Shown piece by piece: positions 1 through 64,000 of a stretch of 64,000 nucleotides of DNA. The notes beneath the pieces were generated by a model. That model was not told the DNA's origin. It ran no database searches and worked only from the letters and a program-made list of their open reading frames with translations. The stretch's first letter is position 1; each line of letters starts with the position of its first letter. Position numbers and translations under genes: made by a program. Source of the DNA: Paraphaeosphaeria minitans (lineage: Eukaryota; Ascomycota; Dothideomycetes; Pleosporales; Didymosphaeriaceae); contig WJXW01000006.1 in the NCBI GenBank assembly GCA_015832175.1, positions 1,860,001 through 1,924,000 on the forward strand, given 5' to 3'.

Positions 1-841
1 AGAGATACCCAAGTTCGAGAAGACTGAGGAGAGTTAATGGAAGAGGTCCAATGTCTTTCGTATACTAAAATGCCCATTTGAGATTTGTGGCCCTTTCAAG
101 TCTACACAAAGGATCAGCGCTGTGCAAGATTCCCTTGATACTACGTCTTGCCTTCTCAGGTTCCGTGTACGTACCGGTCGCTTTACGCGCCCGCGGGTCG
201 TTTCAAGCTACAACAATACACTCCTACACGACAGGGCTTTCGACAGGGAGGCTATTGGGAGCTATGTCATGGTTCGTACGCATTTGCCATATGAGGTCTG
301 GCCGCAACTCGGCTTACATTACGCCCATGATCTGTGCGAGCACTGTAACTCTAAGGCGTCCCACTGGATTCCCTTGTGTACCTGCATGAGACCACGAATC
401 GCGGCCCGTAGCCTACGTCTTGGCCGATCGGTACTCAGTCCTCATCTGTAGTCAGACCAACTGTGCCAGCTTCCCGCAGATCGTACGACAGGAGGCTTCG
501 CGGCCCTTCTTTCTCAGCAGAGCCTCCTTGGACTGGTCAGATGCCATCCGTCCCCCCGTCGTCCGGTCCTGAAACATCCAAAATCAATAAGTCGTGCATA
601 CATCAGACCAGAAGGACTCCCACGTTGCCCGTGCCGCAAAAGCCGCAATGTGCACCCCGCGCTAAAAATAGTGTTTCACCCCACGATTGCGGGACAGAGC
701 GGCAACGTGGATGCAGATCGTGCGCTACGTCCAAAGCGGCTTAGGCTGGTCACTTTGCCCATCGATGACCTAACCAGTCGACTGTCGCCAGTGTGCTCCG
801 CCTCCAGCGCCCTCTGCGACCATGGGAGAAGCACACGAGCA
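1..841. other. Intergenic sequence upstream of the sirtuin gene
   Basis: I see no supported gene, RNA or repeat here. Several short open frames of about 100 codons overlap one another, but none has a recognisable domain, signal peptide or consistent splice structure. The last 200 bases lead into the sirtuin start at 842. An in-frame ATG at 650 exists, but the residues it would add look like random translation. Confidence 0.6.
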
Positions 842-2071
842 ATGCCCCCGGTTCGTGCCCCTCTCTTGCGCATCCCCTATACCTCCCCGCTGCCCGCACC
901 CACGATAATCCCGTCCAGCGCAGGCACAGCCTCAGGCGCTATCGCTGCCCTCGCCGAGTTTCTGCGCCGTTCCGAGCGCGTGTTGTCGCGACATGGACAG
1001 GATGGGAGGACGCTGCTGCTCACGGGCGCCGGCATCTCAGTCGCATCCGGCCTGGCCGACTACAGAGGGACGAAGGGGACGTACACGCTGAACAAGACGT
1101 ACCGGCCCATCTACTACAATGAATTCTGCGAGAACCATGAGATGCGCAAGCGATACTGGGCAAGGAGTTTCTTGGGATGGACAAACATGCTGAGGGCGCG
1201 GCCTAATGCGGGACACGAGGCCGTCGCAAAGCTGGGGGAGCTGGGCATTGTGCGCAGTGTCATCACGCAAAGTACGTCTATGCCCACCTCCACCCTGCCA
1301 AGATGCAGTTTCTGGGCTGGAAGGGACGAGGACGAGGACGAGGATGCTTGAAACGGAAACTGACCGCCACCAGACGTCGACAGCTTCCATCCACAAGCGC
1401 ACCCATCGCTACCTACCATCGAGCTGCACGGCTACCTCCGCACCCTGACTTGCCTCACTTGCAAGAGCGACTACTCCCGCAACGACTTCCAAACCGATCT
1501 CGCGCGTCTGAACCCCGCATGGGCGACGTTTCTGCAAGCGGTGCTCGCTACCGGTGCTCTCGACACCGAGAACCCAGACGAGCGGCGGAAGCGTGGCTTG
1601 AAGTCCAATCCCGACGGCGACGTCGACATCCCCGGCGTGCCATACACGACATTCAGATACCCCGCATGCCCAACCTGTCTTCAGAAAGGAGAGCACGGCG
1701 TGGGTGTGGACACTGATGGCGGGTGGAAGGAAGGAAGCACGGGAGGCGTGCTGAAGCCCAGCGTTGTCATGTTCGGCGAGAGCATCCCTTCCGAGAGGAA
1801 GAACGCCGCCGAGCAGGCGGTCAACGACGCGGAGAGGATACTAGTTATTGGAAGCAGCTTGGCTACGTACTCTGCGTGGCGGCTGGTCAAACATGCAAAG
1901 GAGCTGAAGAAGCCGATTGGAATACTGAACATAGGCGGAGTGCGTGGTGAAGATACCTTCTTTGCGGATGTGCAGGAAGGAAATACCGGCAGGAAGGCGG
2001 TAAGGTGCAGTGAGAGCGCAGATGTGGTGCTGCCGGACGTCGTCAGGATGCTGGAGGGCACTAAGAGGTAG
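842..2071 (+). CDS. SIRT4-like NAD-dependent sirtuin (class II), one intron
   Basis: NAD-dependent protein deacylase of the sirtuin family. Exons are 842-1271 and 1374-2071, giving 375 aa. The 102-bp intron starts GTACGT, ends CAG and has a CTGAC branch point; splicing restores the family motif ITQNVD. Visible motifs are the NAD-binding TGAGIS at residues 61-66, the catalytic His in IELHGY near residue 162, and four zinc cysteines (C170, C173, C242, C245). LKPSVVMFGE and GSSLATYSA follow. The 68 residues between the cysteine pairs look longer than in animal SIRT4. The start at 842 gives an Arg-containing, acidic-free N-terminus that could target mitochondria, where SIRT4 enzymes act; location is an inference. 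An upstream in-frame ATG at 650 would only add residues unlike the family. Family assignment is firm; class II and mitochondrial site are likely. Confidence 0.93.
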
Positions 2072-3437
2072 CCTGTGCTATGTTGTTGTACGGATATATG
2101 TTGCATGTATGTATAACCTTGAGTCTTCGGGAAAACTAATATAGATTCAAGAGGCTCTGAAAAGAATTATTAGACGCTCTGTTTACAAACTCGGATGCTA
2201 CCTATTTATTCCTGGACACTCAGTCAGAATCCCGAGCATGATCGTCCTCTAAGAAACATCACAGTGACCGACAGTAGAAACCGGGACTTTCATAGTGACA
2301 GGTTTATAACTGCAGCATACAGTGAGTTCCTACAGGATAAGGTTTTGCTCCAGTCAAATCCCATAAAAAGCGCAAGGAAAGGGGGGTTCGCCTGGGTTTC
2401 ACGTGCACGAAGATGAGGATTTACAATTCCCTGGCCCTCGATCGCTAGGCAAAAGCGGCTCGGCTGTGGAAGCTTAGAATCAATCGACTCGAGGAGGCCC
2501 GTCCGAACAGGCATCTCAACGTCTGGACACTACCTCGGTAACAGAAAACACGTCGATCCAATACAGAATGCACCACGCTATCGTCCAAAAGTATCCTCCA
2601 GTTGAATATTGTTGTTTCTCAGAACGCACCCCAGGCTCTGAATTATGGTCAATGCCACAGCATCTGCAGCTGTACAGCACACACACCAACTTTCTGCATG
2701 GATTGCAGAAGTGTTAATCATCAACTTCGCGTTTCTAATCAAGCGGAGTTGGCTGTCGACGTGCCACTTGCGTGGCAGCTCGCGTGCGGCCTGTGATCGC
2801 CAGGAACAGCCATATAAATGGATTTTCATCGATTTTGGGGCATCCTTGCAACACACCATGGGCATTATGGCGCCCATGTGACCTCCCGCATGAACGACTT
2901 GGCGATACAGCAACAGAATCGTCATTTGATCCGAGGTTTGTTGCTTGAAGCAAGGCATTGCCCTTGCCCCCCCGCATTAACATGGCCCCATCCCCCTGCG
3001 CATATGTACGCGATGCCAACAAACGTATCGTACGAAGCGTTTAGAACATGCTTTACGAGCGTGCCTGCATACACTCAGCTCTTCGTAGTCGCGGAACATC
3101 TTGGGAAATGGCAGTCGCGATTCGATGCCCACTGCAGTATGCAGGTGTAGCTTCCAGCAAGGCTCCTTCGGCCGCGACTACCTACCGATATCTCTGGTCT
3201 TTCTTCAGATCATCCTGCTTAGGCTCAGCGCCCAGCAACCTTTGCCTATCCAAATAACAGAACATGTTAGCGTACGCAGCCTCGTTCCCAAAGGCGTATA
3301 CTCCGCTCTTAGTACTACCATGGATGTTCCTTATAAGTATTACAATTTCTCCGTCTGCTATCCGCAGGCCTGCGATACGGACGTTCGCTTCCTCTTTAAT
3401 AACCATCTTCTCGGTCCCGAGGCTCACCTTCTACACA
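2072..3437. other. Intergenic region, sirtuin 3' flank and beta-glucosidase promoter
   Basis: This holds the 3' untranslated side of the sirtuin gene and the upstream region of the GH3 gene. TATA-like strings occur near 2,813 (TATAAATG) and 3,332 (TATAAGTA). Runs of C such as those near 2,970 and 2,992 could be read as carbon-repressor (CreA-type) sites, but the match is too loose to call. No gene or RNA is seen. Confidence 0.5.
3332..3339 (+). promoter_or_regulatory. Possible TATA box of the GH3 gene
   Basis: TATAAGTA lies 106 bp upstream of the chosen ATG at 3438, a reasonable distance for a fungal core promoter. This is a motif match only; transcript start data are absent. Confidence 0.3.
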
Positions 3438-6109
3438 ATGGTCCTAGCTGTTCTACTGTCGTTATCGTCACTGGTGGCGGGTGCGGCGATTGAGAAGCGC
3501 GCAGTGCCAGCCGGCTATGTCGCTCCCCCAGCCTACCCAGCACCGCATGGCGGATGGGTGCCGGAATGGAGCGACAGTTTTCAAAAGGCTGCACAAGTTG
3601 TAGCGGGCCTGACTCTGGCTGAGAAGACGAACATCACTGCAGGATCTGGCATATTCATGGGACGTTGTGTCGGCAACACGGGTAGTGCGTTAAGAGTTGG
3701 CATCCCTCAACTCTGTCTCCAAGACGGCCCCCTGGGAGTCCGCAATACCGACCACAACACGGCATTTCCATCTGGTATCACGATTGGCGCCACGTTCGAC
3801 AAAGATCTCATGCGCCGTCGTGGTGAGGCATTGGGTGAAGAGTTCCGAGGAAAGGGTGTCAACGTCTACTTAGGACCGTCCATAGGACCTCTTGGTAGGA
3901 AGCCTCTAGGAGGAAGAAACTGGGAGGGCTTCGGAGCGGATCCTGTGCTTCAGGCGTACGGCGCTGCCCTGACCGTCGAGGGTGTTCAAAGCAAGGGTGT
4001 CATCGCCACTATCAAGCACTGGATCGGAAATGAACAGGAAAAGTACAGGATGTACAGCATCATCCAGGACGGTATCTCATCGAACATTGACGACAGAACT
4101 CTGCATGAGCTTTACGCCTGGCCGTTTGCTGAAGCTGTCCGTTCTGGCGTTGGCGCGGCAATGGTGGCCTACAATGCGGTCAACGGATCAGCATGCTCGC
4201 AAAATGCTTATCTTATAAACAACATCCTCAAGGATGAGCTTGGCTTCCAGGGTTTCGTTATGTCGGATTGGTTAGCTCAGATTTCTGGCGTACCCTCTGC
4301 TCTTGCCGGACTAGACATGTCCATGCCTGGCGATATCCACACTGTTCCTCTCGTCACTGCCCAGTCTTACTGGATGTATGAGTACTCAAGATCCATCTTG
4401 AATGGCTCTGTTCCTGTTGACCGATTGGACGACTCTGTGACCCGCATTCTTGCAGCATGGTATCAGATGAATCAGGACAAGGACTACCCACCACCCAACT
4501 TCTCCGCAAACTCACAGGACGCCGAAGGACCCCTCTACCCTGGAGCTGAACCAGGGTCGCCCAGAGGAATTATCAACGAATTTGTGGACGTTCAAGGTGA
4601 TCACGCGGTCGTTGCAAAGGAAGTGGCTCGTGATGCTATCACCCTGCTGAAGAACGTTAACGGCACCTTGCCATTATCTCGGAGCGCAAGCCTAAAGATC
4701 TTCGGAACAGATGCGGAGAAGAACCCCGATGGCATTAATTCCTGTGCGGATCAAGGATGTAACCAGGGTACACTTGGCATGGGCTGGGGCAGCGGCTCCG
4801 CTCGCTATCCGTACATGGACTCGCCCATTGATGGTTTCAAGTCTCGTGGCGCCAACTACTCCTTCTACAACAGCGACTCTTTTCCGTCAAATTCCAATCC
4901 TACTGGGAACGACGTCGCGGTTGTGTTTGTCACTGCGGATTCAGGGGAGAATTACATCACAGTGGAGGGCAACAACGGAGATCGAGACAGCTCCAAGCTG
5001 AACTTGTGGCACAATGGCGACAAACTGGTGAAGGATGTTGCTGCCAAGTATTCCAGCGTTGTGGTAGTCGTGCATACTGTGGGCCCCATACTCATGGAGC
5101 AATGGATTGATCTACCTTCCGTCAAAGCCGTTCTCTTTGCGCATTTGCCGGGTCAAGAAGCTGGCGACAGCTTGATGCAAGTCCTCTACGGCGACGTCTC
5201 GCCTTCAGGCCATCTGCCTTACACAGTCCCGAAGTCAGAAGACGACTACCCTAAGAGTGTATCGCTGGTATGTCAACCCCACCATGTGATCAATAACAAC
5301 GCTGACCAGTATATCCACCACAGGTTAGCAATGTCATTCTAGTTCAGCCGCAGGACACATTCACAGATGGTCTATACGTTGACTACCGACACTTCAACAA
5401 ACAAGGCATCACGCCACGCTATGCCTTCGGATATGGCCTCAGTTACACAGAATTCTCCTTTTCCGACGCAACCATCACTCCAGTAATCGCATTGACTGCT
5501 GCTCCTCCGACGCGTCCCGCAAAGGGAAAACCCCCAACCTACTCCACCAACATCCCGGCAGCGTCAGAAGCATACTGGCCAGACAAGTTCAACGCCGTCT
5601 TCCGGTACAAGTACTCGTTCCTAGCCAAAAACGATGCCGACGCTGCCGCTAAGGTCGGAAGCTCGACGAAGAAATATCCCTACCCGGCCGGTTACTCGAA
5701 CGTACAGACAGCTGGCGTTGCAGCTGGTGGTGCGCAAGGCGGTAACCCAGCTCTTTTCGAAACCGCGTACGATATCTCTGTCACGGTCAAGAACACCGGA
5801 AAGACGACCGGGAAGGCCGTTGCCCAGCTCTACGTGCAATACCCCACCGGAATATCCTTTGACACCCCGATCATCCAGCTGCGAGACTTCGAGAAGACGA
5901 AGGCGCTGGCTGCTGGCGAGAGCCAGGTCGTCAAGCTGCGCGTCACGCGCAAGGACCTCAGCGTGTGGGATGTCGTGAGCCAGAACTGGGTCGTCCCGAA
6001 CGTGAGCGGAGACTACGGCATCTGGATCGGAGACGCGAGCGATTCGTTGAAGCTGAGGTGTGGTACCAAGGCAGCCACGTGCGTGGGGGGTCAGACGAGC
6101 CCAGTCTAG
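3438..6109 (+). CDS. Secreted GH3 beta-glucosidase, one intron
   Basis: Extracellular glycoside hydrolase family 3 beta-glucosidase, which releases glucose from cellobiose and other beta-glucosides. Exons are 3438-5267 and 5324-6109, giving 871 aa, close to the usual 860 of Aspergillus Bgl1. The 56-bp intron runs GTATGT to CAG with branch CTGAC. The start at 3438 gives a clean signal peptide (about residues 1-17) and a Kex2-like KR at 20-21; the frame extends upstream, but the added residues are not family-like. The KHWIGNEQE motif is present. D277 in VMSDW is the nucleophile by family alignment, and E504 in DSGENYI is the probable acid/base (aligning with Asp280 and Glu509 as I recall them for A. 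aculeatus BGL1). GDRDSS and LNLWHNGD follow. A C-terminal fibronectin III-like domain lies after [12 protein letters not shown]. All key residues are intact, so it should be active. Confidence 0.95.
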
Positions 6110-6888
6110 CGGCCTGAGTACACGCTTGTCATGATTTCTACGTAGCATGGCGAATGTTGAATATCCAAATGTTTGATTGTACCTGCGATCCTGGTTCTAC
6201 TGAGATGTGTGGTGGTGTGTTTGGAGACAACTCACACGATGATGTGGGCTTGGATTCGTTCATGGTCATGGGGTCTTTGGTGGTGCTGGGTAGGTACTGG
6301 CGATACGGTAGGTAGGTGGGTGAGCAAGTCCTATGATCAACCACAGGTTTCGACGACATGGCCGAGTCCCCATGTAAGGTATATAGACTCTCGCATTGAT
6401 CACTCTTACCTTCCAAGACAGCTAAGACGAGTCTACTTGGCGCTACATTTAGGTAAGCCCCAGCTCTTGGGGGAGTTTTTTTTTCGGGAGCGGACGTTGT
6501 AGGTAGTCGTTTGTAGGTGGGCATCGTACCTAAGCGGGGGTAGGAATTCCGACGAACCGCCTGCCCCCGTGTCGTGCGGACTGTGTCTCCGCGCGGTTTC
6601 GCAATGTGTGCATAGTCTCTCTTTGGGATTAAATGAGGAGAGCTTTGGGGTGCTGGGCTTGCTCTTGGATCATCTGCCCATGGCCGGTGGGGGGTGGCCT
6701 ACGGAGTCAGCAACACCACATGGGTCCGGGCATCGAGCCTTGTCTACGGTTTGCAGTACGCTTTATGATTCAATTATTGGGTGAAAGTTGGCAACCCGGT
6801 TGGACAAATGCGAGTTCACAAATCTTGAGTAGATGATTCTCACGTTGAGGGCGTTGGTATACCTAGGTAGGTAGACGTGGCTAGGTAC

Positions 6889-6980
6889 GGTAGGTAGGTA
6901 GGTAGGTAGGTAGGTAGGTAGGTAGGTAGGTAGGTAGGTAGGTAGGTAGGTAGGTAGGTAGGTAGGTAGGTAGGTAGGTA
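6889..6980. repeat. GGTA tetranucleotide microsatellite, 23 copies
   Basis: An uninterrupted run of GGTA repeats covers 92 bp, that is 23 units, flanked on the left by degenerate TAGGTAGG copies at 6863-6873. It is not the fungal telomere repeat TTAGGG. The same motif occurs singly in almost every intergenic region of the gene-rich part, so the array may have grown from one of those copies. Confidence 0.97.
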
Positions 6981-7413
6981 ACGAACTCCCTCGCCACAGC
7001 ACATGGCCGGCACACGCATCCCGTTCGCCCTCCCCTCGTGATGATCAAACAGTAAGATGAACATATCATTCAGCCCCGCCCGTCCCCCACCAATCGTTCC
7101 CGAAAGATCCCTGCTGGGCCAGGGACCCCGCCAATCCACGGCGCCACTTGGATAACGCTCGCTTCGCCTCTTCCGAGCGCCCTGTACACTACCTGCCGGT
7201 TGGAGCCACGCGAGTGGTATGCGTGCGTGATTGCAGCTGGCGCCAACGCTGGATTCGGTAGGTAGCATAGGTGCCGTGCGGGCACGGAGAGCGTAGGGAG
7301 GGCCGAATCAGTGGGTGTTGTCGGGGCATGAGGGAGTGTCGTGTATGCGGAGGGTGTATGTTTTGAACATGAGGTTGAACGACCGGGGGGTGGGCTTTTA
7401 GCCTTGGGTTTGT

Positions 7414-7420
7414 TATAAGA
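7414..7420 (+). promoter_or_regulatory. Possible TATA box of the Vps62-like gene
   Basis: TATAAGA lies about 147 bp upstream of the ATG at 7561. It is a motif match in a promoter-proximal position, without transcript support. Confidence 0.3.
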
Positions 7421-7560
7421 GCGGAGTTGCTGCTGAAGTGAATGTGAATGTTTCGTAGATGCACTCGCGGACCGCGACGTCCTGGCTCAGTGGTTTCGCT
7501 CTTTCATACCTACCTATACACCTCTGACATCGACTCTGCTGGTTACGTATCCGGCTCAGA

Positions 7561-8945
7561 ATGTTTGGCGGAAAGGTATTCGGTCTTGTGGCTTTGGCTG
7601 CTGGGGCTTTTTCCGCGCCGGCAAAGCGGCAAGCACCGAGTGGTGTGCCCGACTATGTGCTGAAATATGGTACGTGCGAACTTTGTACTTCCCTCGCAGC
7701 AAAAATTTGTCGAAAGGAATGGTGGTGGATGCCAGTCTGCTCGCGTTGCATGTCTCGGCCCCGGCGGCATGGTAGCATTGTCAACGAATGTCACAAGTCT
7801 ACGGCCCCCGGACCTGCCCTTTTCGTACAAAATACATAGCGTCTACCCTAGAGCTGTTTCGTGCTTCCGACTGACATTTCGCAGCCCCCGTTGTCTATCT
7901 TCATAATCAGGACCCTTACATGCCTTCCGACCTCAACACTCACATCTCACACACAACTCCACGGGTGAACTTCAACACTGTATCAGCGCCTAATCCTTTG
8001 GACCTCAACAGTCTCAATCAGCTAGGTGGCGACGTGTACTTGACATCTAACGATGATATCACCACCATTCCTGAGTGGCTGAAGGGTGTGAGGCCCGATG
8101 GCAACGGCAAGACGGAGGGCACTACCGCTGCAGTCATCGTCAATGACAAAGGGAATGGAGACGTAGATGCTTTCTACATGTTCTTCTACACTTACAACTG
8201 GGGCGGTGAAGTGCTAGGACTGAGCTCCTTGAACTTCGGCAACCACGTCGGAGATTGGGAGCATGTAATGGTACGCTTCAAAGACGGTCAACCTCAAGCT
8301 GTCTGGTACTCTCAGCATGCGAATGGACAGGCCTTCAAGTACTCGGTAAGGAAATGTCCGGCGATGTTACTTCTCCACTTGCTTACTTCCATGCCTTGAA
8401 GGTCACTCAAAAGCACGCGGACAATCTGCGCCCAATTGCCTACTCGGCGAATGGCTCGCACGCCAATTACGCCATAGGCGGCACGCACGACCACACGATC
8501 CCAAACTTCAACATGCCGGGAGGCGTGCTCGAGGACCATACTGCAAAGGACGTCTTCTGGGACCCGCTCCAGTCCTCGCTCTACTACAAGTACGATGCTG
8601 GCGCAAACACTTTCACCGCGTACGATGGCACGAGCCCCGTCAACTGGCTGAGCTTTGCTGGCCGCTGGGGCGACCAGGAATATCCCACGAGCGACAAGAG
8701 ACAGTTCAAGATCTTTGGCCAGGCCAAGTACAGCAGCGTCTGTCTCTCTCCCTCTCTCGCTTCCCATTTCTTTTTTTTTCCATGCTGACCCTATGCAGGG
8801 ACCTACGGGACCGGCAGACAAGCAGCTGAACCGGAGCAATGTGTGCCCTGATAATGGCAACAACTGCATACTGCGCGGCATCTTGGTGCCAAGGAGTGCA
8901 GAGTTGGATGCGCAGGTGTTTGCTGAGGATGTTGTGCAGGGCTGA
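7561..8945 (+). CDS. Secreted Vps62-family protein, three introns
   Basis: Member of the Vps62/DUF946 family, named after yeast Vps62, which affects vacuolar protein sorting; the biochemical role of secreted fungal members is not settled. Exons are 7561-7669, 7885-8345, 8402-8737 and 8799-8945, giving 350 aa. The first junction recreates KYAPVVYLHNQDPY, typical of the family start. The motifs GNHVGDWEHVMVRF and AYSANGSHANYA are intact, and the protein ends with the usual GPTGPADKQLN block and a CPDNGNNC cysteine pair. Residues 1-19 form a signal peptide and KR at 22-23 may be a Kex2 site. Intron 1 is long (215 bp); introns 1 and 3 have CTGAC branch points; intron 3 has the weaker donor GTCTGT. 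The acceptor of intron 2 could instead lie 12 bp downstream, which also keeps frame. The family call is firm. Confidence 0.9.
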
Positions 8946-10435
8946 AGAGGATTTCTTCTGTTTGGATTCTGATGATGGGCAGAGTGCCTTTGGATGAAGG
9001 CTGTATATACCTCCAGTGACCTTGTTTTCCCATGGAATGATCATGTTGGGATGAATGTTCTGTCCGGTTGAGCAACAGGCTGAATGCACCACGAGAGGAA
9101 GTTCCCCTCGTCGTGAAGGTGGTCCAGCGTTTAGAGTGGCTTGGGTAGAGTCCAGAATCAGCGGTCAACATTATGAGCCATTACCTACCTACGGTGCGCG
9201 TTTTTGAGTTCACCGATGGATCTGGTTCGTGTGCTACACCTGTACAAGGGTGGATCGGTACCAAATCACATGCCTCTGAATACTCACATGGGCCACCACC
9301 AGCCTTAAACGCCGAACTTTACATGGGGAAGATGGAACGTCGAAGATCACCTGCTCATTACGTGCAGCGTTTCCTGCTATTTTCGCTTCTTCTGCGCTTC
9401 TCTGCCATCGCTCCCTAGTTGCGGCTTCCTGCACGGGGACTGGTGAGAGCACGCCATTGGTCCAACTTCCATGTCACTCTACAGCGCCATATGCTATCAC
9501 GGCACGCACATACAGACATGACCTTTGTCGCCTTCAACCTCTGATGCTTCCCGTTTCTATCACGTTGCATTATTTCCCCCAGTTGTTCGATAGTTTCACG
9601 AAACCTGTCGCCGACCTCACTTCTGTTTGCCTGTCGGCCCGCTATGAATCTGGCATTTCCCAATTATACTGCTCTCTGATGGAGCAGTCCTGCAAGAGAT
9701 AGCATAGTGCCAACGTCGATCGTTATGTATCGTGTGCCACAGGAGTGAGACAGTCGCTCCACGTGCCCGAACGCTCACACAGCTCCCGACACAGCTGCAG
9801 CTCTTCTTCGTGTAGGTTACATCCATACATGTCTTCTCCACTTACTTCACGGCAGGCTGACACCTGATGATCCTAGTCCAGCAAGGTTATCTTGCCGTTC
9901 TCGGATCACGGCAAGTCACTCGAGACATTTCCAGCATTCCTAGTCGTGTATCACGTCAATCGCCCTAGGCGTAGGTATAACTTGCAGCTCTTTCCATTCC
10001 ACCGTCAGGTTGTTTCTGAATATCTGGATACAAGTCTCATACCTAACGGCCGTTCCTCCATTCGACAAACCACTGCTGTGCGCCATCAACGCGAAACCAA
10101 CCCATTGGACAGACACGAAACAATAATTTGTAACATGGAATGGAACACAGGTCGGGATTGAACTAGCTTTCGTTTGGTACTCGACACTAGGTACCGTAGG
10201 TATACCTACCTACCTACCTCGCGAACGGCCCAGAGAATTTTCGTTTGCACGAGCGACCTCGTTTTACACCAGGATTTTCGAAGAAGATATCCATACCAAC
10301 GTTTAAATTCCACATCCAATGACAAGTTTGGAGAATCCAAAATTTCCATAATTTAGAAGCTCTGTCACTACCATACCTAGGTAGCCGTACCAGGCTATTG
10401 TGGGTCCAGCGCCAAGCCAATCTAGGTATCGAATC
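8946..10435. other. Intergenic region before the GH92 gene
   Basis: About 1.5 kb without a supported gene. It contains CCTACCTA motifs at 9183, at 10204-10219 (four tandem copies of CCTA/ACCT) and near 10375. Several short frames on both strands show no domain, signal peptide or splice logic. I found no tRNA by eye. Confidence 0.5.
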
Positions 10436-13236
10436 ATGTTTCCCCGCGGCTCTTCTACGTCGTTGCACCTCGTGTGCTTCACGACAACGATGCAGACCGT
10501 ATTGGCGGCTGCTGAAGTCGATTTCACTCAATATGTCAATGTTTTGTACGTCAGGAGTGTTGATGAACGGTACGGTAGAGATGCTAACGGTTCCGTAGTA
10601 TGGGTTCCACTGGGGGAGGGAATCGATTTCCAGGCGTCACGGCTTGTAAGGTTTACCAAGACCTCGTGTGGTGCCTGTGATCAATGACTGATTTTTCTAT
10701 ATAGCGCCTTTTGCGATGGCGAAGCTTGGACCTGACGTTCAGTCAGGGTCCACGGACGCCTACTCTGGTTATTTGGCCAGTGGCAACGTCTGGGGCTTCT
10801 CGATGACCCACGAGTCGGGCACAGGTGGTGCGCCCAAATACGGCGTCGTTTCGCAGATGCCAACTGTCGGTAATGTATCGAATCCGTTAGCAGACCTCTC
10901 GCAGGGACGAGCGGCCGCAGACGAAGGGCAGATCGGTTATTACAAGACGGTGTTGAATAGTGGCGTTACCGTTGAGCTTTCGGCGACTGACCATGCTGGT
11001 TTGTATCAGTATACCTTCCCGAGTGGGAGTCCGTCTACGATTGTCGTGGATGTATCGCACGTGCTTCCCAGCTTTAGAGGCCTGGGCTGGGAACAGCATT
11101 ACACGACAGGAAATTTCAGTTTTTCTTCTGACGGCCATTATGAGGGATCTGGAACCTACAACAATGGCTGGAATCTTTGTAAGTCTCCTACAAATCCACC
11201 TGGGTGATATTTCGTATTTGAGCCTCACGATGTAAGGACTGACAGCTGGCAGCCCCGGATTGGACGTTGTACTTTTGTGGAAAGTTTGACCAGAAGCCTA
11301 TCAGCTCTAAGACCTTTAAAGGGACAGGCACTACATTGTCGTCATACGACAAAACGGCTGCGGTTTCTGGCACTGAACGCCTTGGGGGTGTCTTCACGTT
11401 CAACAAGTCCAATTTGACTTCCAGGGTTGGTATTTCATTCATCTCTTCGGCAAAGGCATGCCGAAATCTTGAGAATGAGATACAATCGAAGACCACGTTG
11501 GATTCTCTCATGGCCAAGGCAAAGAGCGCTTGGAACAGCCAGATCCTGTCCAAAATTCAAGTTGAAGGCGGGAGCGACGAAGACACACAGCTTCTGTACA
11601 GCTCGTTGCTTGGCATGTGTGAGTAATCAAGGAAGTTATGTTGACGCATGAGTGCTAATGGTTGCGTCCAGTCATGATCCCTTCGAACAAGACGGGCGAA
11701 AATCCTGGATGGACAAGCAGCGAGCCGTACTACGATGACATCTTTACGTTCTGGGATACGCATAGATGCCACACTGCGCTCTTTCATATTCTCGAGCCTG
11801 TGGCTTACGAGGAGTTCATTCGGTCGTTGATCGATATCTGGCGACACGACGGTTTCATGCCAGATGCCCGCTCGTCCAACTTCAACGGGCGCGTCCAGGG
11901 CGGATCCAATGCCGACAATGTCCTGGCGGATGCGTATGTCAAGGGTGTCAGAGGTGCGATCAACTGGGACGATGGGTTTTCTGCCATGCAGGTGAGTTGG
12001 TCGAAAGACCTCGCGCGCTGGAGAATTACTGGGTGCATGCTCTTGCTGAAGAAGGCTCACGTTCGCTGACTCGCCCGATAGACCGATGCGGAGAAGACAC
12101 CACCAAACAACCACGACCCAAAGTCTCCGGAAGCTTCAACCAAGGAAGGTAGAGGTGCATTGCCTGATTGGTTGAAATATGGGTACATAACTTCTTCGTT
12201 CAAGAGAGCCGTCTCTCGAGCAGTCGAATATTCGACGAACGACTTCGGAGTTTACCAGGTAGCCAAAGGCTTGGGACGAGTTGATGACGAAGCGAAGTAC
12301 CTCAAGAGGTCCCGTAACTGGCGGAATCACTGGAACCCAGCTGTTTCTTCGACCGGTCATTCCGGTTTCATGGTGCCCCGCCGTGCAGACGGTACCTTTG
12401 TTTCCCAAGACCCTCTCTCCTGCGGTGGCTGCTACTGGGGCGACGCCTACTACGAAGACAATGCCTGGGTGTATAGCCTGAACGCCATCCACGATGTGTA
12501 CACAATGAAGAGGTACATCGGTGACGACGCGAAGTTCGTCGACCGTATTGACAAGCTCTGGGAGTTGAACATCTTCAACGCAGGTAACGAGCCAAGCTTT
12601 ACAACGCCGTACCTGTACAACTTTGTTCAAGGGGCGCAGTGGAGGACTGTAGAGAGAAGCCGTGGGATTGGAAAGCTTTACAACTCGGGTTCGACTGGCC
12701 TGCCTGGCAACTCGGACGCAGGGGCCATGGAGGCTAACATCCTCGTAAGTCGGACCCTCCGTTTCCAAGTGGCGTTGTGCAGGTGCACCTCCTATCAGCT
12801 GTACCAGCTGTACCAGCTGTACCACCTGTGCAGGGCGGTGTCACGGCTCGATGGCCATGGGGCAGACACCACGTTTTCGTATTTCCAAACGCAGCCTTGG
12901 GACACGGCTAACCTTGCACAGTGGCAGATGATCGGTCTGTATCCCATGACAGGCCAAACCACGTTCCTCATTCTATCTCCGTGGTTTCCTTCGCTTTCGA
13001 TCAGCCTTGGAAACGGAAAGTCGCTCAAGATCACAACGACAGGCGGAAACAAGGACACGGCGTTCTACGTGCAGAGCCTCAAGGTGAACGGAGAGCCATG
13101 GGACAAAGCGTGGGTGAGCTGGTACGATGTGTTTGCGAATGGAGGTAGGATGGACTTCGTCTTGGGGTCCAGCCGAGTGGACTGGGCGACGGGTGAGCTG
13201 CCGCCGAGTCCTGCATCGGGTGATACAGATGGGTAA
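10436..13236 (+). CDS. Secreted GH92 alpha-mannosidase, six introns
   Basis: Glycoside hydrolase family 92 exo-alpha-mannosidase, a calcium-dependent family that trims alpha-linked mannose. Exons are 10436-10545, 10599-10645, 10705-11178, 11253-11618, 11672-11991, 12082-12744 and 12922-13236, giving 764 aa. The 47-bp second exon is recovered because joining gives VNVFMGSTGGGNRFPGV, the family N-terminal motif, followed by PFAMAKLGPD. Later blocks are NKTGENPGW, YYEDNAWVYSLNAIHD (the Glu is the probable general acid), AGNEPSFTTPYLYN and GNSDAGAM-WQMIGLYPMTGQ. Residues 1 to about 23 look like a signal peptide with cleavage after AAA. Most introns have CTAAC or CTGAC branch points. Intron 6 is stop-free and a multiple of three. 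An alternative last exon is possible, ending at 13318. The start at 10436 is less certain than the rest; 10400 and 10490 are in-frame options. Confidence 0.92.
12745..12921 (+). other. Stop-free 177-bp intron in the GH92 gene
   Basis: GTAAGT donor, CTAAC branch and CACAG acceptor bound an intron that divides by three and has no stop codon in the gene's frame. Removing it joins GAMEANIL directly to WQMIGLYP, as the GH92 family requires. Keeping it would insert 59 residues at the conserved active-site segment. A short tandem repeat of AGCTGTACC lies at about 12,797-12,827. Confidence 0.8.
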
Positions 13237-13407
13237 GAAATGGGTCTCATGTCGTGAGAGCCCAGCGCTGACGGCGGTAGGTTTCCCAAGAGCAGGGCAC
13301 TGGGGCGGGGCACTGTGATGTTGGTGTTGCTGGGCGCTTGTCTTGTCCCGCCGAGCGCCTTGTACTTACGCGCGTTTATTCACGCAAGATCGAGCATCAA
13401 GCTGTTG

Positions 13408-13440
<33 letters not shown>

Positions 13441-13890
13441 GTGGTTTCGGGGAGAGCATCTGGAAGCCAGACGGGCAGCGCCATGACGCTGGCATCCGAT
13501 GCAGCGATTGGCCAGTCGCGTCCGAATAGGTACCTGGACTGGGTGAATACCTACGGCCAACAAAGACCAGCCGCCCCAGGCGACCATGCGCAAACGCGCC
13601 ACAAATGCAAGTGCCCAGCTCAAACAGCGCACGCGGCCCTCCTTCAGCGCAGTCACATGAAGGGCGCTCGCCAAGGGACACCGAGTTCCCAGCTGCAGCA
13701 GGGCCTGGACGCAGGGCAAGCCCGCGCTTAGACCCGTTGCCTACCTAAATACCTCGAGTCGCCTGTTCACTCCGTCTCCACCCCCACGTTTTCGCGGGCC
13801 TCTACCGACCACCTCCACATTTTCGAGGGCCTCTATCGATCACCTCCACGGCTCCGCCTGTTCGAGTCGGACCTGATTCGGAGAGGAAAC
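13237..13890. other. Intergenic region, GH92 3' flank and antiporter promoter
   Basis: The first 80 bases may hold an alternative last GH92 exon. Next come a GAT microsatellite, a CCTACCTA motif at 13740-13747, and a direct repeat just upstream of the antiporter (two copies of a stretch with CACCTCCAC and GGGCCTCTA, near 13,780-13,850). No independent gene is seen. Confidence 0.5.
13408..13440. repeat. TGA trinucleotide microsatellite, 11 copies
   Basis: Eleven perfect TGA units, 33 bp, in the 3' flank of the GH92 gene. It is read as poly-Met or poly-Ile in chance frames, which explains the spurious open frames around it. Confidence 0.95.
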
Positions 13891-16787
13891 ATGTCGTCGA
13901 CACTATCCTCGGCCGTTGCGGCGGCGACCGGATCCGCCATCAAGGCGACGCCGCAGGGTGGCGTGCTGGAGCATATCTCTCCCGTCAAAGTCGACCCAAA
14001 GAACCCTATCATTCTCTTCATCATCCAGGTAGTGCCCTCTCTCTCTCGAAACCGCATGTTGATACCAACAGCCGCTAGGTCATCATCATCATCGTCTTTT
14101 GCCGCGCGCTGCAATGGCCTCTGAACAAGCTCCGCCAACCTCGTGTCATATCAGAGGTCATTGGAGGCATCCTGCTCGGTCCCACCGCCATGGGCCGCAT
14201 CCCCGGATTCAAAGACGCCATCTTCCCCGAGGCCGCGATGCCCCAGTTGAATCTCGTTGCGAACCTGGGTCTCGTGCTCTTTCTGTTCATCATCGGCCTC
14301 GAGGTCGACCTGCGCTTTTTGGTCAGCAATTGGAAGGTGGCACTCAACGTCGGCATCGTCAGCATGGCGATCCCGTTTGGGCTCGGATGCGCCATCGCTG
14401 TGGGGCTGTACAACGAGTTTCGGCACGAAGAGGGACTCGTAGCTATAGATTTTCCTGTCTATATGCTCTTCATTGGAGTCGCCATGGCCATCACCGTGAG
14501 TGTTGGGATGGAACCCTGCCAGCCCTGCGAACTAACCTGCGAAGGCTTTCCCGGTGCTGTGCCGCATCCTCACCGAGTTGAAGTTGCTCGACACTCCCGT
14601 GGGTGTCATTGTCTTGTCCGCGGGTGTGGGAAACGACGTTGTTGGTGAGTTGGCCCCGCGCTGCTTGTGCCCCCAGGACTAATGCAGCCAACTAGGGTGG
14701 ATCTTGCTTGCGCTCTGTGTCGCTCTCGTCAACTCCGCCGCTGGTCTAACGGCGCTATACATCCTACTGTGCTGTGTTGGGTTCATCCTTTTCCTGGTCT
14801 ACCTTGTACGACCAGCGTTCATCTGGATCCTCCGCAAGAATCGCGCATTGCAAGACGGGCCTAGTCAGGGTATGATCGCGCTTACCTTGTTGCTCTGTCT
14901 GGCTTGCTCCTTCTTCACCGGCATCATTGGTGTGCACCCCATTTTTGGTGCCTTCTTGGCCGGCCTGATTTGCCCTCACGAAGGTGGTTTTGCCATCAAG
15001 GTGGCCGAAAAGATTGAAGATCTGATCGGGGCCCTGTTTCTACCCTTGTACTTCACGCTCTCCGGACTCAACACCAACATTGGCCTATTGGATAGTGGTA
15101 TCGTATGGGCCTACGTTGTCGGGGTTGTGTGCGTGGCCTTTTTCTCCAAGTTCATCGGCGCCACGATAGCGGCTCGATGGACCGGCATGTTCTGGCGAGA
15201 GTGCTTCGCGATCGGGTCGCTGATGAGTTGCAAGGGCTTGGTAGAGTTGATCGTCTTGGTAAGACTGCTCGCGCCATTCGCAGGGAGGGGAACTGACCCG
15301 TGCAGAACATTGGTCTTCAGGCCAAAATCTTGAGCACCCGAACCTTCACCATCTTCGTTGTCATGGCACTCATCACAACTTTCCTCTCGTCGCCATTGAC
15401 GCAATACTTCTACCCTGCATGGTATCAAAAGAAGGTCGCAGCTTTCAGACGAGGCGAAATCGACTGGGATACCGGAAACCCGCTTGATGGAACTGACAGC
15501 GTTGTCGATGTTGCTTACTACGACAAGGTCTCCTCCAACAAGATCAAACACCTCACCGTCTACCTTCGCTTGGATAGCATGCCCAACCTTCTGGCATTTG
15601 CATCCCTATTCGGCGGATCACACTCGCAATCCAAGACATTCTCGCATCCAAAGGCGGAACGATCTACTAGCACGAGCAAGAAGGCCGACGAAGCCTTGGA
15701 CGAGGAGCCCAAGAGGCCTGTGCAGGCATACGGACTGCGTCTGTTGAACCTGACAGATCGCGGATCTTCCGTCATGGCCGTCACTGAGGCTCAAGAATAC
15801 ACTGCTTACGATCCCGTGGTCAACATCTTCCGGACCTTTGGCCGGATGCACAACCTGGCAGTCAGCGGCGAAGTTGTTGTCGTGCCTGAGTCGTCCTTTG
15901 CTGATACGCTCAGCACACGCGCATCCGATTCGGACTTCCTTCTGCTCCCCTGGAGTGAGACAGGAGGCATGTCTGAGCAGACCATCATTGAAGACAAGGG
16001 GACGAAGAACAAGCTCGCGGCATCCTCGTATACTACGTTTGTCAACCAAACCTTTGAGCAGTCGGCAGCCCCAGTTGCTGTGCTCATCAACAAGAACTTT
16101 GGCGGCAGCAAGAACAAGGACAAGAAAGAGGGCGGAAAGCTGAGCCGTACGTACAGCGCCGTCAGCCTGCACAGTAATCGCGAGAAGCATGTCACGGCGC
16201 CCATCGCAGACCCCAGTCATCACATCTTCTTTGCCTTTTTCGGCGGAGAAGACGACCGCACGGCACTCCGCCTCGTGCTGCAGCTCGCCGAGAAGCCAGA
16301 AGTCACGGCGACCATTGTGCGGTTCGACACCGCACCGGAGATTCTCGGTGACGCCAGCTCTTCGTCTTCTTCGGCGGCAAAGGGTGCCGAAATGGTCAGC
16401 ACGACTGGGAGGTCGGCGCACGAGCAAGACGCCACGTTCTTCGCCTCGCTCAGCGCCTCCGTCCCCGTCGAGCTTTCGTCTCGCGTCGTCTTCGAGACGG
16501 TGTCTTCGTCGAACCTGGTCAAGGATGTCACCACCCGCGCTCTGGCCGAGGTCGGCCAAAACCCCAGGAATGCCGGCGATCTGGTTGTCCTCGGCAGGAA
16601 CATTGGACGCAACGGCGTCCTCGCGGACAGCAGCGCGGACGAAATCAGGCCTGTGAATGCTTCGAGTGCGGCTTCGACGCTGGGGGTGCTCGCAGAGAAG
16701 GTCTGGGACAGCAAGTCGGGCGCCAGCATCTTGGTTGTCAAGGCAGGCCTCACATCAGCAGTGTCAGGACTGTTGTCGTACAAGTGA
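13891..16787 (+). CDS. Kha1-type K+/H+ antiporter (CPA2 family), four introns
   Basis: Monovalent cation/proton antiporter of the CPA2 family, homologous to yeast Kha1, an internal-membrane K+/H+ exchanger. Exons are 13891-14028, 14079-14495, 14545-14644, 14696-15258 and 15306-16787, giving 899 aa (yeast Kha1 is about 870). Introns are 47-51 bp; splicing is checked by unbroken membrane helices such as IIQVIIIIVF and [12 protein letters not shown]. The N-terminal half (about residues 40-420) holds roughly a dozen hydrophobic segments, including [24 protein letters not shown] and [13 protein letters not shown], characteristic of this family. The C-terminal half is hydrophilic with Ser-rich stretches and ends in the family's cytosolic domain. 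The start at 13891 is the first ATG in frame and gives a short Ser/Ala-rich N-terminus as in fungal homologues. Nothing appears broken. Confidence 0.93.
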
Positions 16788-17347
16788 CATCCACGGGCGT
16801 GGTGTAGCGGGCGTTTGGGCGATGGGATGGATGAGTTTGGCTTGTATATACAGCATTGGCTTTGGCTTGGTTACGAGTATACCCGATTGACGTTTCTTTT
16901 CGAGAGGGAGCGGGATACCATGTGAATGCATACACGAGCACAAGGATGAAACAAGACGATGTCTGCTTACGTTACAAACAACCCGCCACAAGTCCTCGAT
17001 GGACCGACGTGAGGTTTGAGGCCTGAATTCTGGTGATGGCTCGTCGGCACCCCGCCCCCCTAGGTATGTATCTACCTATCGATAGGCGGGAACGCGCCGC
17101 TACCTATGGGGCGCCAGCCAGCCCTGCAGCCGCGTCCTTCACTCGCCCAAACCCTCGCTAGGCAGCTAGGCTAACCGTCGCGACCCTGGTCGCCCAAAAT
17201 TTCCCACGACGCGTTCCACGGCAAACCTCCTTTTGCGCGTCGACGAGTCACCCCACACCCGGCCCATCTCCTCCGCGCCTTTCGACATACCCAATCGAAT
17301 CGCTCAACCTCGTCACCTTTTTCTTCCGGGGGCGCCGATTGTTCACC
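16788..17347. other. Intergenic region between antiporter and AT-hook gene
   Basis: About 560 bp. It has another TAGGTA / CTACCTA pair at 17061-17080 forming a loose inverted repeat around TATGTATC, then a GC-rich promoter-like stretch leading into the ATG at 17348. No gene is supported. Confidence 0.5.
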
Positions 17348-18328
17348 ATGGACGCCGCAGTCGCTGCCGGGCCGCTCCCGAAGAAGCGCGGACGGCCGAG
17401 GAAGGTGGTCAGCGAGGATGCTTCCGCGGAGCCGGGTGTGAGGCAGGCGAGCATGAAGCGGGCGGTGGCGGAGAAGAAGGAGGCAGCAGCAGCGCCGAAG
17501 AAGGAGGCAGCAGCAGCGCCGAAGAAGGTTGCGAAAAGATCTAAGACGACGACGACGACGACGACGACCAAGACAACGGCCGCGGCGAAAGCTACCAAAA
17601 CGACGAACGCTGCTACACCATCGAAGACGGTCTCGGCTCCAGGAGCCGCAGCGCCAACGGAATCCGCGAGTGCGCATGGGACCGCAGAGCAGGGTGTCGA
17701 GACGCTGCGAGTGGCTGGCCAGCCCACGCCCGTGACACCCTCGACGAGCAGGATACTCGAGGAAGTCTACAAGACAAACACCGTGAAGCCTCCTCCTCCC
17801 CCGCCCGCATCGCCCTCTCCCACACCTGCGCCGCAGGAAATCCTGCTCCCGACGGGCGGCGCCGCTAACGTCGTCATCGAGCAATCCCTCCCACCGACCG
17901 CCACGAAGACTGCCATACCTGCAAACCCAACACCAAAACCCACCCCCACACCGACACCAACACCGACGCCCGCATACACACCCCCAAGACCCGCACCTCT
18001 CCTCTCTCGAACCACCATCCCCAACCCCATCCCCAACCCAAAAACAACCACAACAACCATCCCCCTCCCAACCCACCCCCTCAACCCCTCCCAACCCGCC
18101 ACCCCACGCCCCAAACCCATCTCCCCAGCCGCCCTCGAGAAAGCCGCCATCGAGCGCGACATCAACGAAGGCCGCATGCCGCCCAAGTACCGGGGCGCCG
18201 CGCGCCGCGTGACGACCATCATGGTCGGGATCCCTGTCATCCTGGTGGTCGGGTGGGATCTGTACAAGCGGTGGGATGGGGGGGTGCGGAAGAAGTTTGG
18301 GGAGGGAGAGGTGGGGCGGGTGAAGTGA
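17348..18328 (+). CDS. Unrecognised AT-hook protein with C-terminal membrane segment
   Basis: I do not recognise a named family. The start at 17348 has a strong context (ACCATGG). The 326-aa protein begins with a basic KKRGRPRKV at residues 12-20, a textbook AT-hook core (GRP) that binds AT-rich minor grooves. Residues of about 40-65 contain two copies of KKEAAAAP, followed by a run of eight Thr. The middle is Pro/Thr-rich and low in complexity, with TPTP repeats. The C-terminus changes character: EKAAIERDINEGRMPPKYR is helical and charged and leads into a single hydrophobic segment at about residues 288-306, then a short basic tail. This suggests a tail-anchored protein. The C-terminal block looks the most conserved-like part. 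It is the last gene before the AT-rich transposon block. Being real is likely; function is unknown. Confidence 0.7.
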   Translation: MDAAVAAGPLPKKRGRPRKVVSEDASAEPGVRQASMKRAVAEKKEAAAAPKKEAAAAPKKVAKRSKTTTTTTTTKTTAAAKATKTTNAATPSKTVSAPGAAAPTESASAHGTAEQGVETLRVAGQPTPVTPSTSRILEEVYKTNTVKPPPPPPASPSPTPAPQEILLPTGGAANVVIEQSLPPTATKTAIPANPTPKPTPTPTPTPTPAYTPPRPAPLLSRTTIPNPIPNPKTTTTTIPLPTHPLNPSQPATPRPKPISPAALEKAAIERDINEGRMPPKYRGAARRVTTIMVGIPVILVVGWDLYKRWDGGVRKKFGEGEVGRVK

Positions 18329-19004
18329 AGGTGAGGTGAAGATGGGGAAGGGAGGGGAAAGGAGAGGGAGAGGGTTTTGAGTGGGGGAGAGGGGAAGAGA
18401 AAGCTGAGATGGGAGTGTCATGTGTAATGTAGTCTTATCATTTTTCTCCTCTTTTTGGGGGTGGCGGTTTGCATTTTATACTGGCATGGTACGGTATACC
18501 CACGCCACGCCATGTTATATCGTATCGCATGAGAGCACGTCTTCTCTCTATCTCTCTGTACATATAAGTCATGTTGTTGATTGTTGTGGCTTCCCTCTAG
18601 GGACTAGCGTCCTACATAAGGCTTGGCACCACCTGCCCGCTTACCTCCTGGCGACTAGCCTAGGTAGCAATACTACTTTATACTCTATATTTACCTTGTG
18701 TCTTGCCTTACCCTTTAAGCCCTTTACTACTATAAAATGTAGTAGCTAGGTTATATATATTATTACTTATAATAAATAACGAACAAAGTAAGAACTAAAG
18801 AATAAGCTTATTATAGAAGTAAACTAAGGATACTACTTCGGGTAATTAAGTGCATTAGTACTAAATAAGAGAAGCCTACTTAGTAGTGCCTTTTATATAG
18901 ATCTACTTTATTACTTATACTAAAAGACAAACGTAGTAAGAAGAGAAGAATAAGCTTCTTATAGTAGATGTTAGAACCCTAGATACCTGGCTGGGCCCTA
19001 GTAT
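18329..19004. other. Transition from gene-rich to AT-rich DNA
   Basis: The first 90 bases are a purine-rich strand (GGGAGAGG-type repeats, 18,329-18,415), an effect of the C-rich coding end upstream. Normal composition continues to about 18,660. From there TpA and CTAG become dominant and no gene-like frame remains. The last 240 bases contain a degenerate tandem duplication. The flip takes place within roughly 100 bp. Confidence 0.6.
18761..18968. repeat. Degenerate duplication left of the transposon nest
   Basis: Two related stretches, starting TATTACTTAT at 18761 and 18909, can be aligned over about 60 bp, both ending in AGAATAAGCTT-TTATAG. The spacing is about 148 bp. This is probably a RIP-mutated remnant of an older repeat. 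Its origin is not recognised. Confidence 0.5.
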
Positions 19005-19170
19005 TGTAGTGTAAAGGTTGGCCTACGATGCAGAATCAGAGAAACATAGGGCCAATTAGCTGTCGTATAAGATAGCTAATTAGGGAATAGACAAAAAAGG
19101 ACGCTAACTAGATAAGACTTAAAGAGACCTAATAGACAATTAGAGTAGTTAAATTTATATAATAGATTTT
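19005..19170 (+). repeat. Element B 5' LTR, left part
   Basis: It matches 42463-42630, differing mainly by C/T and G/A changes and a few short gaps. It ends in TATAATAGATTTT, where copia A1 is inserted; ATTTT is duplicated on both sides of A1. The LTR continues at 26494 with AGATAGGATAAC. Confidence 0.85.
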
Positions 19171-19365
19171 TGTTGTGGTAAAAAGGGCTCGAACTATTAC
19201 AGGATATTTAGGAGCAGAGTTATAAAGAATACAAATAGCTAATTGTAGGAAAGGATACTAAAAGGGCAGACTATATACAAAAGAAACAAGCCTCTTAGCA
19301 AGAATCCTGTGATCTGAATTAGTAGATCTAGAAAGAATTATAGAAGTAAGTGTTTTACTTTAACA
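19171..19365 (-). repeat. Copia A1 3' LTR
   Basis: 195 bp, starting TGTTGTGGTAAAAAGG and ending TTTTACTTTAACA as written on the + strand. It is a match to 26294-26488 with transition-type differences, for example TATTTAGG against TATTCAGG. Confidence 0.95.
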
Positions 19366-20029
19366 CACCCCCTAGGTAATTGCTTAAAGTGGATTACCTA
19401 TCCTAAGAAGTAATCTATAATTGTCTAAATCCTTCCTAAAGATCTTTAAAAAACTGTCTAAAGGCTGTTTAAAGATTAAAAAACTATTAAGAATTATTCT
19501 TTTAAATCTCCTTATCTTAAGAATAGCAATTCTATCACCCCCCACTTATTATAATAGCAAAACAATCACTGTTTATCTTTTAAATCACAAATTTTATTGT
19601 GAATTGTGTCTAGAATCTCTTCTTCTAGTAGGTTAGGAGCTTATAAGCGTAGTATAAAGGCCTAGAGCGTAAACGCTTTTATTCTACTACTTTTTTTGCT
19701 TACTTCCTATTAACTATAAAGTAATTTCCCCGCTCTTACTAGCTAGTAAGTACGATAGGCAGGCGCGTTTTAATTAGGAAAGAGTAGTAGTAAAAGAAAT
19801 AAGTAGTAAGAAAGGAGCGTATTTAGCGCTTAATAATTAGATAGGCGGTAGAGTATATAAGCCTTTTGCTAGCGCTTAATCTTCTCTCTTTAATCCTTTA
19901 CTTTTAACGCTTTAACCTCTTATTTAATTTAAGCCTACTAGTTTAAGCCTTTAAATCTTACTACTTTATAGTAAGTTCTCTTCTTCTAATTATTACCTTA
20001 CGCTCTTTCTATTATTTAGAGCTTTGCTA

Positions 20030-20400
20030 ACTCTTTTAGATATTTAATAACCTAGCTAAAGCACGTATAGTAAAGGCTATAAAAGCTGCTAAATAAAGCT
20101 TTTAATCCTCCTACTAAGATTCTTCTACTCTACTAGCTCCTTCTGCCCTAGCTCTAGACCCCTAGCAATTACTTAGTGCTCTTAGATAAGTAAGCTACTT
20201 AAGCTGCTTAAAGGGAGCTCTAGTAGAAAAAAGTAATAGACGCTACTATAATAACGCTTTAAGCTTAGGTAGGCGCTACTATACCTATTTTACCTACTCT
20301 TACACTACTATATATAGGGTTATCTTATTACTTTAGCTAATTTTGCTAATTGTTCTTATAGCTAGCTGCATATTTAGACTCTAGCTATAGATTTTATCTG
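20030..20400 (+). pseudogene. Possible antisense gag-like frame in the copia A1 3' region
   Basis: Between pol and the 3' LTR of copia A1 there are about 1.5 kb not needed by a normal copia element. Read on the strand opposite to pol, a frame from about 20,030 to 20,400 gives a helical Gln-rich stretch (like ATQAAQRELQ, allowing stops as Gln) followed by a Pro/Thr patch and an aromatic segment with FLQLAAYLDS, reminiscent of Gag. A TATA-like GTATATAAG sits at 19853. The opposite strand is also partly open, so this is weak. Copy A2 has the matching region at about 58,650-59,050. Confidence 0.35.
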
Positions 20401-21079
20401 CTATTAACTATTAGAGGGTGCTAATATAAGCTTTTATTTTAAAATTCTTTCTAGGTTTAGCTAATACTTTTCGCAGAAGAGGCTAATTACTAAGCTATAT
20501 AAAAGGGTTAAGGTAGCCTTATAAGTTCTTCTTCCTACTAGTAGTTAGGAGGAGTAAGCTTAGTACATAGCTACTATTCTACTCCCTCTCTTTTAGCTAA
20601 TCTTTAGTAGAAGATAGGGTAATTACTCTCCTACTCTACCTATTAAAGAGCAGCGTAGTCGCAGCTAATACCCTAATTAAAATAGCTAGATAAGCGGCCT
20701 ATTAGCTTTAAAGTAGAATAAAGGCTAGGTAAGTGCTTCTTCTCTTACTAATTAAAAGAGGGGAGGCTAGAGTAAGCTATTACCTACTACTAATTAAAGG
20801 AGAGGTAGAGGAGGTGGATAGGGTAAGGAATTACCTACTATAGAGAGGAAGAGAGGAGAAGAATAGGGAGAATCTCCTGCTACTAATTATAGGGGAGATT
20901 CTTATACCCCTGCAATTAAGCAGAGGAGGAAGAGAGTCTATATACTTATAGATAAGCTCTTTAATCTCTTCTTCTTTTAATTCCTATTCTCTCTTTAATC
21001 TTTTCTTTTTTTTCTTTTTCTTTTCTTATTTCCTAGCTCTAAATTAATAATTCTAGATAGTTAATAGATTATTTCTCTA

Positions 21080-24000
21080 CTTATCTACTCTTATTCTGTG
21101 ATTATTATGCTCGTATTTTATAGATTTAATAGTCTTTTGAATTTATTAAACTGCTAATAAGTGAGAGCTTTTGTGAGGCTATTTGCTAGTATTTTGCTAG
21201 TTAGAAGATATTCTACTTAAAATAATCCTTTTATATACTTTTACCGTAACCACATGTTCTAAATATCTATATGGCGTAGTTAAGTAGTGATTCTTTTGTT
21301 CTTTCTAATTACTAAACAAATAGTTTAAAGATTATTATAATAGACCTTCTATAAAGGTCCTAGATCTAGAGTAAGCTTAGTAAAGAATCTCTTAATTGCT
21401 ATAGCTTTTTTGCTTATATGTTTAAGCGCTAGAAGTTCTACTTCTATTATTAAAGTAGTAATTGTGTTCTGTTAAGCTGCTTTCTATAGGATAGCTCCTC
21501 TAAATAATAGGATAATATATCTATAGGAAGATTGCCGTAATATTAGATTATTAGCGAATAAGGCATCTTTATATATTAGTAGATTAGGTCTATTGTAGCC
21601 ACTAAAGACTATAGCCTACTATCTAGTTTAATAGAGGTAAAGGATTACATAATTAATAGCAGTAAAGTGTTCTTTACTTAGATTTGTTAGAAAGTGTGAT
21701 AGCTTTAACACTATAAAGGCTATATCTAGGCATAGTATAATTACTGTGTAGAGAGCTAATCCTACCTCTTCTTAAAAGAGCTTTATTTATTAAGGAGTAG
21801 CTTCTCCTGTGCTTAGAACAAAATCTTCTACTAATAGAGGTGTAGGAGGGAAGCTCCTAGAGTTTAAAAGGTTAAACTTTTTTGTAATCTTATTAATATA
21901 GGTATTATAGACTAGAGAAATTAATCTTACTTCTCTGTCCCTAATTACTTAAACACCTAGGAACTACTCTACTAGTCCTTTTAATTTAATCTTATATTTG
22001 TTTACAATCTTCTTTTAAAAATCTAGGGCTTCTTTCTCTTTACTCTTGTAATAGAGAAGAAGAATGTTATTAATATAAAATAGAACAATAATACTTTAAT
22101 CACTATTAAAGAAAAGGCATAGCTCTTCTAGCGAAGCTAAGAGTCTATAAGATCATAGTAATCCTGTAAATTCCTTATACTAAAGAAGTAGTGAATCTCT
22201 TAAGCTATACAAAGCTTAATTTAATTTTATACACTTTCCTAGCTTTTTAAAACTATTAGGTAATTTATAAGTTACTAGATTAGCAGCTGTAATAAGAGTA
22301 TTTAGAAACGCTCCTACTATATTAAATTATAAGATTTCTAGATTAAATTCTACTACTAGAGCTATAGCTAATTAAAAAGATCTTACTACTAGAGTAGTAG
22401 TATAGATAGAGTAGAGAGTATTCTTTTTCTAAAGATCTCCTCTTATAATAATTTAAGCTTTACACTTTTTAAAGTATCTGTTTTAATTAAACTTATAGGT
22501 AAAGACCTACTTTAAAGGGAGCGGTTACTCTAACACCTTTAATTATTTAATCTCTGTCTAGGTACCTTTATCTTATAAAGTTAAGATCTCCTTATGAGCG
22601 GCAAGGAGGAATAGCTTCCTATATAGATAATTGTAAAGATGTTTCTATAGGATTAGCTCTAGTGTAAGCTTATCTCTGTAAGTCTGAGCTGCATAAGACG
22701 CTCTAGGCGCCTTTCTAAGTATAGAAGCGAATACTATTGTATTTAGTGTGATATATTCTTCTTACTTAGACTAGGCCTCTACTACTTCTAGTATAAACGT
22801 GTGCTCTAATATTGCATTAAAATTATTTTAAAAATAATTAGCAATTAGTGTATAAGCACCTAGCTTCTACCTACCCCCTAGCTAATTATTCTAATTATTT
22901 TGCTTCCTTAATCTTTGCAATAGTAGATAGTAATTTATTAGTTAGTTAATTTCTAGTGTTTTACTACAATTTTGCCTACTTATTCTACTTGCCTCTAGAT
23001 GGATCTACCTTCGCCTTTAGCGCGCTAGTAGGTTATCTACTTTGTCTAGTGTGATTAAATTATCTACGCTAGGTTAATTAGTAACCTAATTAGTTTCTAC
23101 TAATAAATAGGATATTAAATCCCTAGATTCTAGCAGGCTAGCTCTCCTAGTAGTGTTCTAGTGGCTGCTAGATATCTCTTAATCGCTTAACAGATCACCC
23201 CTAAGATCACCTAGCTCTAGTGTCTAGTTAGGGGTTATAAGTCCTGTGCTTCCTTTCCTACTTAAGTGAATTCTTAGCTACTAGCTAGCTAAGCCTATAG
23301 CTCGCTTAGTAGTAAGTACTTTAGGTTCCTAATTGCTTAGCTAGCCTACTTTGCTTTTAATTGCCTAAGGGTTACCTATAAGTCTAGTAGCAGTTCTTGT
23401 ATACTTGTTTGTTTTAGGAAGAATATTAAGCGTGTTTTTATACACTTTTTCTAGATTATTTAGCTCTCCTTCTTAGAGGCTTTCTACTATTTTTAACGCT
23501 TCTATTTTTAGAATAAATTGTTCCTCTAATTCTTTATAGAATAAGGACTTATTAAACCTTACGTTTTGTGTAGTAATTACTTAATTAAGCTAGGGAATCT
23601 ATATTTAGTAGATATTAGAAGCTTTATAGCTTACTAGGTATCTAATATAGCCCCTAGGATTCACTTTAAATCCTCTTCTATCTCGCCTAGCTGCACGCTC
23701 CTAATCTAAAGGGTAAGCTTAGCAGCTATAGGCGTAGACAGCACTTTAGTTTAGACAAAAATTAGCTGTTCTATATTATGTTTTTACTAGTTTAAAATAA
23801 TAAAAATATTATCTAAACTAAGCATCTAACGTTTTATTAGGTAATTAATAGCCTAATACTAGGCTAGGAATTATTCCTTAGAGCTAGCATGCCGCTTATA
23901 TAATCTTAGGCTAGAGATTTAATAGTAGATTTGCGCTTATTTGTATTTTAATTACTTTTGTTATAAGCTCCTAGCCTACTCTTTCTATAGCGCTATTAGG

Positions 24001-26200
24001 CTTATGCGTATAGGGTAGTAGTCTACTAATTATTATCCCTTCCTAATTAGCCCAAAATTTGTACTAGGATTTCCCTCTTTATGGAAGTGTTGCTATATTA
24101 TTATTCTAGTAGATTTTTGTAATTTGAAGCTTATATTTTATATTAATAAGAGCTAAGAAATCCTGCCACACTCTTATTATCTTAGAAAGCGTCTTTATTC
24201 TAAGATTAAAAATATAAGGTTTCTTGCTAAAATCTTCTTTAATTAGCAAAACCTAGTTTTCTTTATTTTAAGCAGTAGGCATATTAAATAGATCTTAGGA
24301 TAATAAGTAAAATAGCCTAGGTAATTATTCTCTAAGTCTTCTAGAGATTATCTAGGTTGCGTGTGTAGTAGCATAGTGCTTATAATCCTTTCTTAACATT
24401 CTAGTGATCTTTACACCTTAGGCTATAGTTACTAGAGCTTATAGAGCTCTACTTCCTATATACCCTACTTAAAGGTGCTAGAGGTCCTTAGAATCTAATC
24501 TCTTAATATTAACCTAAGATAATTCTTTAGTAGTCACACTTATAATAATTAGATAAGAGTAGATTAGCTTATATTATAAGAAAGTAAAGTTATACTCGCA
24601 TCTTAGGTCTACTAAGATAACACTTTGTTCTAGACTTCTAATCCTAAGAGTGTAATCTAAACTAAAGTACTAAATTTTTGCTTTCTTTAAAAGAGCTTCT
24701 AATATAATATTTATATAAAAGCCTTCTACTACTCTTACTCCTTAGAGTAGCAGATCTTCTATAAATCTCCTATTTTTCCTATATAAAGCGTTCTTAATTA
24801 GTCTATCACTAATTCCTAAGATTAGGAGACTTTGTATACCTACCTCTACACTCTTGTTTAATAATTAAAATGTCCTAGGAACAAGTCTTTTGTAATTGTT
24901 AACTAGGTAAACTACTATAGCACTGTCTAGTATTATATATTCTAACAGAGGATAAGCGTTAGAATATAGAGTAGAATAGACACCTAATGCTCTATTGTTT
25001 ATAGGCAGATTAAATAGGTTTAGTAGAGTAGTAGTAATACTACTAGGATACTTAATAGTCTTAGTAGAGAATTATTTCTTATTTTATTCTACCTTTATAA
25101 TTATATTATAAAGGTTTAACCACTTAGGCTGCTTAAGTTAATTAAGAATCTCTAATTTTTCTTTATTAGTGAGATTAAATAACAATGTTCTATTCTAGGG
25201 TAATCTAGCTATTACAGTTTAAAGTCTTTAGCACTCTATTAGTTTCTACCTATAAGTATAGGGCTTATAGGGACAGTTTAGTTGTTTCTTTGTCTAATTA
25301 GACGAACTAGAACTATTAGAGTTAGTAGATTGTCTTAATAATCCATTAAAAGTGGCAAATACCCTACTTGTTTTATTAGAACTAGATCAGATTAAATGCT
25401 CCTAGACAAGCGCTAAAAATACCTTCCCTAAATTGTCTAGTGTGATCTGATTCTGTCCTAGCGTCTTATTCTAGATTAGCTGTTAGTTTATTAATTAGGC
25501 CTAATCTAGTGCTATACGCGCGGCAATTACATCTAGGAAATCTTAGGTAGTAAGCGGTCTACTAATTTCACTAATTAAGTAGGTCTTTACTTTTTAATAG
25601 AGGAGCTGCCACTTTTTAAACTAGGTCTTAGGACTTTATCTTACCTACTTAGCCTTCTTAAGATAAGCGCAGTACAAAGCTTAAATATTATTTTATATAG
25701 CTCCTTTATTTAGTGCGAGATCTTCCTTTAAGAGTTAAATTAGGGACTAAAGCGTAGTTTAGCGTGTATTAACTAGAGTAATTATGGCAGGAGTAAGCAG
25801 ATCAGGCGATACTGTAGTGTTTACCTAAGTCTAGAGATTCTGTATTTTAGTATAGTCTACTTGCTAGTCTAAAACTACTGCTCTGTATTCTGCTATTTAT
25901 AAAGGAAAGCTCTCTTTATCTATTTTATACTTAGTAAGCTCTGCTTTATATAATTAAATACTTGCTATAGAGGCTGTATCCGCAATTAGTAATAGTTTCT
26001 ATAGGAGTGGAGGTTGTTCTAGCTTTGTGTAATTAATTGCTAGAGCGTTAATCGCCTCTAGATTAATTTAGTTCTAGATTCCTTTTAAGTTTACTTAGAA
26101 TTAAAGCTGGACAAACTAGTAGGGCTAACTAGCGCAATTAACGAGCTGTACTTCTGCTATTTTAACAATTTTTGTAATTAGAAATAGGGGGTTGTATTAT
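21080..26200 (-). pseudogene. Copia A1 gag-pol remnant
   Basis: On the minus strand the copia order protease, integrase, reverse transcriptase, RNase H can be followed by comparison with A2. The reverse transcriptase YVDD block lies near 22,060-22,085. The RNase H end lies near 21,120-21,210. Many TAG and TAA codons stand where Gln or Trp is expected, so no functional protein can be made. Confidence 0.8.
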
Positions 26201-26293
26201 AGAGAGGTTCTAAATAGAGTGTTGTATAATAATTTAAGCGTTGCTAAGTAAGCAGGGAGAATTATCCTACGTTCTAAGCGCTAGACTTATAAC

Positions 26294-26488
26294 TGTTATA
26301 GTAAAAAGGGCTTAAACTATCACAGGATATTCAGGAGCAGAGTTGTAAAGAATATAAATAGCTAATTGTAGGAAAGGATGCTAAAAGGGCAGACTATATA
26401 CAAAAGAAACGAGCCTCTTGGCAAGAATCCCGTGATCTGAATTAGTGGATCCAGAAAGAATCACGGAAGTGAGTGTTTTACTTTAACA
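26294..26488 (-). repeat. Copia A1 5' LTR
   Basis: 195 bp, starting TGTTATAGTAAAAAGG and ending TTTTACTTTAACA as written on the + strand, followed by the ATTTT duplication. It keeps more C and G than its partner, so it has been hit less by RIP-like mutation. Confidence 0.95.
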
Positions 26489-26493
26489 ATTTT

Positions 26494-26640
26494 AGATAGG
26501 ATAACTTAACTTATTCTTTTATATTCCTTACTTAAGGCAAACGCACCTACAACATCACATTTTTAGTAAAAGACATAGGACTACTTTTAAAAGAATGTAG
26601 AGAAGTATAGCGATAAGTATTTAGAGAACTAATAGAAGCT
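26494..26640 (+). repeat. Element B 5' LTR remainder and leader start
   Basis: The sequence continues from the duplicated ATTTT of copia A1 and is the right part of B's 5' LTR. The LTR end cannot be placed because B's 3' LTR is cut short by element C. A CA end near 26,554-26,560 (CTACAACATCACA) is a candidate. Confidence 0.5.
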
Positions 26641-26647
26641 GTTTAGT

Positions 26648-27022
26648 AGACTTTTAAGTAGCTGCTAAATAGCTAAGAATAAAGCGATAAGACTAATAGA
26701 CTTTTAAGTACCTATTAGGTACACAGACAAATAGACTGTATAGACTTTTAAGTAGTTATTAGTTGCCTAGACAGATAGATTAATAGACTTTTAAGTAGTT
26801 ATTAGTTACCTAGACAGATAGATTAATAGACTTTTAAGTAGTTACTAATTACCTAGAAATAAAATAACACACTAATAGACTTTTAAGCAGCTATCTAGTG
26901 CTAGTATAGACTATATAGACTTTTAAGTAGTTATTAGTTACCTAGGAACAAAATAATAATAAACTAATAGACTTTTAAGCAGCTATTAGGTAGAAAGAGC
27001 GATAGACTAGAGGACCTTTAAG
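26648..27022 (+). repeat. Minisatellite in the leader of element B
   Basis: About nine units start with AGACTTTTAAG (near 26648, 26698, 26742, 26784, 26828, 26877, 26917, 26968 and a variant near 27,010), spaced 40-51 bp. Many share AGTAGTTATTAGTTACCTAG. It lies between the 5' LTR and gag, in the untranslated leader where packaging signals usually lie. Confidence 0.85.
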
Positions 27023-27399
27023 TGGCCACTAGACTCCTAGAAAGACCAAATATAATAGACTCTAAATAATTCTAGTCTAAGTAACAATTAAGTTAGGGAT
27101 AAAAGAGGAAGTAAGGTATTAGTAGTAGGATTCTATTAAGTAAGATTATTATCTGTATACCTAAAGCTAAATCGCTAACAGGAAACTAATATAAAAACAA
27201 GTAGATAATAGAAGAAAAACAAAAAAAGAGAAAAAATATAGATTTATATAGGTTTTATAATAACCCTATTTATCTAACTACCCCTACTAAGAGTAGCACT
27301 AGTTAGATAAGTTAAGGTATTACTAATTACCTTTTAGAAGATATAGACAAAAGAAAATAGTTTAAGAATAGAGAACTAGAAATAAAAGGCTTCTCCTAA

Positions 27400-28800
27400 A
27401 AAAGAAACGTAGCTTAGTTTACTCTAAGCCTAAATAATAGTAATATACTAAGCTTTAGTAGTATTAATATTACTACCTTTCTAGAAAACTACGACTTTTA
27501 AGTAAAAAGAGTAGGGTAGAGTAAGGAGTTTAAGAAATAAAAGCTACCTTACTTCTACTTAGGCACCTACTAAAGGGATATTATAAAGCTACTAGCCTAT
27601 AGAAGCGCTTTAGTTAACTAGAAAAACTTCTAGAAGATACTTTACTCTAAGTACTTATTAATAGACTTAGAGTACTAAAAATTAACTAGAGCCTATCTTA
27701 AGAGCTAGCTTAATAAAGTAAGCTAATAGCCTATTACACTAAATAACCACTTCTATAAGTTTAATAGCTATACCTAAGCTACCCTTACTTAATTATAAAT
27801 TATATAGATAAAAGTAAGGACTCTTTTTTTTAAAAGTCTTAGCTAAGACGACAAGACTATAGTTATATATAAAATGCTAATAGAGAGTTGCTTAAGAGGA
27901 GGTAATATAAATACCTATTAGGTGTAAGAAATATACAATTTCCTTTGCTAGTGTAGAGACTAGGATAAGGCAATTAGGGCTATATAGTAGGAGGAGAGAT
28001 AGGTTACTATAAATCTAGCTTATTTTAAAACTACTTTGTTAGTAATCCTACTTATCCCACTACCTAGGAAGTTCTTTAAGGTACAGGAGGAAATAAGAAT
28101 AAGAGGAAATAAAGATTATAAGAAAGAAGTAAATGTGTAAGTCTAAAAAGTTATTATAAAAATAGGAGGACTTACCTTTACTATAGAAGAATATAAGTAA
28201 TAGAAAGCTTCTATACCTACTACTACTAGTCTTATTTTTAATAAGCTAGCTAATAACTAATACGCTTTTAATAAGCTTATAGGGCTAATCCTTTATATAG
28301 AACATAATAATAGGTTATTTAAGAGCTCCTATAACTCTATTATAAACCCTAGTGCGGGTACTTAGGTAATTCGCAATTAGGAATATTAAGCCTAGGCTTA
28401 TAGGACCTATAGAGAGACTAGGCACATTATAAAAGACTGCCCCTAGCGCTAAGGCCTTATTAAAAGAGGTTATTACTATGAAATCTTTAACACTAATAGC
28501 TAGTTTTTTAACTTCTACTATAGCCTAAAACACTTTTAGATAGAGAAATTTAGGGGGCCTATACCTTGCTTTTAGGGAGATATATAGCTCTAGTACCTAC
28601 TTAGGGAGATTAAATAGTATTTTAACATTACTAATAAGGATTTAGAGAAGAATTTTAGCTAGGTGCTAGGCCTAGAAAGTAAGAAAGCCTCTACTAATTT
28701 TAAACACAAATTAGGCTAATCGCATTTTAGGTTAATAAGTAGTAAATAGGGAGACTAGGAACTAGAAATAGAAGTAATAAGAAGGGCTAAAGCCTTCTAC
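27400..28800 (+). pseudogene. Element B gag remnant
   Basis: A Lys/Tyr-rich frame with frequent TAG codons follows the leader. A degenerate zinc-knuckle-like segment near 28,380-28,460 reads as a Cys/Tyr-rich stretch ending in HIIKDCP, the usual end of a CCHC motif. This is position- and motif-based. Confidence 0.55.
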
Positions 28801-29649
28801 GCTATTCTATTAGAGGTCTCCTACCTATCTAAAGAAGTTAATATAACTAAAGAAGTAAATACTGCTAGGACTAGGGTAGTAGAAAGGAGCTCACAGGAAT
28901 AATAGAACTAACTAGGTATTAAAAGGGTTATAGGGGCTAAAGTAAGTAAACTAGTGTTAGTGGCTTAAATAAGAGATCTTTAGGAAAAAAGAGTTAGGAT
29001 TAATCCTTAGCTATAGATTAGAGAATTCCGCCTAGGATCTCCTCTACTAGTAATTAATAATAATAAATTAGTGCTATAAGTAGTAGTTATAGAAGTAAAC
29101 TAAAGAGCTTTTAAACCTACCTAAAATGATAAAGAAGAGTATTATCTAAGCTATACTAGAAGCTAAGGCTGCTAGCAAAAAGAAGAGTGCTTAATTAGCC
29201 TCTACTCCTCTATTAGATAAAGAGCTAGTTATACTTATTAACATCCTAAATACTAATTCTATCCTAATAGCAGCACTAACCTAAAAGGTAAGAGGCATTA
29301 TAGTTAGATTAATATTTTCTTAGGATAAACTGTATTTAAAGGCCTAGTAACTACTCTCTACAAAAGAAAAAGAGCCTAATAACTAATTAAATAGGAGTAA
29401 ATTAGGAAATATCTTTATAGGGACATAATAAAGATAGGTTTTAATAGAAAAACAGAGTTAGAACCACCCTTAAGAACCTACTATCCTATTAGAAGCGATA
29501 ATAGAGAAGTTACACCCTAGCCTATACTAGATCGCGTAAAGAAACGCTACACAGAATACCTAATATAGTATTAAAGAGATGCAGGATAGATATTAGGAAG
29601 AAGCTAATAAGGTTAACCTCTAAAGTTAAACTAAGCTAGAAGAATAGAT

Positions 29650-32600
29650 AGGAGTTTAGAGTATTTTAGTAAAACTCCCTACCTATTTTATTACTATTTT
29701 TAGAAGCCACTATAAGGTTCTACTTAACTTAGGATTAGAACTAAATATTATAAAGTATACTACTGTAAGGGCACTTATTATTATAATCTAGAACTAAAAT
29801 TAGAGCTATTTACCTACTAAAGAATAATTAGGCATAGTAGGAGCTAGTAGAGATTTAGATAAGTATATAAGAACTATTTATAGTATACTACTTAAGGTTA
29901 GGCTAATTACAATTCCTACTTATTTTAAGATTATAAGAAACGTTAGAAGGCCTATTATCCTAGGCACCCCCTTTATAATAGCTACTTAGTTAGCTATAGA
30001 ATTTACCCTAATAGGCTAATACCTATATAGAGTTACCTCTATAGATAGGAAAAGAACAGTCTCTTTCTTTAGGTTAAATACTCTACTACTTTCTAACTAT
30101 AAGATAAGTAACAAGAATTTAGGAAATGTGTAAAGGGTGTGCTTATAGGGGAAGTACACTCGCTATAGGATTACTCTATTAGTGTGTACCTTAGTAATAA
30201 AGAAGTAGAGGATAAAGAAAATAAGTAGGAAATTAGTTAAGTAGAATTAATTAGACAATAAGTAAAAGAATGTTAGGTAATAGTAGCTAGATAATTAGGA
30301 ACTACCTATACTATATATAAGAAAGTAGTAAACAAAGTTTAGCCTATAGATAACTTAAAAGGAGACTGCCTATTAGAGGTAGAGAGATTAGATTAGGAAA
30401 AAAGAGCTATTAAATAATAATAAGCTGCGATAGCTTTTTAGGGACCTTAACTAGATGTATATTTAGGAATGTTTAAACCTAGATATATAGATTTTAGAAG
30501 GGGGCACTAATTAACACCTAAATAACTAAAGGAGATAAATGTTAGAGACTAGCTAAAACCTATAGAAATTTTACTTATCTATAAGCTAATGTTCTATTAG
30601 GAGGTAGCTCTAGTCTAGGAATTTAGTAAGATAATAACTATTAGTAAGGATATTATGCCTTTATACTAGATTTAGACTATCCTATATAAAGCCTAGTAGG
30701 TAAGAGGCTTTAACTGCCTAAAAAAGCTAGTGCCTATAGTACACTAGATAATTTTAAATTAGATTAACTAAAAAGTTCTTAAAATATACAACAGCTAATA
30801 TTAAAACCCCTAGTTCCTAGTACTAAAGAAAGATAAAGGGTACTAATTAATTAATAACGCCTAGTTCTATAATAAGGTTTTAGAAAGAGATGCTAATCTC
30901 CTACCCTTAGCTAATAAGTTTTTAGAGAGAATTAGAGGTAGAGTAATCTACTCTCTATTTAATCTATTTTTAGGGTTTAACTAGATACTGCTCTATACAG
31001 CCTTAAGAGATATAATAGCTTTTTAGATACTTATAGGCCTTATAAGGCACTACACACCGCTATAAGGTATAATAAATTTACTAAAAGCTTTTTAGAGAGC
31101 TATGTTAATAATCCTTTAGAGGTATTTCCCTAATACTTTACCCTTTATTAATAATATTGCATTAGCAGGACTAAAGTTAACCTATAGGGATAAAGAAGCC
31201 CTTCCTAGGGTACGCTAATTTATGCTCGAACATATTATATAGCTAGATAGGGTACTTACTAACCTAGAGAGGGCCTGTACTAGTATATTAGAAATAAAAT
31301 CCTTCTAAGGAGTGAACTAAATAGAAATTATAGGATATAAAGTATTGCCTAATAGCTAATCGCCCTAAGATAAGAAAGTGGCTAAGATTCTATACTAGAA
31401 AGAATGCACAAATTAAGGAGAAGTCTAATAGTTTATTAGAATTTACACTTACTATTACTAATAGATCTTCTACTTTTCTATTAAAGTAAAACCTTTGTAC
31501 ATGCTTACTAGGAAAGACTAAGAATAGAAGTAGGAAGATCTTAAGCGCTAATTAATAAATATTCTAAAAGAGAGTATTACTACTGCACTAGTTCTAATAA
31601 CTCTTAATTATAAATTAGGAAGGCAGATCTTCGTCTACGTAGATATAAGTTTATAAGGAGGAGAAGTCTGTATTAAGTAAGTAGAAGAGGATAGGAAGCG
31701 CCACCTAGTGCAGTTTAAAAGTATACTATAGTCTAAAGCAGAATTAAAGTAGCACTTAACTAAGCTTAAATGTAAAGTAGTAGTATAGGCACTAAAGAAG
31801 TTTATACTATACCTATATAGGACCTAATTTATTATTAAAATAGATGCGGCTACTCTAATTTTATAGCTTAACTAGTCTTCTACTAACCTCCCTAGATTAG
31901 TTATAAACTAATAGCTAGGTATAATACTGCTATAGGACTTTAAAATTGTCTATAGGCTAGGAAAACATAATATTATTACTAATAGATTATTAAGGTACCC
32001 CTAACTAGAAGAATAGACAGCGCTAGAAGAATTAGAAGAAGACTTAGGTCCCTTTATAGACTATATAGTAGAGAAGTATAATAATAGCTTAGTATTTACT
32101 TTGTAAGAGGCCTAGATCCTTAGTAAAGTCTTTTTAGAAGAATTAGAAGAAATAGTAAGGTTCTTACTATTTAGAAAAAAACCTAATAGGCTAATATCCT
32201 AGAAAAGCTGCCTTTTGTAGATAAAGAAGGCCTAAACCTTTTTTATAAAAGTAAACCTACTATTTAAGAAGTTAACTCTAAATCTTACTATCTAAAGGGT
32301 AATTAATAACCTAGATGTTTAAAAGGCACTTATTTAGGAGGTTTACTAGCACTTCTACTATAAAGGAATCTAGGCTATAAATACTACGATCTAGTTTTAG
32401 TTCTAGTAAGAGAGCTAGTTTAAGATAATTTAAACTAAGCTAAAGAAATATACTATCTATACTACTAAATAAAGTAATTAGATAGAGATAAGCCTTAAGA
32501 TTAGTAACTCTAGGACCTTATTTAAACAATAGACTATTAATATTACCTATATATCTATAAGTAAGTATTAGAAATTCTTTCTTATTGTTACTAGGGAATA

Positions 32601-32851
32601 CGCCTTAGGATGGCCTAAAGCTAGAGCGCTTATTAGAGTAGATTTAGAAAGTGTTACAAAGTTCCTCTATAAAGATATTATCTATAGGTAGGGGGTGTTT
32701 CCTTAACTAAGTGTAGATAGGGGGCCTAAAAACATATTAGTAGTTAAAGCACTAGCTAGACACTATAGGATACACTATATCTAAGCTTCCTCCTATAACT
32801 CTAAGGCTTAAGGACTAGTTAAATAAAGTTACTAATTACTTATTATAGCGC
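29650..32851 (+). pseudogene. Element B pol remnant, left part
   Basis: The protease is seen near 29,715 as LLNLGLELNIIKY (DSGAE expected) with IILGTPFI downstream near 29,955. Reverse transcriptase follows with LINNA, LLYTALRDI and TLPFINNIALAG near 31,130-31,175 (VDDI expected). RNase H and the zinc-binding part of integrase come next. Integrase core residues end in HYIQASSYNSKAQG-like sequence at about 32,815, where element D interrupts. Asp-to-Asn and Gln/Trp-to-stop changes fit G-to-A and C-to-T RIP damage. Confidence 0.8.
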
Positions 32852-33307
32852 TGTTAGGATCCGGCTACGCGCGAGCAGTAGGGCGCAAGCTTATTAAACT
32901 ACTAGTCTACTAGAGTTAGCTAACTAAGCAGTTAGATAATAGGTTATAGGTCCTAAGGGTCCTAAGGACTGCACAGGCCTCGCCTATATAGGAACTCTAG
33001 GACGCGTGGGACTTGCCCGCACAGGACTCTAGGACGTATAGGACTCTAGGACATATAGGACTCTAGGACATATAGGATTCTAGGATGTGTAGGACTACTT
33101 AGTATATAGGAACGCAAGAATAAGCTTCTTATACTTATATTTAATCTATTTATTAATCTATTATTTAGATTCTAGTAGACTAAATTATTAACTTATTATA
33201 CTTTGTAAAATACTATTATATTAATAAGACCTTCTACCTTCTATAAGTACTCCTGCCTAAGAACTAACTTTAACCCTTTAGGACTAGCTACCCTCTTAGA
33301 TTTAATA
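32852..33307 (+). repeat. Element D 5' LTR (U3 type 1)
   Basis: 456 bp, starting TGTTAGGATCCGG. The U3 part (32852 to about 33,098) includes an 18-bp minisatellite. From AGTATATAGGAACG at about 33,099 to the end the sequence is shared with the LTRs of C, E and F. Confidence 0.95.
32991..33095 (+). repeat. 18-bp minisatellite in U3 of element D
   Basis: About five units of GGACTCTAGGACATATA with variants, also present in the 3' LTR at 39252-39356. Units keep CpG (GACGCG), which RIP at CpA would leave alone. Confidence 0.85.
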
Positions 33308-33339
33308 TCTTAAACACCCTTAATATAAGTACTTTATAA

Positions 33340-34270
33340 ACTCTTACCTCTTCTACAGCTTTAGGTGCCGCTAAGATTACTTCTATAAAAGATAGTAGTA
33401 AGGTGTATAAACCTAATTTCTACTTTAGTAAATAATCTTAAACTAATGTCTAGATTCTCTAGTTAGACCTCTACTTCTTTAACTTAAATAAACCTCTTAA
33501 AGATAAGAAGAAGGTTATCTTCGCAGCAATATATATATAAGGAGATATAGGATTATAGATCTATCTTTACCTTAAAAAGTACCTAGGAATAGACTATAAT
33601 AATAATAATAATAATTACGTAAATAAGCACGCTAATACAGTTAATATTATTAAAGATTATAATAACTTTAAGAAATACCTTAAATAACTCTTTAGGATTA
33701 CTAATAAGGACTCTATTACAAAAGTAAAGATTTAGACTATAACTTAGAAATAATTAGTAGCTAAGTATATAGTTAAGTTTTGTAGATACGCTGTGTAACT
33801 TAACTAGAATAATAAATCTCTTTAGGATATGTATAAATAAGGACTTAAATAGAAACTATGTAAAGAACTTTTACGTAGTAGTGCACAAATGGCTAACCTT
33901 AAAGAACTATATAAAGAAACTATTAGAATTAATAAAGAGTGGTTTTTACTGTAATAGGAGCTCTACTAAAACCCTAGGGCAATAAGCTTTAGATAACTAG
34001 TAAAAATAGTTTATAAGAACCTTATTAGAATTGTCTAAAAGCAACAGCTAAGGAACTACTAGAGATACAAACTAATAGAAGATGTCTAGTTTAACTACAT
34101 AAGTAAAGGAAAAGGAAGAAGGATAGGCCCTAAGTAGCCTAATAAACGCGTTTTAGATAGAAATTAACAACTAATAACTAAGACCTATAAATGCTTTATA
34201 TATAGTAAACTAGGCTATATAGCTAGTAATTATAGATTAAAGAACAAAGTCTATTAAACTAAGTTAAATA
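33340..34270 (+). pseudogene. Element D gag remnant
   Basis: The frame reads as a Ty3-type Gag with the blocks AKYIVKFCRYAVQL, KSLQDMYKQGLK and LKELYKETIRINKEWFLL when stops are taken as Gln or Trp. A CCHC zinc knuckle lies at about 34,189-34,235, reading KCFIYSKLGYIASNY, where Tyr stands for Cys and His, as TpG-to-TpA or CpA-to-TpA change would give. Confidence 0.8.
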
Positions 34271-35149
34271 TACTAACTATTAAGGACTAAGAACCTAATA
34301 AGGAATAGGAAGTTATTATAACGCTATTTAGTTACTAACATGTTACACTAAAGTAAAGTAAGCGATTAGATTTACTTAACTTACAACTATATAAAGATTT
34401 AGAAGACAACTCTAACATATACTATAATATAGAAGACGTAGAAGAGATACTAAGATCTCCTACTCCTTACCTATAAAGTAGGCAGGAAGAAGACAACCCT
34501 ATATTACCTAAGTATAAACTAAATGTTTAGAACTATATAGAACCCTACTAGGCACTAAAAGGAATATAACCCTATAAAAATAAGAAGTTAGACTACGTAC
34601 TAAAGTACTACTTAGACTACTAAAATCCTATACACTAATTCTATATGTAAACACATTGTGAAGAACTAATATGTGTATAATATAAGGTAGAGAAAGAGGA
34701 GAATAAGAAATAACCTAGAAGAAAACTGCGCTATAGATAGATATAGATAGACTACCCTATTACAGCTTACAATAAACACCTCTAGAATAAATAATAAGTA
34801 AAATACTTTCTTTACCTTACGCTAAAGGGTAACAAATGCTGTAATATACTTATTAATAGAGACTATATATAACTATACTAGTATACGTGTCTAAACTAAG
34901 ACTACAAATGCTACTATATAGCTAAACACTTAGACAGCTTTGTAAACTGCCCTATGTAAGAAGTAATAATAGAACTACTAATTTAACTAGTATACAGGAA
35001 CAGTAAAGACTACAGGAGGAAAAATAGAAAAACATCCTTATAGGAAGAAGAAGAAGATAATCTATACTAGCTATGTATTTAAGAATAATAACAGAAGTAG
35101 ATGCTTAGAAACGTATACTAGGCACTAGAACTTAACTATAACCTACACA

Positions 35150-38100
35150 AACAGATGTCTTTTTTAGGCCTAAACTTAGACAAGAAAACGCCTTTATTAA
35201 ATTAAATACTATAGTAAGTATAGTATTAATTAAGCTACTAGTATAGCTTAAAAGAATATAGGCTTAAGCTCTTATAGACTTAGAAGTAGAAAAGAACTTT
35301 ATATCTTATTAGATAGTAAGATAAGTAGGACTTATAATATTAGAGAAAGAAGTACCCTATATTGTCTATATCGCGAATAGATCCCTAATGCCTAAGGCAC
35401 CTTAAATATACTAAGAGGTTACTACTACAATATTAGTCTAAGGATATAGAGAGGAACTTACTTTAGATATCTTACTAGGATCTAAGCATAAGTTAGTTTT
35501 AGAATTATCTTAGTTAATAATACACAACCCGCAGATTAACTAGGGTATAAAGAAAATATTATTTAAACGCTGTAATTATATATTATAAGTAAAGCCTATA
35601 TATTAACTAAAAATAATAGTAGATAAGGGAGTTATTAATAATATAATACCGCGATAGATAGTTAAAAAATAGAAACACACCTTAGTAGACGCTAGTAGGA
35701 ACCACTAGGTTAAGAAGTGTAAGAAGGAGGATAATAGTATACCCTTTACCTTACTAAGAGAGTATAGGAAATAGACATATATATTTATAGAAAAGGAAGG
35801 AAAAGTAAACCTACCTAAACATTAACCCTAGGATCTTATAATAGACCTAGAAGAAGGGAAGACGCCACCCTTTAGACTACTATATAGTAAGATAGGAGAA
35901 GAACTCCTTAAAGAACGTGATTTTATTAAGATAAACCTTAAGAAAGGATATATATAACTATTAAAGTTACTAGCAGCAAGCCCTTTTATGTTTATTAAGA
36001 AAAAGGATAGATTAGATAGACTATACGTTAACTACTAATAACTTAATAATATAATAATAAAGAACTAATATCTACTACTAAATATTATAGAGTTATAAGA
36101 TTAACTATCTTAAGCTAAGATATTCACAATAATAGATCTAAGAGATAGTTACTACCTTATATAAATTAAGAAAGGTAAAGAATAGAAAACAGCGTTTTAA
36201 TTACGCTATAGACTATTTAAATATAAGGTTATGCCTTTTAGACTTATAAACGCACTAGCAGCTTTTATAGCGCTTATTAACAACGTACTCTACAAACATC
36301 TAGATATATTTATTATTACGTATATAGACAATATCCTTGTCTTTTCTAAAAACAAATTAGACTATACTAAGTATATATAGATAGTACTAGAAGCACTAGA
36401 CAAAGCATGCCTTTACATTAAACTTAAGAAATGTAAGTTTAACGTTAAATAACTTAAATTCCTAGGACACATTATTACTATAGAAGGAATTAAGATAGCA
36501 CTAAGTAAAGTCAAATACATTAAGAACTAGCTAATACTAAAGACAGCAAAGAACATCTAAGAATTTTTAGGATTCTATAGATTTAATTAACAATTTATCT
36601 AAAATTACATAAAAGTTATAATACCTTTAATAAATTTTATAAAGAAGGACATACCCTTTAAATAGATAGATAAGTGCAGAATGTTATTCTAACTTTTTAA
36701 AATAGTATGTATTATAGAACCTGTTCTTATTTATTTTAGAAGCGATAAACCACTACACTTTAAAATAGACGCTAGCGATCTTACGCTAGGCGCCTACGCT
36801 AAATAAGAATATAATAGTAAATAGCACCTAATTGCCTATTACTTATACAAATTTAATAACGCTAAAACATAATATAACGTATATAACAAAGAACTCTACG
36901 CTATTATTAAAGTCTTAAAGCACTAGAGGATTTATACGCTTAGTTACTTAACGCTAGAAATCTATATAGATTATAAGAACCTTCTAAGGCTTATAACAAT
37001 AAAAGAACTTACGCTATAATAATAAAGATAGTTATAAACCACTAGGTAGTATAAGTTTAAAATTATCTATATAGCTAGGAAAGAAAATAGCAGAGTAGAC
37101 GCTCTTAGCTAACAAAGTAATCTAGTAAGAGAAAAGGTAAAAACCTTTTCTGTAATCCTTTGTAAAGCTAAAGATAGATCTCTAGAACTAATAGCAGAAC
37201 TAAATTAACTTTTAGTAATTAACTAAGAAGTTTTAGAATATCTATAGACTAAGATTATCTAATAATACCATAATAACCCTATGTATAGACACCTAGGCAT
37301 TATAAAGATAATAGAACTTATCTAAAGGAATTATACCTTTAAAGGAATTAAGGAAGCTATAATAACTTATATCTATAAATGTGCAGAATACTAAAGAAAC
37401 AAACATAGTATATATCTCAAATATAGAGAGATATAAGTAATTAGAATACTAATAGCACTATAGGAAGACATCGCTATAGATTTTATTATAGGAATTCTAA
37501 ACTCTAAGGATCTAATAATAGAAATTAAATATAACAGTATACTAGTAATAGTCTACTAACTAACTAAGTATATTAAGCTTATTCTATACCTTAAAAGAAT
37601 AATAGTAAAAGAACTCGCTTTTCTTATCCTAGATAAACTAATTAGATACCACAGAATCCCAAAAATAATTATTAGCAATAGAGACAAGCTCTTTATATTA
37701 AATTATTAGATAACGCTTATAGTACTACTTAGAACGAAATAAAAGCTATTAACAGCTTACTATCTATAAACAGACGGATAGACAGAACGTATAAACTAAA
37801 CTATAGAAACGTACCTACGCATCTACTATAATAGTTAGAAGAATAACTAGGTTTTATTACTACCTATGGCACAGTTAGCCTATAATAACAAAGTATTAGT
37901 AGTATTAGGACATACACTATTCTATATAAACTACAGAAGACACCTACATCTCTTTAACCAATAATTTCCTACAATAATTAAAGCAAAAGAAGCCATAGAT
38001 ATAGTAGAAAATATAAAGAAAATACACTAATAACTCTAAGAGAATCTAGAGAAAGCTTAACAGCAATTAATTTTATATTAAAATAGAAAACGAAAAATGG

Positions 38101-38555
38101 CACCTTAGCTAAAGAAAGGGGATAAAGTATATCTGCTTATAAAGAACCTTTAAACTTAGAAGAGAAAATACAGGAAACTAGATTATATTAAAGTTAGACT
38201 ATTTTACATTTCTAAGTAAATATTACTAGTGAACTGTAAGTTGGAACTACTACTAGATATAAAGATACACCTAGTATTCTACGTATCACTACTAGAACTA
38301 GCAGACCCTAATATACTAGTTAAAACCACCTTCTACTACTAGACTAAGGAAGAAAATAAATTTAAGGTTAAAAGAATTCTAGAATATAATTAGTATAATA
38401 ACACGTACCTTGTTAAGTGGAAAGGTTACCTATATAGCAAAAACACCTAGGAACTAAAAAACAATCTAGGAAACTGTTAGTAAAAGATTAAAGAATTCTA
38501 CTAGAAACAACTAGAACGCACCTAGGAATTACTACTAGCATAAGGGCTAGCCTAT
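35150..38555 (+). pseudogene. Element D pol remnant with chromodomain
   Basis: Protease ALIDLEVEKNFI near 35,268-35,305 (DSGAEKNFI expected). Reverse transcriptase at about 35,980-36,520 with LYVNY, IIDLRDSYYLI and ITYIDNILVFSKNK at 36,313-36,354 (YVDD turned to YIDN). RNase H at about 36,755-37,020. Integrase at about 37,265-38,100 with IDFITGILNS. A chromodomain at about 38,366-38,480 reads YLVKWKGYLYSKNT, which tethers integration to chromatin in chromoviruses. Stops are TAG/TAA at expected Gln/Trp codons. Confidence 0.88.
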
Positions 38556-38569
38556 AAGATAGACTAGTT

Positions 38570-39100
38570 AATTACCTTAGCGCCTAATAGCGCGTTAAGA
38601 TTTATTAATATAGTAGCCTACGCTAGTTCCTCCTGCGCCTTAAGCGCTTCTAACTTGTCTATAGTACTTATGCTATAATTAAATAATTCTTATTCTTTTT
38701 AACGTAATTTCTTTTACTAATTACATAAGCGCGCTATCTTCTCTTACGCCTAATAGGCGTGAAAGAGAGCTACCTTAGCTAGCTCTTCTTTAATATAGAG
38801 CTTTACCTCCTTTTTAGCCTCTAACTTTTCTAACCTCTCTATTTTAGTATTTATTTTTAAATAATCTAGTAAAGGAATCTCCTTAGGCTTACACTTCTAG
38901 TTTCTCTATCTAACGCAGTTAGTACACTAAAAATATAAAGAAGAAAGGTAATAAGTATATTTCTTCTTAGCGTAGTATAAATAGGTAACTATTGCAAAAA
39001 CGTAGTCTTTTTTAAGATAATTAGCTTAACTATAGTAATATTAAATAGAATAAGATAATAACTTTATAGGTAGTTAACTTATAAGGATATTAAGCTTAGA
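38570..39100 (-). pseudogene. Antisense Cys-cluster/coiled-coil frame of element D
   Basis: On the strand opposite to gag-pol, a frame runs from near the 3' LTR towards the chromodomain. It shows a first cluster fitting C-x2-C-x4-C-x-C (several Cys now Tyr; the Tyr at 38972-38974 is still Cys in element C). A second cluster C-x2-C-x7-C follows at about 38,891-38,926 (CTNC...KC). After KPKEIPLLDYLKI comes a charged helical region with IERLEKLEAKKEVKL and IDKLEALKA, a likely coiled coil. Internal stops are TAG/TAA only at Gln/Trp-like positions. I cannot name the protein; the pattern recurs in C, E and F. Confidence 0.65.
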
Positions 39101-39112
39101 GAGGGAGGATAA

Positions 39113-39568
39113 TATTAGGATCTAGCTATATATAAGTAGTAGGGCGCGAGCTTATTAGACTACTAGTCTACTAGAGTTAGCTAACTAAGTAGTTAAATAA
39201 TAGGTTATAGGTCCTAAAAGTCCTAAGGACCGCATAGGCCTTGCCTGTATAGGAACTCTAGGACGCGTGGGACTCGCCCGCACAGGACTCTAGGACATAT
39301 AGGACTCTAGGACATATAGGACTCTAGGACATATAGGATTCTAGGATGTGTGGGACTACTTAGTATATAGGAACGCAAGAATAAGCTTCTTATACTTATA
39401 TTTAATCTATTTATTAATCTATTATTTAGATTCTAGTAGACTAAATTATTAACTTGTTACACTTTATAAGATATTATTATATTAACAAGACCTTCTACCT
39501 TCTGTAAGTACTCCTGCCCAAGAACTAACCTTAACCCTTTAGGACTAGCTACCCTCTTGGATTTAACA
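39113..39568 (+). repeat. Element D 3' LTR (U3 type 1)
   Basis: 456 bp, starting TATTAGGATC (TG mutated to TA) and ending TTTAACA. It matches 32852-33307 with mostly transition differences. Confidence 0.95.
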
Positions 39569-39573
39569 AGCGC

Positions 39574-40135
39574 TTATAAAGCTAAGAGATAATTAGGAGC
39601 GTAATTTACCTATAGTAGTATAGGCTAAAAGGGTTTTAATTTAATAAAGCATAGGGTTAGCACCTATAGAGATAATAACTAGTATTTAACCTATATTACC
39701 TATTAAACTAGCGATTAAAAGCTGGCAGACCCTACTATAGTTAGAGGTAGAAAACTAATTAGATCTACTTGCCCTAAGGGCTGAGCAGTTAGAATAGAGA
39801 GGTAATAAACTTTTAGAGGCACTATCTAGGTTAAAAAGAATGCGCCTTAAGGGAGTAGAGTAATAGGACTTTAGTAAAGCCTATTAATAAGACTTTTATA
39901 AAGGAGATCTAGTGCTAGTTTAGGATTTAATTAGGGCTATAGACAAGTTAATAGCTATAAAGATAAGGGATTACTAGCTAGGCCTTTACTAAATCTCTAT
40001 TAACTACCCTAACTAGTTATATTACTAACTAGAAGAGCTTAATAGAGCTATATTCTAGTATACTATATATAGTAACTGCCTTAAGCGCTTCTACTAGCAC
40101 ACCCTAGATAATAAAGCTTAGGTACTAAAAAGAAA
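39574..40135 (+). pseudogene. Element B pol remnant, right part (integrase C-terminus)
   Basis: The integrase frame of B resumes after element D. KGDLVLV, followed by LGLYQISINYPN and LKRF near 40,080, is the usual C-terminal domain of Ty3-type integrases (GDLVLVRD ... LGPYRV ... RLKRF). It ends near 40,135. Confidence 0.75.
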
Positions 40136-42462
40136 GATAAGGATTGTGCCTAAAGACCTACTAATTAACTCTTAAACCCTACTACTAAAGCTGCCAGAAC
40201 TACTACGCTATTAAGAGGTTAAATAGAGGGAAGAGTATAGTAATTCTAGCTTAGAAGTTAAGAATAGCCTTATAAGAACTAGAAGGGTAGAGTAGAAGAA
40301 GGAACTCTAATAGGCTATTATACTACCTATATAGACAAGAGGTAATTCACTAAAGGTGGTTATTTTAAAGAGAGCAGAAGTATTAGATTTTAATATAGAC
40401 TAAAATATATCTACTTTAGAGTCTAATATTATATTAAACTAGCCTCATCCTTTCCTAATACAGAATTAGGAAAGCTAACTATAGGCAGTTAGTAAAGAGA
40501 GAGAGAAAGGAAGAAAAAAAAATAGAGAATACCTAATTACTAGCTAAAGACATATTAAGGCACTAATTATTATCCTCCTTATTATTAATAGTAATATTAT
40601 CTCTATAGTAGCAGCTGGACTAATAAGTATTTAGGGTTTAGGGCTCTATAGAGCTAGAGGCCCTAGTTACTTTAAACTAAAAAAGTGATCTAGCACGATT
40701 TTAGGTAGCCTAATTAATAGACTACTAATAAGGTAAGAGAGAACTAGAATAAGAATACTAGAAATAAGTAGATTAAGAGGATAGTTAAGGCTAAAAAGAA
40801 GTATTCTCCCTAGTAGAAGAATCTAGGCGTATATGTAATCTAGAACTAGGCAATCTATAATTAGAGCTAGAATAAAAACCCCCTTAAGCTAGAGGACTAA
40901 AACCCTAAAATAATAAAGCACTACTAAGAAGAGACTAGAGAGAACCTCTAGAAGACTTTTAAGAATAATTTTAAAAGGCTGCTAAAGAAAGAGGACTATA
41001 GTTTATAGTAATAGTATATTAGGGTTCTATAGACTCCCTAGGAATAGGAGTATTAAAGGTAAAAACAGCCTTAGAAGTATAACTAGAAAGAGCCTAAGAG
41101 TAAGTTATACTAATAGGAAGGATATTAGCAGCTAAAATAATATTATCTATAGAAGAACTAGTGCTAGGGTTAGCTAGCTTACCTAAAAGGAAAGAGATAT
41201 TAGCTTAGGTAATAAGGAATTAGGACTAGAACTTATAATAAAAAGAGTAAGAAATATAGTTACTATTTATCTAGCACTTATTACATCCTCCCTAGTTTTA
41301 GTAGCTTACTTTCTAGATAGGAAACACTATATTTACTACTAAAATAGAGCTTACTCCTTCTACTCTTATTCTAGTAGTAGGTGCAGTAATAGTTAATTAG
41401 AGAAAAGAAGGAAAATAAAAGGAGCTAGCAGTATACTAAATACTTATATTAATATTAGTATTATAGTATCTACGCTTTAATAGAGCCTCCCTAGTGCCTA
41501 AGCTAAAGAACTTAGTAATAGTCTTTGCTTTAGTATTACTAATATTAAAGTGCTAAATAGTAAGGTCTAAATAGCTATTATTCTTGTAGACACTAGCAGT
41601 GCAAAGAATAAGATCTAGGGTAATACCCTATATATCTAGGCTATAGATAAAGTAAGCCAGTTTATGTAAAAATTACAGTTTACACGCTAATTAGCCCTCG
41701 TCCTTATTAGGAAGGTTAGTAATAAGATATAAAAGATTTTTAGAATAATATACACTACTTAATAATGTACTCCTTAGTAGACTTAGAAAGGTAGATAAAG
41801 AGGTCTACCTTTATATTACTAGTAGGGCCACGCTTATTTAGGTTATTACTACTCTTCCTACTACTAACACTAGAAGTGGCTATTCTATCTAGGGTATAGT
41901 TAACTATAGCTATAACTATAGTAGAGTTATTAAACAGGTATTAAAAGGACTAAAAGAGAGGGAGGAGAATAGGAGTAAGAGTTAGGAGAAGAATAGAGTA
42001 GAAGAAATTCTAGAGTTATATATTCTAAAGATTAAGCGTAGGCTACCTAAGTGGCTTAGTAGAAGTGTTTGTAAGAGGATATTACTACAATATTACTATT
42101 TAATATACTAAAAGGTCTATAAATAATTTTAATTATAGGGATATAAGTAGTAGATAGACGATAGGTTAGCAGTTAGGATAATTAAGTATAGTTAGTTAGC
42201 TAGAGGCTAAAGTAAAATTATAGGTCTAGAATTAGACTAACGCTACGTCGCTACCTAATATGTAAAGAAGTTAACAAATAACTTTAATTATAGGGATATA
42301 AGTAGTAGATAGGCGATAGGTTAGTAGGTAGGATAATTAGGTAAAAGTGGCTAGCTAAGAATTAAAGAAATTATAGGTCTAGGAAGTAACTACTAATAAG
42401 GTGTTAAAAGGGTAGTAAGGTAGTAGGCTTAAGGAACTAAGCCTAGAAGAGAGGGAGAAAAA
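40136..42462 (+). other. Unassigned 2.3-kb region after pol in element B
   Basis: This is much longer than a normal 3' untranslated region of a gypsy element. On the same strand as pol, readable frames with few stops appear: a helical stretch near 41,060-41,220 (ILSIEELVLGLASLPKRKEI), a protease-like ILVDTSSAKNKI at about 41,580-41,610, and a Lys/Arg/Glu-rich segment at 41,750-42,100 (KQVLKGLKEREE, ILKIKRRLPKWL). The frame shifts at least once. It may be an extra ORF of this element or a captured fragment. I do not recognise it. Confidence 0.5.
42125..42385 (+). repeat. Two-copy tandem repeat near the element B 3' LTR
   Basis: Two copies with a period near 155 bp start at about 42,125 and 42,280 (ATTATAGGGATATAAGTAG in both) and end in ATTATAGGTCTAG. 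They lie just upstream of the polypurine tract. Confidence 0.8.
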
Positions 42463-42630
42463 TGTAGTGTAAAGGTTGGCCTATAATAGAGAATTAGAGA
42501 AATATAGGACTAATTAGCTGTTGTTTAAGATAGCTAATTAGGGAATAGATAAGAAAAGAGACAGAGCGTAAACTAGAGAAGACATAAGGGGACCTAATAG
42601 ATAATTAGAGTAGTTGGATTTGTATAATAG
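42463..42630 (+). repeat. Element B 3' LTR, truncated by element C
   Basis: 168 bp starting TGTAGTGTAAAGG, preceded by GAGGGAGAAAAA. It stops at TATAATAG, where element C begins. The rest of the LTR would lie beyond the window. Confidence 0.9.
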
Positions 42631-43042
42631 TGTTAAGATCCAAAGGCTAGGCCTCCTAGAATCTTTATATGTATCTACATTCGTTATTTAAGCGGCACGG
42701 CACAAGAGGTTATATAACCTAATTAGTGTGATTAGAGCGCTAAGATAACTAATTAGACTAAGCACTTAATATACTAAATAACTAATTAGTACTTAATTAG
42801 TTTAATTAGAGTTATTAGTAGACTAATTACTTAAAGTATATAGGAACGTAAGAATAGGCTCTCTATAACTTATGTTTAATCTATTTATTAATCTATTGTT
42901 TAGATTCTAGTAAACTATATTGTTAACTTGTTACACTTTATAAGATACTATTATATTAATAAGACCTTCCACCTTCTATAAGTACTCCTGCCTAAGAACT
43001 AACCTTAACCCTTTAGGACTAGCTACCCTCTTAGATTTAATA
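42631..43042 (+). repeat. Element C 5' LTR (U3 type 2)
   Basis: 412 bp, the same length as the LTR of F at 60028-60439 and its reverse complement apart from RIP-type changes. U3 is rich in CTAATTAG-like motifs. The shared TATA-R-U5 part starts at about 42,835 with AGTATATAGG. Confidence 0.92.
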
Positions 43043-43079
43043 TTTTAAACACTTTTAATATAAGTACTTTATAAACTCC

Positions 43080-44000
43080 TACTTCTTCTACAGCTTTAGG
43101 TGCTGCTAAGATTACTCTTATAAAAGATAGTAGTAAGGTGTATAAACCTAATCTCTACTTTAGCAAATAATTTTAAACTAACGTCTAGATTCTCTAGTTA
43201 GACCTCTACTTCTTTAACTTAGACAAATTTCTTAAAAATAAGAAAAAAGTTATCTTTATAGTAATAAATATGTAAGGAGATATAGAATTATAGATCTATC
43301 CCTATTTTAAAAAGTACCTAGGAATAGACTATAATAATAATAACAACAATTACGTAAACCAACACGCTAATATAGTTAATATTATTAAAGATTATAATAA
43401 CTTTAAGAAATGCCTTAAATAACTCTTTAGAATTACTAATAAGGACTCTATTATAAAAGTAAAGATTTAGACTATAACTTAGAAATAATTAGTAGCTAAG
43501 TATATAGCTAAGTTTTATAGGTACGCTGTGCAGCTTAACTAGGATAATAAATCTCTTTAGGATATATACAAATAAGGACTTAAATAGAAACTATATAAGG
43601 AACTCTTGCGTAGTAGTGCGTAAATTACTAATCTTAAAAAACTGTACAAAGAAACTATTAGAATTAATAAAGAATAGTTTTTACTGTAATAAGAGCTCTA
43701 CTAAAATTCTAGGACAATAAGCTTTAGATAACTAGTAAAAGTAGTTTATAAGAACCCTGTTAGAATTGTCTAAAAATAATAGCTAAGGAACTACTAGAGA
43801 TACAAACTAATAGAAGATGTCTAGTTTAACTATATAGGTAAAGGAAAAAGAGGAAGAATAGGCCCTAAGTAGCCTAATAAACGCGTCTCTAATAGAAGTT
43901 AATAACTAATAACTAAAACCTATAAATGCTTTATATGTAGTAAACTAGGCTATATAGCTAAGAACTATAAATTAAAGAATAAAGTCTATTAAACTAAATT
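43080..44000 (+). pseudogene. Element C gag remnant
   Basis: Collinear with gag of D, with the zinc knuckle at about 43,925-43,970 (KCFICSKLGYIAKNY, two Cys kept). It has more TAG/TAA stops than D in several blocks. Confidence 0.78.
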
Positions 44001-44899
44001 AAATATACTAACTATTAAGGACTAAGAACCTAATAAGGAATAGGAAATTATTATAACGCTATTTAGTTACTAACGCGTTACACTAGAGTAAAGTAAGTAA
44101 TTAGATTTACCTAACTTATAACTATACAAAGATCTAAAAGATAACTCTAATATATATTATAATATAGAAGATATAGAAGAGATACTAAGATCTCCTACTC
44201 CTTACTTACAAAGTAGGCAGGAAGAAGACAACCTTATATTACCTAAGTATAAACTAAATGTTTAAGACTATATAGAACTCTACTATACACTAAAAGGAAT
44301 GCAACCCTACAAAAATAAGGAATTAGACTATATACTAAAGTACTACCTAGACCACTAAAATCCTATACACTAATTCAATATATGGACGCATTGCGAAGAA
44401 CTAATATATATATAATATAAGACAGAAAAAAAGGAGAATAAGAAATAACCTAGAAAGAAACTGCGCTATAGATAGATATAGATAGACTACCCTATCGCAG
44501 CCTATAATAAACACCTCTAGGATAAATAATAAGTAAAATACTTTCTTTACCTTACGCTAAAGGGCAATAAATACTATAATATACTTATTAATAGAGACTA
44601 TATATAACTATACTAGTACACGTGTCTAAACTATGACTGTAAATACTACTATATAGCTAAATATTTGAACAGCTTTGTAAACTGCCCTATGTAAGAAGTA
44701 ATAATAGAACTACTAATTTAACTAGTATATAGGAACAGTGAAGACCGCAGGAGGAAAAATAGTAGAACATTCTTATAGAAAGAAGAAGACGATCTACATA
44801 AGCTATATACTTAAGAATAATAATAGAAGCAGATACTTAGAAACGCATACTAGGCACTAGAACTTAATTATAACTTATATAAATAGATATCTTTTTTAG

Positions 44900-47800
44900 G
44901 CCTAAACTTAGATAAAAAAACGCCTTTATTAAATTAAATACTATAGTAAGTATAGCATTAGTTAAGCTACTAGTATAGTTTAAAGGAATATAGGCTTAAG
45001 CTCTTATAGACTTAAAAGTAGGAAGGAACTTTATATCTTACTAAATAGTAAAATAAGCAGGACTTATAATATTAAAGAAAAAAGTACCCTATATTATCTA
45101 TATTGTAAATGGATCCCTAATGCCTAAGACACTTTAGATATACTAGGAGGTTATAACTATAATAACAGTCTAAGGACATAGAAAGAAACTTACTTTAGAT
45201 GTCTTACTAGGATTTAAGTATAAGTTAGTTTTAGAATTACCTTAGTTAATAATACATAACCCGCAGATTAACAAAGGTATAAAAAGAATATTATTTAAAC
45301 ACTGCAATTATATATTATAAGCAAAGCCTATATATTAACTAAAAATAATAGTAGATAAGGGAGTTATTAATAATATAATACTACAACAGATAGTTAAAAA
45401 ACAAAAGTATACCTTAGCAGACGCTAGTAGGAACTACTAGATTAAGAAGTGCAAGAAGGAGGATAATAGTACACCTCTTACCTTACTAAGAGAGTATAGG
45501 AAATAGACATATATATTTACAAAGAAAGAAGGAAAAGCAAACCTACTAGAATATTAACCCTAGAATTTTATAATAAATCTAGAAAAAGGGAAGATGCCAC
45601 CCTTTAGACTACTATATAGTAAGACAGGAAAAGAACTCCTTAAAGAAAGTAATTTTATTAAAATAAACCTTAAGAAGGAATATATATATAACTATTAAAG
45701 TTACTAGTAGTAAGCCCTTTTATGTTTATTAAGAAAAAGGATAGATTAGACAGACTATATATTAACTACTAATAACTTAATAATATAATAATAAAAAACT
45801 AATATTTACTACTAAACATTATAGAGTTATAAGATTAACTATCTTAAGCTAAGATATTCATAATAATAAATCTAAGAGACAGTTACTACCTTATATAAAT
45901 TAAGAAAGGTAAAGAATAGAAAATAGCGTTTTGATCACGCTATAGACTATTTAAATACAAGGTAATGCCTTTTAGACTTATAAACGCACTAGCAGCTTTT
46001 ATAGCACTTATTAATAATGTACTCTATAAACATCTAGACATATTTGTTATTATGTATATAGACAATATCCTTGTCTTTTCTAAAAACAAATTAGACTACA
46101 CTAAGTATATATAAAGAGTACTAGAAGCACTAGACAAAGCATGCCTTTATATTAAAGTTAAGAAATGTAAGTTTAATATTAAATAACTTAAATTTCTAGA
46201 ACATATTATTACTATAGAAGGAATTAAGATAGCACTAAGTAAAATTAAATATATTAAGAACTAGCTAATTCTAAGAATAGCTAAGAATATCTAAGAATTC
46301 TTAGTATTCTATAGATTTAACTAATAATTTATCTAAGATTACGTAAAGGTTACAATACCCTTAATAAATTTTATAAAGAAGGACGTACCCTTTAAATAGA
46401 TAAATAAATGCGGAATGTTATTCTAACTCCTAAAAGACAGTATACATTATAGAACCTATTCTTGTTTATTTTAGAAGTAATAAACCACTATAATTTAAAA
46501 CAGACGCTAGCGATCTTACGCTAGGCGCCTACACTAAATAAGAACGTAATAGTAAATAGCACCTAATTACTTACTACTTATACAAATTTAATAACGCTAA
46601 AACACAATACAACGTATATAATAAAGAACTCTACGCTATTATTAAAGCCTTAAAGCACTAGAGGATCTACGCACTTAGTTACTTAACGCTAGAAATCTAT
46701 ATAAATTATAAGAACTTTTTAAGGTTCACGATAATAAAAGAACTTACGCTATAATAATAAAAATAGTTGTAGACTACTAGGCAGTGTAAGTTTAAAATTA
46801 TCTATATAGCTAGAAAAGAAAATAGCAGAGCAGACGCTCTTAGCTAATAAAGTAATCTAGTAAAAGAAAAAGTAAAAACCTTCTTCGCAATCCTTTACAA
46901 AGCTAAAAATAGATCTCTAGAACTAATAGTAGAACTAAATTAACTTTTAGTAATTAACTAAGAAGTTATAGAACATCTATAGACTAAAATTATCTAATAA
47001 TACTATAATAACCCTATGTACAGACACCTAGGCATTATAAAAATAATAGAACTTATTTAAAGAAATTACACCTTTAAAGGAATTAAAGAAGCTATAATAA
47101 CTTATATATATAAATGTATAGAATACTAGAGAAATAAACATAGTATATATCTTAAATACAGAAAGATGTAAGTAATTAGAATACTAATAGCACTATAGGA
47201 AGACATTACTATAGATTTTATTACAGGAATTCTAAACTCTAAAGATCTAATAACAGGAATTAAATACAATAGTGTACTAGTAATAGTCTACTAACTAACT
47301 AAGTATATTAAGCTTATTCTATGTCTTAAAAGAATAATAGTAAAGAAACTCGCTTTTCTTATCCTAGACTAACTAATTAGATATTATAGAATCCTAAAAA
47401 TAATTATTAGTAACAGAGATAAGCTTTTCACGTTAAATTACTAGACAACGCTTATAGCCCTACTTAGAACAAAATAAAAGCTATTAACAGCTTACTATCT
47501 ATAAATAGATAGATAGATAGAACGTATAAACTAAACTATAGAAACGTACCTACGTATCTACTGTAATAGTTAGAAAAATAACTAGGTTTTATTACTACCT
47601 ATAGCATAGTTAGCCTATAATAACAAAGTATTAGCAGTATTAGGACATACACTATTCTATATAAACTATAGAAGACACCTATATCTCTTTAATTAACAAT
47701 TTCCTACCACAATTAAAGCAAAAGAAGCTATAAATATAGTAGAAACTATAAAGAAAATACACTAATAACTCTAAAAGAACCTTAAAAAAGCTTAATAGCA

Positions 47801-48320
47801 ATTAATTTCTTACTAAAATTAAAAATATAAAACAGCACTTTAGCTAAAGAAGGGGGATAAAGCATATCTACTTATTAAGAACTTTTTAACTTAGAAGAAA
47901 AAACACAAGAAACTATATTATATTAAGGTTAGACTATTTTACAATTCTAAATAAATATTACTAGTAAACTATAAACTAGAACTACTAGCCAACGCGAAGA
48001 TACACCTATTATTTTATATATCCTTATTAGAACTAGTAGACTTAGAAACGCCAATTAAAACCACCTTCTATTACTAACCTTAGGAAGAAACTAAATTTAA
48101 AGTAGAATAAATCCTATAAGTACACGACGTGTATATAGATATAGAAGTATACCTTATTAAGTAGAAAGGGTATTTGTCTAGTAAAAACATATAGGAACCT
48201 AAAGAAAACCTGTCTAACTATTAATAATAGATAAATAACTTCTACAATTAAACGCTAGAAATTATAAGAAGACAACTATAACGCACTTAGGAATTACTAC
48301 TAGCACAAAGGCTAGCCTAT
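44900..48320 (+). pseudogene. Element C pol remnant with divergent chromodomain
   Basis: Protease, reverse transcriptase (YIDNILVFSKNK near 46,054-46,090), RNase H (about 46,500-46,770) and integrase (about 47,000-47,850) follow D closely. The chromodomain at about 48,090-48,230 differs clearly from those of D, E and F (contains VYLIK-KGYLSSKN after a different lead-in), and similarity to D returns abruptly at about 48,283. Confidence 0.8.
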
Positions 48321-48334
48321 ATAATAGACTACTT

Positions 48335-48865
48335 AATTACCTTAGCGCCTAATAGCGTATTAGGATTTATTAACGCAGTAGCTTACGCTAACTTTTTCTA
48401 CACTTTAAGCGCTTCTAACTTGTCTATAGTACTTATACTATAATTAAACAATTTTTATTTTTTCTAACGTAATTTCTTTTACTAATTACGTAAGCGCGCT
48501 ATCTTTTTTTACGCCTAATTAGCGCGAAGGAGAGCTGCTTTAGCTAGCTTTTTCTTAATATAAAGTTTTGCCTCCTTTTTAGCCTCTAACTTTTTTAACC
48601 TCTCTATTTTAGTATCTATTTTTAAATAATCTAGTAAAGGGATCTCTTTAGGCTCGCACTTCTAGTTTCCCTATTTAACGTAGTTAATACACTAAGAGTG
48701 TAAAGAAGAAAGATAATAAATATATTTCTTCTTAGCGCAGTATAAATAGGTAACTATTGCAAAAATATAGTCTTTTTTAAGATAATTAGCTTAACTATAG
48801 CAATATTAAATAGAATAAAATAATAACTTTATAGGTAGTTAACTTATAAGGATATTAAGCTTAAA
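48335..48865 (-). pseudogene. Antisense Cys-cluster/coiled-coil frame of element C
   Basis: The same frame as in D, on the minus strand. In the first cluster the codon at 48737-48739 reads TGC (Cys), where D has TAC. The second cluster (about 48,655-48,690) keeps the first and last Cys. The coiled-coil block IERLKKLEAKKEAKL and the end STIDKLEALK are conserved. Differences from D are mostly single transitions. Confidence 0.65.
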
Positions 48866-48877
48866 GGGTAAGGATAA

Positions 48878-49063
48878 TATTAGAATCTAGCTACGCATAA
48901 GTGGTAGGGCATAAGCTTATTATACTTCTAGACTACTAGTCTGCTAGAGTTAGCTAACTAAGTAGTTAGGTAATAGGTTATAGGTCCTAAGGATCCTAAG
49001 GACCGCATAGGCCTCGCCTATACAAGAACTCTAGGACATATAGGACTCGCCCACACAAGACTC
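48878..49063 (+). repeat. Element C 3' LTR (U3 type 1), truncated by E
   Basis: 186 bp of D-type U3, preceded by AAAGGGTAAGGATAA. It has fewer of the 18-bp minisatellite units than D, and stops at AAGACTC, where E begins. Confidence 0.9.
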
Positions 49064-49466
49064 TGTTACAAACCAGATAGCAATGTGGGAGTTAGGCGCT
49101 TATAAAGGTATAATAAAGCGATAACAGGGTTACAGACGTAATAAAGAAAATACTAAGAGGCTTAGATTAGATTACGTAATAAGCTTAGCCGCTTAGGAGC
49201 CCTAAGCAGGTCACGTAATACGATTAATTACTTAGGGGCACTAAGTAGTAGAGCAGCCTTAGTATATAGGAACGCGAGGATAGACCTCTATACTTGTGTT
49301 TAATCTGTTTATTAATCTATTATTTAGATTCTAGTAGACTAAATTGTTAACTTATTACACTTTATAAGATACTATTATATTAATAAAACCTTCTACCTTC
49401 TATAAGTACTCCTGCCTAAGAACTAACCTTAACCTTTTAGGACTAGCTACCCTCTTAGATTTAACA
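49064..49466 (+). repeat. Element E 5' LTR (U3 type 3)
   Basis: 403 bp. U3 contains two related blocks with TTAC/TCACGTAATACG and ACTTAGGGGCACTAAG. The shared TATA-R-U5 part starts at about 49,261 (AGTATATAGGAACGCG) and ends TTTAACA. Confidence 0.92.
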
Positions 49467-49499
49467 TCTTAAACACCCTTAATATAAGTACTTTACAAA

Positions 49500-50469
49500 C
49501 TCCTACCTCTTCTATAGCTTTAGGTGCTACTAAAATTACTCCTATAAAAGATAGTAGTAAGGCGTATAAACCTAATCTCTACTTTAGTAAATAATTTTAA
49601 ACTAACGTCTAGATTCTCTAGTTAGACCTCTACTTCTTTAACTTAGACAAACCTCTTAAAGATAAAAAAAAGGTTATCTTCGCAGCAATATATATGCGAG
49701 GAGATATAGGATTATAGATCTATTCTTACCTTAAAAAGTACCTAGGAATAGACCATAATAATAATAATAATTACGCAAATAAGCACGCTAATATAGTTAA
49801 TATTATTAAGAATTATAATAACTTTAAGAAATCCCTTAAACAACTGTTTAGGATTACTAATAAGGACTCTATTACAAAAGCAAAGATTTAGACTATAACT
49901 TAGAAATAATTAGCAGCTAAGTATATAGCTAAGTTTTATAGGTACGCTGTATAACTTAACTTAGATAATAAATTTCTTTAAGATATATATAAATAAGGAC
50001 TTAAATAGAAACTATATAAGGAACTCTTATATAGTAGTGCGTAAATTACTAACTTTAAGAAACTGTATAAAGAAACTATTAGGATTAATAAAAAAAGGGT
50101 TTTACTATAACAGGAGCTCTACTAAAACTCTAAGATAATAAGCTTTAGATAACTAGTAAAAGTAGTTTATAAGAACCCTATTAAAGTTATCTTAAAGCAA
50201 TAACTAAGGAACTACTAGAGATATAAACTAATAAAAGATATTGAGTTTAACTATGTAGATAAAGGAAAAGGAGGAAGAATAGGCCCTAAGTAGCCTAATA
50301 AACGCGTCTCTAATAGAAGTTAATAACTAATAACTAAGACCTATAGATGCTTTATATGTAGCAAACTGGGCTATATAGCTAGAAACTATAGATTAAAGAA
50401 CAAAGTCTATTAAACTAAGTTAAATATACTAACTATTAAGGACTAAGAACCTAATAAGAAATAGGAAGT
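49500..50469 (+). pseudogene. Element E gag remnant
   Basis: Collinear with gag of D and C as far as GAACCTAATAAGAAATAGG, including the zinc knuckle at about 50,347-50,390 (CFICSKLGYIARNY). It then jumps directly to the RNase H/integrase border. Confidence 0.78.
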
Positions 50470-51950
50470 TAAAGATAGTTACAGACTACTAGGTAATATA
50501 AGTTTAAAAATATCTATATAGCTAAAAAAGAAAATAGTAGAGTAGACGCTCTTAGCTAATAAAGTAATCTAGTAGGAAGAAAAAGCAAAACCTTTCTCTA
50601 TAATCCTTTATAAAGCTAAAGATAGATCTCTAGAACTAATAGCAGAACTAAATTAACTTTTAGTAATTAACTAAGAAGTTCTAGAACATCTACAGACTAA
50701 GATTATCTAATAATACCACAATGACCCTATGTACAGACACCTAGGTGTTACAAAAATAATAGAACTTATCTAAAGGAACTATACCTTTAAAGGAATTAAA
50801 GAAGCTGTAATAACTTATATCTATAAATATGCAGAATGCTAGAAAAATTAATATAGTATACACCTTAAATATAGAGAGATGTAAGCAATTAGAATACTAA
50901 CAGCACTATAGGAAGACATTACTATAGATTTTGTTACAGGAATTCTAAACTTTAAGGATCTAACAATAGAAATTAAATATAACAGTATACTAGTAATAGT
51001 CTACTAACTAACTAAGTATATTAAGCTTATTTTATGCCTTAAAAGAATAATAGCAAAGGAACTCGCTTTTCTTATTCTAGACTAACTAATTTAATATTAT
51101 AGAATCCTAAAAATAATTATTAGTAATAGAGATAAGCTCTTTACGTTAAATTACTAGACAACGCTTATAGTCCTACTTAAAATGAAACAAAAGCTATTAA
51201 CAGCTTACTATTTATAAATAGACAAATAGACAGAACGTACAAACTGAATTATAGAAACGTACCTACACATTTACTATAACAGTTAGAAAAATAACTAGAT
51301 TTTATTACTACTTATAGCATAGTTAGCCTATAATAATAAAGTATTAGTAGTATTAGGACATACACTGTTCTATATAAACTATAGAAAACACCTACATCTC
51401 TTTAAGTAATAATTTCCTATAATAATTAAAGCAAAAGAAGCCATTAATATAGTAGAAAATATAATAAAAATATACTAATAACTCTAAGAAAATCTTAACA
51501 AAGCTTAGCAGTAATTAATTTTATACTAAAACTAAAAATAAAAAACGGCACCTTAGCTAAAGAAGGGGGATAAAGTATATTAAAGAACTTTTAAACTTAG
51601 AAGAGGAAACACAAGAAACTAGATTATATTAAAGTTAGACTATTTTACATTTCTAAGTAAGTATTACTAGTAAACTATAAGTTAGAACTACCGCCAGATG
51701 TAAAGATACACCTAGTATTCTACGTGTTATTACTAGAACTAGTAGACCCTAATACTCTAATTAAGACAACCTTCTACTACTAAGCTAAGGAAGAAAATAA
51801 ATTTAAAGTTAAAAGAATTCTAGACTATAATTAGTAAAATAAAATATACCTTATTAAATAGAAATTTTACGTATACAGCAAAAACACTTAGGAACTAGTA
51901 ACTTACTTAGGGAACTATTAACACAAAATTAAGGAATTTTATAAACGCCT
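50470..51950 (+). pseudogene. Element E integrase and chromodomain remnant
   Basis: Begins at the deletion junction with AAAGATAG (D position about 37,024). Integrase blocks run to about 51,560 and a D/F-like chromodomain lies at about 51,810-51,930. Protease, reverse transcriptase and RNase H are missing. Confidence 0.8.
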
Positions 51951-51984
51951 AACACAACATAATATTATTCTTACCTAAGAAGGC

Positions 51985-52505
51985 AGAGTTACAGAGTTGT
52001 CCTAGAACTCTAAGGGAAGATTATTTATTGCTAACTAAATAGATATACTAAGCTCTGCGGGACTTATAGGCTAAGTAGGCTAAGCTAGGTCCTTCTCTAA
52101 CTCTATTAGCGCAGCACTTTCTACTATAATTACCTCTCTAGCACGCTTTTTATTCTACACTAACTATTTTAATAACTACTTCTCTTTTACGCGTGCTATA
52201 CATAGCGCCTTAAATATAATATTTTATTCTTTACGCGCCTCTAATATTTACACCTCTAACTTCTTCTTTTTAGACACTAACCGCAAGAACTTATTTTAAG
52301 TAATAGCTATATTACACTTTAATCTTTATTTCTAACACTTACTACACTTCCCTAAGCTAACATAAACCTTATATATATAAAAATGCGCCTTATAGAAAGA
52401 ATACTTAGATACTATAATAGCACTATAATTTTTAATAGTAAAGATAAGGTTGTAATAACGCTTTATACTATTATAATTAGTAGGTATAATTCTTTAGGAC
52501 GAAGA
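51985..52505 (-). pseudogene. Antisense Cys-cluster/coiled-coil frame of element E
   Basis: On the minus strand a frame is readable from about 52,505. The first cluster fits C-x2-C-x4-C-x-C with Tyr in the Cys places (YSFYKAHFYIY). The second keeps all three Cys in KCSKC and KCN, spaced C-x2-C-x6-C. A Lys-rich helical stretch and LIELEKDLA follow. The sequence differs from D/C but the layout is the same. Kept although pol is lost. Confidence 0.65.
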
Positions 52506-52524
52506 ATAGAAAGGGAGGGGATAA

Positions 52525-52636
52525 TATTATAAACTAGATAGTAATATAGGAGTTAGGCGCTTATAAAGGTATAATAAAGCGATAATAGGGTTGTAGACGT
52601 AATAAGGAAAATGCTAAGAGGCTTAGATTAGATTAC
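52525..52636 (+). repeat. Element E 3' LTR, left part
   Basis: 112 bp matching the 5' LTR start, with TG mutated to TA, preceded by the purine tract AAGGGAGGGGATAA. It ends in ATTAC, the target site duplicated by copia A2. It resumes at 59918 and continues to 60027. Confidence 0.9.
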
Positions 52637-52831
52637 TGTTAAAGTAAAACACTCACTTCTATAATTCTTTCTGGATCCACTAATTCATATCACGGGATTC
52701 TTGCTAAGAGGCTCGTTTCTTTTATATATAGTCTGCCCTTTCGGCATCCTGTCTTATAATTAGCTATTTGTATTCTTTATAACTCTGCTCCTAAATATCT
52801 TATAATAGTTTAAGCCTTTTTTACTACAATA
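52637..52831 (+). repeat. Copia A2 5' LTR
   Basis: 195 bp starting TGTTAAAGTAAAACAC. The end CA is mutated to TA (ACTACAATA), followed by GTTATAAGTCTAGCG as in A1. Confidence 0.95.
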
Positions 52832-52919
52832 GTTATAAGTCTAGCGCTTAGAATGTAGGATAATTCTCCCTACTTACTTAGTAACACTTAAATTATTATA
52901 TAACACTCTATTTAGAACC

Positions 52920-55900
52920 TCTTTACAATTCAACCCCTCTATTTCTAATTATAAAAATTATTAAAATAGTAGAAGTATAGCTTATTAATCGCGCTAGCTA
53001 GCCTTACTAGTTTATCTAGCTTTAATTCTAAGCAAACTTAAAAGGAATCTAGAACTAAATTAACCTAGAGGCGATTAACGCTCTAGTAATTAATTATGTA
53101 AAGCTAGAATAACCTCTACTCCTATAGAAACTATTACTAATTACGGATATAGCCTCTGTGGCAAGTATTTAATTATACAAAGCAGAGCTTACTAAGTATA
53201 AAATAAATAAAGAAAGCTTTCTTTTATAAATAGTAGAATACAGAGCAGCAGTTTTAGACTAGCAAGTAGACTATACTAAGATACAGAATCTCTAGACTTA
53301 GGTAAACGCTACAGTATCGCCTAATCTACTTACTCCTGCCATAATTACTCTAGTTAATACACGCTATACTACGCTTTAGTCCCTAATTTAACTCTTAAAG
53401 AAAGATCTCGCACTAAATAAAGAAGCTATACAGAATAATGTTTAAGCTTTATACTACGCTTATCTTAAAAAGGCTAAGTAGGTAAGATAAAGTCCTAAGA
53501 CCTAATTTAAAGAGTGGTAGCTCCTTTATTAAAAAGTAAAGACCTACTTAATTAGTAAAATTAGTAGACTACTTACTACCTAAAATTTCCTAGATATAAT
53601 TACTACGCGTATAGCACTAGATTAGGCCTAATTAATAAATTAACAGCTAATCTAGGATAAGACGCTAGGACAAAATTAGATTACGCTAGACAATCTAGGG
53701 AAAGTATTTTTAGCGCTTATCTAGGAGTATTTAATCTAATCTAGTTCTAATAAAATAAGTAGGGTATTCGCCACTTTTAATAGATTATTAAGACAATCTA
53801 CTAACTCTAATAGTTCTAGTTTATCTAATTAGACAAAGAAATAACTAAACTGTCCCTATAAGCCCTATACTTATAGGTAGAAACTAATAGAGTGCTAAAA
53901 ACTTTAAACTGTAATAGCTAGATTACCTTAGGATAGAACATTGTTATTTAATCTTACTAATAAAAGAAAATTAGAGATTCTTAATTAACTTAAGTAGCCT
54001 AAGTAGTTAAACCTTTATAATGCGATTATAAAGGTAGGATAGAATAAGAAATAATTCTCTACTAAGACTATTAAGTATCTTAGTAGTATTACTACTACTC
54101 TACTAAACTTATTTAATTTACCTACAGACAATAGAGTATTAGGTATCTACTCTACTCTATATTCTAACGCTTATTCTCTATTAGAATATATAATACTAGA
54201 TAGTGCTGTAGCAGTTTACCTAGTTAATAATTATAAAAGACTTATTCCTAGGACGTTTTAATTATTAAACAAGAGTGTAGAGGTAGGTACACAAAGCCTC
54301 CTAATCTTAGGAATTAGTAATAAACTAATTAAAAACACTTTGTATAAGAAAAATAAGAGATTTATAGAAGATCTACTACTCTAAGGAGTAAGAGTAGTAG
54401 AAGGCTTTTATATAAATATTATATTAGAAGCTCTTTTAAAGAAAGCAAAGATTTAGTACTTTAGTTTAGATTACACCTTTAGAATTAGAAGCCTAGAATA
54501 AAGTGTTATTTTAGTAGACCTAAAATACAAGTATAACTTTACTTTCCTATAATATAAGCTAATCTACTCTTGTTTAACTATTATAAGTATAACTACTAAA
54601 GGATTATTCTAGGTTAATATTAAAAGATTAGATTCTAAGGACCTCTAGCACCTTTAAGTAGGGTATATAGGAAGTAGAGCTCTATAAGCTCTAGTAACTA
54701 TAGCCTAAGGTATAAAGATTACTAGAATATTAAGAAAGGATTATAAGCACTATACTATTACACATGTAACTTAGGTAATCTCTAGGAGACCTAGAGAATA
54801 ATTACTTAGGCTATTTTACTTATTATCTTAGGATCTATTTAATATGCCTACTACTTAAAATAAAGAAAACTAGGTTTTGCTAATTAAAGAAGATTTTAGT
54901 AAAAAACCTTATATTTTTAATCTTAGAACAAAGACGCTTTCTAAGATAATAAGAGTGTAGTAGGATTTCTTAGCTCTTATTAATATAAAATACAAGCTTT
55001 AAATTATAAAAATCTACTAGGATAATAATACAGTAACACTTCTATAGAGAGAGAAATCCTAGTATAAATTTTAGGCTAATTAGGAAGGGATAATAATTAA
55101 TAGACTACTACCCTATACGTATAAGCCTAATAGCGCTGCAGAAAGAGTAGGCTAGGAGCTTATAATAAAAATAATTAAAATACGAATAAGCGTAAATCTA
55201 CTATTAAATCTCTAGCCTAAGATTATATAAGTAGTATGCTAGCTCTAAGGAATAAATCCTAGCCTAGCATTAGGCTATTAATTACCTAATAAAACGTTAG
55301 ATACTTAGTTTAGATAATATTTTTATTATTTTAAACTAGTAAAAATATAATATAGAATAGCTAATCTTTATCTAAACTAGAGTGCTATTTATACCTATAG
55401 CTACTAAGCTTATCCTTTAGATTAGGAGCGTACAGCTAGGCGAGATAGAAGAGGATTTAAAGTAAATCCTAAGGGCTATATTAAATACCTAGTAGGCTAT
55501 AAAGCTTCTAATATCTACTAAATATAGATTCCCTAGCTTAATTAGGTAATTACTATATAAAACGTAAGGTTTAATAAGTTCTTATTCTATAAAGGATTAG
55601 AGGAATAATCTATTCTAAAGATAAAAGTGTTAAAAATAGTAGAAAGCCTCTAAAAAAAAGAGCTAAATAATCTAAGAGAAGCGTATAAAAACGCGCTTAA
55701 TATTCTTTCTAAAATAAATAAGTATATAAGAACTACTCCTAGACCTATAAGTAACCCTTAAGTAATTAAAAGTAAAGTAGGCTAGCTAAGTAATTAGGAA
55801 CCTAAAGTACCTACTATTAAGTAAGCTATAGGCTTAGCTAGCTAGTAGCTAAGAATTCGCTTAAGTAAGAAAGGAAACACAGGACTTATAACCCCTAATT

Positions 55901-58050
55901 AGACACTAGAGCTAGGTAATTTTAGAGGTAATCTATTAAGCAATTAAAAAATATCTAGTAGCTACTAGAACACTACTAAGAGAGCTAGCCCGCTAGAATC
56001 TAAAGATTTAATACTCTATTTATTAGTAGAAACTAATTAGGTTACTAATTAACCTACCGCAGATAACTTAATTACGCTAAATAAAGTAGATAACCTACTA
56101 GCGCACTAAAGGTAAAGGCAGATCTATCTAAAGGTAAGTAGAATAAGTAACCAAAATTATAGTAAAGCACTAGAAATTAACTAACTAATAAATTACTATC
56201 TACTATTGCGAAGTTTAAGGAAGTAAAATAATTAAGACAATTAACTAGAGGGTAGATAGAAGCTAGGTGCTTATACACTAATTACTAATTATCTTTAAAG
56301 TAATTTTAATACAATATTAGAGCACACATTTATACTAGGAGTAGTAGAGGCCTAGTCTAAGTAAGAAGAATATATTATACTAAATATAATAGTATTTGCT
56401 TCTATACTTAGAAAGACGCCTAGAGCGTCTTATGCAGCTTAGACTTATAGAGATAAGCTTAAACTAGAGCTAACCCTATAAAAACACCTTTATAATTATT
56501 TATATAAGAAGCTATTCCTCCTTACTGCTTATAAAGAGATCTTAACTTTATAAGATAAAAGTACCTAGATAGAGATTAAATAATTAGAGGTATTAGAGCG
56601 ACTGCTCCCTTTAAAGTAACTCTTTACCTATAAGTTTAATTAAAATAGATACTTTAAAAAGTGTAAAGCTTAAATTATTATAAAAGGAGATCTTTAGAAA
56701 AAGAATACTCTCTACTCTATCTATACTACTACCCTAGTAGCAAAATCCTTTTAATTAGCTATAGCTTTAGTAGCAGAACTCAATCTAGAAATTTTATAAT
56801 TTAATATAGTAGGAGCGTTTCTAAATACTTTTATTATAGCTGCTAATCTAGTAACTTATAAATTACCTAATAGTTTTAAAAGGCTAAGAAAGTGTGTAAG
56901 ATTAAATTAAGCTTTATATAGCTTAAGAGATTTACTACTTCTTTAGTATAAGGAATTTATATAATTACTTTAATCTTATAGACTTTTAGCTTTACTAGAA
57001 GAGCTATGCCTTTTCTTTAATAGTAATTAAAGTATTATTATTCTATTTTATATTAATAATATTCTTCTTCTCTCTTACAAGAGTAAAAAGAAAGAAGCCC
57101 TAGATTTTTAAAAGAAGATTACAAACAAATATAAGATTAAATTAAAAGGACTAGTAGAGTAGTTCTTAGGTGTTTAAGTAATTAAGGATAGAGAAGTAAG
57201 ATTAATCTCTCTAGTCTATAATACCTATATTAATAAGATCGCGAAAAGGTTTAACTTTTTAAACTTTAGAAGCTTCCCTTCTACACCTCTATTAGTAGAA
57301 GATCTTATTCTAAGTATAGGAGAAGCTACTCTTTAAGAAATAAAACTCTTTTAAGAAGAGGTAGAATTAGCTCTCTATATAGTAATTATGCTACGCCTAG
57401 ATATAGCCTTTATAGTGTTAAAGCTATTACACTTTTTAACAAATCTAAGTAAAGAACACTTTGCTGCTATTAACTATGTAATCCTTTACTTCTACTAAAC
57501 TAGATAGTAGGCTATAGTTTTTAGTGGCTATAATAGACCTAATCTACTAATATGTAGAGATACCTCTTTCGCTAATAATCTAATATTACAGTAATCTTCC
57601 TATAGATATATTATCCTATTGTTTAGAGGAGCTATCCTATAGAAAGCAGCTTAATAGAATATAATTACTACTTTAATAATAGAAGTAAAGCTTCTAGCGC
57701 TTAAATATATAAGTAAAGAAGCTATAGCAATTAAGAGATTCTTTACTAAGCTTACTCTAGATCTAGGACCTTTATAGAAGGTCTATTATAACAATCTTTA
57801 AACTATTTATTTAGTAATTAGAAAGAACAAAAGAATCACTACTTAACTGCGCTATATAAATATTTAGAATATATAGTTATAGTAAGAGTATATAAAAAGA
57901 TTATTTTAAGTAGAATATCTTCTAACTAGTAAAATGCTAGTAGATAGCCTTATAAAGGCTCTTACTTATTAGTAGTTTAATAGATTTAAAAGGCTATTAA
58001 ATCTATAAGATATAAGTATAATAATTACAGAATAAGAGTAGGTAAGTAGA
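52920..58050 (+). pseudogene. Copia A2 gag-pol remnant
   Basis: Ty1/copia order is clear. Protease near 54,185 (ILDSAVAVYLVNN, DSGA expected). Integrase about 54,650-55,600 with PNSAAERVG near 55,130 and RRDRRGFKVNPKGYI near 55,440. Reverse transcriptase about 56,460-57,200 with ALYSLRDL near 56,915 and FYINNILLL near 57,042 (YVDDIL expected). RNase H about 57,540-57,830 ending in TTLIIEVKLLAL (TTEAELLAL expected). Asp-to-Asn and Gln/Trp-to-stop changes dominate. Confidence 0.85.
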
Positions 58051-58099
58051 GAATTAATCTATTAACTACCTAGAATTATTAATTTAGAGCTAAGAAATA

Positions 58100-59680
58100 A
58101 GAAAAGAAAAAAAAAGAAAGAAAAGATTAGAGGAAGAATAGGAATTAGAAGAAGAGGAGATTAAAGAGCTTATCTATAAGCTTATAGACCTTTTTCCTCC
58201 TTTACTTAATTGTAGGGGTGCGAGAATCTCCCCTGCGATTAGTAGTAGGAGATTCTCCCTATTCTCCTCTTCTCCTCCTCTCTGTAGTAGGTAATTCCTT
58301 ACCCTAGCCTCCCCTCTTTTAATTAGTAGGAAGAAAAACACTTACTTAGCCTCTACTCTACTTTAGAGCTAATAGGCTACTTATCTAGCTATTTTAATTA
58401 GTATATTAGCTGTAACTATGCTACTCCTTAATAGGTAGAGTAAAAAGGTAATTACTTTATTCTCTATTAAAGATTAGCTAGGAGGGAAAAAGTAGAATAG
58501 TAGCTACGTACTAAGCTTACTTCTCTTAACTACTAGTAAAAAAAGGAGCTTATAAGGCCACTTTAACTTTCTTATATAACTTAGTAATTAGCTTTTCCTA
58601 TAAAAAGTATTCGCTAAACCTAGAAAGAATTTTAGAATAAAAGCTAATATTAGCACCCTCTAATAGTTAATAGTAGATAAAATCTATAGCTAGAGTCTAA
58701 ATATACAGCTAGCTATAGAAATAATTAGCAAAATTAGCTAAAGTAATAGAATAATCCTATATATAGTAGTATAAAAGTAGGTAAAGTAGGTATAGTAGCG
58801 CCTATCTAAGCTTAAAGTGTTATTATAGTAGTGTCTATTACTCTTTTTTACTAAAGCTCTTTTTAAGTAGCCTAAGTAGCTTACTTATCTAAAAGTACTA
58901 AGTAATTACTAGGGGCTTAGAGCTAGAGTAAGAAGAGCTAGTAGAGTAAAAGGAGTAGAAAAATCTTAGTAAAAGAATTAAGAGCTTTATTTAGTAGCTT
59001 TTACAGCCTTTACTATACGTGCTTTAACTAGGTTATTAGATATTTAAAAGAGTTAGTAAAGCTCTAAATAATAGAAAGAGTGTAAGATAATAATTAGAAG
59101 AAAAGAACTTACTATAAAGTAGTAGGATTTAAAGGCTTAAACTAGTAGGCTTAAATTAGATAGGAAGTTAAAGTATTAAAAGTAAAAAATTAAAGAGAGA
59201 AGATTAAGCACTAGTAAAAGGCTTATATACTTTATTACCTATCTAATTATTAAGCGCTAAATGCGCTCTCTTCTTACTACTTATTTCTCTTACTACTACT
59301 TTTTCCTAATTAAAACGCGCCTGCCTATTATACTTACTAGCTAGTAAGAGCGGGGAAATTACTTTATAGTTAATAGGAAGTAAGTAAAAAGAGTAGTAGA
59401 ATAAAAGCGTTTACGCTCTAGGCCTTTATACTACGCTTATAAGCTCCTAACCTACTAGAAGAAGAGATTCTAGACATAATTCACAATAGGATTTATAATT
59501 TAAAAAATAAATAGTGATTGTTTTACTATTATAATAAGTAGGGGGTGATAGAATCGCTGTTCTTAAAATAAAGAGATTTAGAAGAACAATTCTTAATAGT
59601 TTTTTAATCTTTAAATAGCCTTTAGATAGTTTTTTAAAGATCTTTAGAAAGGATTTAGATAATTATAGATTACTTCTTAG
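58100..59680. other. Long 3' region of copia A2
   Basis: About 1.6 kb between RNase H and the polypurine tract. No pol-like domain is seen on the + strand. The minus strand carries the counterpart of the gag-like antisense frame noted in A1 (about 58,650-59,050). A TATA-like CTTATATAC is at about 59,221-59,229 on the + strand. Confidence 0.4.
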
Positions 59681-59684
59681 AATA

Positions 59685-59708
59685 GGTGATTCGCTTTAAG
59701 CGATCACC
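59685..59708 (+). other. Hairpin next to the copia A2 polypurine tract
   Basis: GGTGAT-CGCTT pairs with AAGCG-ATCACC with one bulged T and a one-base loop. It abuts AAGGGGTG and the 3' LTR. In A1 the outer arms (GGTAAT/ATTACC) still pair after mutation. Confidence 0.6.
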
Positions 59709-59717
59709 TAAGGGGTG

Positions 59718-59912
59718 TGTTAAAGTAAAACACTTACTTTTGTAATTCTTTCTAAATCTACTAATTTATATTATAGGATTCTTACTAAGAGGCTTGTTTC
59801 TTTTATATATAGTCTGCCCTTCTGGCATCCTTTCCTACAATTAGCTATTTGTATTCTTTACAACTCTGCTCCTGAATATCCTATAATAGTTCGAGCCCTT
59901 TTTACCATAACA
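59718..59912 (+). repeat. Copia A2 3' LTR
   Basis: 195 bp, TGTTAAAGTAAAACAC to TTTACCATAACA, followed by the ATTAC duplication. Confidence 0.95.
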
Positions 59913-59917
59913 ATTAC

Positions 59918-60027
59918 GTAATACGCTTAGCTGCTTAGGAGCTGTAAATAGGTTACGTAATACGCTTAGTTACTTAGGGGCACTAAGTAGCAAAGCAGCC
60001 TTAGTATATAAGAATATAAGAATAGAC
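59918..60027 (+). repeat. Element E 3' LTR, right part
   Basis: It continues from the A2 target site with GTAATACGCTTAG and reaches past the TATA (AGTATATAAG) to AATAGAC, where element F begins. TAGAC (60023-60027) is the expected target site of F, to be matched outside this window. Confidence 0.85.
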
Positions 60028-60439
60028 TGTTAAATCTAAGAGGGTAGCTAGTCCTAAAGGGTTAAAGTTAGTTCTTAGGCAGGGGTACTTACAGAAGGTG
60101 GAAGGTCTTATTAATATAAGAGTATCTTGCAAAGTGTAATAAGTTAATAATATAGTCTACTAGAATCTAAATAATAGATTAATAAATAGATTAAATATAA
60201 GTTATAGAGAGCCTATTCTTACGTTCCTATATACTTTAAGTAATTAGTCTACTAATTGCTCTAATTCAACTAATTAAGCACTAATTAGTTACTTAGTATA
60301 TTAAGTGCTTAGTCTAATTAGTTATCTTAGCGCTCTAATCACACTAATTAGGTTACGTGACCTCTTATACTATACCGCTCGAACAATAAATATAGATATA
60401 TATAAAGATCCTAAGAGGCCTAGCCTTTAAATCTTAATA
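60028..60439 (-). repeat. Element F 3' LTR (U3 type 2)
   Basis: Starts TGTTAAATCTAAGAGGG and ends ATCTTAATA on the + strand; same length as the C 5' LTR. On the minus strand a purine tract (GAAGGAAGATAA) precedes it. Confidence 0.92.
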
Positions 60440-60482
60440 TTATCTTCCTTCTTGCTAGGATTTATTCTTAAATTATATAACT

Positions 60483-61103
60483 ATGTCTTATATCTAGTTA
60501 TAACTAGAGCTCGCTCTGCGTTATAAGTAGCGTTAGCTTACTTATATTATACCTAAACAACTTTCTAAGTCTAGCACTACTTATTACTATTACTTAACTA
60601 ATTTTATTAACTTCTTTAGTAAAGTTATAGTTAAGAAATACTTAATATGTATAAAATATAACTGTGTTTATAAGGCTCACATTTAGTCTAGAAAATATAG
60701 AGAATATATTTATTAAGGTTAACATTATAATATACGCGTTTTAGAGTCTAAGTTTAAGCGTTTATTAGCAGAGAAAAAGAAATTACGTGTGTAGATAAAA
60801 GAGTTAAAAGAAAAATAGGAGGCTATATTTAAAGTCTATAAGGAGGCGTTAGAGAAATTATAGGTTATATGTATACATAAAGATTAGTTATGTTAGTAAA
60901 TAGACTTACTAGATAAGTATACTAAGAATATAATAGTAGTTAAGGAGAAGAATATTAAGAAAGCTAAATCTTATAAGGCTATTAATTTAGTAGTTAATAA
61001 GACTTCTTTAGGTCTCTTTTTGTCCCCTATAATATAGAGCGCTTTTAAGGATTTCCTATTAGAATTCTAGAATAATCTAGTGCCTTTACTATTTTAGGTA
61101 TAA
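60483..61103 (+). pseudogene. Antisense Cys-cluster/coiled-coil frame of element F
   Basis: The clearest copy. An ATG at 60483, only 44 bp inside the LTR, opens a frame of about 207 codons on the strand opposite to gag-pol, ended by TAA near 61,101. All internal stops are TAG or TAA in Gln/Trp-like places. Residues from about codon 53 fit C-x2-C-x4-C-x-C (YLICIKYNCVY, Tyr for Cys), then C-x2-C-x6-C near 60,698-60,730 with Tyr for Cys. A strongly charged helix follows (FKRLLAEKKKLRV, IKELKEK), then a C-terminal region with NKTSLGLFLSP. No known protein is recognised. Confidence 0.7.
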
Positions 61104-61159
61104 ATATTATTATACTATATAGGTTGTTAGTAGAATTCTTTAATTTTTTATTAATAGTT

Positions 61160-64000
61160 TCCTAGGTAGTTCTCTAGTTCCTAAGTGTTTTCGCTATGTA
61201 GGTAACCTTTCTACTTAATAAGATATGCGTTACTATACTAATTATATTCTAGAATTCTTTTAACCTTAAATTCCTTTTCTTCCTTAGTTCTATAGTAGAA
61301 GGCGGTTTTAACTAGTGTATTAGGGTCTACTAGTTTTAGTAGTAATACGTGGAATACTAGGTGTATCTTTGTATCTAGCGGTAGTTCTAACTTATAGTTT
61401 ACTAGTAATATTTACTTAGAAATATGAAATAGTCTAACTTTAATATAATCTAGTTTCTTATATTTCTTCTTCTATATTTAAAAGTTTTTATAAGTAGATA
61501 TGCTTTATCCCCCTTCTTTACCTAAGGTGCTGTTTTACGTTTTTAATTTTAGTAAGAAATTAATTACTACTAATCTTTCTTAAGATTCTCTTAGAGTTAT
61601 TAGTGTATTTTCTTTATATTTTCTGCTATATCTATAGCTTCTTTTACTTTAATTGTTGTAGGAAATTATTAATTAAAGAAATGTGGGTGTCTTCTATAGT
61701 TTATATAAAATAGTGTATGTCCTAATACTACTAATACTTTATTATTATAGGCTAACTATGCTATAGGTAGTAATAAAACCTAGTTATTTTTCTAACTATT
61801 GTAGTAGATGCGTAGGTACGTTTCTATAGTTTAGTTTGTATATTCTACCCATCTGTCTATTTATAGATAGTAACCTATTAATAGCTTTTATTTTATTCTA
61901 AGTAGGACTATAAGCGTTATCTAATAATTTAACGTAAAGAGCTTGTCTTTATCGCTAATAATTATTTTTAGGATTCTGTAGTGTCTAATTAGTTAGTCTA
62001 GGATAAAAAAGGCAAGTTCCTTTACTATTATTTCTTTAAGGCATAAAGTAAGCTTAATATACTTAGTTAGTTAGTAGACTATTACTAGTATACTGTTATA
62101 TTTAATTCCTATAGTTAGATCCTTAGAGTTTAGAATTCCTATAACAAAATCTATAGCAATATCTTCTTATAGTGCTGTTAGTATTCTAATTACTTATATT
62201 TTTTTATATTTAAAATGTGTGCTGTGTTTATTTCTCTAGTATTCTGTATATTTATAGATATAAGTTATTATAGCTTCCTTAATTCCTTTAAAGGTGTAAT
62301 TCCTTTAAAGGTGTAATTCCTTTAGATAAGTTCTATTATTTTTGTGATGCCTAGGTGTCTGTACATAGGGTTATTATAGTATTGTTAGATAATCTTAGTT
62401 TATAGATGTTCTAGAACTTCTTAGTTAATTACTAAAAGTTAATTTAGTTCTATTATTAGTTCTAGAGATCTATCTTTGGCTTTGCGAAGGATTGCAAAGA
62501 AGGTTTTTACCTTTTCTCTTACTATATTACTTTGTTAGCTAAGAGCGTCTGCTCTGCCATTTTCTTTTCTAGCTATATAGATAATTTTAAACTTATACTA
62601 CCTACTAGTTTATAACTATCTTTATTGTTGTAGTGTAAGTTCTTTTATTATTATAAACCTTAGAAGGTTCTTATAATCTATATAGATTTCTAGTATTAAG
62701 TAACTAAGCGCGTAAATCCTCTAGTGCTTTAAGGCTTTAATAATAGCGTAAAGTTCTTTATTATATACGTTGTATTGTGTTTTAGCGTTATTAAATTTGC
62801 ATAAGTAATAGGTAATTAGGTGCTATTTACTATTACGTTTTTATTTAGCGTAGGCGCCTAGCGTAAGATTCCTAGTATCTATTTTAAATTATAGTGGTTT
62901 ATTGCTTCTAAAATAAATAAGAATACGTTCTATAATATATACTATTTTTAGGAGTTAGAATAACATTCCGCATTTATTTATCTATTTAAAGGGTACGTCC
63001 TTCTTTATAAAATTTATTAAGGGTATTGTAACCTTTACGTAATCTTAGATAAATTATTAGTTAAATCTACAGAATTCTAAGAATTCTTAGATATTCTTAG
63101 CTGTCCTTAGTATTAGCTAGTTCTTAATATATTTAATTTTACTTAGTGCTATCTTAATTCTTTCTGTAGTAATAATGTGTCCTAGGAATTTAAGTTATTT
63201 AACGTTAAACTTACATTTCTTAAGTTTAATACAAAGGTATACTTTATCTAGTACTTCTAGTACTATTTATACATACTTAGTGTAGTCTAATTTGTTTTTA
63301 GAAAAGACAAGGATATTATCTATATACACAATAACAAATATGTCTAGATGTTTATAGAGTATATTATTAATGAGTGCTATAAAAGCTACTAGTGCGTTTA
63401 TAAGTCTAAAAGGCATAATCTTATATTTAAATAGCCTATAGCGTAATTAAAATACTGTTTTCTATTCTTTACCTTTTTTAATTTATATAAAGTAGTAACT
63501 ATCTCTTAGATCTATTATTATAAATATCTAAGCTTAGAATAGTTAATCTTATAACTCTGTAATATTTAGTAGTAAGTATTAGTTCTTTATTATTATGTTA
63601 TTAAGTTATTAGTAGTTAACGTATAGTCTGTCTAATTTATCCTTTTTCTTAATAAATATAAAAGGGCTTACTACTAGTAACTTTAATAGTTATATATATT
63701 CTTTTTTAAAGTTTGTTTTAATAAAATTACGTTTTTTAAGGAGTTCTTTTTCTATCTTACTATATAGTGGTCTAAAGGGTAGCGTCTTCCCTTTTTCTAG
63801 GTCTATCTTAAGATCCTAGGGTTAATATTCTAGTAGATTTGCTTTTTCTTCCTTCTCTATAAATATATATATCTATTTCCTATACTCTCTTAGTAAGGTA
63901 AAAGGTGTACTATTATCTTCCTTCTTACACTTCTTAACCTACTAGTTCCTACCAGCGTCTACTAAGGTGTGCTTCTATTTTTTAACTATTTATTATAGTA
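61160..64000 (-). pseudogene. Element F pol remnant
   Basis: Minus-strand pol collinear with D. Chromodomain at about 61,170-61,262 (YLI-KGYLHSENT), integrase about 61,290-62,480, RNase H about 62,600-62,900, reverse transcriptase about 62,990-63,860, with the YVDD block at about 63,300-63,336. A 17-bp tandem duplication (TTCCTTTAAAGGTGTAA) lies near 62,284-62,330 in the integrase part. Confidence 0.82.

What the first reader, a model, noticed from the sequence alone, without database searches (positions are those of the whole stretch)
60483..61103. Conserved antisense ORF with two cysteine clusters and a coiled coil in all four chromovirus copies
Elements C, D, E and F each carry a frame on the strand opposite to gag-pol, between chromodomain and 3' LTR (38570-39100, 48335-48865, 51985-52505 minus; 60483-61103 plus). 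All fit one layout: C-x2-C-x4-C-x-C, about 10-15 residues, C-x2-C-x6/7-C, then a Lys/Glu-rich helix. Where Cys is missing there is Tyr, as TpG-to-TpA RIP gives; at one codon D has TAC while C has TGC. In F an ATG lies 44 bp from the LTR, so the LTR could drive antisense transcription. An antisense gene next to the 3' LTR recalls HBZ of deltaretroviruses. E kept this frame after losing protease and RT. Sequences differ much between D/C, E and F while the layout stays, which argues for selection on a protein.
Basis: partly seen in the sequence, partly recalled or inferred. Interest (0 to 1): 0.88.

Follow-up and report, generated by a model that had tools for sequence, protein, structure and literature searches.

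The report
Antisense zinc-cluster gene in fungal retrotransposons
Mutated mobile elements in this fungus carry, on the strand opposite their own replication genes, the remains of a real second gene for a small protein that looks like a fungal gene-switch protein, and intact versions of that gene exist in the same genome and elsewhere.

Summary
The antisense frame is real. All four chromovirus copies in the window (C, D, E, F) carry it, convergent with the chromodomain end of pol; its start lies 26-32 bp from the 3' LTR. The window copies are RIPed: they differ from two open copies in the same genome (C15, 170 aa; C19, 186 aa; same place) almost only by C>T and G>A. Changes that RIP cannot make cluster at third codon positions of the antisense frame (E2 group 10/4/40, p about 1e-9): purifying selection on a protein. 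A database search listed 90 proteins; the genome is Paraphaeosphaeria minitans. It falls short of the Pfam cut-off. Most likely it is a dimeric DNA-binding regulator made from LTR-driven antisense RNA; expression, DNA binding and targets are not shown. Antisense genes at this place are known (brtn of Botrytis; plant elements), so this is a new variant of a known kind.

The parts
60483..61097 (+). Element F: antisense frame, RIPed (in-frame stops), 205 codons
60639..60728 (+). F: six-cysteine cluster register C-x2-C-x6-C-x8-C-x2-C-x6-C (Cys or Tyr in the copies)
   Evidence: register; window coordinates counted from it
60028..60451 (-). F: 3' LTR of the element (element on minus strand), edges estimated; inner edge 32 bp from the antisense start
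61097..61519 (-). F: end of integrase and chromodomain of pol, convergent with the antisense frame
38522..39082 (-). Element C: antisense frame, RIPed
38891..38983 (-). C: six-cysteine cluster register
   Evidence: window coordinates counted from them
38049..38498 (+). C: end of integrase and chromodomain of pol
39110..39567 (+). C: 3' LTR (edges by mapping)
48287..48847 (-). Element D: antisense frame, RIPed
48656..48748 (-). D: six-cysteine cluster register
   Evidence: window coordinates counted from it
47784..48218 (+). D: end of integrase and chromodomain of pol
48875..49465 (+). D: 3' LTR (edges by mapping; appears to serve also as the 5' LTR of E)
51975..52487 (-). Element E: antisense frame, RIPed
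52314..52403 (-). E: six-cysteine cluster register
   Evidence: window coordinates counted from it
52092..52298 (-). E: stretch matching the long helix (residues 64-132) of the model of the open relative
   Evidence: coordinates counted from them
51577..51975 (+). E: end of integrase and chromodomain of pol
52513..52636 (+). E: beginning of the 3' LTR (edge by mapping; the far end was not mapped)

Best explanation
Shown here: Ty3/gypsy chromoviruses in Paraphaeosphaeria minitans carry a second, antisense protein gene that fills the gap between the pol stop codon and the polypurine tract. It encodes about 170-210 residues: a basic N-terminal part, a six-cysteine cluster with Zn2Cys6 (GAL4-type) spacing and a predicted fold that matches such clusters, one long helix of 63-69 residues (taken as a coiled coil), and an acidic, aromatic-rich tail. 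The window copies are RIP-killed versions of it. Inferred: the 3' LTR, read backwards, starts the antisense mRNA; the protein dimerises through the long helix, enters the nucleus and binds DNA through the zinc cluster; the acidic tail works as an activation-like segment. The most likely target is the element's own LTRs, so that the protein regulates gag-pol transcription (activation, or self-limitation as recalled for HBZ); host promoters are the next candidate. Confidence in a selected protein-coding antisense gene is about 0.95, in a Zn2Cys6-type DNA-binding dimer about 0.8, in LTR self-regulation as the main role about 0.5.
For: Convergent with the chromodomain in 86 of 88 fetched copies (F 27/28, D 30/30, E 29/30; three of the 88 are the window's own) and 2 of 2 open copies. 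Open frames at C15 and C19. Differences from the open copies are RIP-type: 23.9% of cells C>T/G>A against 0.8% reverse transitions and 0.3% transversions for C/D, with C>T at 86% of CpA and 66% of CpG cells but 11-12% of CpC/CpT cells. Non-RIP changes fall on codon positions 1/2/3 as 1/0/12 (C/D), 0/1/7 (E main), 10/4/40 (E2); synonymous 12 of 13, 5 of 8, 39 of 54 where 19-20% is expected from uniform changes. 90 proteins at E<=0.01, best not in the query 2.0e-65. Six-cysteine motif in 72 of 94. Two AlphaFold2 models, mean pLDDT 82.1 and 80.7, each with two short helices behind the CxxC pairs and a long helix; all 10 listed PDB entries for one and 12 of 14 for the other are Zn2Cys6 proteins, the closest at rmsd 1.1-2.0 A over 33-38 residues. 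hhalign with GAL4+LAC9 aligns all six cysteines, probability 72, E 3.4e-5 for the pair. N-terminus plus cluster has net charge +7 to +11 in 58 of 58; tail net negative in 53 of 56 (of 59 aligned). Start position 26-32 bp from the LTR in all groups.
Confidence: 0.6

Rival explanations
1. The protein is a DNA-binding dimer that acts on the host, not on the LTR: it counters silencing or changes host genes to favour the element.
For: The architecture is that of a host-type regulator. The LTR pieces of one of the two un-RIPed copies lack CGG pairs. The genome mutates these elements heavily by RIP, so a counter-measure would pay (inference).
Against: No host target is known, and expression of the gene is not shown.
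Confidence: 0.2
2. The protein helps the element's own DNA stage: nuclear entry, chaperoning or integration-site choice by tethering to DNA sites.
For: Basic N-terminus and zinc cluster; pol beside it ends in a chromodomain, a targeting module in other elements (recalled); the review PMC7264820 discusses nuclear and accessory roles for antisense ORFs (passages).
Against: An acidic aromatic tail and a separate antisense gene are not what one expects of a structural helper (inference).
Confidence: 0.15
3. The antisense transcript matters as RNA (dsRNA, silencing or interference) and the frame is incidental.
For: Antisense transcripts of LTR elements without coding capacity are known (PMC7264820, passages).
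Against: Third-position bias and synonymous excess in the antisense frame; relatives at 21-84% identity keep the layout (59 aligned; motif in 72 of 94).
Confidence: 0.03
4. Chance or composition artefact: AT-rich RIPed DNA read in a favourable frame.
For: The window frames have many stops, and AT-rich DNA favours Lys, Tyr and Ile codons in any frame.
Against: Open frames in the same genome; database relatives with E down to 2.0e-65 outside the query; the register is unique among six frames.
Confidence: 0.01

Closest known systems
brtn, antisense gene of Boty-like retrotransposons of Botrytis cinerea (Zhao et al. 2011, Virology 417:248; the paper is not held, known here from passages in PMC7264820, PMC8365987, PMC4227169, PMC5987419)
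   Same: Fungal gag-pol element with a chromodomain; extra gene antisense between pol and 3' LTR
   Different: The sequence of BRTN could not be fetched or compared, so homology and a zinc cluster in BRTN are open; the host here is a Dothideomycete, Botrytis a Leotiomycete
Antisense extra ORFs (aORF-3R) of plant elements: Grande gene23, RIRE2, Retand ORF4, PvRetro13 (review PMC7264820, passages read)
   Same: Same place and orientation; at least Grande's protein is nuclear; function unknown
   Different: Other protein types; plant elements
Fungal Zn(2)-C6 transcription factors (GAL4, LEU3, PPR1, HAP1, PUT3)
   Same: Six-cysteine spacing, predicted fold of the cluster, long helix behind it, acidic tail
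   Different: Below the Pfam cut-off; only about 170-210 aa; carried by a retrotransposon on its antisense strand
HBZ of HTLV-1 (recalled; named in the finding)
   Same: Antisense gene beside the 3' LTR; dimeric DNA-binding type of protein
   Different: bZIP, not zinc cluster; no sequence relation known; antisense promoter not shown here

Membership tests
Antisense extra gene between pol and 3' LTR (aORF-3R kind, brtn the fungal example) | Lies between the end of pol and the 3' LTR | tested here: met
Antisense extra gene between pol and 3' LTR (aORF-3R kind, brtn the fungal example) | Opposite strand to gag-pol | tested here: met
   86 of 88 copies plus 2 of 2 open copies convergent; of the two misses one was called same-strand and one had no chromodomain near
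Antisense extra gene between pol and 3' LTR (aORF-3R kind, brtn the fungal example) | Kept in most copies of the family | tested here: inconclusive
   Starting from pol instead of the antisense frame: of the first 10 of 128 rows, read by eye, 9 have an antisense match beside them or 42 (lists capped at 150 each); the other 118 rows were not checked
brtn proper | Sequence homology to BRTN | not testable with these tools
   Paper not held; no BRTN sequence at hand
Zn(2)-C6 binuclear cluster (PF00172) | Six cysteines in C-x2-C-x6-C-x5-12-C-x2-C-x6-8-C spacing (pattern recalled) | tested here: met
   72 of 94; Cys/Tyr columns in the RIPed copies
Zn(2)-C6 binuclear cluster (PF00172) | Score above the Pfam curated cut-off | tested here: not met
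   C19 protein 14.9 bits, cut-off 21; C15 protein no Zn_clus row; 9 of 59 at E<=1, best 0.0044, bits not shown. UniRef names P0006 and P0058 'Zn(2)-C6 fungal-type' (names cut in the listing)
Zn(2)-C6 binuclear cluster (PF00172) | Cluster fold | tested here: inconclusive
Zn(2)-C6 binuclear cluster (PF00172) | Binds two zinc ions and DNA | not testable with these tools
   needs bench work
HBZ (deltaretroviruses) | bZIP domain | tested here: not met
   No bZIP family in the full Pfam lists for the C15 and C19 proteins at E<=10
HBZ (deltaretroviruses) | Transcribed antisense from the 3' LTR | not testable with these tools
   no RNA data

The most novel reading that the evidence does not exclude
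A widespread clade of fungal chromoviruses encodes its own GAL4-type regulator from LTR-driven antisense transcripts: a non-retroviral counterpart of the HBZ design, which sets the balance between element activity and silence (or tunes host genes), and a large unrecognised set of 'hypothetical' or 'Zn(2)-C6' proteins in public genomes and metagenomes are in fact retrotransposon genes.
Probability: 0.45. Interest if true: 0.85.

Novelty: new variant of a known kind. Interest (0 to 1): 0.68.

Why it matters
If right, a fungal retrotransposon group carries its own transcription-factor-like gene in antisense, which makes testable the old question of what antisense genes next to 3' LTRs do. It gives a concrete protein type (zinc cluster, probable dimer, acidic tail), an assay (LTR reporter, DNA binding) and a reason to re-label many hypothetical fungal proteins as mobile-element proteins. 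It also shows that protein constraint can be read through heavy RIP by counting only changes that RIP cannot make.

Tried and rejected
Pfam scans of the window frames with X at stops gave nothing of use, nor did the RIPed E rows, P0001-P0005, NCBIfam or sequence searches of the PDB with the profiles A4 and A5 and the C15 protein. Viral contigs: two scans, 37 and 5 pattern matches, no relative. Fold search among viral proteins with the C19 model: 23 matches at E<=10, none at E<=0.001. DUF3716, my first guess for the cysteine pattern, was not among the Pfam families listed (one search shows 25 of 84 families). A self-target of CGG sites in the LTR: high in one LTR, none in the pieces of the other, so not supported. 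Papers: in the rows listed by searches I saw none on a Zn2Cys6 protein encoded antisense in an LTR element; several searches listed only part of the papers found (for instance 15 of 65), and the library lacks most subscription journals, so this is not proof of absence. Seen of papers: passages of PMC7264820, PMC4227169, PMC5987419 and PMC2864245; abstract, passages and one methods section of PMC8365987; nothing of Zhao et al. 2011. [quoted passage not shown] its nature could not be seen. Mistakes of mine: the window row and all rows were in a wrong frame, and those alignments (A2, A3) were not used further; the first codon count for the E group counted the window copy twice and was repeated with duplicates dropped.

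Full report
What was given and what is there. From about 20 kb on the window is AT-rich (GC about 0.25-0.33), a RIPed nest of LTR elements in a 47.45 Mb genome of 30 contigs. The open antisense frame on contig C15 is 100% identical to P0006, a protein of Paraphaeosphaeria minitans whose contig has exactly the length of C15, 1,603,724 bases, so I take the genome to be that species (Pleosporales, Didymosphaeriaceae).

With un-mutated relatives as queries the antisense frame is found in C, D, E and F, each convergent with the chromodomain end of pol. Mapping the open copies gives C 38522-39082 (-), D 48287-48847 (-), E 51975-52487 (-) and F 60483-61097 (+), with the LTR edge 28, 28, 26 and 32 bp from the start position. 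The gene fills the interval between pol and the polypurine tract: in the C15 copy the two stop codons overlap (pol ends at 1930, the antisense frame at 1927 of L090); in the C19 copy pol ends at 1914 and the antisense frame at 1908 of L089.

Copies in the genome. DNA searches with the frames of F, D and E gave 40 scored copies each out of 169, 183 and 196 candidates. Of 88 fetched copies, three of them the window's own, 86 have the chromodomain convergent and within 700 bp (F 27 of 28, D 30 of 30, E 29 of 30; one miss was called same-strand, one had no chromodomain near). These were gathered with the antisense region, so a search from pol was added: 128 places scored of 1050 candidates, of which only C15 and C19 have no stop, and these two are the ones with open antisense frames; in the antisense searches likewise one of 150 and one of 150 scored places are free of stops. 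Reading the first ten rows by eye, nine have an antisense match beside them; the fifth has none in those capped lists, and the other 118 were not checked.

RIP explains the broken frames. Against the open C19 frame the C/D copies differ at 23.9% of cells by C>T or G>A, at 0.8% by reverse transitions and 0.3% by transversions; for the main E group against C15 the figures are 24.6, 0.4 and 0.5%, for the E2 group 24.4, 3.1 and 4.5%. C>T reaches 86% of CpA and 66% of CpG cells but 11-12% of CpC and CpT cells. No un-RIPed copy of the F group was found.

Selection on the protein. Only changes that RIP cannot make were counted, one per column and seen in at least two distinct rows. They fall on codon positions 1/2/3 of the antisense frame as 1/0/12 (C/D, 31 rows), 0/1/7 (main E, 24 rows) and 10/4/40 (E2, 8 rows, chi-square p about 1e-9). 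Synonymous are 12 of 13, 5 of 8 and 39 of 54, where 19-20% is expected from uniform changes. As a control, the antisense frame has the most synonymous changes of the six frames (12 of 13; 43 of 62, the E set there still holding the window copy twice); the opposite-strand frame that shares its third positions comes next (11 of 13; 33 of 62). No frame on the opposite strand runs through this stretch: the longest without a stop is 114 codons in C15 and 120 in C19. Between the more distant F and E groups the bias is weak (fixed transversions 38/31/49 for C15 against F), and C19 against E shows none (40/44/40), where the alignment is poor and partly out of phase.

What the protein is. Profiles of real RIPed rows with X at stops found intact relatives, three for F and two for C/D, and a profile of the two open frames plus P0001 listed 90 proteins at E<=0.01; the best not in the query is P0007, 2.0e-65. 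Most come without an organism; named hits are in P. minitans (P0005, P0006, P0019) and Sporormia fimetaria (P0058). In the RIPed groups the same register is the best of all positions and of all six frames. This is the Zn2Cys6 spacing (recalled pattern).

How it most likely works. Because 26-32 bp is all that separates start and LTR, an antisense mRNA with a leader longer than that must begin in the LTR (inference). A zinc cluster, long helix and acidic tail in one small protein is the design of a dimeric fungal transcription factor (inference from architecture). The likeliest targets are the LTRs themselves. A direct look for CGG half-site pairs was split: 16 in the C19 LTR against a shuffle mean of 5.8 (2 of 300 as high), none in the C15 LTR pieces. 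So the target remains open, and host-directed action is the main rival.

Compared with what is known. [quoted passage not shown] brtn in passages of PMC8365987, PMC4227169 and PMC5987419). The brtn paper is not held, so whether BRTN is the same family is untested. HBZ shares position and perhaps role, not domain. What I did not see described in the searched library (searches and limits under Tried and rejected) is the protein type, its spread, the constraint read through RIP, and the open copies in place. UniRef already labels two members 'Zn(2)-C6 fungal-type'; a link to retrotransposons is not visible in that listing. Verdict: real, selected, probably functional gene; new variant of a known kind.

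Noticed in passing
L090 2517-3675 (C15 copy): The 3' LTR of the C15 copy holds an insertion of about 1.1 kb close to its beginning, between two copies of a 13-bp direct repeat; it separates the antisense start from most of the LTR.
   Followed up: partly
L092 1975-2203 against L090 3806-3901 and L091 1-131: Only the R/U5 parts of the 5' and 3' LTRs of the C15 copy matched (231 bp, 95%); the U3 parts did not, so the copy looks mosaic rather than simply young.
   Followed up: partly
window 48875-52636: Elements D and E appear to share one LTR (internal-LTR-internal), as unequal recombination would leave.
   Followed up: no
L005 and L006 (G000:C2:4436595 and 4432959): Two F-type copies 3.6 kb apart whose translated frames are identical although RIPed, which suggests a duplication after RIP.
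   Followed up: no
L089 873-1320: The un-RIPed LTR of the C19 copy has 16 CGG/CCG half-site pairs where shuffles give 5.8 on average; the C15 LTR pieces have none.
   Followed up: partly
L083-L088, L055, L039 (E2 group): A second E-like group, at about 78-85% identity to E, carries the same antisense frame; its non-RIP differences suggest that it split off before RIP.
   Followed up: partly
L090 3664-3901: The C15 LTR has two CACGTG palindromes in short repeats.
   Followed up: no
P0022, P0038, P0083: Three relatives bear source names of unrelated proteins (galactokinase, AcrA), probably mislabelled.
   Followed up: no
window 19000-33000: AT-rich stretch of the nest with no match to the pol of this clade; probably other element types.
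   Followed up: no
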